Part shown: positions 1 through 64,000 of the stretch, piece by piece
Layout: every line of letters begins with the position of its first letter
Numbering within the stretch: position 1 is the first letter of the stretch
Source of the DNA: Eretmocerus hayati
Lineage: Eukaryota; Arthropoda; Insecta; Hymenoptera; Aphelinidae
DNA: 64,000 nt
Reading direction: 5' to 3'
Assembly (NCBI GenBank): GCA_029851415.1
Contig: CM056744.1
Span: 104,193,338-104,257,337, forward strand
The notes under the pieces: generated by a model
Databases searched by the model: none
What the model was told of the DNA's origin: nothing
Seen by the model: the letters and a program-made list of their open reading frames with translations, nothing else
Made by a program: the position numbers and the translations under genes

Positions 1-1087
1 CTAATAAAATGTTCATCTGGCCATCCTTGATCGATTGGTTAATACGGAATTACGTTAAACTGTATGGGAAAAGAAATATACATGATTTTCTTTTCATTGA
101 TAGTAGATTCATGATTTAATTGGTAGAGATAGATATGAATGAAAATTCTACATTAACCAATTGACGGAAAATGATGAAAAAATGGTTGTTTAAGTGACCC
201 AAAATTTGATTTGTTGATTTTGAGAAAAGATATTTGAATATAAAATAATCGATTTTTGGAAAGTTTTGACATTTTTATTTTCGGGTACTCATTAATCGAG
301 AACTGTTTAATAGATTGGGCTATAAATCCTTTCAGCACATCTTTACATGGTGCTCTACCACTCACATAAATTTGAGAAAGATCGGTCGAAACGCTGAGGA
401 GAAACCGTTGACGAAAAATGAAGTTGCACAGACACACACACGGACGGACACAGACAACGACAGAGAAAGTTAAATTCGTGGAGGACCAGGGAGAAGCCTG
501 GAGGAAAAACCGTGACTTACAATAGATAGATAGTGGCAAGAGGAATAAAATGTACGAAGCCGATTCGCTATGAGTGAAGATTTTTAGAATAAAAAATTAA
601 TTTGAGTGAAAAAATTGAGCAAAAATGTCTTGTCACGAATACAACCCTTTCTCTTTGAGAAAGCAAAAGGAATGATATCTATAGATATACTGACGATGCT
701 AACGTTTTTTACCATAGCTCTGAACAGGAGGCCCATTGAACAACGTTACTCTGGATTTTTCATATTCTAGGTATTACCAAACTGTAAAAAAAATCTTGGA
801 GATGATTGACAATCCAAACACTGTGGTCACCCCTTGTTAGTACATTGTTCTCCTGGGCGTGAACGCTCAGTTTGGGCGCTATAGGACAGTTTATTTCACT
901 ATGAAAGCGAGGGAAATGAGTTCTCCGCGTCCAACATGGGCCTGCGAGCACATAACAGTTATGATTTTCTATCACGAGGATCCCAAAACCACATTCGAAA
1001 ATAGCATTCTTAGGTTAGAATGATAGAAACAAGTTTCTAGCACCCTTGTATCGGAATATACTGTTTCCGCACGAGTCCCCGTGAACA
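1..1087. other. AT-rich non-coding stretch
   Basis: No supported gene. The short ORFs here have no recognisable domain, no codon bias and no splice context. No tandem array or convincing inverted repeat was seen. Confidence 0.5.
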
Positions 1088-1690
1088 GTACGGGAAGTAG
1101 CTTTGCCGTACGGTTTGCCTGCTATCAAATCTGCATTTGACAAGTACTTTTACTGTGGAAATTAACTGATTGGATATGTAAATCATTTTCGTGAATCAGA
1201 TAAAATAAAGTTTGCTCAGAATCGACGCAAAAGTTAACATGTTCATATGGTTCACACGTGAATGATGTCCTCGACCGATTCAAGTCTCTTTATATAACAT
1301 GATTTTATCAAACTAGAACTTATTGCTTCTTAATGATAATTCTTCTTTCCACAAAAGATCTATCCTGGTTTGGTTTTATTATTTTCATTCACATCTGCCA
1401 GTATTATTCGATAAGAAAAATTGGCTCGAGTTTTTTTATCATAAAACTGTTCTCAATTGCTAAGTGATCGATTCAATATTTGGAAGTGCCATTCGCGAAT
1501 CTTCAGTGATGAATCAACTCATTCTTGTCGCTCTTTTCTTGCCCATTCGAGTCAATATGCAGATGAACTGGGGAATAATGAATTCCTTACGTGAGTTTAA
1601 ATATTCTTCGACTTGGACACCGACATCATTTTCTAGTCATGATAATGTACCGTCAAGCGGGATTACTTTGAATACTCATTTAAATACTTG
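1088..1690 (+). repeat. Duplicated gene 5' region, copy A
   Basis: This stretch is similar to 49,060-49,680 in the same orientation. Shared landmarks in order are a block around 'ATCTGCATTTGA' (1,128), a region near 1,315-1,345 ('TTATCAAACTAGA' and 'TAATGATAATT'), the 'CTCAATTGC' block (1,452) and the signal-peptide exon. By eye the copies are about 65-70% identical with indels. It looks like an old segmental duplication of a gene's promoter, first exon and start of first intron. Confidence 0.6.
1509..1590 (+). CDS. Secreted-peptide first exon, copy A
   Basis: A short exon starting at ATG 1,509 encodes 27 residues plus one base before a good GTGAGT donor at 1,591 (phase 1). The peptide starts MNQLILVALFLPIRVNMQM, a hydrophobic core typical of a signal peptide. 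The paralogue at 49,515 also has 27 codons plus one base before GTGAGT and shares LFLPI-VNMQM, with some silent third-position changes. No downstream exon was identified, so it may be an orphaned fragment. The product is unknown. A secreted peptide gene is an inference from the signal-like core and phase. Confidence 0.45.
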
Positions 1691-2599
1691 AAGTGAGCCA
1701 AATAAGAATGCACAGGGGTCCTAGTACTAATTCGCTCGATGATTGTATGCGTAGAGAACAGTTTGCGATGGCGCAGCAGGAGTCTCTATCAGCTGTGTGT
1801 GGCTGGTAGCATGATTTTTGACCTAAAATACTGAAAGAAGTCATATTTTGCTCCAAAATCATGATTTTCAGCCACTCACAGTAAAGGCGCCTTTGTTGAT
1901 GCGAAATTTTGTCCATGCATGCGACTATCAAGCAAATTAGTACGAGAACTCTTGCTGATCCCTATTTTGCTGATTTCAAGAATTCAAACGAGTGTTCAAA
2001 GTTACCTCAGTTGACGGTATGCTGTATTAACACGTTTGCTGCGACGCCGTTTTTTCATGATTTCATTTGGGTCATGTTCTCGACCCCCGCATTTCGGTAG
2101 AAACGCTCATATGGGTCTAGACTCTTCTTCATCTCATTGTTTACGTTCCTGACAAAGTAAACCTCCATGATGCATGCTCCATGGAGAATTTTTTCGATCA
2201 AGTCTAAGTCGGGAAAGATCAAAAGATGAAAAATCGCGGGTCCCACCGGTGGGACCCGTCGCAGCGAACGTGTTAAAGTATCGCTTGAAGTTATTCTCGT
2301 ATATTGGATCTATTATTCTGCTCAAGACCACGTCTGATAACTACCAAACTATGACCTTAAAGTTTTGAAGAGCAAAGAAGAGTTATAACTCCGCCTGTAA
2401 CTCTCATTCAAATCATCTAACTTACAAGGAGAGGTCCAACCTTGCGGGTCCTGGATTCGTCTCAAATTCTGGAAATCGTCTTCTTTCGGAGAGGAATAGA
2501 GGTATCTCAGAGGATCTAGTCCCATAAGCCTCCTATTACAGCTGTGGAGATTAGCATTGCCCATATGGGCTCATGTTGGAAAGTCGTACACATAGATAT
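1691..2599. other. Non-coding, with a dispersed repeat near the LINE 3' end
   Basis: No gene. The sequence around 2,551-2,575 (GCATTGCCCATATGGGC) recurs at 49,813 within a hairpin repeat, so this is dispersed repetitive DNA. It abuts the LINE tail. Confidence 0.4.
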
Positions 2600-2607
2600 A
2601 CTGCCAA

Positions 2608-2631
2608 TGATATGATATGATATGATATGAA
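2608..2631 (-). repeat. LINE 3' pentanucleotide tail
   Basis: About four to five copies of ATATG (ATCAT on the minus strand), directly after the AATAAA at the 3' end of the LINE. This marks the reverse-transcription start end of the element. Confidence 0.7.
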
Positions 2632-2847
2632 ATGAACTTTATTGGAGTCTGGAGGTATGACCTCATGAGACTCTAAGGAAGATTTACAGTAAAGAGTATA
2701 CACGTCTTTATAAATATGTATGGAGTACAAAAGAAGTAGATGAATATTGTACACTGGTTTATACTGAGGAAGTGTCGATGATGAGTGTAGCGCGTGCAGT
2801 GCAATTTAATAAAGAAAGAGAAGTCAAAGATGTACTGGACTGTGGAG

Positions 2848-5800
2848 TTAGATGAAGAGGGTATCAATCAAGGTTGGGGGAATAGGAGAAATGCCTGATG
2901 CTTGTGCTTTAGAGAGCCAATCAGATTTGTCTTGGCTCAGGAGGTGGTTGAACAAGATGGCTTTGAATTCGGGGAATGACTCATACGCAAGGGTGAACGG
3001 TGGCAGAGAGTTGATCAGCTCGGAGGCAGAAATGATGAAGGACTGCCTCCATGTTTCGGTACGAGGAGTTCTGTACTCTAAGACCTCAGCTTGGTGTCTT
3101 CTAGAGTACGGAGGGGGTGCATCGACATACTTCAATTTAAACAAAGAGTGAAGAAGGGAGGGCTCTCCGGTCTTGAGGATTTTGAAGGCGAGGCAGCCTG
3201 TCAAATATAAGCGCCTGCGCTTGGTAGACAACCAGCCGAGCGAGAGTCGGTACGGCGAGACATGCGAGCGCCATGGAATATTTCCGTAAACAAACCGAAT
3301 GCACGCATTCATAAGGCGTTGGAGTTTGACATCGAGGTATTGTTGCATGTGATGTATTACGGGAGCTGCATAATCGAGATGAGGCAGAGCGAGGCTCTGC
3401 ACGAGCTTTTGTCGAAGCGGTCGAGAAAGGGCACCTCGGTGCCATCGTAGGGCGTAGAGTGCCCCGTGCACACGACGGATAATACTATTGACCTGAGTGG
3501 TCCAGTCTAACTTGGAAGAGATATGGACTCCAAGACTCTTGATGGAGGACGAATACGGTATTTCTGACCCAGCCACAACTTATTTCGGCAGTTCGTCTAG
3601 TTTGACTAGCTTGAGGTTGGGTTCACTTCCGAGAATAATGGCAGTAGTTTTCTTGGGGTTCAACTTGAGTCCATTCTCAGATGCCCATCGAACGATGGCA
3701 CTAGCATCGCGATTAAGGAGTGTAATGTAGGCTGGTAGCTCAGATGGTCGGCAATGATGGTAAATTTGAGTGTCATCAGCGTAGATTATTCTCTTGACCT
3801 CGGGATTTAAGCAGTATGGAAGATCATTGATGTGGATAACAAAGAGAAGAGGTCCTAAACAACTACCTTGGGGCACGCCTGTGGAAAGTGTTTTCCATTC
3901 TGAGTGCGATCCATTTTCAGACCGTACCGCTTGAGTTCTATCGCGAAGATAGCTAGCAAACCATCTCACTACTCTGTCTGTGCAACCGATTTTTCTAAGC
4001 TTCAGGAGGAGTTTAGCATGTGAGACGGTGTCAAATGCCTTTGAAAAGTCAAAGGATATCAGCACCGTCAGCATGCGTTTATCTACTGCCTGAGAGGTTC
4101 CTTCTAAAGTTGTATTAGGGCAGTCTGTGTAGAGTGTGAAGGGCGGAAACCAGATTGGGAGGGATTAAGTAGTTTGTGCTCCGACAGATGCGACATGAGT
4201 TGCTCATGTACTAATCTTTCCAAAATTTTTGAGGCCTCAGGGAGTTGGGCGATGGGGCGCGTATCAGAGATAGACGAAAGTGGGGTAGTCTTTGCTAATG
4301 GAACGATTGAGACTTTCTTCCAGTTGGAAGGGAAATAACCAGCAGATAAGGATTCATTGAAGAGCTGTGTATAATATGGGGCAAGTGTCGGAAGTGCACA
4401 CTTCAGCATGCCCGATGAGATGGAATCGGCGCCCATACCGCGTGAAGTGCTGGTGGCATGAGCTCGGAGAACGTCATCAAGTGAGATGGGATGAAAGTCA
4501 AACAAGGGAACATGCTCTGATATAGGTGTTTGACACACACGGTCAAGATCGGTGTCAGAAAGTGGCTCAGAAGTTGATGCGACCGCAGCGTAGTGATTAT
4601 TGGGTGCATCAGCTGAGAAGTGCGTAAGCGGCGGAGGAAGTCTTTGAGACAGTATTCCAAGTTTACGCAGTTCTCTCCACTTGGATTTAGGGTCGGGCGC
4701 GGCATCGAGGCGAGCTGATATACATTTGTTTTTGTTGGTGTCGAGCATGTAGCTCACCTGATTGCGAAGGGACCGATACTGCTCGTAATTGGCGGTGAAA
4801 GAAGAGCGCAATGCGGCACGGTACATACGGTCACGCTGCCACATCAAGCGCTTGATGTCAGCTGTCACCCAGGGTTTATGCTGAGAAGATGCCTTGATGA
4901 TTTTTGTGGGCGACAGCTGATCAAACGCAGAGAGGGCAACAGAAGAGATATGTACCGATTTGGCATCGATGTCATTTGCGCCCAATGATGAAAGAACGGG
5001 TAGGCTAAAATCGGGTAGGCTTAATCTAGAAAACATGTTTACATTATTTACAGTATTTACAGAGATGTTGGAAATATTAGGTTGGTCTGATTGAGTAGGC
5101 TCTGGGTGGAGTGGGAAAATATTTGGATCTATTTTGCTCATGAGCTCTGCAGACAATTCAAGAGGATCAAGCCGAGGTAGGCAGCGAGTAGCAAATTCTT
5201 TGGGCGGTGGGGTTGGAGTGACAAGCGAATAGTTTATTTCAATAAAATCGTGACCATCGATAAATGGGGCTTGCGATTGTCTGAATTCGATAATATTCGA
5301 GAGTGAACGAACAATGAATAGGTCTATGCAGGTGTGATGATTTGTACCATCGGTGGAATAGAAAGTGTGATGAGTAGGGCTGGTACTCACGACGTTAAGT
5401 AAACATGGGTCGAGGTAATTTAGAAGAGCTTTCGAATCAGAACAATTTTGGGCCATATTCATGTTGAAGGTGATAACAGTGTGAGTGTACAGGGGGAGAA
5501 GAGGGGAGATGGCATCAAAAAAGGTAGTTGGAAGAGCAGCAGGAGGTCTTTTATATACAACAGCGAAAAGCAGTTTTGTTTTACCGATTTTTATTTCATA
5601 AATGGCGAACTCGACTTGATTACAGAATAACTGCTCAGATGACATTAAAATTTTCACTTCAAAATGAGAACGAACGTACAAGCCAACACCGCCACTCACT
5701 TTACCGATCCTATCATGATGAAAAAAAGTAAATCCGTCTAGATTGTAGGGCGCTGCGGAATCTTCAGGTTTTAGGAATGTTTCACTCAGAGCAATAATGT

Positions 5801-5935
5801 CATAATGCCTCAGCGACGATTGAAATTCCAGTAAATTGAAATGAGTGCCTAGCCTGCTAATATTAATATGTCCAATTGTGAGTGAAGAGGTGGTAGGCCG
5901 CTCGTTGCTGGAGGTGTGTTCAATCAGACCATGTT
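2848..5935 (-). pseudogene. LINE ORF2: endonuclease and reverse transcriptase, broken
   Basis: The reading frame follows the ORF1 stop (TAA TGA at about 5,940) in the same frame with no good ATG, so reinitiation may have been used. The N-terminal EEP endonuclease shows GHIN, LSETFL and a late GHDFIEI block. The expected GDFN motif reads TFNMN (about 5,455), so a catalytic position is altered. The RT follows, with SGFRPSHSTQTA at the end of the first segment, FDFSKAFD, GVPQGSCLGPLLF and the catalytic YADD (about 3,785). The C-terminal region has LDYAAPVI and LQRLMNACIRF as in CR1/Jockey. Breaks: one frame change at about 4,075-4,105 and an in-frame TAA at about 3,577-3,579. Confidence 0.88.
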
Positions 5936-5942
5936 TACATCA

Positions 5943-7148
5943 TTAATCCATTGACGAATCATCAGGAGGAGCAAGAGGGGAGAGATTTTTGAGATCATCT
6001 GAATTGAGAATGGGGATGAGCGAGGAATTACGATGCTGCCTCATATATATCGCGAGCCCACGAATGACGGGACGGGCATATCCCAAAGATTTAGAAGCTG
6101 CGAGTGCGTCACGCCAAATGCGGTAGATGGGACCAGGTAAAATTGGTGAAGCATAAATTGGGTTGGTCCCGCCCGTGACAAAAATTGATGCAGCAGTTTG
6201 GTCTTTGAGTTTGCCACAGCTCATACGGACTGCGTCACGGACAGCAGAAGATGCGTATTTCACTACTAACGAGGAAAACGGGGTTTGTTTTGGCGTGTTT
6301 TGTTGCCTTGACGTGGAAGAAGCAGACGACGCATTGGATTGAAACTGTGAGGAAACAGGAGGAGTAGTAGCATCTGCTTTCCGGGGCTGCCATATGCGGC
6401 ATTGAAAAATGAATTGGTCTGCTTCGGCACAACCGAGAGAAGCGTGTAAGATCATTGCGGCTTCTCTTGGTGATTGCATCAATTCGTTAGGTATCCCACT
6501 GAACTTGATCTCTAGCGTCTTGGTTAACAAACGCGTGTCAGGGATCTCACTCCGGTATTCGTTACGAAGATCACGGATTGCATTTGCGTTCGCAGTCTGG
6601 GATTCGTCGAATTTAGTCAATAAGGTATTTATCTCTGAGCGCATTTGATCCAGCCCGGTACTGGTTGTTTCCATCAGATCAGGATGAAGCGCTTTTATGT
6701 AAGGAGGAGTATTAGGATCGTCGATAAAGTTCGAAAATGCACTGGATTCCATAGCGATAAAATTGGACAACGGTCAAGAATCAGCGTGGCCTGGATCTGT
6801 GCAGAGCGATTTAGGCGAAGACTCACAATCGGAGGAGGGCGGTGAAGATCGCGGACGCTTGGTGGCAGACGCGGGGCGAGGAGAACTCGTACACACACCG
6901 CGACACGGAGAGACAGCTGGGCCAGCAGACGACGGACAAGGTAAATGCAAGAGCGCGACTTCACTACAGCTGGCACAACTGAAGGCAGGCGACGGAAGGG
7001 GAGGGGGTGATTCTAAACACTCGATGTGAAATGGAAATTTGCACTGCGCGCACCTAATGAGTCGTGCATTACCTTTCACAGATTTCTTGCACTTCGGGCA
7101 GGTGGATCGTAGCTTGGTCCTAGGCATAATATAATTTGCACATGTCAC
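5943..7148 (-). pseudogene. LINE ORF1: PHD finger, coiled coil, RNA-binding-like protein
   Basis: The frame opens near 7,148 and runs to TAA at 5,943, interrupted by one in-frame TGA at 6,774-6,776. The N-terminus has a PHD/RING-type zinc pattern: CPKC, then RCAQC, then FHIEC, then SCASC. A Ser/Pro-rich linker follows, then a helical segment (about 6,560-6,680) and a fold-like region containing LEIKFSGIP and later RIWRDALAASKSLGYARPVIRG. PHD-bearing ORF1 proteins are known in Jockey/CR1-group LINEs and bind element RNA. Function here is inferred from position and family. Confidence 0.75.
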
Positions 7149-7560
7149 TGTCGATGCCCTCGCGCACTATGACGTGATAAATGTTCGTGTAGTCGTCGAT
7201 GTATATAGCAGAACACGTCGATGTATTAGCCCAACACGCCCATCAATCAGGGAGGTGAATGTGTGTAGGTTAGCTCGACGAATCTTCAACGTCTGCCGCA
7301 ACGATGTGTGGGTTGCGGCGCGGGCAAATGCTCGGCACCGGAGACCGCGTGCTCTTCCTAACCTCAAGACTTGCAGGTAATCGGGACACCCTGGCTCAAA
7401 ATGCGAGCCTGTGCCGTTTCTGCTGGCGTAGATGAGAGCCAGCAGGTGCCCAGGATTACCTGAAAACAGAGCTTCCACGGGGGAAGTAAATATAACGTGA
7501 GTATGATGAGTAAATCGGGAGCCAAGCGAAACACGTCTGACTATACTCACAGCTCCACAG
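7149..7560 (-). other. Possible LINE 5' UTR
   Basis: GC-rich compared with its surroundings and immediately upstream of LINE ORF1. The boundary is not visible. No independent gene is supported. Confidence 0.3.
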
Positions 7561-7725
7561 TATCATCAATACTAATCTCCGTAGCTGTATCTCGGGGTAG
7601 GAGGCTCATGGAATTTAGTCCTTTGAGGTTCCTTCATTAATCACCAAAAGAAGACAATTACCAGAGTTCGAGATGATTCCAGGGCCCACAAAGTTGGACC
7701 TTCCCTTGTTGGTTAATGTCCACAT

Positions 7726-7771
7726 AATAAGAGGGGCCAGGACCATCTTTATGGTCCTGGCCCCTCTTATT
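7726..7771. repeat. Perfect 21-bp hairpin with CTTT loop
   Basis: Bases 7,726-7,746 are the exact reverse complement of 7,751-7,771, separated by CTTT. The stem is GC-rich (GAGGGGCCAGGACCAT). It is not within any recognised gene. Confidence 0.9.
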
Positions 7772-7859
7772 CAAGCGAGAAGACTGGTAACATTGCATTG
7801 AATCGTTGTGAGAATCATTAATTTGGATACCATTCCCGTGATACTACCGCGGAAATAAC

Positions 7860-8508
7860 GCATGAGAAATTCCACGCGAAACAGACCTATTTGCGGAAGA
7901 GGGCCATGTCTCAGATTGTTTTCTTGATTTTTCCAATCGATTCTATGGTACAAGATAGGGAATTTTCACCGCCTATGGGACCGTATAAAAATTGTCCAGG
8001 TATTTGGGGCATATTTTAATTTATCTTTCTTTCCATCAATTATCTCCAACAATAAAATTTGGGTCTTTTTTGGTAGAATCCGTATTTCTTGGATCACATG
8101 AGAGATACGGGGATGCGCTTCGTGGCATTCGACAGGTCTTGAAAAAACCTTCCGAAATCGTATTCGTGAAACCGAATTTGAGGTTGTGGGCGCCTTGAGT
8201 GAGCAAGAGAATAAAAAGTAAAAGATATTTATTCCTTAAAAAGCCATTCTTTCATCCCTTGAAAATTTTATATTTCATGTGAAATGTTGTCTTCCTTCCG
8301 GAAGTGTTGAATATTTTTCGCGTTCTGAGGCCTGTTCTTGCTATTTTCTGCGAATCCATCATCCAGGTAGTATAACTATTTTTTTTTATTGAGAATCGTC
8401 TGTTTTCTGCGCATGCGCAGAGGGATTTGGATTCCTGGAACCAATTCCATTAGAAAGCAAAGAAAATTTCCTTCAAAATGACCACTTAGCGGAGTCAATC
8501 CCATGCAT
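7860..8508 (+). repeat. Inverted duplication, left arm
   Basis: This arm matches the reverse complement of 8,672-9,290 over most of its length at about 70-75% by eye. Landmarks are CCATGTCTCAGATTGTTTTC, GAGATACGGGGATGCG, CCTTGAAAAT and TGCGCATGNGCAGA. Each arm carries a short signal-peptide-like exon. The unduplicated centre is 8,509-8,671. Confidence 0.8.
7906..7999 (+). CDS. Putative secreted-peptide first exon, arm 1
   Basis: ATG 7,906 opens a 37-codon ORF (to TAA 8,017-8,019) starting MSQIVFLIFPIDSMVQD and ending NCPGIWGIF. A CAG|GTATTT donor at 8,000 would end the exon in phase 1 after NCP. The inverted copy at 9,251 keeps MSQIVFL, SMV, PMGP and PGIWG. Several differences in the PMGP-PGIWG part are silent, which suggests past protein constraint. 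The hydrophobic start and the position of the donor resemble the exons at 1,509 and 49,515. No mature peptide domain was recognised. Confidence 0.4.
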
Positions 8509-8671
8509 TTGGACCAGAGCTACAACGTCCAGAAGACCAATGAATCTCACGAAGTAGGTCGAAAATACCGTCGGGAGTGCTAGAGGAAATCTGCGCAGGA
8601 CCGGATGGCGTACGCCTATACTTCGCACTCAAGCTAAGGTCTCATCTTCCATACGTTGCAGCGCCGCCGGT

Positions 8672-9290
8672 CTCAGTCGATGGATCTGACTTTGCAGTGT
8701 GGTCATTCTGAAGAAAATTTTCTTGGCTTGTCAATGAAATTGGATCCAGGAATCCAAATTTCTGCACATGCGCAGAACAAAGACTATTTTGAATTGCCTA
8801 GAAAATAGATTTGAAGAGAATATCAAAAACAGGCCTAAGGACGCAAAAAGAATTCGGGATCACTTTTTCTGAAAGAGCACAACGTTTCACATCAAATATC
8901 AGATTTTCAAGGAATAAAAAAATGGCTTTGTTAGAAATTGATATTTTTGTCTTTTCCATTCTCTTGCCCACTGAAGCTGCCCATAACCTCAAAATCAATA
9001 TTACAAGATTGATTTCGATAGGTTTTCCCAAGACATTCTGAATGCCGCAGTTCGCATCCCCGTATCTCCCATGTGATTTGAGAAATATAAATTTTATTGA
9101 AGGAAGACCTAATTAATGTTGTTGAAGATTATTGAAATAAAAATGTGCCCCAGATACCTGGAGGATTGTTATGGGGTCCCATGGGTTGTGCAATGTTCAT
9201 ACTTCGTACCATAGAACCAAATGAGAAAGCCAGGAAAACAATCTGAGACATGACGCTTTTTCGTAGGTTTGGTTCGCGTGGAATCACTCT
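8672..9290 (-). repeat. Inverted duplication, right arm
   Basis: Reverse-complement partner of 7,860-8,508. It may extend to about 9,470 at lower similarity. Divergence between arms shows this is old, unlike the foldback at 42.2 kb. Confidence 0.8.
9158..9251 (-). CDS. Putative secreted-peptide first exon, arm 2
   Basis: Minus-strand ATG at 9,251 opens a 40-codon ORF (to stop at 9,129) starting MSQIVFLAFSFGSMV and containing PMGPHNNPPGIWGTF. A CAG|GTATCT donor at 9,157 would end the exon in phase 1, at the same place as in the other arm. It lies in inverted orientation to 7,906-7,999. Product unknown; either an unspliced small secreted peptide or a first exon. Confidence 0.4.
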
Positions 9291-9989
9291 TACAGGAGAT
9301 CGATGGATAAGTAGTAAATGATTGGAGTCAATGATCCATCGGAGCCGTGAACGACCATAATAGAAATTGAGGTTGGACAGTGAGATATGAATGGTTTTCA
9401 CTTTTTCAAGGGGCGATTCAATAAACGTATCTCTTAAAAACAGGAAAATCATCCCCGAATGTATGGACAGAGGACGACGTCAGCAGTGACGATATCATGA
9501 TCTTCCGAGGGCAAAGTGAGTGAGCATCATGATTTTAACCTCCATAGTATTTTATCTCTGAGTTAGGTATGAGTGAAGCCAAGATTCTCAAGTCGACCTT
9601 TTTTCAACAGCTCTTTCCAGACAAGAATCGTTTATAGCCCCCATAGATTTCGTAGAAGTATCGAGAGTGAGCACGTTCGAGCAATTTTTACTCTGAGACT
9701 TCCATTGTTATATCAACTTTGAGAGCTTCGAGATGTTAACCGTTCCAAGACTGATGTCCATAACTATAGACATCTGATAGACTGATATTCAAATGCATCA
9801 CAGTTGAGTCACAACAGATGATGGTACCTTAAATTACTGCAGTAGTTTTTGTCATTGTGCCATGAGTATCTAGGAAAGTCACCAATATGGTAAAAAAAAG
9901 CTCGAGTTTTGACCTCGGAACGGAAAACCAGGCTGCAAAACGTAGAAATTGGTTATTTATTAGTCTACACGAACTATTTACTGGAATTG

Positions 9990-10455
9990 ATCAGTCACTA
10001 AGTGCAATCTGTCAATTCAATTTTCACAGAGAAGAATTCAATTTTGTAAGTGTCATCTTACAGGCAAAAAAGGACAACTGGTTATCGTTGACTAACATTC
10101 AGGAGCCTATCACATCCAGGAGTGGACAACTATAGTTATCGTTGACTGATACCCCAAAGCACAAAACAGATTTGCCATTCCCGTTCTTACAAATAAGGAT
10201 TAAATGCTGCTTAGTTTACGTTCTCTCTCAATCAGACCAGGAGTCAAAAATTCCTTATTTATAGAGAGGATAATGGCAAATCTGTTTTATGCTTTTGAAT
10301 ATTAGTCGACTGTAACTAGTAGTTCACTTCCGGTTGTTTTGTGCTCATAAATGTGAGTTTACGATAACTAGTTATCTACTTTTGCGTGTAAAATGACACT
10401 TATGACGTTTGATCCTCCTTTGTGAAAATTGATAAGGCAGATTGAACTTGGTAAT
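9990..10455. repeat. Imperfect foldback (MITE-like) element
   Basis: The sequence folds on itself around about 10,225. CAAAACAGATTTGCCATT (about 10,163-10,180) matches the reverse complement at 10,270-10,290. Outer blocks (ACTGGTTATCG with AGTTATCG; AAGTGTCAT-TTACA-GCAAAA; CAATTTTCACA) pair in order out to both ends. Arms are about 70% identical. No coding content. Confidence 0.65.
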
Positions 10456-13400
10456 TAATTAGATGAGTGCTTAATTAAATATGCTATATTCTACTACTGA
10501 ATATTCAGATACATGGATACAGCAACCGAAACAAACAAAAACAAAATGTGACGTTTCGAGGCATGTGTCTGGTTGGAGTAATCACTAATGAGCAGGGTTG
10601 TCTAAGTGATCAGATGCGTGTTACTGCCTCCTCTCAACAACTGTAATAAACAGAAAACAAAAAGTGATGTCTTCAGGACTTTGCCTGAATGGTAAAATTA
10701 CATATGAGTAAATGTTTATTAAGTAACCCGTTTAAAATTCCATGGATGAGTATGTCTTCCTACTTACAGTTGCCTGTCAACCAAAAGTGGCAAAAAAAAA
10801 CTAATGAGAACTTTGTAATCCATGTTAACGTTAACATGTGAATTTTCTTGAGCAAATAGTCATAGATGCAGCTCAAAACAGCTCAAAATATGGATGAATC
10901 AGCCATATTCTATTTCTTGAGTGAAACTGTCTTCATTATAATGATACACACCCGACCAGCGGTCAGAAGGTTTCACCTTCTTTTTCTCTAATACTTCACT
11001 AGAATGGAATGACACTTTCTCGTCACACAGTGGAATCTGTACCACTCAGGAACTCGACAAGCATTTATGCTCACCTCCATGGCAATGTGAATAACTATTA
11101 CTCCTTGTTTTGATCATTTTGCTCACATCAAGTTACACTTTTCAAACTTGGCTCGTCCTCTTATGTTTCAAATGATATCATATTCGTGAATTGGCATGGG
11201 AGGACTGATTCCATTTCCCTATTAATCTCAAATTTGATATCGATTCATTGAGAAATTAACGATCGGGTTTGACCTTGGATGTGTTAATCAGTGAAAAAAT
11301 TGTCTATGACAGACAATATGAGAAAAAAATCGCCTGGACCCAGATTTGATGTTATTGTTATCAATCTATGATACCATACACTTAAATATTCATGGTTGGA
11401 AGATGAGCGATGCACACAATGTCCGTCATTATGGACATACCCTCGAGCACTCTTAGACCAATTGAAAAATTCTGAAAGAATTCAGTGGGGCGGGGGGTCT
11501 GTAGAGTCATACGAAATATATTTCGGTATGTATACAGGGCAGTGTAATTATGTATACAGGAATAGTTTTTTCGATGTATAAAAAAATCCGTGCTGAAAAT
11601 GTTGATGTTGTACATGATCATTGTATATGGGTGATTATGAGATAACTTAGGTATTTCGAGGGCAGAAACGGCGGGAGTCGGGATTTGGACCAAAAATTGA
11701 CTAGTTGAAGTATAGCTGCAATCTGACTGCTCATAGGTGTTTTCCAATCTATCTGACATCCAAAAACAATTCCCAGACGAGCATGAACATTAGTCAATCT
11801 ATGAAAAAGATATGAGCAATTTTCAACATATTCTTGCTACGGTAAGGAGAGCCACGGCAAGGACAATTCTTATTTTGCTACGGAAAATTTTTCCATAAAT
11901 CATCGCGTGGGAAGCTGTTCACGTGATTCATCATTTCGCTGGTGGTAGTATTTTGTTTTCTGGTGTATTATGAATCAATTACCGCCGTTATAGAGCCGTT
12001 TCAAGCGATTTGCTGACCCGGAGTTGAATTATCGAGAAGCATTCTAAAAATTTGCAAAGTTCCAGGACAGAATGTCGACTGTGCTTTGACTATTTGAAGT
12101 GAGACTTGTTACTCGGTTTGTACATGATATCACCTTTTTATAACCCAACTTTGATGTTTGAGTGGTGCGAAACCGAGTATGAATGAATATCTCGGTAAAC
12201 TACACGATTGAAATGTGCAGCTCCAGTTTAGGACATGCCACGGTAAGGACATTTTGAGCACTTTTGGTAAGTTCAGGTCCTCATTAAACTTATATCCGCT
12301 CCTGGAACTATTGCGACATCTTCATTTCAATAGATTACACTAGATATCATCGTAAGACTCATCATATTTGGTCATTTAATATTGAATGCGAGGTCAGGAT
12401 ATCAGATACATAAGTTATCTCAGAATCACCCGTATAGAAGAAAGGAACCGAAATATCATATCTATAATAGTCAACGATCAATTTATTACAGTCGCTCATT
12501 CAAGGACATCACGGTCATATGGCGGTACATATCGTGAGTATTATAAGATGTGTTCTTTTTACTTTTGTCATAACTTTCGTTCGCATGCACTGAGGAGAAT
12601 TATCCAATAGAGTTCCTTAGCCAAGGGATAGTTTTTGTCGATTCCGTCAATACCAGAGCACGAACAGGAACCGCAATAAATTTTGTCCCTGAGTCAACAT
12701 TTTTCACTCGCTTGCCAGTAATTTTTACTTATTGCGCCCAAGAGTTCTGGAGAATAGCTGTGTGTAAGATTCACGCTTCGATCTTACCACAAATATTATT
12801 TTCAGCACTAGGTGCCCTTTACCCTATACTTAAACACACTTAGCATGACGCAGAAGTAGCACCTTACGGTACCAACAATGGCTGCCGTTGCCATGGAATA
12901 GACTCCATCGAAGATTCCTCTCTCGCTGATTTCAAACGTGAAGATTATTGTAACGAGTACCTATCTGCTAGATTATCACGAAGAAGAACCCTCAGAAGCT
13001 TCTGTCAATCAAAAATGGCTCGCTTAGTCCGCATATTCTAATGCACGGTACAAAGTCGGAACAAGTGACTTGACGTCGACAACGTGCGCGAATTGTCAGC
13101 TGCAGAGATTTGAATTCAATGGTACACTGTTGAAATAATTTTCTGAAATTTACCAAGCCTAGGCTAGGTAATTATAGGACACTAGCCCCAGAACGATGCA
13201 AATACTCATTACAATTTTACAAGCGGGGTGGTATAATTCACAACTAGGGGACGCGACGGAAAAGAATGAAATTTACGAGCACGACATTGAAATTATTTTG
13301 TATCGATAAGATGGTTAGATAAGAGTCGATCAAACCATGCAGAATGTGAGATATTGGATAGAAAATTCCAGGGTTCTATCTCACGACTTAAAATGCTGGT

Positions 13401-13760
13401 TATTCCCTTATAATCAACAGAATTGAAGCTCCGTGACGTGGGCACCCGACTTTGCAAAAAAATTATGAAAAAAATATCACCCAATTGTGCGTTTTCAGCG
13501 GATTTATTGAGAATTAATTGTGGGATTTATAGTTTCTCCAGAAAAAAATAAGCATTTAGTGGAATCAACTGCGTGTACTTCTGTTTATATTGAGATATTT
13601 TTACTTCTCAAGAATTACCATCATATTGGTCAGTACTTGATTAAAACTGCTTCTCGGCAAGCTGCGGAGCAGTAGAATGTGCAAGAACAGCGCATGCGCC
13701 GTAGCATGCTATCGGACATCGGCTGTTATGTGAAAACGAAACTTGTTTATTAATCAAAAT
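10456..13760. other. Non-coding stretch
   Basis: No supported gene, RNA or array. Short ORFs lack domains. A phrase like GCCACGGTAAGGACA occurs near 11,850 and 12,238, a weak dispersed repeat. Confidence 0.4.
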
Positions 13761-13767
13761 TTTGCTT

Positions 13768-14000
13768 GAGTTTCTATTATCTCCTCGGCGTTCATCTTCC
13801 AAGAGAGATAGTTTGCTTTTTGAACGAAAAACCACTGACCAAGCAAACTTCTGTCATCTGCTCGGCGGTCATCTCACACGAGGGATGGTTTAGGTTCTAA
13901 ACGCGGAACCACTTTTTAAGCAAAGTCCGCTTATGTCCTCGGTGGTCATCTCCCACGAGTGAGGGTTTAGCTCTTGAGCTGCAGAATCATGCCCCAAGAA
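13768..14000 (+). repeat. Short tandem array, about three 95-bp units
   Basis: Three degenerate units each carry a CTCCTCGG-GGTCATCT-block (TCTGCTCGGCGGTCATCTC and TGTCCTCGGTGGTCATCTC) followed by ACGAG, a TTTAG/TTTTG run and AACCACT-AGCAAA. Units are near 13,777, 13,856 and 13,936. Confidence 0.55.
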
Positions 14001-15940
14001 AGTAGTGTTGTCCTCTCCAAGAACATCAAATTCGTCGAACACGAAGCACCGGGTGGACGCAGTGCCCACGGTGGTGCACCTCGTTGGCGCATCGTCTGCT
14101 CCGGTGACGATGCACAACCGCTAAAAACTTGTTTTCGTCAATTCTTCGCAGAAATAGTTCGTGTTTCGATAAAGTAAAAATACCTTTTGGTAGAAAAAAC
14201 TACGCGCTATTTATCGCATCAAACGCACAATTACCAAACTGTATGGTTGCCGAGAAAAAATTAGACAAGTTTCCCAGCACCCGGAAACTTCTTCATTTTA
14301 TTTTGAAAAAACGACTTAACATCCGCAATCAATTTTCAAACGGAACGCGCTCAACGTGCACAATTAGATAGTATTTTTGTCAAAATTTTCTTGCAAATTT
14401 TGGTGCTCACGTCACGAAGCCTAGAGCTGAGCAGAATAGTGCTAGTGCAAACTTTTTACATACACATTGTTATATTGACATGCAAGCGAACATCGATTAA
14501 AAGTGATGCATTCCCTGACCCTGACCCACTCCTAACCTATACATCAAATGACTTCTCGCGTACAGGTGCGACGGCCCGATGTTAGTGCCACCACCGGCGG
14601 ACGGTGTAAACGGGGTTTTACCGTTCGCGAAAAAGTAATTTTATTGCCGTCCCCAGTATGGTGTCCTGGAATTACTTAGCCGCAGCACTGTAAATTTACA
14701 AAAGCTCGTAAATTCGCAGGTACATCCGGTAAACTAGTTCACGACCAGCGCTGCGTCACGACTAGTGGTGCACATTTGCATCGTGTAAGGTAAATCTCAT
14801 TCAAGGGATTTTTCTACAGTGATAGTGATGCACATTGTCAATTACAGCATCAACGCGAACTGCCAAAATGTTACCTCTTTTCGGCACTTCGTATTATTAT
14901 AATGTTGTGTCACAATAGATCAGGCAGAATTGACCACTGCCTTCGAGACTGCCTTGCATCGCGTACTGTCCGTCACTGTCCGTCATTCGGTTACACAGTG
15001 CGTCGTCTGATTTGCTCCCAGCTAAGTAAATTGTGTTGCCATTTCAACAAGAAGTATTGAAGATCCTGCTGGTGCTCTGGTATTGATAAAATTGATAAAA
15101 ATAATTTCCCCATTAACAAATACTATGAGAGAAATCCTCTCAGTGTGGACCAGCTGCTGTCCCAAACTACTGATAAAATCGATCGCAATTAGATTGTTTA
15201 CCTCGTCGCACGCTCGCACTCTTCCAATATTCAGTGATTGCACGACGCGAACTTTTGAATCATGAGAGAATTAGCTCTCGTAATACTTGTCGGATGGTTC
15301 GTTATCCGAGATACATACATGATTTTCAGCCACCTGGAAATCTCAACCATATTATTTATCAAAAATGATTCGTCATTGAAGGACTGAGAGGTTCACGTTC
15401 GTAGTAGGAAATTTGTCCTGGTCTTGCGCGCCCTTAACCAGGGGTACTTTAGAACACTTCTGAACATTTTCCTTCTTTATTTCTGCAAGCGATTAAAATA
15501 GTGTCCCAAACTCAGGTCCCAAAGTATGACCCCGTTGGGGTAACTTTGAAACAGCAAGAGTGAGAAGTAGGTAAAGTCCTAGCTCCCAACGCAGAAAATC
15601 TAGGTTTGAATTTCGGCTGGTACCGATGTGAATTTTCGTAAATGCCTCTCGGTGGCTTGGATGGTTTGGAACCCACGTGGAGCTGTAGGCCCCTCATAAG
15701 AACTTGGGTGGGTAGTTGTGAACGCGTGATTGGAAAAAGACAAAAGTGTGACAAAGTTGGTAAAATTTGAATCGTTGCAGAGGGAATAAGAAGCATACCG
15801 AGTTTCGGTTATGATCAGCATTTTTCTGCGGTCCCTCAAAGCTGGCCTCAAAGCGAGATCTAGTGTAATCATTGATTCGGAAAAATATCAATAAACAAGT
15901 CTTAGTTTTATCTAATACAAACAAATCTTTTTATCGAGGT
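14001..15940. other. Non-coding stretch
   Basis: Nothing recognisable. Small ORFs at 13,974-14,371 and 15,512-15,924 lack domain signatures. Confidence 0.4.
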
Positions 15941-15948
15941 AGTTTGAT

Positions 15949-16176
15949 AATGTTCTACTTATTCGTCCAAGTATTCAGAGTTTACACAGCTGAGAATTTG
16001 AGATATAATGCAACGATCATTGTAGAGGGAGGGGCACTGAGCGCGGCGGTAGTTGATTCTTTCCAAGCGAGCGACCGCCTTGTGTACAACGGACATTGTA
16101 GAGAGATCTCAAGAATAAAAATTGACGACATACAAATAATATACGAAATCCACGTGTTAATTGGAACTACGAAATA
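15949..16176 (+). CDS. Small ORF with signal-like start, weak
   Basis: An ATG at 15,949 gives 75 residues beginning MFYLFVQVFRVYTAENLRYNA and ending IGTTK. The start is hydrophobic and could be a signal peptide, followed by an Asn glycosylation-type site (NAT). No family recognised and no splice evidence. It may be chance. Confidence 0.2.
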
Positions 16177-16500
16177 AACGACGCATCAGAAAAAATTACC
16201 CATTTCACAAGCGATTTCATTGTAAAAACGATTCCCGACCCTATCCTCCATAACTTGGATTCAAAGAAGATAACTATTTATATTAATTATTTAGATAAAT
16301 TAAGGAATCTATTTCTTAATTTTATGGCTACTTCAATCACCACCTCGACTAGCAAGCCACTATCAATCAATATTGATTATGATTTTATCCTGTTCTTTCT
16401 TTGAATTATTTCTTCCACATCATTCATCATTGTGTATCTGATTCGATAAGATTTGTATCTTTGCTCAATGTCGATTCTCAAAAAAATGGTATTCTCGCAG

Positions 16501-16788
16501 GACGTCATTGGATCATGGAGGTGAAAATCCCGGGAATGGCGTTCGTTGTGAAACGTAAGTTTGAAATAAGGATTACCTACTGATTTGTGCGTAATCTTAC
16601 ACCACGAAAATTTTGACTTGCATGACTTCGAGTCCTTTGGTGTTGTCTACAACAAATTGGGATGCGGAATATATGTCGTTCTCAATGGAAGAATCGTTTA
16701 TATTAAAACACTCGATTTCGGTCTTCGAGGTTCATCGAGTTCCCAAAAAGTACATCTAAAGTTCGCTTTCATGAGCCCACATTGCTAA
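16501..16788 (+). CDS. Possible exons of an unknown gene, weak
   Basis: An exon-like piece (16,501-16,554) lies between a TTCTCGCAG acceptor and a GTAAGT donor and reads RHWIMEVKIPGMAFVVK. A second open stretch (16,585-16,788) reads GVVYNKLGCGIYVVLNGRIVYI and ends LKFAFMSPHC-stop. The second has no clear acceptor. Family not recognised. The alternation of hydrophobic and polar residues suggests beta structure, no more. Confidence 0.22.
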
Positions 16789-16799
16789 GATACGAACAG

Positions 16800-17780
16800 G
16801 TAGAAAAGATGACTAAGCTGGCATCGATGTTCACAGCTAAACTCATTGATTTGAAGAAATGAGTTTAACTGTGAGCAGGTATACTCAAGAGCAATCTGAG
16901 CTGATCAAACATTTTTGAATTCCACTAATCAAGTCAGGCGATCAATTGTTTTGAACCAATCAAAACTCGAGAATCAAAAATGTTCGATTAATTCAAATTG
17001 CTCCTGAGGGTACCTATTAACTCAATAATTGAATTCCAATGACGGTAGTCATAATCTTGATTCTTGGGATTGCCCATCAAGTGTCTTGCATGAAATGAAT
17101 TTGCGTACTTGACATACTCTCCGGAAAGTCACGGTCATTTCTCTATGGCATTTCTTGTTTATTAAATTGCATTCTTACCATGACTTGGATCATCTAATCA
17201 TAGGCCTTTTATTGTGAGGCCATCGGTTCTATAGTTGCATGCTTCATAGGCTCATGCCAAGAGACTAAATTGTGGATAACAAATTATTAAGGGCCCATCT
17301 ACATCCCTGATTTGAAGGCTTAGAACCATTGTAAGAATTCGTTGTCCTTGAGATTGATACTTATGCTTTTATGACAAGGTCTCCATTACATGTAGTAGTT
17401 ACCTCTATTTTATGTTGTAGATTACCTTTATCCATCAGATGCACTTGTACGCACACGTAAGTATCTCGGACTTTATTGTACAAAAATTAAACAATCGTCA
17501 GACTTGTTTTTGCAACTCACAGTCTCTGTACATTGATTAGGCAGAGCCAGTGAGGCGAAGCCCTCTCGCTCGGCTTTGATGTAGATTCCTCAAACACTAC
17601 TCCTCCGGAACCACCGTACCGATCGAGATGGAATTTTGTAGGTGCATTCGTGATTAAGGGCGCCTAGATTGAATTTCGAGTGAACAATTGAGTCATTCCG
17701 GAATGAGTCTTAATCGACTGAATTTGTAGCGGGAAGCAACACTTTTCAGACTTTTAGAAACGCACTCACTAGTAAGTTCG
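16800..17780. other. Non-coding stretch
   Basis: No supported feature. Sequence is AT-rich up to about 17,450. A GC-richer part near 17,540-17,700 has no recognisable content. Confidence 0.4.
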
Positions 17781-17787
17781 AAACGGA

Positions 17788-18187
17788 TGGATGGATGGCT
17801 GGCTGAGTGGATAGATGGGTTGGTGGATGGATGGGTAGGTGGATGGGTGCGTGTGTGGATGGATGGATGGGTGGGTGGGGTTATGGATAGTTGACTGGGT
17901 GGATGGTTGAATGAATGGGTGGGTGTGTGGGTGAGGGGATGGATGGTTGGGTGGCTGGATGGATAGATGAATGGATGGTTAGGTGGATGGGTGGGTGGAT
18001 CAATGAATGGATGAATGGGTGCGTGGGTGGGTGGGCGGATGGGTCGGCGAGTGGGTGGGTGGATAGGTTGGCGGGTGGGTGGGGTGGATGAGTGGGTGGG
18101 TGGATGAATGGATAGTTGGGTGGGTGGATGGATGGTTGGGTGGATGTTTGGGTGGGTGGATCGGTAGACGGATGGATGGATGGATGG
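17788..18187 (+). repeat. Degenerate GGAT/GGGT tetranucleotide array
   Basis: About 400 bp of imperfect (GGAT)n mixed with GGGT, GAAT and GGTT. Long ORFs read on either strand are artefacts of the repeat. Confidence 0.95.
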
Positions 18188-18446
18188 AGCGAGCGTCTAA
18201 TAGGGAGGGTCCAACCAGTCATGCCAATTTGTAGAGTGAAGAATCGAATGATGCGAGTGGGCAAAATCTATCCCGCGCTCATGAAGGCGAACGGGGTGGA
18301 ATGCGAAAGCCGGGTACCCGGAATCTGACAGACAAATCCCTCGGCTCAAGGAAATAAAATGCGATTTTTGTTCCAATGTTACCCCGGTTGACGGTACATA
18401 TTCAAATTTTGCATTTTGAGTCGATATCCGCATGATAATCATGTTA

Positions 18447-19500
18447 GTTCGGGCGCTGGGAGGGGGGGGCTGAATGCAATATTTGTGTTCCAGAGGGTTT
18501 AAAGGTGTACTCCGATGTGTTTTGAGGCGCTGAATCGAATGCATAAGATTGCCACCCCGAGAGACCCGGCGTTTTTTGGTTGTCAACAATTTTTAGTGCG
18601 AAATTATGGTTTTGTCCGAAAATACGGGTAACATGCATTTTTGCGGAATATTTGTGAAGATCAAAGTTGTAGAACTCAGAATTTCCGGCAAAAAGATCCT
18701 CATAAATTTCCCGGAAAAATCAAGCCTGGTGCGAGAGATACGCGAAAACCATTCTGCGCGCTTAACATGAGCTTATAGGGGGCAGCCGACTTTGCGCTAC
18801 TGAACTTGCTGCCAATTTGACAGTTTTCAATTTAGGGTTAGGTGACCAAGTGCATCTTGAAGAGGATAAAATTCCTTCTAAAATGGTACAGTTCATATTT
18901 CTGCAAGAACTAAGCTCTTCGAGCATGGCTCACAAGAACGAGAAATAAGTGTGTCAGAACGCTATTTTCACAGCAAAACTGGCCACATGTGGCGCTCAGA
19001 ATCTGCACTTTTCCCCTCTTCTCACTTCATACTGGAAAAGTTGTGTACTCAGCTAGATACGACCTGTGCGATTTCAAAGAAAATTTCATTCTCTTCAAGA
19101 TGCACCTGGTTGCCTAGCCCTAAATTGACAACTGTCAAATTGGCAGCGAGTTTAGTAGCGCTGCGTCGGCTGCTCCATATGAGCCCATGTTAAACTCGCG
19201 GAGCGGTTTTCGCGCATTTCTCGCCCCAGGCTTGGGTTTTCCGGGAAAGTCACAGGGATTTTTGTAGAAAATTTCGCGTTCTACAACTTTGATCACGACA
19301 AATTTTACATAAAATTGCATATTCCCCGAGTTTTTGCAGGAAACAAAAATTTTGCACTAAAAATTGTTAATAATAAACGGGATTTTTGGGCTGGCGACCT
19401 CGTGCATTCGATTCAGCGCCTCAAAATGCACAAGAATCCACCTTCAAACCTTCTGGAATACGAGTTTTCTACTCAGACCCCCACCCTCCCTAGCACCAGC
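18447..19500. repeat. Foldback element with diverged arms of about 430 bp
   Basis: The left arm (18,447-18,880) pairs with the right arm (19,060-19,500) in inverted orientation. Landmarks are GAGGCGCTGAATCGAATGCA with GCATTCGATTCAGCGCCTC, AAGTTGTAGAAC with GTTCTACAACTTTGATC, TTTCCCGGAAAA with TTTTCCGGGAAAG, and AATTTAGGGTTAGG with CCTAGCCCTAAATT. The centre (18,881-19,059) is unpaired. Arms are about 75-80% identical. No transposase. Confidence 0.8.
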
Positions 19501-19908
19501 ACTATGCCACGAATCTTGAAGCAGAAAACTCGATTGGATGAATAATGACGCTTTTCGAGTTTGATTGTCTCCTCAAGTGAATCAATGATATTGAATTCGT
19601 GAATCGGCGTTCGAGGACTAATTCCCCATTTCTTCATCGCCTGACCTTAGATCCGAGGCCATTTTTCAGGAGTAATTATCAATCGGGGTTTGATCATCAA
19701 AATTTTAATCAAAGGAGAAATTCGCCTGAAGTCCGAGGTTAACGATAGAGAAATGATATCTAGTCTTCCAATGACCTTTCACGAATTTGATAATATTGAT
19801 TCACATGAGAGGACGATTTAAGTTCGAAAAGTGTCGTTCGAATTCCGCGACGCGACTGAAATAATGGAGCGGGTATATATGAACGCCTTCGAGATAAGAA
19901 TATTCAGG

Positions 19909-19974
19909 GCCCTGATGGATACCTCAATGGTAGCCCGGGCAAGGAGGAGATTCCTAGTTCGATTCTGGGTCTAG
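19909..19974 (+). tRNA. tRNA-like sequence, probable pseudogene or SINE head
   Basis: A near-consensus B box (AGTTCGATTCT, about 19,956) sits in a T arm with five pairs (CCTAG/CTGGG, one wobble). An A-box-like segment (TGGATACCTCAATGG) lies upstream and a run of nine T follows at 19,979-19,987. The acceptor stem pairs at only five of seven positions and no convincing anticodon stem forms, so it is unlikely to make a working tRNA. Confidence 0.4.
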
Positions 19975-20189
19975 GCGGTTTTTTTTTAACATTGTCGGTC
20001 GAATGCATTCTTTCTGTGATCAAGATCTTCACAATCAAACTCCGATCGATAATCTTTCATTGCAAATGACCTCAAATCCAAGTTCAGCAGTGGAGAAATT
20101 AAAAGTTAGTTTTCCAATGCCGATCTACGAATTTAATATCATTGAATGATGACTAATATGTCACGTTTTTTCTGTAAATTTCATTTCAG

Positions 20190-21600
20190 CGGGAAGTATG
20201 TACAGTGGTGATGAGCATCAATGCTTGCATAACGGACAGGAAATAGATTACGAAGTGTGTGATAATTTGTGCAGAAGACTCAAAAATGTCCAGATTCGCA
20301 GAGGGCTTTGCTTGAACAACGTATGTTTCTGCGAATGGAAAATTCCAAACTTTGAGTACGGGTCCATATACCTATCAATCGCGGTGTCGAATTATGTTGG
20401 CAGCAGTGATAAGGAGAGTATCAAGCGCTTGCAAGAGGTGTCAAAACGGATTGATTCATCGCCAAATTCTGCTACACAAAGACCATTGCAGCTTTTAGGT
20501 GCGGGAGAATGCCTAGCACCTGAATCATCTCTTGAAGCCCAACAATCTTGTAGCAAAGGTGAATATTATCATTTCTTGTGATATTTATCGATAAAAGTCA
20601 TCAGTCTTTCATGGATAATGATGAAGCTTCAGTTTGAGGATGTAGAGTCCAAAAATTATATCTCAATGCACTTATCAGTTCAATACAAAGTGGAAAACCA
20701 TTTCAGTTCGATGGGTTCCATCAGAGATTTGTCTTGACTTAAGTAAATTAGGGACATGGGAATTCATGTATGCCAGAAGCTTTGTGATAGATATTTATGT
20801 TATTTCACCTCTACATGTGACACTTAAGAGTAGGATAGACTCATTAACGGTTTGAGATCTACTGTCTCTCTCGCTCTCATATGTTACGGTAAGCTGATCT
20901 ATGAGTGCGAGTGAGACAGTTTGCAGTTCGCCTTGTTCTCGAGAGTACAACTAAGGGATGGTAACCATGCTGATGATTTAAGGAGCGATCCACTCAATAG
21001 TACCTGCATCAGGTCCTTCCAAAGTTTTTGCAGTAGTGCCTATGGCGCAACTGGGTCGGAACACTCAAGTTCAGTTTCAGGATATTCTGACGCCATTGAA
21101 ATCTTGCATTGTTTGCTCCAGTTCCGTGTGGTGTTTCAGATACACAAACTCAGTTTCAACACCCCACACGAGACTTTGGCTCATTTGATCATCCGAGTGA
21201 ATTTTCTTAGAATGAATCACAATTTTTCTAATCTGTGAGTCGATTAATTAGTCGCTGATACTGAAACTAGATTCTACTTCAACTTCCAGATGAATGTAAT
21301 GCAATAGATGTTGACAAGAAGGTCAATAAATGTCGCTACGATGGACATATTATCAGTGAGGAAACTTGTGATGACAAATGCCGGATGTTGAATACCGTTT
21401 ATGGCATCCAAATTATCAAAGGAAAATGTATTGGAGGAGAATGTTATTGCATATACCCACCAATGCAATCTGGATGTAGCAGGAAGATGAAGTTCGAAGA
21501 ACTCGAGATGAGTTTTGCATTACTTCCATTGAATTCTCGACTAGCTGAAGAATCAATGGAACTCTACTGCAGGCTAGGTTCAAGTTTCTACTCTGACTAA
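20190..21600 (+). CDS. Two-module cysteine-rich (CS-alpha-beta-like) protein, partial
   Basis: Two exons: 20,190-20,558 (acceptor TTTCATTTCAG, donor AAAG|GTGAAT) and 21,290-21,600 (acceptor AACTTCCAG, stop TAA). Both junctions are phase 1 and the frame stays open, giving about 225 residues. The first exon has C-x11-C-x3-C-x12-C-x4-C-x-C with Gly two before the fourth Cys. The second has C-x11-C-x3-C-x15-C-x4-C-x-C with the same GxC. This is the insect-defensin / CS-alpha-beta spacing, where C2-x3-C3 lies on a helix and C5-x-C6 on a strand. Each module has a charged tail, with SC and GC cysteines extra. The upstream signal-peptide exon was not found; the phase-1 signal exons elsewhere in the window would fit. 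Likely secreted; antimicrobial, toxin-like or other role cannot be told. Confidence 0.6.
20559..21289 (+). other. Intron of the two-module cysteine-rich gene
   Basis: 731-bp intron with GT and AG ends, AT-rich. The ORF at 20,921-21,238 lies wholly inside it and has no support. Confidence 0.5.
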
Positions 21601-22400
21601 TGAATGGGGTCGTTTGGGATTTCCAATGTGATGAGTGACTCCAAAATATTTTGCCGTAGATGATGCAATGTGAGCAAGAAATATGAGCATCCATGGTTGA
21701 TGACATTGCCTTACAATTTAGATATTGAATAATGACTTTCTGAATTAGAATCGGAGGCACATTTTCGCAAAAGTTGAAAAATAAATTCTCTGTAGGTCTG
21801 AAATGTACTATCCAAATAGCCTATGAATCTTTCATGAACCTTCCTGAAAGCTTCCATTGAGACCCGGCAATCTTTAGGAAGCCTACACATGGAAGCACGA
21901 AGCTTGCACGCACGTTGGTTCAGGATTCTCATGCTCTTGATTGTACGTAACTTTTGAAAGGGTTCATCTGGTCTATTGAAGACGCAAACTCACCTCGAAT
22001 GTAGAATCTCTCCATGCTATCAATGGCGCAGAGTTGGTAGTTGGTCTTCTGTTTTGTTCTACGTTCACTGTGTATTACTATAGAGTGTTGTTGACTACAA
22101 GATTTTTTCGTAAACTTGACAATGTTCTGAGACTTAATTGTTCAACAATAAGATAACCTTGAGATTTATTATGAGAACACTACATAATGCTCTTGGAAGG
22201 CTTGCAAAGAATCGATTGAGCAGCCCAAAGTTTTAGTGATACAACATCAAAAAATCAATCAATTGATGTTCTTGGCTCTTCTCCTGCCTCATGTTAAGGC
22301 ATGTCCCCTGGGATAATCAGGTTAAATAATTTGAGTGAGCCATGTTGTTTCAATCGTAACGCGATCACGCCTACCGGAAGCTGTTTTGTGGACATTCCCT
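21601..22400. other. Non-coding stretch
   Basis: 3' flank of the cysteine-rich gene. No clear AATAAA close to the stop and no other feature recognised. Confidence 0.35.
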
Positions 22401-22463
22401 CACACACACACACACACTTACACATACACACGCGCGCGCACGCACACACACACACACACACAC
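22401..22463 (+). repeat. (CA)n microsatellite with CG interruptions
   Basis: CA dinucleotide run directly outside the left 255-bp inverted repeat. Confidence 0.95.
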
Positions 22464-22718
22464 AGTAGATAGGCTAGGCCGGTTTCAAAACAGCAGTCTT
22501 GAAACACGGGTGTTTTGAAACGACTGTTTTGAAACCGGCCTAGCCCTGGTGTGAAGATGAAACAGCAGCTTTGAAACACGGGTGCTGTTTTGGAACCGGC
22601 CGAGCCTTGACGTGTTTTTTGAGCCTGCTGGGTGTTTCGAGGCTGCTGTTTTGAAACCGGCCCAGGCTTTGTGGGACTCAAGAGCCATGTCTCGCGCCGG
22701 ACACCAGCCGGTTTCAAC
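22464..22718 (+). repeat. 255-bp inverted repeat, left copy (AG...)
   Basis: Begins AGTAGATAGGCTAGGCCGG and is the reverse complement of 48,000-48,254 at roughly 92-95% with equal length (255 bp). Internally it holds alternating CCGGTTTCAAAACAGC-type short inverted repeats, so it is itself hairpin-rich. An AG...CT end and inverted orientation are what Polinton terminal repeats show, but an independent MITE-like repeat is also possible. Confidence 0.75.
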
Positions 22719-24727
22719 ACAGCCGCTCGCTGTGCTACAACCGGCCTAGCCTAACCCGAAAAAGATCATGTGCCGCGAGGTATGCAGCGCTGCCATCCTA
22801 TCTCCTTCTCTCTCTCACTCTCACGGCATCCACCTTCGTCACTGAGATTTCGCTCTCTGTTGCGGATACTTACACTCTTTTACTTCCTCAGCTCATCATT
22901 CACCAAATCCGCACCATTGCCTATGTATAGTATGATGCAGATCTAACATCTGTTGCAAATTAAAAGGGTACAAATCCACATCACACTACCCATGTACAAT
23001 GTTGCGGATTATTTTTCAACGTACACACACACACACACACACTCTCTCTATGAATCCTGCGATATGTAGTTGTGTAGATCTGACACTTGTTGCAAAAACC
23101 GACCGGTGTGCATATCTGCAAACTACATATCCAAGATTCATAGAACAGAAAAAGAGACGATGCCAGAACTATTCACGACGCAACTGTGCACCACGACACG
23201 TCTGTTAGTGCAGCTGCCTACGATATCAATCACAACGGTCTCTGGATCCTTACCTCGCAGCAGCCGACAACTCGCAATGTCATACACTGAGAAAAATAAA
23301 ACAGTAGTTATTCACGAAATGCCGAGTTATGAGTGTCACGAACGCACTCCGAAGTGAACATTCCTGTTTCGTTCAGTACTGCGAAAGGGTAAAGTCTCAA
23401 GTAAAATTGAGGGAATTTTCTGGGTTTACACTGGACTTATTGCTGAAAGTAATCAGGAGTTATTACTGAAACAGCTAGAAATGAGTGTCGCGACCGCACC
23501 ACTCTGTAAAAATTCCTGGTCTGTTCAGAAACGCAAAACAGAACATTTTCTGGTATGACTCTGGACTCTCTCTTGTTAAATCTGAACTTTTCCCAGTGAA
23601 TGACTGTACTAATTCACGGCGAATACTCGTGAAATACTCCTGTGTAGATCAATACTTATCCCAGAACTTTCCGGTAATTATTCCGGGGACTTGGACTAAG
23701 CCTAAAAGTAAAACCGGACTTTTTCCAGAATGCAGGTGCAAAACAATAGAAAGGTTTAGAGGGGATTACAGTTTTTCATGGTAAAAACAGGTGCGGAATT
23801 AGCAGGTTGGTATACATTTACGGTGCTTTTCTGTAAATTCTACGGTTTACGTCAATAAATTCTCCAGTTCATTGATTACATATTGTACGCTATTTTTATT
23901 ACGCTATACTTATTATACAGTAGTCTAACACTCGCAGGTGTGTCTCATCGCACGCTTTACTATTACATTTAGGAGTCCGAATTCTGAACACACTTATATA
24001 CGAATCAGGACTTTGGGTAGCCACTTGCGAGAAAGATATCGCCTGTCAGTTGTCCACCAAGCGAGAAAATTGTGCACTGCCATGTCCGGTTATATTTAAC
24101 TCTACTAACTGACGTAGCTCGCTGATGATGTTGAAATCACATCCACGTTTTCGTCATAAAGTACCCATCCTCTAGACAGTTGAAATGCGTTATTGGTCTA
24201 TCAATAATTGTGAAGCAAGTGATGAAACAGCAGCTACAAGATGAGAAGTAGCTAAGATGAAAACTTTGCTTTTCTTTCACATGCAGCCAACCTGACAAAC
24301 CGCGCGCGCGCACACACTCACTCACCCTACATCTGACTCAACTACAAAAATGTATTCGATGTTTTGAGACATGATGCACGCACAACCCTAACGCTCAGAT
24401 ACCATCGACAAGAATCCAGACCTCGCAGATGCTCCTGCTGCTACTACTGGAAGCAGAACACTATACGCGCACATAAGCTCGCAACAGCTATACAACAGCT
24501 GATCCTCATGATGCATTCTTCTGTGAGGTGGACTACATTTGCAGCCAACGAAAACTGCAGCAGCAAACGATGCACAAGAATGCTGTATAGCAGACTGAGG
24601 TAACCGACGCTACAGGTGTTGCGTGAATCTTGCGGATGTTTAGTCGCCGACGGTCAACAGATCATACCCCGCATGCAGTACTCGTCGTTGATGATGCGCC
24701 CAGCCGATGCTACGGCTGTAACCTCTT

Positions 24728-24768
<41 letters not shown>

Positions 24769-26060
24769 CACAGCACCCGACGCGAGGGTCCACATTATTC
24801 TCGCATATCAGATAAAACAGCAACCGCGGGGACTAGGATTTAAACCGATTGGAGACACTTTTCTTCGGACCACTCTTTGATGCCGTTACCTGGAGCACGT
24901 ATCGCACACATACAAAACAGCTGACGCCCGGGCATCGCGATGTTACTACTACTGCTACCACTGCTGCTCGCGGACATAACTTACGATACTTTGCTCGGAT
25001 AACAGATGATACCCGGTCACCACACTTTTACACGCACTGTCGCGGATGCTGTGTGTGGGCTCTCGCACCCCGGGAAGTGAGCCTCGATGCTGGCGTGGCA
25101 CTGTATGTCGGCACTCAAAAGCATGCGCGCTTATTAGAGGGTTGATAATATGCGTGCGCACGAATGGATTTTGTGCAGTAGCAGTAGTCAATGTCATAAC
25201 GAAAATGATGAATCTGTGACAATTTTACGCAGCTGCTGATGATGCAACTGCAGACTGCGGGCTGCTGCAAAGTCACTGCTGCTGCACGCACAATCACAAG
25301 CCGCTATTATTTCCCCCGCACGGAAGACAATGCCTGGAGATGACACTTTGATTCGGCACTGACGCGGATGCTGCGCGAGGGCTTGCGCACCCGGGAAGCG
25401 AACCTTGATGCCGACGTGGTGATCGCGTGAGCCATGTGGACGCGAGGCTATGGTACTGGCCGCGCGCGCATCACGTGGACGAGGGGTTATACCACGCAGA
25501 TGAGCCGATCATCGTTCGAGGCTGCCACGTCGATGTTTCTCATCGCGCGGGGAATATATGGGATGATAAATATTCGTACCACACATCGACGGGATCAGAA
25601 CAGTTTGCACAATGTGTGATCACCCTGAAAAGGGCGGATATTTTTCTCGATGAGTTGCTCGTTGGATGCTGTCTGCTGATGTTCCTGCTGTGGATTCTGG
25701 TAGTCAGGCCCTCGACGTTGATGTCTCCCGGGTGTTGATGGGTATGCGCGGGCACCGCAAACTCGAAATCCATGTTGAATTTCTCCACACACACCGAGCA
25801 GCAGACACTCCCGGCAGCATGTATCCAGTACACCTGCACACCTCTCCGAACCCGCGCACCACCTCCAGCTCGTGTAGACGTCGCCGTCGTTGCCACACCA
25901 GCTCGGTGCCATCCATGATTGCTGCTGCCACTCCCGTCGTCGTCTCTGGAACCACTAGGTCGCTCGCGCGCGTGGCTGGCCCATTTCACGTATTTGGCAG
26001 TCAGAGCACCGATGCAACCAGAGTGAGTTGAAATTACTCCCACCGCGCTCGTTCAAGGGA
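22719..26060. other. Non-coding, CA/CT-rich, GC-richer stretch
   Basis: No supported gene. Contains CA runs at 23,019-23,041 and 24,305-24,325 and a (CT)n(CA)n tract at 24,724-24,773. Trinucleotide runs near 24,430 and 24,940-24,970 are short. ORFs on both strands at 25,430-26,043 overlap in several frames, as GC-rich DNA does, and none has a recognised domain. Confidence 0.4.
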
Positions 26061-26078
26061 ACGGTTGGCCGCCACCGC

Positions 26079-26085
26079 TATAAGA
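26079..26085 (+). promoter_or_regulatory. Possible TATA box of acidic-protein gene
   Basis: TATAAGA lies 88 bp upstream of ATG 26,167. It is weaker than the TATA boxes of the second virus block and lacks the GTGGGAG box. Confidence 0.3.
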
Positions 26086-26166
26086 TCAATCGTAATTGGC
26101 TCGGCAGAGTTTCTATTGGAAGCATGTAATGGGGCAATGAGTGAGCATTAGCATCACTCATCAGCC

Positions 26167-26511
26167 ATGGATCCATCGAGATACATTGTAGCGGAGGTCG
26201 ACGAGGACGAGCAGCTTGAGCAGGAGATTGCTCAGTATTTGGGGGACTTGGAGCCTGGCGATTTTGACATCATCGAGGAGAACTTCACTCTCTTCATACA
26301 GGAAGAATTACGTCAGCTCCAAGTAGAGATGGAAGCGCGATACGCAGCTCGAGAGGAGGCCCGTCGCGCAGTTCCATCTCCACCTCCAACACCTCCAAGG
26401 CCAAGTCTCAGATAGAAGCGAAGGAGACTGATATCCAGCAGCGATGAGGAGGACGAAGATGTTGCTTCGAGGCGTCCAAGGCTAATCAGCAGTAGCGAAG
26501 AAGAGGATTAG
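26167..26511 (+). pseudogene. Endogenous virus acidic protein, one in-frame stop
   Basis: ATG 26,167 opens 82 residues rich in Glu/Asp (DEDEQLEQEIAQYLGDLEPGD), with a likely helix and a Pro-rich end, to TAG at 26,413-26,415. The same frame continues to TAG 26,509-26,511 and encodes an RRRLISSSDEEDED unit followed by a similar RPRLISSSEEED unit. The repeated basic-plus-acidic end suggests it belonged to the same protein. A histone-type stem-loop follows 21 nt after the final stop. Position, just upstream of minor-capsid-like and protease genes, suggests a virus gene of the Polinton/adintovirus group. Function unknown; the Ser-acidic tail looks like a casein-kinase substrate. Confidence 0.55.
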
Positions 26512-26532
26512 ATCTACTTTTTGAAACCAATC

Positions 26533-26548
26533 GGCTCTCTTCAGGGCC
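26533..26548 (+). promoter_or_regulatory. Histone-type mRNA 3' stem-loop, copy 1
   Basis: GGCTCTCTTCAGGGCC folds into a 6-bp stem (one T-G pair) with a 4-base loop. It lies 21 nt after the stop at 26,511 and is preceded by CCAATC and followed by AACAA. The layout matches replication-dependent histone mRNA 3' ends (GGYYYU, four-base loop, ARRRCC). The second copy at 47,719 is a better match and shares the CCAATC flank. Confidence 0.7.
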
Positions 26549-26618
26549 AACAACATACTTACAACGTAGAGAACTTTCCGTTCTTATTGCGGTCTGTTGG
26601 AATGTGAATTTCACATTC

Positions 26619-27020
26619 ATGAAATCATTTGCAGCACTACTTGGTACAACTTGGAGAAATAGAAGGTTTTTACCATTCCTAGTTCCTTTGTTTGCGGGAT
26701 TGAGCGCAACGAGTGCTTCAGCTGGAGCTGCTGCAGGTGTAGTTGAGGCTATCAACGACGCCAAGTCTGCTAAGAAGCAATTCGAGGAAATTTCGAGGCA
26801 TAACAGGGCCATGGAACAGATTGCTCTCGGGAAGGGTCTCTATCTTAAACGATACAAAACTGGTTTGGATCTGCACATCCCATCACGATTCATCAGAACA
26901 AAAAAGGAGACGACTCACCGCATCAAGAAACGAAAAACTGTGCGAAGGGAAAAGACGCGAAAGGGGCAGAAAGAAACATCTCGCTCCCGAACCGTGCGTG
27001 AACAAATCTTGATTTGGTGA
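26619..27020 (+). CDS. Minor-capsid-like virus protein, hydrophobic N-terminus and basic C-terminus
   Basis: ATG 26,619 gives about 133 residues. Near the N-terminus is a hydrophobic segment (RRFLPFLVPLFAGLSA) followed by small residues, then a helical NDAKSAKKQFEEISRHNRAMEQIALGKG-type region, then GLYLKRYKTGLDL and a long Lys/Arg-rich tail. Proteins with this hydrophobic-helix-GLYLKxYKxGL order are known beside adenain-like proteases in insect Polinton/adintovirus elements and resemble adenovirus core or minor capsid proteins. Its end meets the protease ORF with a frame change (27,005-27,031), so the two may once have been one polyprotein-like frame. Likely function: membrane-active or genome-packaging capsid component (inference). 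Confidence 0.65.
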   Translation: MKSFAALLGTTWRNRRFLPFLVPLFAGLSATSASAGAAAGVVEAINDAKSAKKQFEEISRHNRAMEQIALGKGLYLKRYKTGLDLHIPSRFIRTKKETTHRIKKRKTVRREKTRKGQKETSRSRTVREQILIW

Positions 27021-27030
27021 AAATGCACGA

Positions 27031-27348
27031 ATGATGAGAATTCCTCATTTCAGAGGCGTTTTTATGAGAGATACTTTGCCATCATCGGGTCCTCTGGAGA
27101 ATGAGGCCTGCATATGCCATCTAGATTCGTCTCGCAATCTCGGTACTCATTGGGTTTGCTGGCGGAAGCAAGGTGATGATATTTTCTATTTCGATAGTCT
27201 TGGAGATCTACAGCCGCCTGTGGAAGTACTACTCTACCTCGGAGTCGAGGAGGTGAAGTACAATCACACAAGGTTTCAGAATTATGATATTTTCAACTGT
27301 GGGAATTTAAGTCTCGACTTCTTAAGGGGGTTCGATAGCGACTTGTGA
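27031..27348 (+). CDS. Adenain-type cysteine protease of an endogenous virus
   Basis: A 105-residue ORF with the order of an adenovirus-type protease (peptidase family C5): His in GTHW (residue 40), Asp in FDS (55), Gln in RFQN (83) and Cys in NCG (90). These are the catalytic triad and oxyanion residues, all intact. The opening RIPHFRGVFMRDTLP is shared with other insect copies known to me. It ends soon after the Cys block, as relatives do. Such proteases mature capsid precursors. An AATAAA follows at 27,373. The N-terminal part may be lost through the frame change upstream, so activity is not assured. Confidence 0.85.
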   Translation: MMRIPHFRGVFMRDTLPSSGPLENEACICHLDSSRNLGTHWVCWRKQGDDIFYFDSLGDLQPPVEVLLYLGVEEVKYNHTRFQNYDIFNCGNLSLDFLRGFDSDL

Positions 27349-27372
27349 GTCAAGGTGAAAACCGATAATAGC

Positions 27373-27378
27373 AATAAA
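27373..27378 (+). terminator. Polyadenylation signal after the protease
   Basis: AATAAA lies 25 bp after the protease stop, on the same strand. No histone-type stem-loop is present here. Confidence 0.45.
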
Positions 27379-27461
27379 CCCAAGAATCCATATTCGCATT
27401 CCTGACTGCTTTAATTCCTATCTGTAAATTCAAAATAGTTAAATTAATTAAGTGCCTGTCC

Positions 27462-27500
27462 AATTTTATCCGTCCGGATGCCTCGTATCGTGGTGGCGTC
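27462..27500. repeat. Repeat-end motif, copy 1
   Basis: CAATTTTATCCGTCCGGATG followed by CCTCGTATCGTGG recurs at 39,985-40,025 and 40,049-40,088 in the same orientation, that is, on both sides of the large palindrome. It contains a small ATCCG-TC-CGGAT hairpin. It may be the terminal part of the Helitron-type element or of another repeat family. Confidence 0.7.
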
Positions 27501-27563
27501 GTTGGAGCTGTTGGTGGGTCGGTGGGTCGGTGGGCCGGTGGGGTCCGGCGGGTCGGTGGGTCC

Positions 27564-27781
27564 GGTGGTGGTGGTGGTGGTGGTGGTGGTGGTGGTGGTG
27601 GTGGTGGTGGTGGTGGTGGTGGTGGTGGTGGTGGTGGTGGTGGTGGTGGTGGTGGTGGTGGTGGTGGTGGTGGTGGTGGTGGTGGTGGTGGTTTTGGTGG
27701 TGGTGGTGGTGGTGGTGGTGGTGGTGGTGGTGGTGGTGGTGGTGGTGGTGGTGGTGGTGGTGGTGGTGGTGGTGGTGGTGG
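27564..27781 (+). repeat. (GGT)n microsatellite, about 72 copies
   Basis: Almost pure GGT over 218 bp with one GGTTTT interruption at about 27,691. Long ORFs of poly-Gly, Val or Trp (plus) and poly-Pro or His (minus) here are artefacts. G-rich strand may form two-layer G-quadruplexes. Confidence 0.98.
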
Positions 27782-27965
27782 TCCTTCATTCATTACATTA
27801 TGTACATTTCACGAACGAATTGATTCTTGATTGTGAGTAGAAATTATAAATTGTTGTGATGCTGTGGAGAATACATAATATTTCAAATTCAACACTACAC
27901 ATGTGGGGATAATAGAAACTAAGGAATTCGACTGAATTTGTTCAAGAGCTATTCGAAATTCTGAG

Positions 27966-28358
27966 TTAATCACAAAATATTTCTGGATATGCAACATTCG
28001 TGGTATAAATCTGAGTTCCAGCGAAAGGCGTTTTAGATGAATTTTCTGAAAGTATTTGTTCTCTGCTCTTCCTAGCACTATTTTTCATGACAATTTTCAA
28101 ATTTTCTTTCGTTGTGACTCTTGCCAGAGCAACGTATAATCGCCCATGTGCAAATACTGGTGCCGGCAAATAGATCCCAACGCTTTCAAATGATTGTCCT
28201 TGAGACTTATTTATAGTAATTGCAAATCCGATTGTGAGAGGGAATTGCCGACGTATCATAGACAGAGAGATTTCATTCTTTGAAGATTTGATGTTGATTC
28301 TTGGAATGAATACCGTATCGTTTTTATTTTTCCCGTTAATGATTTTTGCAAAAATCAC
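27966..28358 (-). pseudogene. Helitron/PIF1-type helicase, C-terminal fragment
   Basis: The minus-strand ORF carries late helicase motifs: RRQFPLTIGFAITINKSQGQSFESVGIYL and HGRLYVALARV, matching motifs V and VI of PIF1-family helicases. It ends NVAYPEIFCD-stop; a tail of the form N-V-Y-x-E is common at the end of Helitron Rep/Hel proteins. Only about 130 residues remain; the 5' part is replaced at 28,360 by a minisatellite. A stand-alone PIF1 gene fragment is less likely given the repeats around it. Confidence 0.75.
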
Positions 28359-28362
28359 GCAG

Positions 28363-28490
28363 GTTTAGGTTAGTGTAGGTCGGTCTCATCCGGTGTAGTT
28401 CAATCTGATTTGTTCTTGTTTGGTTTAGTTCACTCTAAGGGAGCCTCATTCGGTCTAGGTCTAATGCTAAGGTCTAATGCTAAGACCTTA
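28363..28490 (+). repeat. GGTCT-type 10-11-bp minisatellite, left
   Basis: Degenerate units such as GGTCTAGGTCTAATGCTAA and GGTTTAGTTCACTCTA. The same family is seen at 40,980-41,340, on the far side of the palindrome. Confidence 0.6.
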
Positions 28491-29344
28491 TTATACAATG
28501 TGACCACTATATTTCTGGCAAATATATGTAGCAGTTTTTGGTGCGGTAAAAAAATTGAGGAGTAAACGTTTTCTGGCTCAATATTTGATGCTCTTTCGAT
28601 TGGTATTTTCAGAATTTAAAAATTTTTTGAAAATTGATTTTTTTCAAAAAAAATTGGTCGAAAAAAAGATCGGACTGAAATTTTGACGCTTGCGCGTGAT
28701 TTTCCGTGTTTTTTTACATAAGAATAGCGTTATTCCTCTTTCCAATCGAATCAAAATATTTGAAATGAAGAGATTCAAAATTGCAGATTTGGATGAATTT
28801 TGAATTATTAGTCGGGTAATGTGACGGTCAAAACCGTGATTCGAGGTTACGAGTTTTATTGACAAACCAGCTCATGCCCGCGAGCAAAGCAACATGAAGC
28901 ATCAGAGCAAAAGTGAATTCCGGTGTATTTTAATTTGCTGTGTTCAACTAATTATACACTTAGTTTGTACTCTGCATCCTAAGGGAGTATTGGGACGTTG
29001 TTTTCCGAGGTCTTGGATATTGTGTATTTCTTGCTTCATTGAAGCCTTTTACTTCTGCTAGCTCCTGCTTCTGCTGTCATGAGGGGCCGAGGGGGCGAGG
29101 GGCCGTGCGCCCGGTGCGAGACGCTCAGTTTTTGCATGAATTGATGTTATTTTTATACGTTACATCAATTTATGGCATCGATCACTGGTTCTACGCTTGC
29201 TCATATGAACTGCTTGTTTGATTTCTAACATGTGATGTAAAGTGTGATATTAGAGGTTATGGTATGATATTCTATTATTGAGGAATGAATGTTATCTGAG
29301 CGAGTGTGCATATAACTCTATTGGATCGGATAAACCAAGAATGA

Positions 29345-30552
29345 TTATTCGAGACTGGGTATACAAATAGAGTGTCGGGGCTTTTTCTCGGTTTGAGACT
29401 GCTCTTACAATATCTCTGTTGATTGTGAGATAATATTATAAGCATAGAAACGTGCTACAATGACTGTTTAACCATGACCAAGTTTTAGACGATAAAATCA
29501 CACTCAATCCGGCCAAGGCCATATTGATGCTCGAGTCTGGGTATACAAACGGCGCGTTTGAGCCCTTTCAACGGCTCGTGACCAAGCTTTTAAAACCTGA
29601 GTCAATTGCTAGATCACTAAAAGAGTTTGAAGGCAATTATCAACGACATTTCGATCAGGATCTCGTTTATTTCGATTGTTCGAATAACTTTATTTTGAAA
29701 AATAAGCCGAAATCAATGCTCAAAATTGGGTGTACAAACGGCGCGTTTGAGCTCATTTGTTGGCTCGAGACTGCTCTTACAATAGCTTTGTCGATCGTGA
29801 GATCGTACTATATGCATAGAAACGTGCTACAATGACAGATGACTTCAGCAAGACTAAGTTTTTACATGAACGATAGAATCACCCTTGAGCCGAACAAAGC
29901 CATATCGATGCTCGAGTCTGGGTATACTAACCGCGCGTTTGAACTCATTTGTCGGCCTGAGACTGCTCTCATAATACCTGAGTCAAATGTTGGATCATCC
30001 AAAGAGCTCGGAGATGATCACAAACGATATTTTGACCAGGATCTCGTTTTTTCGTGGTCTGAATACCTTCATTTTAAGAAATGAGCCAAAATCGCTGCTC
30101 GAGTTTGGGTATGCAGACGGCGCGTTTGGGTTTTTTCTCGGTCCGCGACTGCTCTTATAATATCAGTGGCGATTGTGAGATCATACCATGAGCACAGAAA
30201 CGTCCTCTGGTGACAGTCCAATCTTGATCAGATTTCTTCGAAGCCATATCGATGCTCGAGTCTGGGTATACAAACGACACGTTTGAGGCCTTTCAACGGC
30301 TCGTGACCAAGCTTATGAAACCTTAGTCAATTGTTAGATTACAATATGAGCTTATTACTAACGATATTTCGACCAGAATCCTTTTATTCTCATGGTCTAA
30401 ATAACTGTATTTTAACAAATAAGCCGAAATCAATGTTCAACATTGGGTGTACAAACGGCGCGTTTGAGCTTATTCGTCGGCTCGAGACTGCTCTCACAAT
30501 AGCTTTGTCGATCGTGAGATCATACTATAAGCATAGAAACGTGCTACAATGA
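29345..30552 (+). repeat. 185-bp tandem array, about seven units (left arm)
   Basis: Units start near 29,345, 29,528, 29,718, 29,909, 30,094, 30,252 and 30,434, each with GGGTATACAAACGGCGCGTTTGAG or a close variant; longer versions add CGAGACTGCTCTTACAATA and CGATCGTGAGATCATACTATAAGCATAGAAACGTGCTACAATGA-like parts. Spacing is 158-191 bp. Mirror copy at 37,915-39,125. Confidence 0.85.
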
Positions 30553-30571
30553 AAGATGAAGCAAGACCGCA

Positions 30572-31333
30572 ATGACACTCGCCAAGGACAGGTATGAGAT
30601 CACATCGACAATCGCGGAAGACCGGTATGGGATCAGATCGACACTCGTCGAGAACTGGTTTGGGACCAGAGCGACATTCACAGCGGAACAGTACGGGAAC
30701 AGATCGATACTTGCCGACAACCGGTACGAGACCGAATCGACACTTGCCGAGGACCGGTACAGAGCCGAATCAACACTCGCGGAGGACTGGTACGGGATCA
30801 GATCGACATTCATCGAGGATCAGTACGGGATCAGATTGACACTAGCAGAGAACCGATACGACACCGAATTGACACTCGCCAAGTACTGGTATAGGACCAC
30901 ATCAATACTCATGGAGGACCGGTACGGGATCAGATCGACACTCGCCGGGAATCGGTTTGGGACCGGATCAACACTCGCTGAGAACTGGTTTGGAACCAGA
31001 TCGACATTCACAGAGGACCAGTACGAGACCAGATCGACACACACCGAGGACTGGTACGAGACCGAATCGACACTCGCCAAGGTCCGGTACAGGGCCAAAT
31101 CAACACTCGCGGAGGACTGGTACGGGATCAGATCGACATTCATCGAGGACCAGTGCGGGACCATATCGACACTCGCCGAGAACCGGTACGGGACCGAATC
31201 GACATTCGCCAAGGACCGGTACTGGACCAAATCAACTCTCACGGAGGACCGGCTCGGGATCAGATCGACATTCACAGAGGACCAGTACGGGACCAGATCG
31301 ACACTCGCCAAGGAGCGGTACAGGACTAAATAG
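30572..31333 (+). repeat. 33-bp minisatellite, about 23 units (left arm)
   Basis: Consensus about GACCGGTACGGGATCAGATC plus GACACTCGCCGAG. Because 33 is a multiple of three and the units lack stops, several frames stay open on both strands (for example 253 residues of an 11-residue repeat TLAEDRYGIRS). Not taken as a gene. Mirror copy at 37,112-37,895. Confidence 0.9.
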
Positions 31334-31569
31334 ACTTGCTCCTCAAAATCAGCCAGACAACCAAAAACGACGTGCGGCAAATCATCATCCACCCGATTAT
31401 TCTCAGTAAGTTAGAGGACAGATTTCTACTAAGGTCGTGTAAATTTGAGCTTGATATTTTACAAGAGATAATCTGATTAATTTTAGACTTGTCAAGGAAC
31501 TCTCTGTAATGATAGAGAGCTCAGTGTCTCACTTCCAAGTTGAAATTGAAAGAATTTAACGTTTGCGAT

Positions 31570-32280
31570 ACTTAGATTAGGATTGTAGCTCATGCTGAAG
31601 ATATCTTCAGCGAAAGTGAAGTTTAAGTCTTGAACTGTAGCGGACGCGAAAAACATCGATAGCGTGGGCACAGACGGAAATTTGGACTGGAGTGTACGCG
31701 GAAAATCTAATTTGGCTCGGAGCGCACGCTGAAGACACCTTGAGTGTAGGCGTAGGTTAGATTTTCAATTGTAGCGTACCCGGAAGACATTCCTAGCGTT
31801 TGCAAAGATAAGATTATGAATTGTACCGCACGGTAGAGGCTTTTCAGGTTGCGTTACAATCGGAATTTAATCAGTGTAGCGTACGCAGAAATTGAATTTA
31901 GATTGTAGAAGACGTTCATGATTCCTTTAGCGTACGCAAAGCTCAAATTCTCAATTGTAGTGCACGCAAAAGACATCATTAACGTACACGAAAATGAAAT
32001 TTTTGATTGTAGCGGGCGCGAAGGGCATTTCAGGGTGCCTTCAAATTCACATTCAATTTTCGCTTACGCTCAATGTATCATTCGCGTGTGCTACATTTCG
32101 AGGTGGATTTCAAGGAATTCAGCCTACCCGAAATTTGAATTTGGATTCTAGCGCACGGTCGAAATACCTCTAGTGAACTCGAAGATTCATTTTGGAACTG
32201 TAGCGCATGCAAAAAACATCGATCGCGTACGCGCAGATGAAATCATGAACTGTTGCGTACGCGAAATTAATTAATTAATT
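31570..32280 (+). repeat. GCGTACGC-rich array, about 60-bp units (left arm)
   Basis: Degenerate units contain TTGTAGCGTACGCGAAAGACAT or GAATTGTAGCGCACGC with two GCGTACGC-like half sites about 30 bp apart. Mirror copy at 36,185-36,890. Confidence 0.8.
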
Positions 32281-32865
32281 CTATCACGTCAATCATATTC
32301 CTGGATGAAAAAAGTTTGTAAACGAGATTCTCCTTGTTTATAAACTGAAACTCGAAATGTTAACTATTTTTAACTGTTCCTAACAGGGACCCGAAACTCA
32401 GCACTCGAGTAGGTTTGAATAGTCGACTTTCTTCGAGCCAGCTAGGAAACGTTTCGTTGATAAATCATTCAACCCCAATTCCTGAAGTTTTATCAAATCT
32501 AGCTACTGCATCCTCAAAGCCACACAAAAAATGCAAAAAGGCGCCGAGTGCAAAAATGCTATTTGTATACTGTATACTATGTCAATGTTGACGTTCGACT
32601 CGGGATCCTAACCTCCACAATGGCCTCTATTTTCCACAGCTTCCGGAACAAATTTCTCAATAACCGTAACCGATAGGAAACCGACTCTGTTTGAACATTT
32701 GCTCCGGGAATTTCAATCTCTCCGTATGCCATGTCTCGTAGAAGATTACAGAGATCCAGAAACAATGTATTTGGTGCGGGGTCCTTTAGTAGGACTGCCA
32801 AAAATCGTGCCCAGGTGTGCCCTTACGATGAAATTTATGTGATGCGCGAAACAGGTCAGTGTATG

Positions 32866-33420
32866 ATCTGGATCAATTTCCACACGGTCCTACAACGGTC
32901 CCAATCGTGTCTCTGAGTGGTGTCACTCGTTTCCCACGACGGAATTACATTGGAATCCGATCAATCGTCTGCTCGGGCAATCACGCTCCAAATTCAGTAG
33001 GACTGATGTGAATCTTACTGATGTGTGCTCTTTCGATGGGATTCGTGTGATTTACGAACCAGACCCGCTCCTGGTCCGGATCAGTAGCGATTCGGTCTCA
33101 CAACAGTCCCAATCGTGTGTCTGAGTGGTGTGACTCGTGTCTCATGTCGGAATTAAACTTGATTTCACGGAACAAGGTTCAGACGAACTTGCATAGCCCT
33201 TGGCCAATTGTCTGTTTGGGCAATCATGCTCCAAATTTAGTAGGACCACCGTAAATCTTGTTCAGGAGTGTCCATCAGATCTAATTGAGAAAACAGACCT
33301 ATTCATGGTCCGGATCAATGTCAATTTGGTCCCACAACGGTCCGAATCGTGTCTCTGAGTTGTTTCACTCGTGTCTCACGACGAGATTACTCATGATTCC
33401 GGGGAACAAAGTTCAGACGA
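32866..33420 (+). repeat. 200-230-bp tandem units, three copies, third outside the palindrome
   Basis: Units share GGTCCGGATCA, a GGTC-CACAACGGTCC-AATCGTGTCTCTGAG core and ACTCGTGTC. Copies centre on about 32,900, 33,115 and 33,345. The third lies in the spacer, so the palindrome breakpoint falls inside a tandem array. Confidence 0.75.
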
Positions 33421-35488
33421 GCCTAGTCCGTGCAAGTCGAATGTTGTGGGTAATTGTTCCCTCACTCTTTCTAAGTAATGGCTCCGGCCTTTATCTGCTC
33501 AAGATCGTTCTCATTTTTGCAAACATGTCAGATTTACTGAGCACGACCCCCTCTCTGATCCGCCCCTGCTGGCCTTGTCCTTTTGTATTGTTACGATACT
33601 TCGCAAGATACAGGGCAATATACATTTGGTGGAGGGAATCAAATTGAATAAATGAGCTACCATGAGATCCTACAATGCTCTCTGTGCCGCTCTCATCACC
33701 GGACAACTCGGAAAGACTCGTTCGGGAGGGGAGAACATTTAACAAATCTAACTTGTTTCCAAGATCTAGAACGATTTTTGGCGAAAAAAGCCTGAGCCAT
33801 TACTTAGAATGAGTAAGCGATCACCTTACAACATTCTAGTTGCACCAGGATAGCTCCTAACCCACGCATTAGATACTTGTGTCAAAAAGTTGTAGGGGTG
33901 AGCCATTATAACAGGCTGTATTTTTGAATTGTGCTATTAATCCCCTTCAGAGTTACTTCTTCGCAATTAACCTAAGGATAGCCAAATTTAGCCGCGATTA
34001 AGTAAGCAACAAGTGGCGTCATCTGCTCCGTTGTTTTGCCCGGCACCTCGGCGGCGCACAGTGAGAAATCAAAACAAAGTCTTGGTCGCTAGCAGCCATC
34101 TAAAGCATAGGCGCTAATGGCAAGGAATTCGCCTCGATTTCTCACTGTGCGGTGGTGGCGTGATGTTCACCAATGAGGTTTTTTTGGTGTTATTGTGAGT
34201 GCTGAAAACCCTGCAAGTGTTGTGACAGACGTTTTGCGCAGCTAATTGAGCTCTGGAGACCCCCAAACAGCGGCGGCAACGTGTCATCCTGATACGGGGA
34301 TGACGTGCACGTCGCAACCATAGCCATCTCAGCTGCAAGAACACCTGCCGTTTTTCAAATAAGGACTCAACTCTGAGTGTTTTCCTCCGCTGTTTTCTGC
34401 ATGAAGTACTTAGATAAAGTCCGCCGGCAATTTTTTATCGCCCTGCATTCCCGAAATACATTGCACTTTTTGCTTGCGCAAAGTTATAATTGGATACGGC
34501 TACCCTATACATTAGCATGGAACTGTCCTTAACCATCACCAAGGATGGCCAATTTTGGGCTTCTTGTCATTAAAAGCATGGGCGAATAGTCAAGAATGTT
34601 ATGAAGGATACCAGCTATGAGATGCACAAATTTTCATACTCCTAAGATAATCTCATCTCAAATTTGACAAATGGCCTCTATTGCGGTTTTTAGGAACGAA
34701 GGTGTAGTGCGACTACAAAGATAGTCTGGTGCCATTTGGATGTGTCTGGCTGGATTTTTCAGGTTCTCAGCCTCATCATGACACATATGAGACCACTTTA
34801 AACCTGTTTTCATGTTGAACTGATGAATAAGAGGTGAGTGCTCGAAAATCCGCATCTGAATTTTCTACTTTCTAAGTCTGTGAACTGATGAAAAAGGATG
34901 AGTGAATATACGCATCTCAGCTGATTACAACTACATGCTAGTTTTATACTGGATATATTTCTAATGTGTTCTTTTGATCGTCTGTGCGCAAGTTAGTCAT
35001 TCGCACACTGTTTTTTCGCTTTTCATTTGCTCACAGAAGATCAAAAAACATAGTATGATGCTCGGAGGCAATGGTTTTCGCTTCCCCGTGACTATTTAGA
35101 CACTCACCTGCGGCTCGGGCCTAAAAAAAGTCACTCGAATTGCGAAAACCATCGTTTGTGCCCTTGGATCATAATATACTATTGTGGTTTTTAGGTAATT
35201 GATGATGGAAACTGGCAGCTGCAGCAACAAATGTCACCACAACTTAGTTGTACCATTTCTTGACATTTTATCTCCATCTCACCCAGCACTCAAAGAAACA
35301 GTGGCTCCTTATCTTAATAAGATGAGACTGAATAAACTGATTTTTCTATTGTAGAGCCATGTTTCATCTTAACTTTTGAACTTCTTTTTCTAGTTTTCAT
35401 GAAAAGAAACCTCATATTACAGGTTGTGATCGGTACTTCGATTAATAGTACTGATTGGAATAGATTTGACAGATGTTTTGACAGAAGT
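33168..35488. other. Spacer (loop) of the giant inverted repeat
   Basis: 2.3 kb between the arms. Holds the third 200-bp unit, a short inverted repeat (GCGCACAGTGAGAAATC at about 34,054 with GATTTCTCACTGTGCG at about 34,136) and a hairpin at 35,041-35,180 (ATGGTTTTCGC with GCGAAAACCAT). No transposase or other gene is recognisable. Confidence 0.6.
35041..35180. repeat. Small hairpin element in the spacer
   Basis: Outer TAGTATGAT and GAGGCAATGGTTTTCGC pair with GCGAAAACCATCG-TTTGTGCCC and ATCATAATATACTA across about 70 bp of loop. MITE-like. Confidence 0.5.
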
Positions 35489-38400
35489 TTAATTCCGACA
35501 TGAGACACGAGTCACACCACTCAGACACACGATTGGGACTGTTGTGGGACCGAATCGATACTGATCCGGACCAGGAGCGGGTCTGGTTCGTAAATCACAC
35601 GAATCCCATCGGAAGAGCACACATCAGTAAGATTCACATCAGTCCTACTGAATTTGGAGCGTGATTGCCCGAGCAGACGATTGATCGGATTCCAATGTAA
35701 TTCCGTCGTGGGACACGAGTGACACCACTCAGAGACACGATTGGGACCGTTGTAGGACCGTGTGGAAATTGATCCAGATCATACACTGACCTGTTTCGCG
35801 CATCACATAAATTTCATCGTAAGGGCACACCTGGGCACGATTTTTGGCAGTCCTACTAAAGGACCCCGCACCAAATACATTGTTTCTGGATCTCTGTAAT
35901 CTTCTACGAGACATGGCATACAGAGAGATTGAAATGCCCGGAGCAAATGTTCAAACAGAGTCGGTTTCCTATCGGTTACGGTTATTGAGAAATTTGTTCC
36001 GGAAGCTGTGGAAAATGAAGGCCATTGTGGAGGTTAGGATCCCGAGTCGAACGTCAACATTAACATAGTATACAGTATACGAATAGCATTTTTGCACTCG
36101 GCGCCTTTTTGCATTTTTTGTGTGGCTTTAAGGATGCAGTAGCTAGATTTGATAAAACTTCAGGAATTGGGGTTGAATGATTTATCAACGAAACGTTTCC
36201 TACGTTACGTACGTACGTTCATGATTTCATCTGCGCGTACGCGATCGATGTTTTTTGCATGCGCTACAGTTCCAAAATGAATCTTCGAGTTCACTAGAGG
36301 TATTTCGACCGTGCGCTAAAATCCAAATTTGAATTTCGGGTAGGCTGAATTCCTTGAAATCCTCCTCGAAATGTAGCACACGCGAATGATACATTGAGCG
36401 TAAGCGAAGATTGAATGTGAATTTGAAGGCACCCTGAAATGCCCTTCGTGCCCGCTACAATTAAAAATTTCATTTTCGTGTACGTCAATGATGTCTTTCG
36501 CGTGCACTACAATTGAAAATTTGAGCTTTGCGTACGCTGGAGGAATCATGAACGTCTTCTACAATCTAAATTCAATTTCTGCGTACGCTACACTTATCAA
36601 ATCCCGATTGTAACGCAACCTGAAAAGCCTCTACCGTGCGGTACAATTCATAATCTTATCTTCGCGAACGCTATGAATGTCTTTCGGGTACGCTACAATT
36701 GAAAATCTAACCTACGCCTACACTCAAGGTGTCTTCAGCGTGCGCTCCGAGCCAAATTAGATTTTTCGCGTACACTCCAGTCCAAATCTCCGTATGTGCC
36801 CACGCTATCGATGTTTTTCGCGTCCGCTACAGTTCAAGACTTAAACTTCACTTTCGCTGAAGATATCTTCAGCATGAGCTACAATCCTAATCTAAGTATC
36901 GCAAACGTTAAATTCTTTGAATTTCAACTTGGAGGTGAGACACTAAGCTCTCTATCATTACAGAGAGTTCCTTGACAAGTCTAAAATTAATCAGATTATC
37001 TCTTGCAAAATCTCAAGCTCAAATTTACACGACCTTAGTAGAAATCTGTCCTCAAACTTACTGAGAATAATCGGGTGGATGATGATTCGCCGCACGTCGT
37101 TCTTGGTTGTCTGGCTGATTTTGAGGAGCGAGTCGATTTAGTCCTGTACCGCTCCTTGGCGAGTGTCGATCTGGTCCCGTACTGGTCCTCTGTGAATGTC
37201 GATCTGATCCCGAGCCGGTCCTCCGTGAGAGTTGATTTGGTCCTGTACCGGTCCTTGGCGAATGTCGATTCGGTCCCGTACCGGTTCTCGGCGAGTGTCG
37301 ATATGGACCCGCACTGGTCCTCGATGAATGTCGATCTGATCCCGTACCAGTCCTCCGCGAGTGTTGATTTGGTCCTGTACCGGTCCTTGGCGAATGTAGA
37401 TTCGGTCCCGTACCGGTTCTCGGTGAGTGTCGATCTGGTCTCGTACTGGTCCTCTGTGAATGACGATCTGGTTCCAAACCAGTTCTCAGCGAGTGTTGAT
37501 CCGGTCCCAAACCGATTCCCGGCGAGTGTCGATCTGATCCCGTACTGGTCCTCCATTAGTATTGATGTGGTCCTATACCAGTCCTTGGCGAGTGTCAATT
37601 CGGTGTCGTATCGGTTCTCTGCTAGTGTCGATCTGATCCCATACTGATCCTCGATGAATGTCGATCTGATCCCGTACCAGTCCTCCGCGAGTGTTGATTC
37701 GGCTCTGTACCGGTCCTCGGCGAGTGTCGATTCGGTCTCGTACCGGTTGTCGGCAAGTATCGATCTGGTCCCGTACTGTTCCGCTGTGAATGTCGCTCTG
37801 GTCCCAAACCAGTTTTCGACGAGTGTCGATCTGATCCCATACCGGTCTTCCGCGATTGTCGATGTGATCTCATACCTGTCCTTGGCGAGTGTCATTGCGG
37901 TCTTGCTTCATCTGTCATTGTAGCACGTTCCTATGCTTATAGTATGATCTCACGATCGACAAAGCTATTGTAAGAGCAGTCTCGAGCCGACGAATGAGCT
38001 CAAACGCGCCGTTTGTACACCCAATGTTGAACATTGATTTCGGCTTATTTGTTAAAATACAGTTATTTAGACCATAAAAATAAAAGGATTCTGGTCGCAA
38101 TATCGTTAGTAATAAGCTCATATTGTAATCTAACAATTGACTAAGGTTTTATAAGCTTGGTCACGAGCCGTTGAGAGGCCTCAAACGTGTCGTTTGTGTA
38201 CCCAGACTCGAGCATCGATATGGCTTCGAAGAAATCTGATCAAGATTGGACTGTCACCAGAGGACGTTTCTGTGCTCATGGTATGATCTCACAATCGCCA
38301 CTGATATTATAAGAGCAGTCGCGGACCGAGAAAAAGCCCAAACGCGCCGTTTGCATACCCAAACTCGAGCAGCGATTTTGGCTCATTTCTTAAAATGAAG

Positions 38401-39976
38401 GTATTCAGACCACGAAAAAACGAGATCCTGGTCAAAATATCATTTGTGATCATCTCTGAGCTCTTTGGATGATCCAACATTTGACTCAGGAATTATGAGA
38501 GCAGTCTCAGGCCGACAAATGAGTTCAAACGCGCGGTTAGTATACCCAGACTCGAGCATCGATATGGCTTTGTTCGGCTCAAGGGTGATTCTATCGTTCA
38601 TGTAAAAACTTAGTCTTGCTTCATCTGTCATTGTAGCACGTTTCTATGCATATAGTACGATCTCACGATCGACAAAGCTATTGTAAGAGCAGTCTCGAGC
38701 CAACAAATGAGCTCAAACGCGCCGTTTGTACACCCAATTTTGAGCATTGATTTCGGCTTATTTTTCAAAATAAAGTTATTCGAACAATCAAAATCAACGA
38801 GATCCTGATCGAAATGTCGTTAATAATTGCCTTCAAACTCGTATAGTGATCTAGCAATTGACTCAGGTTTTAAAAGCTTGGTCACGAGCCGTTGAAAGGG
38901 CTCAAACGCGCCGTTTGTATACCCAGACTCGAGCATCAATATGGCCTTGGCCGGATTGAGTGTGATTTTATCGTCTATGTAAAAACTTGGTCATGGTTAA
39001 ACAGTCATTGTAGCACGTTCCTATGCTTATAATATTATCTCACAATCAACAGAGATATTGTAAGAGCAGTTTCAAGCCGAGAAAAAGCCCCGACACTCCA
39101 TTTGTATACCCAGTCTCGAATAATCATTCTTGGTTTATCCGATCCAATAGAGTTATATGCACACTCGCTCAGATAGTATTCATTTCTTAATAATAGAATA
39201 TCATACCATAACCCCTAATATCACACTTTACATCACATGTTAGAAATCAAACAAGCAGTTCATATGAGCAAGGGTACAACCAGTGATCGATGCCATAAAT
39301 TGATGTAACGTATAAAAATAACATCAATTCATGCAAAAACTGAGCGTCTCGCACCAGGCGCACGGCCCCTCGCCCCCTCGGCCCCTCATGACAGCAGAAG
39401 CAGGAGCTAGCAGAAGTAAAAGGCTTCAATGAAGCAAGAAACACACAATATCCAAGACCTCGGAAAACAACGTCCCAATACTCCCTTAGGATGCAGAGTA
39501 CAAACTAAGTGTATAATTAGTTGAACACAGCAAATTAAAATACACCGGAATTCACTTTTGCTCTGATGCTTCATGTTGCTTTGCTCGCGGGCATGAGCTG
39601 GTTTGTCAATAAAACTCGTAACCTCGAATCACGGTTTTGACCGTCACATTACCCGACTAATAATTCAAAATTCATCCAAATCTGCAATTTTGAATCTCTT
39701 CATTTCAAATATTTTGATTCGATTGGAAGGAGGAATAACGCTATTCTTATGTAAAAAAACACGGACAATCACGCGCAAGCGTCAAAATTTCAGTCCGATC
39801 TTTTTTTCGACCAATTTTTTTAGAAAAAAATCAATTTCCAAAAAATTTTTAAATTCTGAAAAGACCAATCGAAAGAGTATCAAATTTTGAGCCAGAAAAC
39901 GTTTACTCCTGAATTTTTTCATCGCACCAAAAACTGCTACATACATTTGCCAGAAATATAGTGGTCACATTGTATA
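35489..39976 (-). repeat. Giant inverted repeat, right arm (4.49 kb)
   Basis: Mirror of 28,492-33,167: two 200-bp units (35,489-35,780), the GCGTACGC array (36,185-36,890), the 33-bp array (37,112-37,895), the 185-bp array (37,915-39,125) and the unique outer part to 39,976. Near 36,205 it carries TACGTTACGTACGTACG where the left arm has about 180 bp more. Confidence 0.95.
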
Positions 39977-39984
39977 TTCCACGT

Positions 39985-40088
39985 ATATTAATTTTATCCG
40001 TCCGGATGCCTCGTCTTGTGATGGCGTCGCTGGTGATATTATATAGTATCCAATTTTATCCGTCCGGATGCCTCGTATCGTGGCGGCG
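39985..40088. repeat. Repeat-end motif, copies 2 and 3
   Basis: Two same-orientation copies (about 39,985-40,025 and 40,049-40,088) of the motif at 27,462, one directly outside the right arm. Direct copies on both flanks suggest the palindrome was inserted into, or is bounded by, this repeat family. Confidence 0.7.
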
Positions 40089-40259
40089 CCGCAGGTGCTG
40101 TTGGTGGGTCAGTGGGTTAGAGGGTCGACGGATCGGTGGATCTGTGTTGGTGTTGCTGGTGATGGCTTTTGACTTATCCGTACAGATGGGCAGTTGATTT
40201 GATGGTCCGATCAGTTGTTCTAGGTTCCAATCAGTCAAAACTTTTTTTTGGATCGATGG

Positions 40260-40990
40260 GCTGTGTCTGGGGTCGAGGCTGGGGCAGGGGCTGGGGCTGT
40301 GACTAAGGCTGGAGCTTAGGCTTTTGGGGCTGAGTCTGGGTCTGTGGCTGAGCTGATGCTGGGACTAAGGCTAGAGCTGAGGCTGGGGCTGACGCTGGAC
40401 TGCGGCTGGGTTCGAGGCTGGGTCTGGGGCTACGAGTGAAGCTGAGGCTGGGACCAAGGCTGGAGCAGAGGCTGAGGCTGTGTCCGTGTCTGAGGCTGAG
40501 GCTGGGGCTAAGGCTGAGGCTGGGTCTGAGGCTGCAGCTAAGGCTGAGGCTGTGGCTGGGGCTGAAGCTCGGGCTAAGGCTGGGACTGAGGCCGAAGCTA
40601 AGGCAGCGGCTACATGCAGTCGTTTGAGGCGATTCTGGGACAGTGAGACAGCGCCTCCATCGGAGGCTGCGGTGGTGTTTGCTTCAAATTACATGGAGAA
40701 AACGGCTCGATTACCACTAGAGGCGCTGTACACTGTCTCAGAATCACCTCAAACGACTACATATACCCGCACCCGGAGGCTTAGGCTGAGGCTGGGGTCA
40801 ATGTTGGGGCTGAGGCTAAGCTGGAGGGTGGCCGCGAGGCTGAGGTTGGAGCTAACGCTGAGGCTGAGGCTGAATCTGTGACTGTGACTGTGACTAGGGA
40901 TGATATGGGGCTGGGGACAAGGCTGGGGCAGTGGCTAAACCTGAGACTGACGCTAGAGCGGAGGCTGGGACTAAAGCTGTTAGGTCTAGA
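40260..40990 (+). repeat. GGCTGA/GGCTGG hexamer-based minisatellite
   Basis: Runs of GGCTGAGGCTGGGGCT and variants. Ala/Glu- or Leu/Arg-rich ORFs here (for example 40,480-40,881) are repeat artefacts. Interrupted by a small MITE at 40,616-40,762. The same family recurs at 43,200-43,420. Confidence 0.9.
40616..40762. mobile_element. MITE inserted in the minisatellite
   Basis: 147-bp unit with inverted ends of about 45 bp: AGTCGTTTGAGGCGATTCTG at the left and the reverse complement of a close variant at the right, each continuing into ACAGCGCCTC. Short direct repeats (ACAT) flank it. No coding capacity. Confidence 0.7.
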
Positions 40991-41340
40991 ATGGCCTACT
41001 TCGGTCTAATTCGATGCAGGATGGTCTAGATCGGTTCAATTCGATCTAACTCGGTCTAGTTTGGTCTAATTGAGTCCAGCTCGGTCTTGCTCGGTCTAGT
41101 TCGGGGTCATCAGGTCTCATTCGGTCTAGTTCGGTTGTATTAGGTTTAGTTCAGTCTAATTTGGTTTAGTTGAGTCTGGTACGGTCTAATTCGGTGTGGC
41201 TCTATCGATTCCAGTCTGGTTTGGTCTAGTTCAAGCCAGGTCGATCTATTCCGTTCCAGCTCGGTCTAGCTCGGTCTAGCTCGGTCTGGTATGGTCAAGC
41301 TCCGTCCAGTTTGGCCTTATTCCGTATTTCTGTCATGAGA
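40980..41340 (+). repeat. GGTCTAGTTC 10-11-bp minisatellite, right
   Basis: Units such as GGTCTAGCTC, GGTCTAATTC, GGTTTAGTTC repeated over about 350 bp. Same family as 28,363-28,490. Confidence 0.85.
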
Positions 41341-42215
41341 TCAAGAGGCGCGGTAGCGCCTCGCTGGCGAGTATGAGCAGACGAAAAATCGAGCGAGGCG
41401 CTGTGCCTATTCTATACTTTGAATTGGGGTTTTTTAACCTTACACTTTTTTTCTACTTGGATTATTAACCTCTTAACGTTGCTCATAGAGCTCTGCGATG
41501 CTTTAGCAAAGCCTTTCTAAAGCGATTCAGACTTCTGTACAATTATTTTCTCAATCCGAGCACTGGACGCGTTTTATTCAGCACCGCAAAATCATGCCTT
41601 TGTTTTACATCTCAGTTCGATTTCTTCAGCCCCGTGTTTCGACTCGAGAAATATCGAAACGTCTCTACTACACATGTGTTGGGTATGTAAGATGGTCGAG
41701 GAAGAGAGAGAGATGCAGAGAAAGAGATGATGAGAGATATAGAAGCGCGTGCGCAAGATCTTGCTGTGCTGTCCGGTTGATGGCAGTCTGCGATTAGGCT
41801 GTCTGCTGCGTACCGGGCAACGCGGGCACCGACCAGCTGGTTTGTTATCGCGGATAAATGAATTTTCGAATTATCTGAATTTCTCGATTCTATAGTTATT
41901 TCATCAGATGTGGATACTCGAAACTAGCCACGACTAGAGGTGACGTAAAGATCAAAGCGCCGCATGCGAGAAGGACAGGGAGGAGAGATTCGTCTGCTTT
42001 GTTGTGTTTTGTGTGTTCGTCGCGGCTCCGCAATATCTTGCTCTTGCCTGTAGCTGCATGGCTCTCCAAGTTGAACTGAACGAAATATACACTGATAGTA
42101 GTGTATTTTTATGAAAAAATGACGGAGCCGTTTGTAAGAAATTCTCAAGTGCGGTGGGAACAAGTGCTTAGAAAATTTGTGGCTACACTTGGATTTTTAT
42201 AACCAAGGAGTGAGA
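41341..42215. other. Non-coding stretch
   Basis: No supported gene. A short GAGGCGC palindrome pair is seen at about 41,345-41,365. Confidence 0.35.
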
Positions 42216-42216
42216 T

Positions 42217-42975
42217 CCCCCCCCCCCCTCGATCACTTTTTTTTCAAAAGTAAAACTAGGCGAGTATGAGGTTTAGAAAAGAACCATTCATCTCCAGTAC
42301 ATCAAAACTTCAAATTTTATACGACATGGTTTAAACTCTTGGAAGGAATGAGATCTAAAAAAACCATGTCGAGTATTTTTTGAGCCGATATGTCACGATC
42401 AACATATCATCACTGATAGAGACTAGTGCCACTTTCCTCCAATCAAATCTTTCTTTCAATTCATCCTAATGCTGGTGGTTTGACAATTTCTTACTAGCTA
42501 ATTGTCGCTGAAATGACCCGAAGTTTAGGTGAGTAGAAGAGGTACAGGGGAATATCGAAATAGAGAAAATATAACTGAGTTTAATTTGGTTTTCATGATG
42601 ATTCACTAAAATCTCATATTTATATTTTCTCTATTTCGATATTCCCCTGTACCTCTTCTACTCACCTAAACTTCGGGTCATTTCAGCGACAATTAGCTAG
42701 TAAGAAATTGTCAAACCACCAGCATTAGGATGAATTGAAAGAAAGATTTGATTGGAGGAAAGTGGCACTAGTCTCTATCAGTGATGATATGTTGATCGTG
42801 ACATATCGGCTCAAAAAATACTCGACATGGTTTTTTTAGATCTCATTCCTTCCAAGAGTTTAAACCATGTCGTATAAAATTTGAAGTTTTGATGTACTGG
42901 AGATGAATGGTTCTTTTCTAAACCTCATACTCGCCTAGTTTTACTTTTGAAAAAAAAGTGATCGAGGGGGGGGGG
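42217..42975. mobile_element. Young foldback element with perfect 350-bp arms
   Basis: Arms 42,217-42,574 and 42,620-42,975 are reverse complements with no mismatch seen beyond the terminal homopolymer (12 C left, 10 G right). The loop is about 45 bp. Ends are poly-C/poly-G followed by TCGATCAC. GAT or AT flanks both ends as a possible short target duplication. No ORF. Identity implies recent insertion or gene conversion. Confidence 0.9.
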
Positions 42976-44130
42976 ATATCATTAAAGCCAAAATTTGTCC
43001 GTCAGCATCTTGCGTATCGGGTTGCCTATGTGGAGGGAGTGAACTTCGATGGCTGGCCGTATGAGTCATGGGTGGGTCATGGGTGGGTAGATGGTTGGAT
43101 GGGTTGGTGGGTGAGTGGGCGTTAGTGGTCAGGTGGGTGGGTTGACGCATGGATGAATGTACTTGAACTTTAGTGATTTCAGTGAGAATTACTAAAGTTT
43201 CAGACTGGGGCTAAGGCTAAGGCTGACGCTGGGGCTGGGTCTTGGTCTAAGGCTGGGCCTGAGGCTGGACTGAGGCTGTGGTTGGGGTTAAGGCTGAAGT
43301 TGTGACTGGGACTGAGGCTAAAACTATATCTGGGACTGGGGCTGGGGCCGTGGAGGGTGCGTGTCTGAGGCAGGAGCCGGGATTGGGGCTGAGGCCGTCA
43401 CTGGGGCTATCCAACTGAGGGAAATTTCCAGATACTCACCGGAGATTTACTACTTCACTATGCGCAACATCACACCAACTCAATAGTTCTCAATCAAAGT
43501 TACTAGGTTGCATCAAGAAAATTGTTTTCTTCCGAATTCACTGTATTACGAAATCTGCATGTTACATTGTTGAGCTACAGAAGCATTTCAGGGGCTCATA
43601 CCATATCAGAGACACTTCCAAGCCGGACGAGCGCTAGCGAGGTAGGCAAAAGCGCTAGTATGAATTAAGATGAGACCAAAAATAGTTTTTACAATGATAG
43701 AGTCTGTGAAATTATAATTTATAATTTCTGGTGCATCGCTTGACCACCGTCACCTCGCTGCAACGAGCACGGGAATTACATGTATAACCTCCGCGTCATC
43801 AGTTTGTATTCAAAATTTCTCTTCAAAATGTCCGTCAACCCCCTATTTTTATCGATTCATAAGGAAGTATGGAATCACAGTTTCCTACACCTAGTTTTTC
43901 ATCATTGTGGCCGATAAATACAGAGAGATATCGCGTCACTTGCTGCCGGAAAATTTGATACGCCCATAAGACGTGGGTTAAACATCCAATTTTCAAATAA
44001 ATTTCTCTCAAAAATGTCATCGTCAACCCATATTCTTTTCAACGGCAATCGATTCAGGGGCTCTCAATCTACAAGTTTTATCAATCCCATTTGCCTGGCC
44101 GAAAAAGTCAGTAACTATCGAACCCCCTTA
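42976..44130. repeat. GGGT array and GGCT minisatellite, then non-coding
   Basis: A GGGT/GGAT run at about 43,065-43,155, a GGCTAAGGCTGAGG-type minisatellite at 43,200-43,420, then AT-rich sequence with no gene up to the first capsid promoter. Confidence 0.6.
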
Positions 44131-44148
44131 AGTGGGAGACTATATAAG
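44131..44148 (+). promoter_or_regulatory. Virus promoter 1: GTGGGAG box plus TATA
   Basis: AGTGGGAGAC directly followed by TATATAAG (44,141). Lies 51-62 bp upstream of the start of the penton-like gene. Confidence 0.65.
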
Positions 44149-44202
44149 GATGGTAGAGTGTGAGTACTCAATCATTTTCAATTCGACCGTCATGGAAGAA
44201 TC

Positions 44203-44887
44203 ATGGAAGAAGAAAAATATTTTATCTGTCTTACTGGTACTTCATCAGTCCTTGGATCTCCTTTCTTTCCACCAATTGAGGCGCGTGTATATCGTAAGCC
44301 TTTCAAGCTAGATCTGTTAGCATTTGAAACTTTCAATTCCATACCCAACATTGATATTGGGTGTAATAGGTTATACGTTGGGGGATATACAATAGAAATA
44401 CCAACTGGTAGATACTAGAAGATATAGGGAAATATTTAGTTAAACAGCTTGCTCCCTTGGGTATCAAATTCAGTTTGAAGCCAAACAACAATACTCTTTG
44501 TAGTGAGGTTGAGTGCAGCGAGAGTATAGATTTCACTCGCAAAGATTCTATAGCTACGCTCTTAGGATTCTCAAAATGTGTGCTCATTGCTGGATGAGTA
44601 CACATCTCAGATTCACCTATACGGATCCTCAAAGTCAATGCAATTCGAATTGAGTGTAATCTAATCACTACTTCTTATCTGAACGGGCAAAAAGTGCACA
44701 CAATCCACGGGTATTCCCACCAGTTCCACCAGGATGTAAAATCACAGAAGTACCGAGGCACTTCACCCCTTTTCGCGTGAGAGCGGACTGCATCAAGTAT
44801 TTGGAGATAAGAATTGTTGATGAGAACGGGGAGTTGATCGATTTCAGAGGGGAAACGATAACGGTCAGATTATTACTATCGAGCTGA
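44203..44887 (+). pseudogene. Penton-like minor capsid gene of an endogenous virus, broken
   Basis: First segment from ATG 44,203 reads FICLTGTSSVLGSPFF and SIPNIDIGCNRLYVGGYTIEIP and stops at TAG 44,416-44,418. Downstream segments in other frames contain LKPNNNTLCSEVECS and IDFTRKDSIATLLGF (about 44,470-44,570), IRILKVNAIRIECN (about 44,620-44,660), and finally EVPRHFTPFRVRADCIKYLEIRIVDENG with LIDFRGETITVRL to TGA 44,885-44,887. These blocks in this order are found in insect Polinton/adintovirus-type elements beside the major capsid gene. The penton-type role is inferred. At least three breaks are needed to account for the frames, so it is a pseudogene. Confidence 0.7.
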
Positions 44888-44930
44888 CATCGCGATGGGT
44901 ATCGTCTAAAATACCAAAGTTGGACGAGGG

Positions 44931-44938
44931 TATAAAAG
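44931..44938 (+). promoter_or_regulatory. Virus promoter 2: TATA box of the major capsid gene
   Basis: TATAAAAG, preceded by GGACGAGGG (a weak version of the GTGGGAG box), 147 bp upstream of ATG 45,078. ATCATCAGTC about 25 bp downstream resembles an arthropod initiator. Confidence 0.65.
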
Positions 44939-45077
44939 TCGAAAGCCATGCGGAGCCATCATCAGTCGACAAAGAGCTGTGAAGCCGTTAACACGACAGA
45001 ACATTCAGTTCCTGAAGAGCATCGGTCTGAGAATTGCTGCCCGTGGTGGGAAATAACTTGTATATTTTTCTGTTGCA

Positions 45078-46308
45078 ATGGAAGAGGCTCTAAATATTCA
45101 ATCACCGGTCGCTTACGACGAATCGGTGGCGTACTATGAGGTTCACGCGCATCAGCCGTACGCCACATCAACGTTCAACAACGGTGATGAGATTAGAATA
45201 TCAATTCAACATCAAGACTTGAGTCTGCTCCCTTCTCGGAGTTCACTCCACGTAAGCGGCGAGTTAACCAAGACAGATGAAACTCCATTGACTGTCACAA
45301 AGTTTGTGAATAATAGCCCATGTTACCTTTTTGAAGATGGTATTTACAATGTCAATGGGGTGGAGATAGATAGGTGTAAGAATGTGGGTATGACAAGTGT
45401 CATGAAAGGTTGGTCATCATTTCAACCAAATCAGAGAATAACACTAGAGAACGCTGGTTAGATTGATGTAGAGGAAACTCGATCGATATGTGACGCAAAT
45501 GGCATTTTGATGTATTGATTTCTTTGAACATTATGTTCGGCTTTGCTGAGGATTACCGAAAAATTGTGGTCAATGCTAAGCATGAACTAGTGCTTGTCCG
45601 ATCTCGTTCGGACTTGGACTGTGTCACTCAAACTACTGTGCGGGATGGTGAAAATCGGGTGTATGAAAATTTCAAAAAAACCTTGAATAAAGTAGAATGG
45701 CTCATGCCGTGGTCTCGGATAGAGTGAAGATTCATCTCTTCAAATATATTCAGAGAGACAAGCCTATCAGTATGAGTTTTCGAACGTGGGAGTTGCACAA
45801 GTATCGTCTCTTACCAACTGCTCAAAAACATGTATGGACGGTCAAGGCTTCGAGTCAACTCGAAAAACCACGCTTCGTTATTCTTGCTTTCCAAACGAAT
45901 CGGAAAAATGTCAAAGACAAGAGTTGGAGTCAATTCGACCACTGCAGTGTTAGTGATATCAAACTATTTCTCAATTCACAATGTTATCCATGTGAAAACA
46001 AAAACATGCAAATTGATCGCAATCAATTCGCCATTCTGTATGACATGTACTGTAATTTCCAGAATTCATTTTATGGAAAAGAGAATGAGCCCATGTTAAC
46101 AAAATCTCAATTCATTACGTACGAACCATTGATATTTATCGATTGTTCAAAACATAATGAGACAATGAAGAGCGCACCGATTGATATTCGCCTCAAGTTT
46201 GAATCTAGGAATAATTTTCCTGCGAATATATCAGCCTATTGTTTGATATTACACGACAGAATTGTTGAGTATAATCCAATCAGCGGCAACGTGAATAAAC
46301 TTGTTTGA
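45078..46308 (+). pseudogene. Double-jelly-roll-type major capsid protein of an endogenous virus, broken
   Basis: ATG 45,078 opens a frame with SVAYYEVHAHQPYATSTFN, SLLPSRSSLHVSGEL and NGVEIDRCKNVGMTS, ending at TAG 45,459-45,461. The same frame continues briefly, then the reading frame changes at about 45,500-45,515 (segment with MFGFAEDYRKIVVNAKHEL) and again at about 45,700-45,715 (segment with VKIHLFKYIQRDKP, TWELHKYRLLPT, FVILAFQTNRK and SAYCLILHDRIVEY) to TGA 46,306-46,308. Full span about 1.23 kb (about 410 codons). These motifs are shared with uncharacterised insect proteins that I take to be hexon-like capsids of Polinton/adintovirus elements. Three breaks make it non-functional. Confidence 0.78.
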
Positions 46309-46314
46309 GGAGAG

Positions 46315-46338
46315 AGAGTGGGGGAAACTCTATAAAAT
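46315..46338 (+). promoter_or_regulatory. Virus promoter 3: GTGGGGG box plus TATA
   Basis: GAGAGTGGGGGAAACTC followed by TATAAAAT (46,331), 45 bp upstream of ATG 46,376. It begins within 10 bp of the capsid gene stop, so genes are tightly packed. Confidence 0.65.
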
Positions 46339-46375
46339 CAGCCGTCGGATACTCTAAAAGTTATTCTACCTCGAG

Positions 46376-46787
46376 ATGGAGTACGTGGTGGACATGCAAG
46401 CAACCAGTAGATGATTTCGTCTTAAAAAAGCTGTCCATAGCTCCACTCAATGGTGATTCAAAGCCTCGAGTATTTCTATTCCAACAACCATTCCCGTTCC
46501 GGAGATTTGCAGAGAAATACAGACGAGAAAATACTTGGCTTGAAAGAGCTTATCATGGCATCTCTTGGGAAGCTGGTGAAATTTCCTATACTGAGATAGG
46601 CAATGCACTCCGAGAAAATCTTAAGGATGCAACAATGATTCACGTAGTGGGTCAAATGAAGAAGAAGTGGTCGGAGCGCTTCAAATTCAAAGTTCGTGAC
46701 GTCACAGAATCAGGATTTGTAAACTTGGAAATGATATACTCACAGAAGTTGGTGACTGTCTGTCCGCATCACACAGAGTCTTACTAA
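46376..46787 (+). pseudogene. Conserved virus-associated protein, frameshifted near the start
   Basis: ATG 46,376 reads MEYVVDMQ and then meets a stop; the neighbouring frame picks up at about 46,398 with KQPVDDFVLKKLSIAPLNGD and runs to TAA 46,785-46,787. Conserved-looking blocks are FLFQQPFPFRR, NTWLERAYHGISWEAG, YTEIGNALRENLKDAT and KKKWSERFKFKV. I know this pattern from uncharacterised proteins widespread in insect genomes next to the same capsid genes. Function unknown. One small indel at 46,395-46,402 explains the break. Confidence 0.6.
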
Positions 46788-46856
46788 GCGGTGTGTGCTC
46801 AGCATTATTCGGAATTGATCAGAAAATTTTTGAAAAATCACAAGAGAAATGAGATT

Positions 46857-46877
46857 GAGTGGGAGTGACTATAAAAG
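46857..46877 (+). promoter_or_regulatory. Virus promoter 4: GTGGGAG box plus TATA
   Basis: GAGTGGGAGTGAC followed by TATAAAAG (46,870), 46 bp upstream of ATG 46,916. The clearest copy of the composite promoter. Confidence 0.7.
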
Positions 46878-46915
46878 GCGTTCAAGGGCTGAACTGACGT
46901 CATTCTATCAATACG

Positions 46916-47068
46916 ATGGGTAACAGTCACAGCGACAAGCAAGAGCGTACTCCTCTTTTAGAGGATTACAGAAAAAATCAAGGTGAGCCATCTCGTGACG
47001 AGTGGAAGAGTTATGGGCGCAATCCCTCTTCTGCCCCACTTAAAGTTCCTCGTCAAGAAGGATTATGA
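46916..47068 (+). CDS. 50-residue protein with N-myristoylation-type start
   Basis: ATG 46,916 to TGA 47,066-47,068, intact. It begins MGNSHSDKQER: Gly at 2, small residues at 3-4 and Ser-rich context at 4-6 fit an N-myristoylation signal, and the rest is polar and charged (LLEDYRKNQGEP, SRDEWKSYG). Own TATA box 46 bp upstream, within a row of virus genes. Likely a small membrane-targeted virus protein; no homologue recognised. Too short for most gene finders. Confidence 0.55.
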   Translation: MGNSHSDKQERTPLLEDYRKNQGEPSRDEWKSYGRNPSSAPLKVPRQEGL

Positions 47069-47091
47069 GAAAGTGAGACCTTGGAAATGAG

Positions 47092-47157
47092 TGGGAGGTG
47101 GTGGTGGCGGCTCGACTTTGGAAGAGTGGAGGGAGCGCCGTCTGAAAGGTATAAAAC
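47092..47157 (+). promoter_or_regulatory. Virus promoter 5: GTGGGAG box and TATA, separated
   Basis: GAGTGGGAGGTGG (about 47,091) and a second GAGTGGAGGG (47,124) lie upstream of TATAAAAC (47,150). The TATA is 60 bp before ATG 47,210. Confidence 0.6.
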
Positions 47158-47209
47158 CGAGTGAAGAACTGTGGAGAAACATTTTTGTTGAGCACTCGTG
47201 ACGAGCAAG

Positions 47210-47698
47210 ATGGGTTACTTCTTCACTGTCTGCGTGCACTTCCTCGATGAGGCTGGAAAATCTCAGAGGATCGAGGTCTCACACTCTTACAAAGGGACGC
47301 CTGCCATCGAAAATTGGAGTCTACTACCTGGAGAAGTCAAGGTCAAGGTCAATCTCTACCACGAGGATGATTTATGCAAGACATGCTTGGAGACAGCAAA
47401 GATTGAATTTGATACCATGAATAACAACTTGTGGATTTCCGATCGTTTCTTCTATAATTTTGAGACCAAAAATTATTGTGATTACTATCGTGAGCGGATC
47501 ATTCAAGATGCTGCGATGTACCTTGCAAACGAAAAGTATCAGCGTTCCACACAATATTTAGGCAAGCTGAACTTATGGGTGAATAATTTGAACGACTGTG
47601 GAATTGGTAAAGGAGATCATTCACGTATGCAGGCATTGAACATTGAAGTTTACGAGCACGACTATCCTACATTTGAGAATGAATGGAAAAAATACTAA
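47210..47698 (+). CDS. Intact 162-residue protein of the virus block, unknown function
   Basis: ATG 47,210 (MGYFFTVCVHF) to TAA 47,696-47,698, uninterrupted. Acidic and aromatic-rich; contains IENWSLLPGEVKVKVNLYHEDD, LCKTCLETAK, ISDRFFYNFETKNYC and YLGKLNLWVNNLNDCGIGKGD. A CKTC pair and scattered Cys are present but no zinc finger is clear. No signal peptide or membrane segment. An earlier GTG in frame at 47,198 is not a likely start. Own TATA box upstream and a canonical histone-type stem-loop 20 nt after the stop. Intact while its capsid neighbours are broken, so either younger decay by chance or retained. Confidence 0.6.
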   Translation: MGYFFTVCVHFLDEAGKSQRIEVSHSYKGTPAIENWSLLPGEVKVKVNLYHEDDLCKTCLETAKIEFDTMNNNLWISDRFFYNFETKNYCDYYRERIIQDAAMYLANEKYQRSTQYLGKLNLWVNNLNDCGIGKGDHSRMQALNIEVYEHDYPTFENEWKKY

Positions 47699-47718
47699 TG
47701 TGAACAGACAACCCAATC

Positions 47719-47734
47719 GGCCCTTTTCAGGGCC
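47719..47734 (+). promoter_or_regulatory. Histone-type mRNA 3' stem-loop, copy 2 (canonical)
   Basis: GGCCCTTTTCAGGGCC: a perfect 6-bp stem with a TTTC loop, followed by ACCA and preceded by CCAATC. It starts 21 nt after the TAA at 47,698. Every consensus position of the replication-dependent histone mRNA 3' element is met. The 5' flank matches copy 1 at 26,533. Confidence 0.85.
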
Positions 47735-47778
47735 ACCAAAATTTCATACGTATGAACAAACTGTCCAAAAAAAAATTT

Positions 47779-47848
47779 GCCAGAACCCGGAATCGAACCG
47801 GGATCTCATGATCAAAAGTCAGGCGCTCTACCGTTGAGCCATTCTGCC
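47779..47848 (-). tRNA. tRNA-like gene, anticodon loop CTTTTGA (TTT, Lys by position)
   Basis: Minus-strand 70-nt cloverleaf: acceptor GGCAGAA/TTCTGGC (one mismatch at pair 2), D arm GCTC/GAGC with AACGGTA loop, anticodon stem CCTGA/TCATG (one mismatch) with loop CTTTTGA, four-base variable region, T arm CCCGG/CCGGG with TTCGATT loop. A box TGGCTCAACGG and B box GGTTCGATTCC are consensus. A run of nine T follows the 3' end, a Pol III terminator. The two mismatches and G at position 37 (normally A in Lys tRNA) suggest a divergent or virus-borne tRNA, or a recent pseudogene. It points towards the last virus gene, 80 bp away. Confidence 0.75.
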
Positions 47849-47879
47849 TTACAAACGTAGAGTGTGCAAAGTAGAATCT

Positions 47880-47970
47880 ACAACACGCACGCCCACACAC
47901 ACACATACAGACACACACACACACACACACGCAAGCACGCACACACACAAACACACACACACACACACAC
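47880..47970 (+). repeat. (CA)n microsatellite
   Basis: CA-rich run with CG and A interruptions, just inside the right 255-bp inverted repeat. Confidence 0.95.
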
Positions 47971-47999
47971 CGGGACAGACTGGTTTGAGCACTGGAGGC

Positions 48000-48254
48000 G
48001 TTGAAACCGGCTGGTGTCCGGCCCGAGACACGGCTCTTGAGTCCCGCAAAGCCTGGGCCGGTTTCAAAACAGCAGCCTTGAAACACCCAGCAGGCTCAAA
48101 AAACACGTCAAGGCTCGGCCGGTTTCAAAACAGCACCCGTGTTTCAAAGCTGCTGTTTCATCTTCACATCAAGGCTAAGCCGGTTCCAAAACAGTCGTTT
48201 TAAAACACCCGTGTTTTAAGACTGCTGTTTTCAAACCGGCCTAGCCTATCTACT
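48000..48254 (-). repeat. 255-bp inverted repeat, right copy (...CT)
   Basis: Inverted partner of 22,464-22,718, ending CCTATCTACT and followed by CACACAC. Equal length and over 90% identity. Together the two copies bound 25.8 kb that holds all recognised virus genes. Confidence 0.75.
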
Positions 48255-49058
48255 CACACACTTACTCGGTGGAAGAGAAAATTAATATCGCGCGCGGACA
48301 AAGATCACAATCATTCGAGCCTTCGTGTAAACAGAGCAAATATTCACGAGTCACTATTTCTATCAAGGATGTAGTTAGTACTCGAACTAATGACATATCT
48401 ATTTTTCCATCGAAGTTTTGGGGAGGATTTTTAGTGCATCTATGAGAATGGTCTTCGGAAACCGCTTTCTGCTCCGGCTTTCCTGTCCTCCACGTGTTGC
48501 GACTTCAAACCTACCATATTAAGTTCTGAAAAACAAAATAAATATGCTTTCTCAAATCACAGCAGGAACTGTGTTATGTATAGTCCAATCACCACAAGAA
48601 TCCCTGGGAGATTCTCTAAAGATCGAAAAATGTAGTGACTTACCTCAATATGCCAATTGACATGAAGATGGTTGAATCGTTACGTGAGCTCGGATATTTT
48701 TCCATTTTGATCGCGAGGGCTCGTACGCCGATAACGTTGAATCATCATAGAACATGCTTCGTCAAGGTATCAAGTAGACTCATTCTCGAATCTTGAATCA
48801 TTGACTCAGTTGCTCAAAATTTGCTCTGATCGCTCTCAAACTTTGATCTGATTAAACCGAAAGGACAAAACGCATTCTAGATATATATTTCGGGACATAA
48901 GATCCATCTGAATCAACAGATTGAGTAGAAAATTTGATTTCAAATTGTATGATAATAGTACATTGAGCAATAAAGGTGAAAAGACCGTTTTCCGCATGTG
49001 TGAGCATGACAAATGCGGAAAAGTAACCTTGGCGTATGAGCCGATATTTTAGAGTGAG
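48255..49058. other. Non-coding stretch
   Basis: No gene, array or RNA recognised. Confidence 0.35.
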
Positions 49059-49059
49059 A

Positions 49060-49680
49060 AAAAGTAGCTCTTCCGCACAACATGCCTACGATCCAGTTTG
49101 CATTTGAAAACTACTTCGTGCAGTGAATGTCAATTGATTGGCTATGTGGTATGAGTCTGTGAATCCGGTTGAATTAATCTTAATAAATCTTCCTTGAAAG
49201 TGAGGCAAGAGTCAATATATTGATATGGTAGATCCATGAATGGTATTCTTGTTCACTCCGAGTCTCTCAATTTAACATGAATTGATCAAACTAGACATCA
49301 ATGCTTTGTCATGATAATTTCTCCTCCCACGAATAATCTTGTTTGAACCGGGATCGTCATTTCCATCGGCAGTACCCGTCAGTATTACCTCCTGAATATA
49401 TAAATCCGAGTTTTCTATCAGAAAAATGTACTCAATTGCAAAGAGTTTCCCAATTCTCTGATTGCCAAGCGATCGATCAAGTACTTGAGAGTGTCAGTTG
49501 TACATCTTTATATAATGAATTTATTCATTTTTGTTACTCTTTTCTTACCCATTGAAGTTAATATGCAGATGGACAGGAGATTGACAAGTCCGTCACGTGA
49601 GTTAAATTATTTCTTGATTCCGACCCCGAGAAACATTGGGACATCATTTTTCGATCATAATAAAGTTTACTGACCGGAAG
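49060..49680 (+). repeat. Duplicated gene 5' region, copy B
   Basis: Paralogue of 1,088-1,690 (see there). It includes the second signal-peptide exon. Confidence 0.6.
49515..49596 (+). CDS. Secreted-peptide first exon, copy B
   Basis: ATG 49,515 encodes 27 residues (MNLFIFVTLFLPIEVNMQM then DRRLTSPS) plus one base before GTGAGT at 49,597, phase 1. The hydrophobic core and VNMQM are kept with copy A at 1,509, and silent differences (TTA/TTG, GTT/GTC) are present. It lacks a recognised second exon. Phase fits the two-module cysteine-rich exons at 20-21 kb, but no link on this strand within several kb was found. Confidence 0.45.
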
Positions 49681-49689
49681 AGGTCATCA

Positions 49690-50068
49690 CATTCGGATCA
49701 CAGATTTGGCTGAAACTTTGGGAACATTCCTCTTTCAGTGCCAAAAGATGAAACCCAGAATTATAGACCCTAACGCTCAAGCGTTTTCGAGCTACAACCA
49801 AGGACATAAGCATTGCCCATATGGGCCCATGTTAAAAATCATACATATAGGTATACCTGCAATGCTAATGTCCTTGGCTGTAGCTCGGAAACTTTTGAGC
49901 GTTAGGCTCTATAATTTTGGGTTTCATCTTTTGGCACTAACCAGGATAGGTCATCACATCCGGATGACGAATTTGGCTGAGACTTTGGAAATTGTTTCCT
50001 TTCAGTGCCAAAGGATGAAACCCAAAATTATAGACCCTAACGCTCAAGCGATTCCTAGCTACAGCTAA
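49690..50068. repeat. Hairpin repeat plus direct copy
   Basis: 49,735-49,819 pairs with 49,858-49,943 (AGATGAAACCCAGAATTATAG with the reverse complement of CTATAATTTTGGGTTTCATCT; AACGCTCAA with TTGAGCGTT). A further direct copy spans about 49,930-50,065. The loop contains CCATATGGGCCCATG, also seen at 2,560 and 19,180. Confidence 0.75.
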
Positions 50069-50099
50069 GGGTGATGACAGACAAAGCGCTACGCCATGA

Positions 50100-50141
50100 T
50101 TTTGCGCCACGCCACGACACGCCACGCCACGCCACGCCACA
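50100..50141 (-). repeat. Pentanucleotide array (GCCAC)n
   Basis: About seven units of GCCAC with one variant (GACAC). Confidence 0.8.
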
Positions 50142-50842
50142 CAAAATTTTTGATCGAGTACAGTAGTCTATGGTGAATAAGTATGACTGGTGCGAAACTC
50201 GTGACTGTCTGCTCCCGGTGATGTTGCTGATGCTGGCCGTTTCCGCACCGGCCGTCGCGAGACCCGGGCGAAGTCAGATCAGGACTCTATAGACCAAATT
50301 CGTAGGTGAGCACCGGGTCTACCCGGGAGGCTATGAAAATGAAGCGATGGCGACGACGCCAATGGTGCTCACGGTTGCAGTGGGTTTCTCGCGGGTATAC
50401 AGCCGGCCCAGCCAGTGCGTTCCCGAACTGACCTGGGTGGCAAGTTGTGCATGGGATAGGACTGATAGGAGAGAGAATCAAGGAGAGCTGGTATGACGAC
50501 AATGCACCAGGTCACTGCGCGGGTTGTGTGTTTTATGCTCTCCTAGAAAAACAGCTAGAAAACCGTGGTTTGGAAGTGCTCGAATTTTGTAAACAAAGCG
50601 GAGGTCGATTGAGGACGGCGAGCCGGGTGGTCGACGTTGCATGGCGCCGCTGTTCCTGACGAGTGCTGTTTGACGAGGTCAACCCGGCACCACCATACCC
50701 AAGTCCTGCACAAAAATCTCCGCTTATCTCTCGTTGCCTGTGTTTATTGGAGGTAAATTTGTGGGGTAGGCTTATAATATAGAGAATTTTCAACTATAGG
50801 TTTATAGACCTTCAATGTTTTTTTTTTCTTTTTTATTCATTT

Positions 50843-51075
50843 GCAGGTTTCGGAGTCACACAGAATTATTTTGGAACCCAAGATTATCGGAACTAGGTTT
50901 CCAGTCAGATTCCTTACTGCTCCTCCCTGGCCTTTCTCTTTCACCCTATCGAGGTTGTGAAAAGTGTGGAGAATGTGTGAATTGGTCAAGCTCAAGTCAT
51001 ATCTGTCCCAAGAGATGTATCACACGAAAATTTGATATCCCTCAGACAAGACTCGGGGTGATCCTTGTGATCTGA
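50843..51075 (+). CDS. Possible terminal exon, weak
   Basis: After a strong pyrimidine tract and TTTGCAG acceptor (about 50,842-50,846) the sequence stays open to TGA 51,075 and includes GCEKCGECVNW and HICPKRC. The cysteine spacing is unlike the CS-alpha-beta pattern. No upstream exon or family recognised. Confidence 0.2.
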
Positions 51076-51228
51076 AGAATTTGAACAACATCCCAGAATT
51101 TGTGCTTAGACTGAAGAAGAAGAATCCTGAAATAGTTTGAGGCCTCAATCAAACACTCAGTTAGTATTGAGTGTTTCGGACTCAATCAAGAGTCTCAGAG
51201 TCAAAGAGCGATTTCAAATGATTTTCCA

Positions 51229-51986
51229 TGGCCTAGAATGAAAGAGTCCAATAGCTCAGCATTATACAGTGAACTAAGTATCAAACTCATTCCTGTACAC
51301 CATGTGGCTCAGTAAATTCAAAATCCAAGGTCCTCTACAACTCCAAATAAGTATCTTCTTAGAGCGTTTCCACCACATACAAAAGTTTCGAGCAGTATGA
51401 TGAAATGTCTTGAGAGACTGAGTTTGAGATATGCAATTTGTATACTGTTCAATGTAATTGCTCAAAATTTCAAACTCTGAAACCCGAAAACACTTCAACT
51501 CCACTTGAAGAATCGAACCAGCCCCACAAGCTCAACATTTTCTGCACCAAAGTAGCCAACTCATACCAGGATAGCTGGGGGATCTCATTGAAATTAGTCT
51601 GGAAATTTCAACATCTTTGAGTCATTCACCTGCCATGCCAACATCGCAGAAGAATCTCAGATATCGGAAGATGAATCTTACCCATCTAAGAAAAGTAGCT
51701 TGTCAATACACATGAGGGATCTCTTTGACTTGGACTCATCCATGAATAATACTTCTCTCAAAGTCAGTGAAAAAGTACGCTCTCCTCCCAAAAGTGAAAT
51801 CCACGAATACTTCAACTTTACAAGACATAAGTAAACAAAAAGACTAAATACCAAAAATGTCTAGAAAAGGAACTGAGTATTAGTTGGCAAGTTCACTCTG
51901 CTAAAACTAGTATGGGTAATCAAAATGCAACATCTAGGATTATCAGAGTTAGCACACTCTGTCTTGGTATGCATCGATGGAAACCA
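51229..51986 (+). repeat. Near-identical inverted repeat, left copy
   Basis: Reverse complement of 63,243-64,000 (paired positions sum to 115,229). No difference seen in compared parts: the 76- and 60-residue ORFs read from both copies are identical. Content is not recognisably coding. The match runs to the window edge, so the repeat may be longer. Confidence 0.92.
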
Positions 51987-52697
51987 TAATAAACCAATTC
52001 CATATATCGGAAGATGATCCAAGAACGTATTTATAAATAGTTTTTGAATGGCAATCATTTGCTGAAATGGGTATCCATGCGTATGTGCACTGTTATCTTA
52101 TACTTTGATGAATTGAGTTGATACTCCTTATTTTTTCGTGACATGTCAAACCATTTTTAGACAATTTTTATGGAAAGCTGGTAGAGAAGTGGAATGAGAG
52201 CATAAGCTAACACTTCATCTTGGATGTGATTGCATTAATGTCTGGAATAAACTATTACAAAATGCATCTGCCTACTCTGTGAATCCAACTAAGTGCTTTG
52301 TATTGTATTGTTGAAGTGAATTTTTTGTAAATGCCCACTGATATCTCATTCTACTTAGACAAACCCCACGAATTGATTGGAAAAAGTATCATTTTACCAA
52401 TACACACTTCACCTGACTTGAGCCCAATTTCCACTAATTTGTAGATTATTCAATCCTGCACCAATGCAGAATTGTAAATAATGTACGCAACATTTCCAAT
52501 GAACTTTGAGCTATATTTAGCTTTACTCTTTTCAAGCATGATGATATATTTACAATATTTTTTTGTCTTAATTAAGAGCTTATCCATTCAATATAATAAA
52601 ACTCATATTAGATATGCATAAACTTTTTTGACTTTCATCCACCACAAGTTGTGTCTCCATTTGCAGTGATAATTAATGTACTGCTGTGCTACTTGTC

Positions 52698-53844
52698 TCA
52701 AGGCTTCAAGAATTCATCTATGATCACCAATACTCCGTTTGAACATTCCAGAAGATGCTGCTGAGGGACATTTGTCATGGCTTGCTTGATGGCAATCAAG
52801 TATGGATTCGGTTTCACTTCTTCCTCTTTCACTATATGCTGAATGGCATTCATGGCCTCAGTAGCTAAATTCATTGTACGCTCTTCCAAAGCTGAAATGT
52901 TCTCTTTCTCCTGAATATATCTTTTAGAAAAGGCTGGCAAGGTTTTTGAGCTTTGTATTTTCTGACTATCTTCATCGCTTTTCCTTTTTCGACTGCCATT
53001 TTTCTGGGATATCTGTTCACACACATCATCAGCAGATTCTTGATGTTTCTTGCTGGCCTTAGATTGATTTGTCCTTGAACTTTGGCTATCAGTAGCATTG
53101 TTTTGCAATTTCTTATCACTTACAACTTTGTTGCTCTGCAAATTCTCATCGCCTAATTCATCACCATCTAGAGCACTTGTCTTTTGTGTTTCTGACAGCT
53201 CTTCCTCACTTTCTTCTTCATCACTTGCCTTCTCCTTCTTCACAATTTTTTTGTAGTCCAGGTGAGGCACAAGAAAGTCTAATTTATCGGCCAAATAGTA
53301 TTTCTTAGTTGTTTTACCTGAGAGGTAAGCAGTCATAGACTTTCTGAGGTTTCTCCATTTTCTTTTCACATCTTCTTCTGGAATAAAAAAGAGTAAAGAA
53401 CTAATTACTCACAAGTATAAGGATGGATGTATTTTGAAAACCCAATCATGTTTCCACCAGTCTTTCCTCAAGATCGTAGTCTTATGAAAGACAGTAACGA
53501 AAGAGCTCTCGAAGGAGATCTCTGCTGCTTTTACAATTTTTGATTATTGCTGAATTCAAGTGAAATATGAAGGTGAGAGCCTTGTTTTCGAGAAAGTTGG
53601 GTGGCAGAATACCTACATGACTTGATTGGTTATATATTTCAAATTTTGAGTACTAACCAGTTATCTTCTGCCCTTTTGGCAGATTCTTATTTACTGCTGA
53701 AGCAATCTCACTGTAAGCTTTTTCTTTGGATGTATTGATTTTATAGTCATCATTCTTCTTATCATATAACTGAGGTCGTTGTCTGAAATTATCGATGATG
53801 TCCAGAATGAGGTTCGAGGTGCTGTGTGCTTGACTGGATGTCAT
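52698..53844 (-). CDS. MADF-domain protein of a PIF/Harbinger element
   Basis: Two exons on the minus strand: 53,658-53,844 (donor GTTAGT) and 52,698-53,377 (acceptor TTATTCCAG), phase 1 junction, about 288 residues. The N-terminus is a MADF/Myb-SANT-like DNA-binding domain: LILDIIDNFRQRPQLYD, then AYSEIASAVN, then VKRKWRNLRKSM and FLVPHLDY. An acidic and Ser-rich middle has KRKRK-like basic patches. The end has a helical block (NPYLIAIKQAM to LVIIDEF) like a BESS-type tail. It is divergent from the HARBI1-like gene, the usual two-gene arrangement in Harbinger elements, where this protein helps the transposase bind DNA and enter the nucleus. Confidence 0.8.
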
Positions 53845-54500
53845 TTTCTCTGAGAATATCGATCGTTAACTACAATTTGGCGATGATGAAATTTAACATT
53901 AACGAATAATGCGGATACATTGAGGAATCTCTAACGATAAATTCGAGTGAAATCCAACGATGAAAATTTGAAAGTTAACTCAACTCTCATTGGGAAAGTG
54001 ATTTAAAGTTTGGTTAGTACAAGGTACCCCGGCCCTACTGAACCATTCCTGAACTAAACCTGAACTGCCGTCTGTGTTCTGTTCACAACACTAATACAAC
54101 ACAAACCAAGTGCTTGTCAGTGTGATGTATCATGTCTCAAGTGTGACTGCTAGCATGAATGCAATTGCAATTGCAATCATTTTTACCATCAAGATGTGCA
54201 AAAATCCAAACAAGAGCTGATATGCCGCGTAAAAGCATTCATAGATATGCCTTCTTCTCTTCTTCTTTGCATCAGACATTAATGGACTCAGTCATAATCA
54301 TTCATCCGTTCATCAAGTCTGTTGCCTACAGGTTACTACTGAATTGTATTTTTCTACGAACCATACGTTTTTGAAAGCTGTTTACTGCACGTCATACTTA
54401 CTGTGATTAATTCAGGTGAGTATTGTGTGAATTTCTGTCACTACCTTACATTTTTTCACCATGCACCTCAACGCTTTGTATACACCCTCAGATCTCTGAA

Positions 54501-56382
54501 ATGGTTGCTGTTCAAAAACTAGGAAGACTCAAAAAGACCATAGCCTGTCTCAGAATTCAAAACGCAGCTTCGTCCATGATTATAAATTTGAGGAAAATTC
54601 AGATAAAGAAAAAGAGATTGAGGCGATGGTGGGTGAAACCTTTACTAGAACCAGCTGTGAGAAGTGCTTTCGGAGGATATGCAAGAATTATCTCATACCT
54701 AAAAGACAATGACCATGAAGGATTCTACAAGTTGTTCCACATGGGACCTGACAATTTCGATCGTATTCATGATCTTGTGGCACCTATGATTCAGAAGCAA
54801 GTTATTCGTCGCGAGCCAATAAGTACAGAAATCAGATTGGCAGCAACACTGCTGTAAGTACGAGTTGTAATTATTCACATACTAGTGCAAAATAGTTTTC
54901 TCACAATTTATGCAAATGGTTTCATTAGTTTTCTCATGATTTGTATTGATTTGCAATTCTGCAGTTACTTGGCAAAAGGGGGCAATGTCACATTCGCAGC
55001 AACTTTTTTCTCAATTGGTGTCTCAACCTTGTACGGCATCCTACGAGAAACTTGCCATGCCTTGAGAATAGTTCTATCACCTCTATATTTGAAATTTCCA
55101 AGTGAACCAGCCCATTGGCTGAGCATTGCCTACAGATTTTGGATGAAATAGCAAAATCCCAACTGTCTTGGGGCACTTGATGGAACCCATGTTTGGATCC
55201 TGCGACCACCTCATGGAGGGACTCTCTTCTTTAACTACAAGAATTTTCATAGCATGATTTTACTCATCATCTGTGATGCTGATCGTCGCATCCTATGGTT
55301 CAGCCTTGGAGATTATGGTGAGCAGTTTTAGTTTTTGAAAGTTGTTATGGGTGTCATGCACACCTCGCTTCAAGCTGCGAGAAGTATCACAAAATTGACA
55401 CCAAAATTCACCTATAGGGTGTTTTTTACAAGATCCTACACAGTAAGGGTCCGTTTTGACCGAAATCGTACCAGTTCACGCCTCAAATTGGCGAGTAAAA
55501 TCACATTTCCCGTGTATAGGTATATCGAGGCCCATTTCGAAAAATTTGCGATCTTGCTATTTTTCCTTATTAACCTTTTGATAACTCGTCTTTCTCAAGC
55601 TGGTCCTACTGGCCTTTACTGTACTGTACTGCAACACCTCTAATAAACAACCCTACCAAAAAAAAACAGTAGATTTTCCAGCCGATAAATCTCATGATTT
55701 TTGGTAAGGAAAATCCCATCTCTCGGGATTGTTATAATAGAATTTTCCCATTTTGTCAAAGGCTGTACATGTGTATTGCTGAAATTTGTGACTGATGATT
55801 TTCAATTTCCATTGAGAATGTTGATTTTATACTCTTGCAGGTCATTTAAGCGATACCAGTGCTCTAGCTCACTCGTCTCTTCCAAGAAAACTGGCCAATG
55901 GAGAGTGTAACCTCCCAGCTCCTCGCGCACTGCCAGGAACTGATGTGGTGTTGCCTCATTTTTTCGTGTGCGACGAAATCTTTGCGCTCAAAGAAAATTT
56001 CATGAAGCCTTACAGCCGGCGACTTGGCCTTAGTGAGAGCCAAAAAGCATTTAACTTCAGGCACAGTCGTGGGAGGATGCCGTCCGAGTGCACGTTTGGG
56101 GGCGTAGATAAGAAGTGGGAAATCCTAGATTCCCCACTTCGATTTGATCTTGAAGTAACCAAGGACGTTCTCGTCACCATTATGTGTCTCAACAACTATT
56201 TAATCACAGATGCCAACCCTGAGCTGCAGGATTTTGGAGCTGGTCTGCCCGAAGATTTTGATGTCGAAGCAAATCATGCATATCAACCGTTGGCCCCAAA
56301 TGCCATCCGAGATAGATTGGCTCAATTCTTCTCTCCGGGTGGAGCTGGACATCTACCATGGCAAGACCAGTACATCCATTAA
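54501..56382 (+). pseudogene. HARBI1-like DDE nuclease (PIF/Harbinger transposase), one in-frame stop
   Basis: Three exons: 54,501-54,853, 54,965-55,317 and 55,841-56,382, all with GT-AG introns and matching phases, about 415 codons, the usual length. Catalytic landmarks: first Asp in GALDGTHVWI, second in the CDADRRILWFSLGDYG block, Glu in RMPSECTFGGVDKKWEIL. FNYKNFHSMIL lies between. An in-frame TAG at 55,149-55,151 sits just before the first Asp motif; otherwise the gene is intact, so it is either just dead or recoded, or the stop is a sequencing error. Head-to-head with the MADF gene with about 650 bp between starts. Confidence 0.85.
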
Positions 56383-59300
56383 GTGCCGAATATTCTCATT
56401 GTTCTTAAGATTACACTCCAAATATTGTTGAGATTAGACTCCTAAGTTAATGTTGGCTTTCATCATCGCGAAATTGTATCAACTTGGTCAGGGAATTCCG
56501 AAATTTTGTCATGACTTTAATGTCCTCAGCAACTTCACTGATTGTCTCTTGTGATGATCGTTCGGTAAACCTATTTGCGTATTATAGAAGTCCCGGAAGT
56601 GGAAATATATCGAAAACTAGAAGATTTTCTTGATATTGATTGAGATTTTCATGACGATTCTCTAGTAAAACTTGTGTAATGTTGAATTCTTAAAATAATC
56701 CTAGACATCAGCAATACGCGTTGTGAGACATTGAGTGTATTCTTTGGTACTGTGATATTGAGTTTAATTATTGATCCATGAATTCAATGGCCTAAGCGAT
56801 TCCAAGGTGCAGATCCTTGTCCACGAGTACCTTGAGAAATTCTGTTAGTATTTAGTACGTAAATAACTTTTACTTAGGTAAATTCAAAGCCAAACTGATC
56901 GAGACGAAGGTCTTACTGAGTAAGCCATCAACTTTTCGATCATCGTATGATACTGTGTTAGCGCTTCATATTCTGAATTACTTTTTATACGACGTTAATA
57001 AAGATTGAATATGCCTTGTTCTGTCGACGGGACACGATAGTTCCAATTGTACGACTTGAATCGACGAAAAACTTTCTTTCTCAAATCCGAGTAGATTTTT
57101 TCATCAGTAGAGAATGTTTTAGTGTGTCTTCGCTGAAAATGTTATAGATGAACCGTATACTATAGAGAGGAATTTCCTCTAATTGTAATTTATTCAACCA
57201 ATTATGTATCGATGAGACGTTAATATTAATATTTTTCAACATCGATAGGACTACTTTATTGCCTCTGATTGATAGTAATAGATCAAGTTTTCATAATACC
57301 TCATAATGACGCATGGATTCGCCTCATTCCCCTCTTTATCCCTTGCCTGCTCAATCAACACGGGATTCTTGAAAACAAGCACCTTGTAAAATATCCATAG
57401 CTTCTTCAAGAATCGCGCTGAGAACGGGCAGTTCCTGAGTTTCAAACTGTAAATCATATGCGACGTTTCTACAGCGATTTGCTTGAAAAATAAATCAAAC
57501 TAAGATGGTTGAGTCGGTGTATTCAATCGTGGTTGAAGTAATGCTTCAACCGCACGGTACTTTAATTGCTATTCAATGTACGTGAGTGAAGCGTGATTGA
57601 GTGTCTGAAAACTGGACAACTGACGTGTTGCGCGTTCTAAGTGCGTGTGGACCATGAATAATTCTGTACCCTCACCAATACGGGACTGATTAGATAAAAA
57701 GGTGACGGGCTTCGGAGTGACAGTTTCGGATCGAAAGGAAAAATTGTCAACGATTTTTTGGAAAAAAAAATAGAGTTACGCAGTTTAGTGTCCAAAAATG
57801 CAGATCAAGCAACGTGTCTATAGAGGTCGAGTCTGGGTTTGTGACACTCAACCACGTGCGTTCAATTTCAACGACACTGGTTGATTTTTGAATAGCTGGA
57901 TTGGGAAATTTTTATTGGATTTATTGAATCTTTCTACAGTGTACTTGATCACACTTTTGCGAGAGATTTGTCAGGGTTCATTGTTACGATAGGAAAGAGC
58001 ATTGCCATGAGCGAGTTCCAAGTATGATTCAACGACTACAGAAAGCTTCTCTTACAGCACTCGCAATAAGTCAAAATAAGTAAAATTTCACTGTGGGGAT
58101 TATAAAAGTTGGATACCTTTTTTTTTTACGAAGACATTTTTGTCATTAAAAAAGCTGATTCAAGAGTCTTCAAATCTCAATAATGCAGAGAATAATCGTC
58201 CGATAATAGTTTACAGACATCATGATCAGATTATCGTGTGGGTTGCATAAATTGGTTTTACTGAGATATCGAGGAATGAGCGGAGGAGTAACGATGTCAA
58301 TAAAGTAAGTTGATTTTTGGAGCTGCGACTTATAAAATCGAATAAACTCGTAAATTCACAAAGGCATAACAAGGTAAATGAAGGATCCCAATTCTTCCTT
58401 TCAAAAATTCACCTCACACATTTAGTATTCCTCAATTCACAATTATCTTTCCATAGTGGACTTGCATTACTCGACTGTAAGCATTAGCGAGCACTACGTG
58501 ATTTTTTGAAAAAAATACAGCTTTCCCACGTTCAATGCGGCTAGTTCAATCCGGAAGAGTACCTCGGATAACAAAATCTTAGATAATCAGAGATTCCTGT
58601 AGGTTTGATATCTTTGCTCTCAGAAACATAGATCGTAGATCAAAGCGATGAAAAATCGCCAGTACAATGCCAACAGGAGACGGTGAGACTGAGAAGGTGA
58701 TCACCCTCAGAGAATTCAACCCTCTGACTAATTTTTTTCAACTTTTGCTTTATCACGATTTGAAGATGTTGCCAGCTGTAGTTAACATGTGAAATTTCTC
58801 TCTTGATTAGAATTTTGGAAGAAAATGTGAAATAAAGGTTTGAGAAAAATTAGGTTGATAACTAAAAGTCTATTCTAAATTATCCCGTTAAAATCATCAT
58901 CAGATCTTGGACAGGCAATTCTTGAGAGCTAATTTTTCATATTTTTGCATACGCTCATTAATTATTAAAATCTCAAAATACATCTATTGGACGCAGAGGA
59001 ACCCGAAGATGGAACCAGCCACTCGAATTTTTTTCTTTAGCTTCCCCAGATAGAAAAAAGAATGGAGGATATTGGTCACGTGCAACCAGAAATATTGCGA
59101 AAAAAAGCTCGGCGCTCGATTTTCAATCGCACTGAAGCCTACCTTGGCTCGTGGTGCATGAGAAAAACGGTGAAAACTTCAATATCGAGAGCCTAGGATT
59201 TTTTCGAAATATTTCTGGTGCTTCGTGACCAATTCGCTTCATTCTTTCTTTAATCTGGAGTATTTTGAGAAACAAGTGCGATTGGCTTTTTTCTTTCTCG

Positions 59301-59986
59301 ACTTCCTCCTCGTCCAATTGATGGATTTTCACATGCTTAATGAGATGCGTGTGCAAGGAATATGAGGAATCAATTCTCAAGCCTGAACAAGATCTGATGA
59401 CGGTTTCAACGAGATATTTGAGAATAGATTTGTACGTATCAACCTAATTGTTCTCAAAGCATCATCTTTGTTCTTAAAGAAGTTACGCCATTTTTCCTGA
59501 AGAAAAATTTTTTCAGATGAAATAGGGTTGTTCAAGAACGCTTGAAAATATGCGCTAGTGGAATCGATTTTTCATTTAATTCGTAGGTTTTCTCACGAGC
59601 TACAAGATGAAACCAGAGTTAACCCGCTAAGCTCCTCGGAATAATTGGACGAGCTAATAATTGGGCGTAGAAAGAAACTTCTATTCAAAAATGCACGATT
59701 CGTAATCAGGGTAATGGAGAATATTTGCCATTACGCCATTTGTGAGAAGCTTGATTGATGTGACTTGTGTAATAAATGAGGAAAAGTAATTCTGATGTAG
59801 TATTTTACATTTTATTGAGTAGCTCAGAAACAAAAATGATCCTAAAAACCATACATCACTTTTGGTAAAAGTTGTTCTATAATTGAAAACATATAACAGT
59901 TTCACATATAAAAGTACAAAATGGCCAGCGATGAGCCCTTGATGAGAAATTTTTCAGTAATATGGTGTTCGAAAGAAGAAAGAGAT
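56383..59986. other. AT-rich non-coding stretch
   Basis: No supported gene or array. Harbinger terminal inverted repeats were sought on this side and not found by eye. Confidence 0.4.
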
Positions 59987-60763
59987 CTAGTCATCTGATG
60001 GCCGACCACAGTTCTTCTTTACATAGTAACTTATATAAGCCAACACTTGCTTTGTACACTCATATTTGAGGCAGTCAGGTACCTCATTATGTCTCATGTT
60101 TATAAGCGGCAGGTAGTTTGAGAGAGGATCTGCCTCTTCTGCCTGGGCCACTTGTTGTTCAATACTACTCAAAGTAGCTTGATTTGTCTTGAGGAGGTTT
60201 TCTAAAATTTCAGTATCATAGTCCTGATTTTTGGATGGCTTTCTTTTTTTGAAAGTCTTCTTTGCATGCTGAGATTCTGATGGTGATTCTGGAAGGGTTT
60301 CAGAATCGCCATCAGAATCAACATTACTCATTTGGGGGAGATGATCAACAAACGGCTCCAGCCAGACCATGTCTTTATAGAAAGGCCAATTAGATGTAAT
60401 TTTCACATCAGTACCAGATCCTGATGGTTCATAGGCTTTAACTTTTTTATGTTCCTCTTTATACTTTTTCACAATACCCATCCATTTGGACCACAACGAT
60501 TGTTCTGAAAGTAAACTGGAGGTTATACATTGTAAAACAAAAATTTGAATTTGAAATTGAGAAATAGAACCAGTGGTACCATCGAGCTTTATGTCAAATT
60601 GTTCGGAGATATCTTTGGCAATTTTTTTTAAAACAGCTGGTCGTTCGTCACGCCACTTTTCCATATACTCATCCATGCCTTTATCATATAGAAATCTGTT
60701 AGCTTGTATGGCATTGATTATCTCGTAAGTCACCATCAACGCGGTATCTTTGCTTGCTGCCAT
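59987..60763 (-). CDS. MADF/Myb-SANT-like protein, second copy type
   Basis: ATG 60,763 to TAG 59,987-59,989, 258 residues as an open frame. The N-terminal half is MADF-like (TYEIINAIQANRFLYD, KIAKDISEQFDI, then LWSKWMGIVKKYKEEHKK). Between DIKLD and EQSLW lies a stretch that looks like a short intron of about 75 nt (GGTACC donor side, TTTACTTTCAG acceptor side) that is in frame, so it may be removed or retained. The middle has WLEPFVDHLPQM and an acidic SDGDSETLPESPSESQ run, then a KKTFKKRKPSK basic patch. The C-terminal helical block may dimerise. Probably another transposon-associated or host DNA-binding protein; no partner nuclease beside it. Confidence 0.65.
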   Translation of the reverse strand: MAASKDTALMVTYEIINAIQANRFLYDKGMDEYMEKWRDERPAVLKKIAKDISEQFDIKLDGTTGSISQFQIQIFVLQCITSSLLSEQSLWSKWMGIVKKYKEEHKKVKAYEPSGSGTDVKITSNWPFYKDMVWLEPFVDHLPQMSNVDSDGDSETLPESPSESQHAKKTFKKRKPSKNQDYDTEILENLLKTNQATLSSIEQQVAQAEEADPLSNYLPLINMRHNEVPDCLKYECTKQVLAYISYYVKKNCGRPSDD

Positions 60764-63242
60764 TGTTAAACTAATTTTTAAGCATTAATTATTACAATAT
60801 CGACATTTCTGTGCAAACTCCTGTCTTGATGTGATAAGATGAACGCAAGCCAAAACAAGCTTCAGCCAATAGCTGACTAACCTTACCCGAGCATTAGGCG
60901 ATACAAGCAATGCCGCCTTTTTTTAATTTGCAAGATTAATTATTATGCAAATGCAAAATTGCAGTGGTGTATGCCCGTCCCCGATTATACGATTAATTAT
61001 CCTGTGACCATCTTATGTCAGTGAATACTCAACCCGAAATTGACAACCGGTCTCATCTTTGACGTGGACATGGTATGGGTATCAAGTTATTAGAAGAATG
61101 GAAATTTCTTCCAGAGTAATGTCGGTATAAGGTCGATTGCGATCTACAGCTCACGGCTCGAAGACTGAATAATTCACAACGCCGTAACGTTTTGAACCCA
61201 TGATTTTTCAACATTACTCGCAAGTGTAGTAGATAAGAAAAATTGTAAAAATGCATAATGAGTATGTGCGTGCATCCAACTCCGCCATCAACACTTACTA
61301 GGCGGTTTACAACATGAAGTTTCGTCACAATTTTTTAAATCGATAATAGTTCGCATCTGTTTTAGAAAGATCGTAATCAAATAGGAAATATCATTTTCGA
61401 TAGGCATTTGAACTTACTACATGCGACCCCCGCTCTGCCCACATGGACGAGTCCACTTGGGTCATGAATGTTGAAACTCTCAATACAACCGAATCAGAAC
61501 CACGATCGGAGCTGTATGCACACAAAACTACATGTTCTAAAAAGAATTCGTAGAAACAACAGGAATTGTCCCCATGCTACACATCAGATTTTGATTTTAT
61601 GTCCAATAGTCGATGCATGTTCAATAAGCATACCTGAATGTGTAGTCGATGAGAAGACGCGTTACTTGTGCTCGCCAGCCATACACATTTTTTACACAAA
61701 ATAATTATAATTTTGCACTTATCCAAATCTTTGAAAACATTGGACATTGCACTAGTGTGACGCAACGACATCACTACAACTGAGCGATTGTCGCTATTTA
61801 AAAAATTTTGAACAAAACAAATCTCAGCAGTGAGGAGCACGCGACTTTACTGGAATCTTGGATGAAACTGTAGCCGTAGCCAATATGGCTTCCTATGCGA
61901 AGAATATATCTTTCTCCCCAGCCAGCGTCGGCCAGCGTGGCAGATGCAGGCAGATGTGAGCTGCGCGAACGGGGAGAGAACAGGGCAATATGGAGATACG
62001 GGGCAATATGGAGATACGGCCCGTGTCTCACGGCTCATTGCGGCACGCTCTAGAACCACCTTACAACCTATGCAGAGGCTATATAGATTAGTGCGTGAAA
62101 CACTACTCAGCTTGATCTCAGTTTTTGGGCCGTCATGTAGTTATTGCAGGAGCTGCGGTGTTCAGCCAGTTTCGTTGGGGGGTACGACCTTCGTACGTTG
62201 ATAGGTGGAACATGAGTCCCACGAGCTTAGAGTACTCGGGGTGGAACCTCATTGCATCGCAATTCTTCTGATACTTGTCATCTTTCTGAACCCCTAAAAG
62301 AATTTGTGATTTAAACGGAATCTAGCACAGAGCTTGTTTCATCAGAAAGTGAGATGATGAACTCAGGATATGATCTTGAACTTTTGTGATGAATATTAAT
62401 AATAACGTTTGAAAGTCTTGAAACACACGCCCTACAGTTCTAGCGATACAAAAATTCTAAATTGTGATGATACTCACACGTAGCACTAGCAAATCGTTAG
62501 TGAATCAATAATATCCTGTCTTTTCACGAATTTTTGAGCCAAGCTTTCATTTGCGATTCACACTGCTTATTGACTCAGACATCCTTCAAATTCGTCCTTG
62601 CTTATTCTCTATTGGTCTCTCTAAGAGAAAATGTCCAAATGTGATTCTGGGACTGGTAAAATTTCACCTGTGCTTGATATCCATGAACATACCTTGAAGA
62701 CATTTCGAGCTGATTTTTGGGATACAATGTCCATGGCACCAGTCTTGCGCAATTTCAAACTAAATCGTTCATATGCATTGTTAGCATCTGATGGTAGCAA
62801 GCGACCTAAAGCAGAATAAAGATTGACATAACTATTCAGGTGATTCACAGTTATCCCAATAAATCTACCCTCTCCTTTGCAAGACATTGATAATTATTTG
62901 CACAAATAATGAGAGCTTAATTTTTATTGCTCATGGAGCTGAGAAGCTAAACAGAGAAATGTTCCCTATCCAGGATAACAAAGTATGATATATAGTAAGT
63001 AAATATGTACCTGTTGTTGGTTATTCTGATCTGCTCAATCTATCGACTGCAGAAATTTGGGCCTCGTAGATACTGCCTCTTGGCTTTGGATGTGAATCTG
63101 ACATGGGCATGGTCCGTCTTATATTGGCTGAGATAAGAATGCGAGTTCTCATACATGATACTGATACAGATCTTTCACTTAAAGATCCATTGTTCAAAAA
63201 TTAGTTTGTCAGTGGAAAATTCCTTTTGCTTTCTGCAACTGT
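60764..63242. other. Non-coding stretch
   Basis: No supported gene. A direct repeat of GGGCAATATGGAGATACG (about 61,983-62,020) occurs twice in tandem. Short ORFs here have no domain. Confidence 0.4.
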
Positions 63243-64000
63243 TGGTTTCCATCGATGCATACCAAGACAGAGTGTGCTAGCTCTGATAATCCTAGATGTT
63301 GCATTTTGATTACCCATACTAGTTTTAGCAGAGTGAACTTGCCAACTAATACTCAGTTCCTTTTCTAGACATTTTTGGTATTTAGTCTTTTTGTTTACTT
63401 ATGTCTTGTAAAGTTGAAGTATTCGTGGATTTCACTTTTGGGAGGAGAGCGTACTTTTTCACTGACTTTGAGAGAAGTATTATTCATGGATGAGTCCAAG
63501 TCAAAGAGATCCCTCATGTGTATTGACAAGCTACTTTTCTTAGATGGGTAAGATTCATCTTCCGATATCTGAGATTCTTCTGCGATGTTGGCATGGCAGG
63601 TGAATGACTCAAAGATGTTGAAATTTCCAGACTAATTTCAATGAGATCCCCCAGCTATCCTGGTATGAGTTGGCTACTTTGGTGCAGAAAATGTTGAGCT
63701 TGTGGGGCTGGTTCGATTCTTCAAGTGGAGTTGAAGTGTTTTCGGGTTTCAGAGTTTGAAATTTTGAGCAATTACATTGAACAGTATACAAATTGCATAT
63801 CTCAAACTCAGTCTCTCAAGACATTTCATCATACTGCTCGAAACTTTTGTATGTGGTGGAAACGCTCTAAGAAGATACTTATTTGGAGTTGTAGAGGACC
63901 TTGGATTTTGAATTTACTGAGCCACATGGTGTACAGGAATGAGTTTGATACTTAGTTCACTGTATAATGCTGAGCTATTGGACTCTTTCATTCTAGGCCA
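63243..64000 (-). repeat. Near-identical inverted repeat, right copy, cut by window end
   Basis: Partner of 51,229-51,986. The pair brackets 11.3 kb containing the Harbinger genes and the second MADF gene. Confidence 0.92.

Follow-up and report, generated by a model that had tools for sequence, protein, structure and literature searches.

Genes and stem-loops of the window

The window, by which we mean the whole stretch of 64,000 nucleotides of Eretmocerus hayati DNA that was analyzed, carries on its plus strand a major capsid protein gene with broken frames (positions 45057 to 46308), whose product matched the double jelly roll domain PF21738 with 229 bits. It is followed by a virus-linked open reading frame (ORF) (46360 to 46787), which has no stem-loop here but has distant relatives at two other loci (L053 and L057) that own one, and by a virus-linked ORF of 162 amino acids (aa) (47210 to 47698), which has at least 150 homologues in the genome and the mRNA of which would end at the stem-loop called copy 2 below. 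A protease-like ORF of the window had no significant Pfam match, and its similarity to ASFV pS273R had an E value of 0.42. Judging by the capsid protein, the virus appears to be Polinton-like; it has PF21738 and inverted terminal copies in common with Polintons/Mavericks and adintoviruses (Eupolintoviridae), and its protease-like ORF may correspond to their viral cysteine protease. IMG/VR yielded no relative of the capsid protein or of the 162-aa protein and no match to CAATCGGYYCTTTTCAGRRCC; the six IMG/VR stretches with GGYCCTTTTCAGGRCCA all lacked the CAATC flank and were taken for chance. Searches of the phage collection found nothing, and when the 162-aa ORF was used as a protein query, nothing came up at an E value of ≤0.01. 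TATA-like boxes were seen by eye just ahead of several virus ORFs (44937 to 47157, e.g., near 46332, 46873, and 47151).

Two histone-type stem-loops, each preceded by CCAATC, were found on the plus strand, and both fold as the expected hairpin of 6 bp with a 4-nucleotide (nt) loop. Copy 2 (47719 to 47734; GGCCCTTTTCAGGGCC) is canonical and the same as the host histone form, its CCAATC (47713 to 47718) matches host histone 3' ends, and ACCA (47735 to 47738) stands directly 3' of the stem, in the expected cleavage region, histone-type cleavage taking place just past the stem. Between the stop codon TAA (47696 to 47698) and copy 2 there are 20 nt. The first-pass annotation had described the sequence, position, both flanks, and stop distance of copy 2 in this way, and its further statement that copy 2 meets every consensus position held as well, since no other site of the window matches GGYYYTTYTNARRRCC exactly. 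Allowing up to one mismatch to GGYYYTTYTNARRRCC gave four matches against 0.65 expected, and requiring in addition all six standard pairs on the two strands left only copy 2 and the site at 26533. In 150 dinucleotide shuffles there were 0.08 such sites per shuffle, 0.007 that were exact and paired, and none flanked by CCAAH. The Rfam model Histone3 (RF00032) scored copy 2 at 33.9 bits (E value, 5.1e-6), just below the gathering score of 34, and copy 1 at 20.1 bits (E value, 0.73).

Copy 1 (26533 to 26548, with CCAATC at 26527 to 26532) has one deviation, the first loop base being C for T, and lies 21 nt past the stop codon TAG (26509 to 26511) of an acidic-tailed ORF (26167 to 26511, plus strand). 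This ORF contains an in-frame TAG at 26413 to 26415 (frame read by eye) and has an uninterrupted relative at L054; following a broken ORF, copy 1 may simply be decaying. Its loop base has a precedent, since the hairpin loop of Caenorhabditis elegans histone mRNAs starts with C (CTTT or CTTA; PMC1924863). The two copies had been noted as lying 21 kb apart; this distance is inflated, because the sister copy L058 joins window positions 27330 and 44131 and so lacks about 16.8 kb (27331 to 44130) that are probably later insertions. Within this region (28492 to 39976) we observed long inverted repeats that are 97 to 99% complementary.

Match to host histone 3' ends

The host histone genes on contig C1 (H1, H2A, H2B, H3, and H4, recognized by eye from their C termini) end in CAATC-GGCCCTTTTCAGGGCC-ACCA, followed 12 to 15 nt on by an ACG-centered element. 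Ten such 3' ends of the host, nine of them with the CAATC flank, served to build a covariance model. This model scored copy 2 at 54.4 bits (E value, 6e-11) and copy 1 at 40.6 bits, and no other site of the window exceeded 13.4 bits. Both copies are followed on the plus strand by a putative histone downstream element, that of copy 2 (ACGTATGAAC, 47748 to 47757) at a host-like distance of 13 nt from the stem and that of copy 1 (ACGTAGAGAAC, 26564 to 26574), which has an ACG core, at a distance of 15 nt. From its sequence, then, the copy 2 stem-loop is of the type of the wasp's own histone 3'-end signal.

The downstream element was surveyed at 17 virus-linked or similar ends, comprising the two in the window and 15 others, 14 of them found by consensus match and one by the model, so that most came from searches blind to the element. 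Sixteen of the 17 had an ACG core at 12 to 18 nt beyond the stem, the exception being the end in L056, and none of 11 other consensus matches did. The 17 ends amount to fewer independent cases, because two near-identical pairs (L044/L045 and L046/L055) are among them, and L046 is only putatively virus-linked; left out of both counts were L009 (40.1 bits with the model, no ACG core), L011, the H2A-like fragment L012, all ends of host histone genes, and the copies of the LTR-like repeat described below. In the 15 cases of this survey with a measured distance, the stem-loops lay 15 to 46 nt past the stop. The downstream element, of which the first-pass annotation makes no mention, appears to be a second, independent signal, and it would make the case for a histone-type end stronger than first claimed. 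Searches with the Rfam U7 model found nothing in the wasp genome, and they found nothing in any of 14 control genomes either.

The capsid and protease-like genes of the window had no nearby site above 13.4 bits with the host-end model; they may share a downstream stem-loop or use AATAAA, which occurs at 46294 and 27373. AATAAA was also seen near 3 of the 17 ends, many of these stretches having been read to roughly 100 nt beyond the stem.

Distribution of the motif in the genome

The degenerate 16-mer had 847 sites genome-wide, compared with 879 for a reversed control, and the bare degenerate motif therefore means little. The first-pass annotation would have taken a random genome-wide occurrence at similar density as evidence against it; this is what the degenerate motif shows, but the exact host form GGCCCTTTTCAGGGCC accounted for 69 of the 100 listed sites (counted by hand). 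In our own reading, the first 30 loci comprised nine that belong to clusters of host histone genes, an H2A-like fragment, eight LTR-like copies, two other loci with ORFs (L009 and L011), and ten without a histone flank. Seventeen further short stretches, chosen from listed sites outside dense clusters, contained host histones (L041 and L043), an unflanked match (L042), LTR-like copies (L047 to L051), and nine cases with virus-linked or similar ORFs. The minus-strand ORF of L011 (1557 to 3014) encodes 486 aa without a Pfam match and is followed 37 nt later by a histone-type stem-loop with ACG at 14.

The LTR-like copies belong to a dispersed repeat of about 830 to 880 bp with TGTTACC...GGTAACA ends in the copies read, which looks like solo LTRs and of which two copies seem, by eye, to be flanked by 4-bp target duplications. 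It has a full histone stem-loop and downstream element near its 3' end and would thus be another mobile element that ends in the manner of histone genes. Copies were found at L037 (3226 to 4055), L038 (3210 to 4066), L039 (4633 to 5447), and L040 (3236 to 4064), with further ones at L013 to L015, L017, L021, L022, L024, L026, and L047 to L051.

Homologues of the 162-aa gene

Searching this genome with the 162-aa protein gave 150 matches among 433 candidates, from which the 30 best-scoring loci (one of them in the window) were picked by protein alone. The capsid gene lay upstream in 29 of them. In 25 of the 30 a model match of 29.8 to 56.9 bits stood right after the stop, the lowest score being that of L081, in which the loop is lost, and 19 matched a slightly relaxed consensus pattern. 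The other five (L084 to L088, 59 to 61% identical) retained an intact downstream element, but their hairpin was degenerate. These five loci look mosaic, in that their capsid gene is about 90% identical to that of the window and their 162-aa gene only 59 to 61%. Among 17 more divergent homologues, hand-picked to cover the listed classes, 11 had a model match (28.5 to 50.8 bits) one further small ORF downstream, and 6 had none within the stretch read; in all, 11 of the 47 homologues sampled blind to the motif were without a model match. Two homologues, L089 and L090, carry GGCCCCTTTTCAGGGGCC, in which an insertion on both arms adds an extra pair and the ACG core is lost.

When the 25 stem-loop-bearing copies were aligned, 5 of 449 letters of the stem plus CCAATC differed from the majority; the corresponding counts were 5 of 99 (loop), 18 of 350 (downstream element), 53 of 500 (stop plus leader), 474 of 7,410 (coding end), and 387 of 3,821 (downstream DNA). 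The stem plus CCAATC was thus about ten-fold less variable than the leader, with Fisher P values of 1e-10 against the leader and 8e-14 against the downstream DNA, which overstate independence because the copies share ancestry. No compensatory substitutions were seen in the 25 copies, as the stems hardly vary, and those substitutions that were observed break pairs (L068, L070, and L078). The check for stem conservation that had been proposed, here made on homologues within this genome, was therefore positive as to retention of the element (25 of 30 and 11 of 17) and negative as to compensatory changes. The broader claim of a system-wide 3' rule fared similarly: several different virus genes share the conserved element, but 11 of the 47 homologues lack it and the capsid and protease-like genes have no site nearby.

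These data bear on two simple explanations of copy 2. One is a chance match, and the degenerate 16-mer does indeed not exceed its reversed control in genome-wide frequency. Against it stand the shuffle rate, the model scores of 54.4 and 40.6 against 13.4 bits, the ACG core, the recurrence in 25 of 30 homologues picked without regard to the motif, and the low variation of the stem; we rejected chance, the probability of which we consider negligible, in agreement with the first-pass annotation. The other is that a host histone pseudogene, or the LTR-like repeat, lies by coincidence beside the virus gene and has copy 2 as its 3' end, as might be thought from the 86 to 91% match between the LTR-like repeat and positions 47712 to 47757. 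Its likeness to the repeat and to the host histones stops where the signal stops, however, and the signal follows the homologous gene at 24 further genomic sites, on which grounds a host remnant of either kind was likewise rejected as extremely improbable.

Other proviral loci and H3-like genes

A second copy of the virus region of the window, capsid gene included, lies at 77.795 to 77.813 Mb of C1 and has six model matches of 38 to 58 bits, which follow the 162-aa, YHGI, MGNS, H3-like, DNDD, and acidic genes. Within this second copy, L052 and L058 are each 92% identical to the window, over 1.5 and 2.3 kb, respectively. At 80.484 to 80.510 Mb of C1 there are seven model matches, one each in L055 and L077, two in L056, and three in L057, and L077 has a capsid gene. 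Two stem-loops (in L053 and on the minus strand of L057) have a C-A mismatch.

Two proviral loci contain a divergent histone H3-like ORF with a histone-type 3' end (L054, 1012 to 1443, minus strand, and L056, 861 to 1304, plus strand). These ORFs matched Pfam Histone with 76.0 and 71.7 bits and are 40 to 44% identical to host H3 and 44% identical to each other; a protein search gave two close relatives among two candidates, both from E. hayati. DNA viruses with histone genes are known (bracovirus H4, xenomavirus H3, and others), and PMC9145170 puts most single viral histones at 73 to 89%, in contrast to the 40 to 44% found here; its text does not contain the words stem-loop, SLBP, or polyadenyl.

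We compared corresponding genes between proviral copies. In the MGNS gene pair, 26 of 26 positions of the element matched, compared with 34 of 76 in the leader and 32 of 71 downstream (45% each), and in the YHGI pair, 25 of 26 matched, compared with 33 of 59 (56%) and 36 of 75 (48%). The acidic gene pair had 23 of 26 in the element and 37 of 54 before it, yet 67 of 70 after it; the H3-like pair, with 22 of 34, showed no excess conservation of the element in the alignment, and three other pairs were too similar to tell the element from its flanks.

It could be argued that the histone 3' end came in once with a captured gene, was spread by duplication, and is a passive relic without function in the mRNAs. 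The lineage does have H3-like genes with that very 3' end, and there is a clade in which the hairpin is lost although the capsid gene has stayed about 90% identical. We think this unlikely, since the element is better conserved than the DNA around it, both among the 25 aligned copies and in two diverged gene pairs, and since the element follows about nine different ORF families, each time a short distance from the stop.

Proposed mechanism and related systems

We consider it highly probable that the stem-loop and the downstream element constitute a histone-type 3'-end processing signal of a Polinton-like endogenous DNA virus of E. hayati. The match to the host signal, the orientation with the gene, the place after the stop, the recurrence after different genes, and the conservation are all directly seen. 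That virus genes end like host histone genes suggests that the virus messages are finished by the host histone-mRNA machinery and have no poly(A). Host SLBP would bind RNA polymerase II transcripts reaching the stem-loop, U7 snRNP would pair with the downstream element, for which AACGTNTGAAC is the candidate stretch, and the transcript would be cut a few bases past the stem. The resulting mRNA would carry no poly(A) tail, and its maturation and stability would therefore follow the host S phase. Genes upstream of one common stem-loop would yield 3'-coterminal mRNAs. The signal would have originated from a host histone gene, perhaps together with the divergent H3-like gene still present in the two proviral loci.

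A different role for the hairpin, in the DNA or otherwise in the RNA (replication, packaging, translation, or stability), with messages polyadenylated as usual, would fit two observations. One is that the 162-aa gene often occurs in inverted pairs 4 to 16 kb apart, so that the signal lies near the ends of the mobile element in some families; the other is the presence of AATAAA in the window and near some of the surveyed ends. Such a role is nevertheless decidedly improbable, because flank, loop, and downstream element each agree with the host histone form and are always oriented with the gene and because a downstream element would be superfluous for a function in DNA.

In its fullest form, the processing model holds that a Polinton-like lineage expresses a class of genes (acidic, H3-like, MGNS, 162-aa, and other small ORFs, apparently not capsid genes alone) as nonpolyadenylated, S-phase-coupled histone-type mRNAs by means of the host's full SLBP/U7 signal, gained with a captured host H3 gene, and that an LTR-like retroelement took the same route independently. 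To this combined proposal, as a reading of genomic sequence, we give slightly better than even chances.

The 3' end of replication-dependent histone mRNAs (RF00032, SLBP, and U7 snRNP) is the closest known system, the virus ends sharing with those of the wasp histones the stem, loop, CAATC, ACCA, and ACG-centered downstream element; unlike in that system, the genes here are virus-linked and mostly not histones. In Mimivirus and its virophage, a hairpin marks mRNA 3' ends, the messages are polyadenylated, and the hairpin lacks the histone consensus. The present case resembles this rule in that a hairpin would stand at mRNA 3' ends across one virus lineage and differs from it in having the histone consensus. 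For Polintons or adintoviruses, we found no description of a histone-type 3' end in the open-license PMC literature. Among the protein-coding mRNAs of animals, those of histones are regarded as the only ones to terminate in a stem-loop rather than poly(A) (PMC6303110). If the processing model is true, the many virus copies with a complete signal after nonhistone genes would be a natural exception, virus gene expression would be tied to S phase through a simple host mechanism, and RNA surveys based on poly(A) selection would overlook such transcripts.

A separate observation concerns the tRNA-Lys(TTT)-like gene that adjoins copy 2 on the minus strand (47778 to 47848) and is common to most sister copies. 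It was seen in none of L083 to L088, L044, and L045. An antisense tRNA-like gene about 60 nt past the stem-loop was present in 24 of the 25 stem-loop-bearing copies (the window and L059 to L082; 19 Lys, 2 Glu, 1 Gln, 1 Arg, and 1 undetermined), and the virus therefore seems to carry a tRNA.
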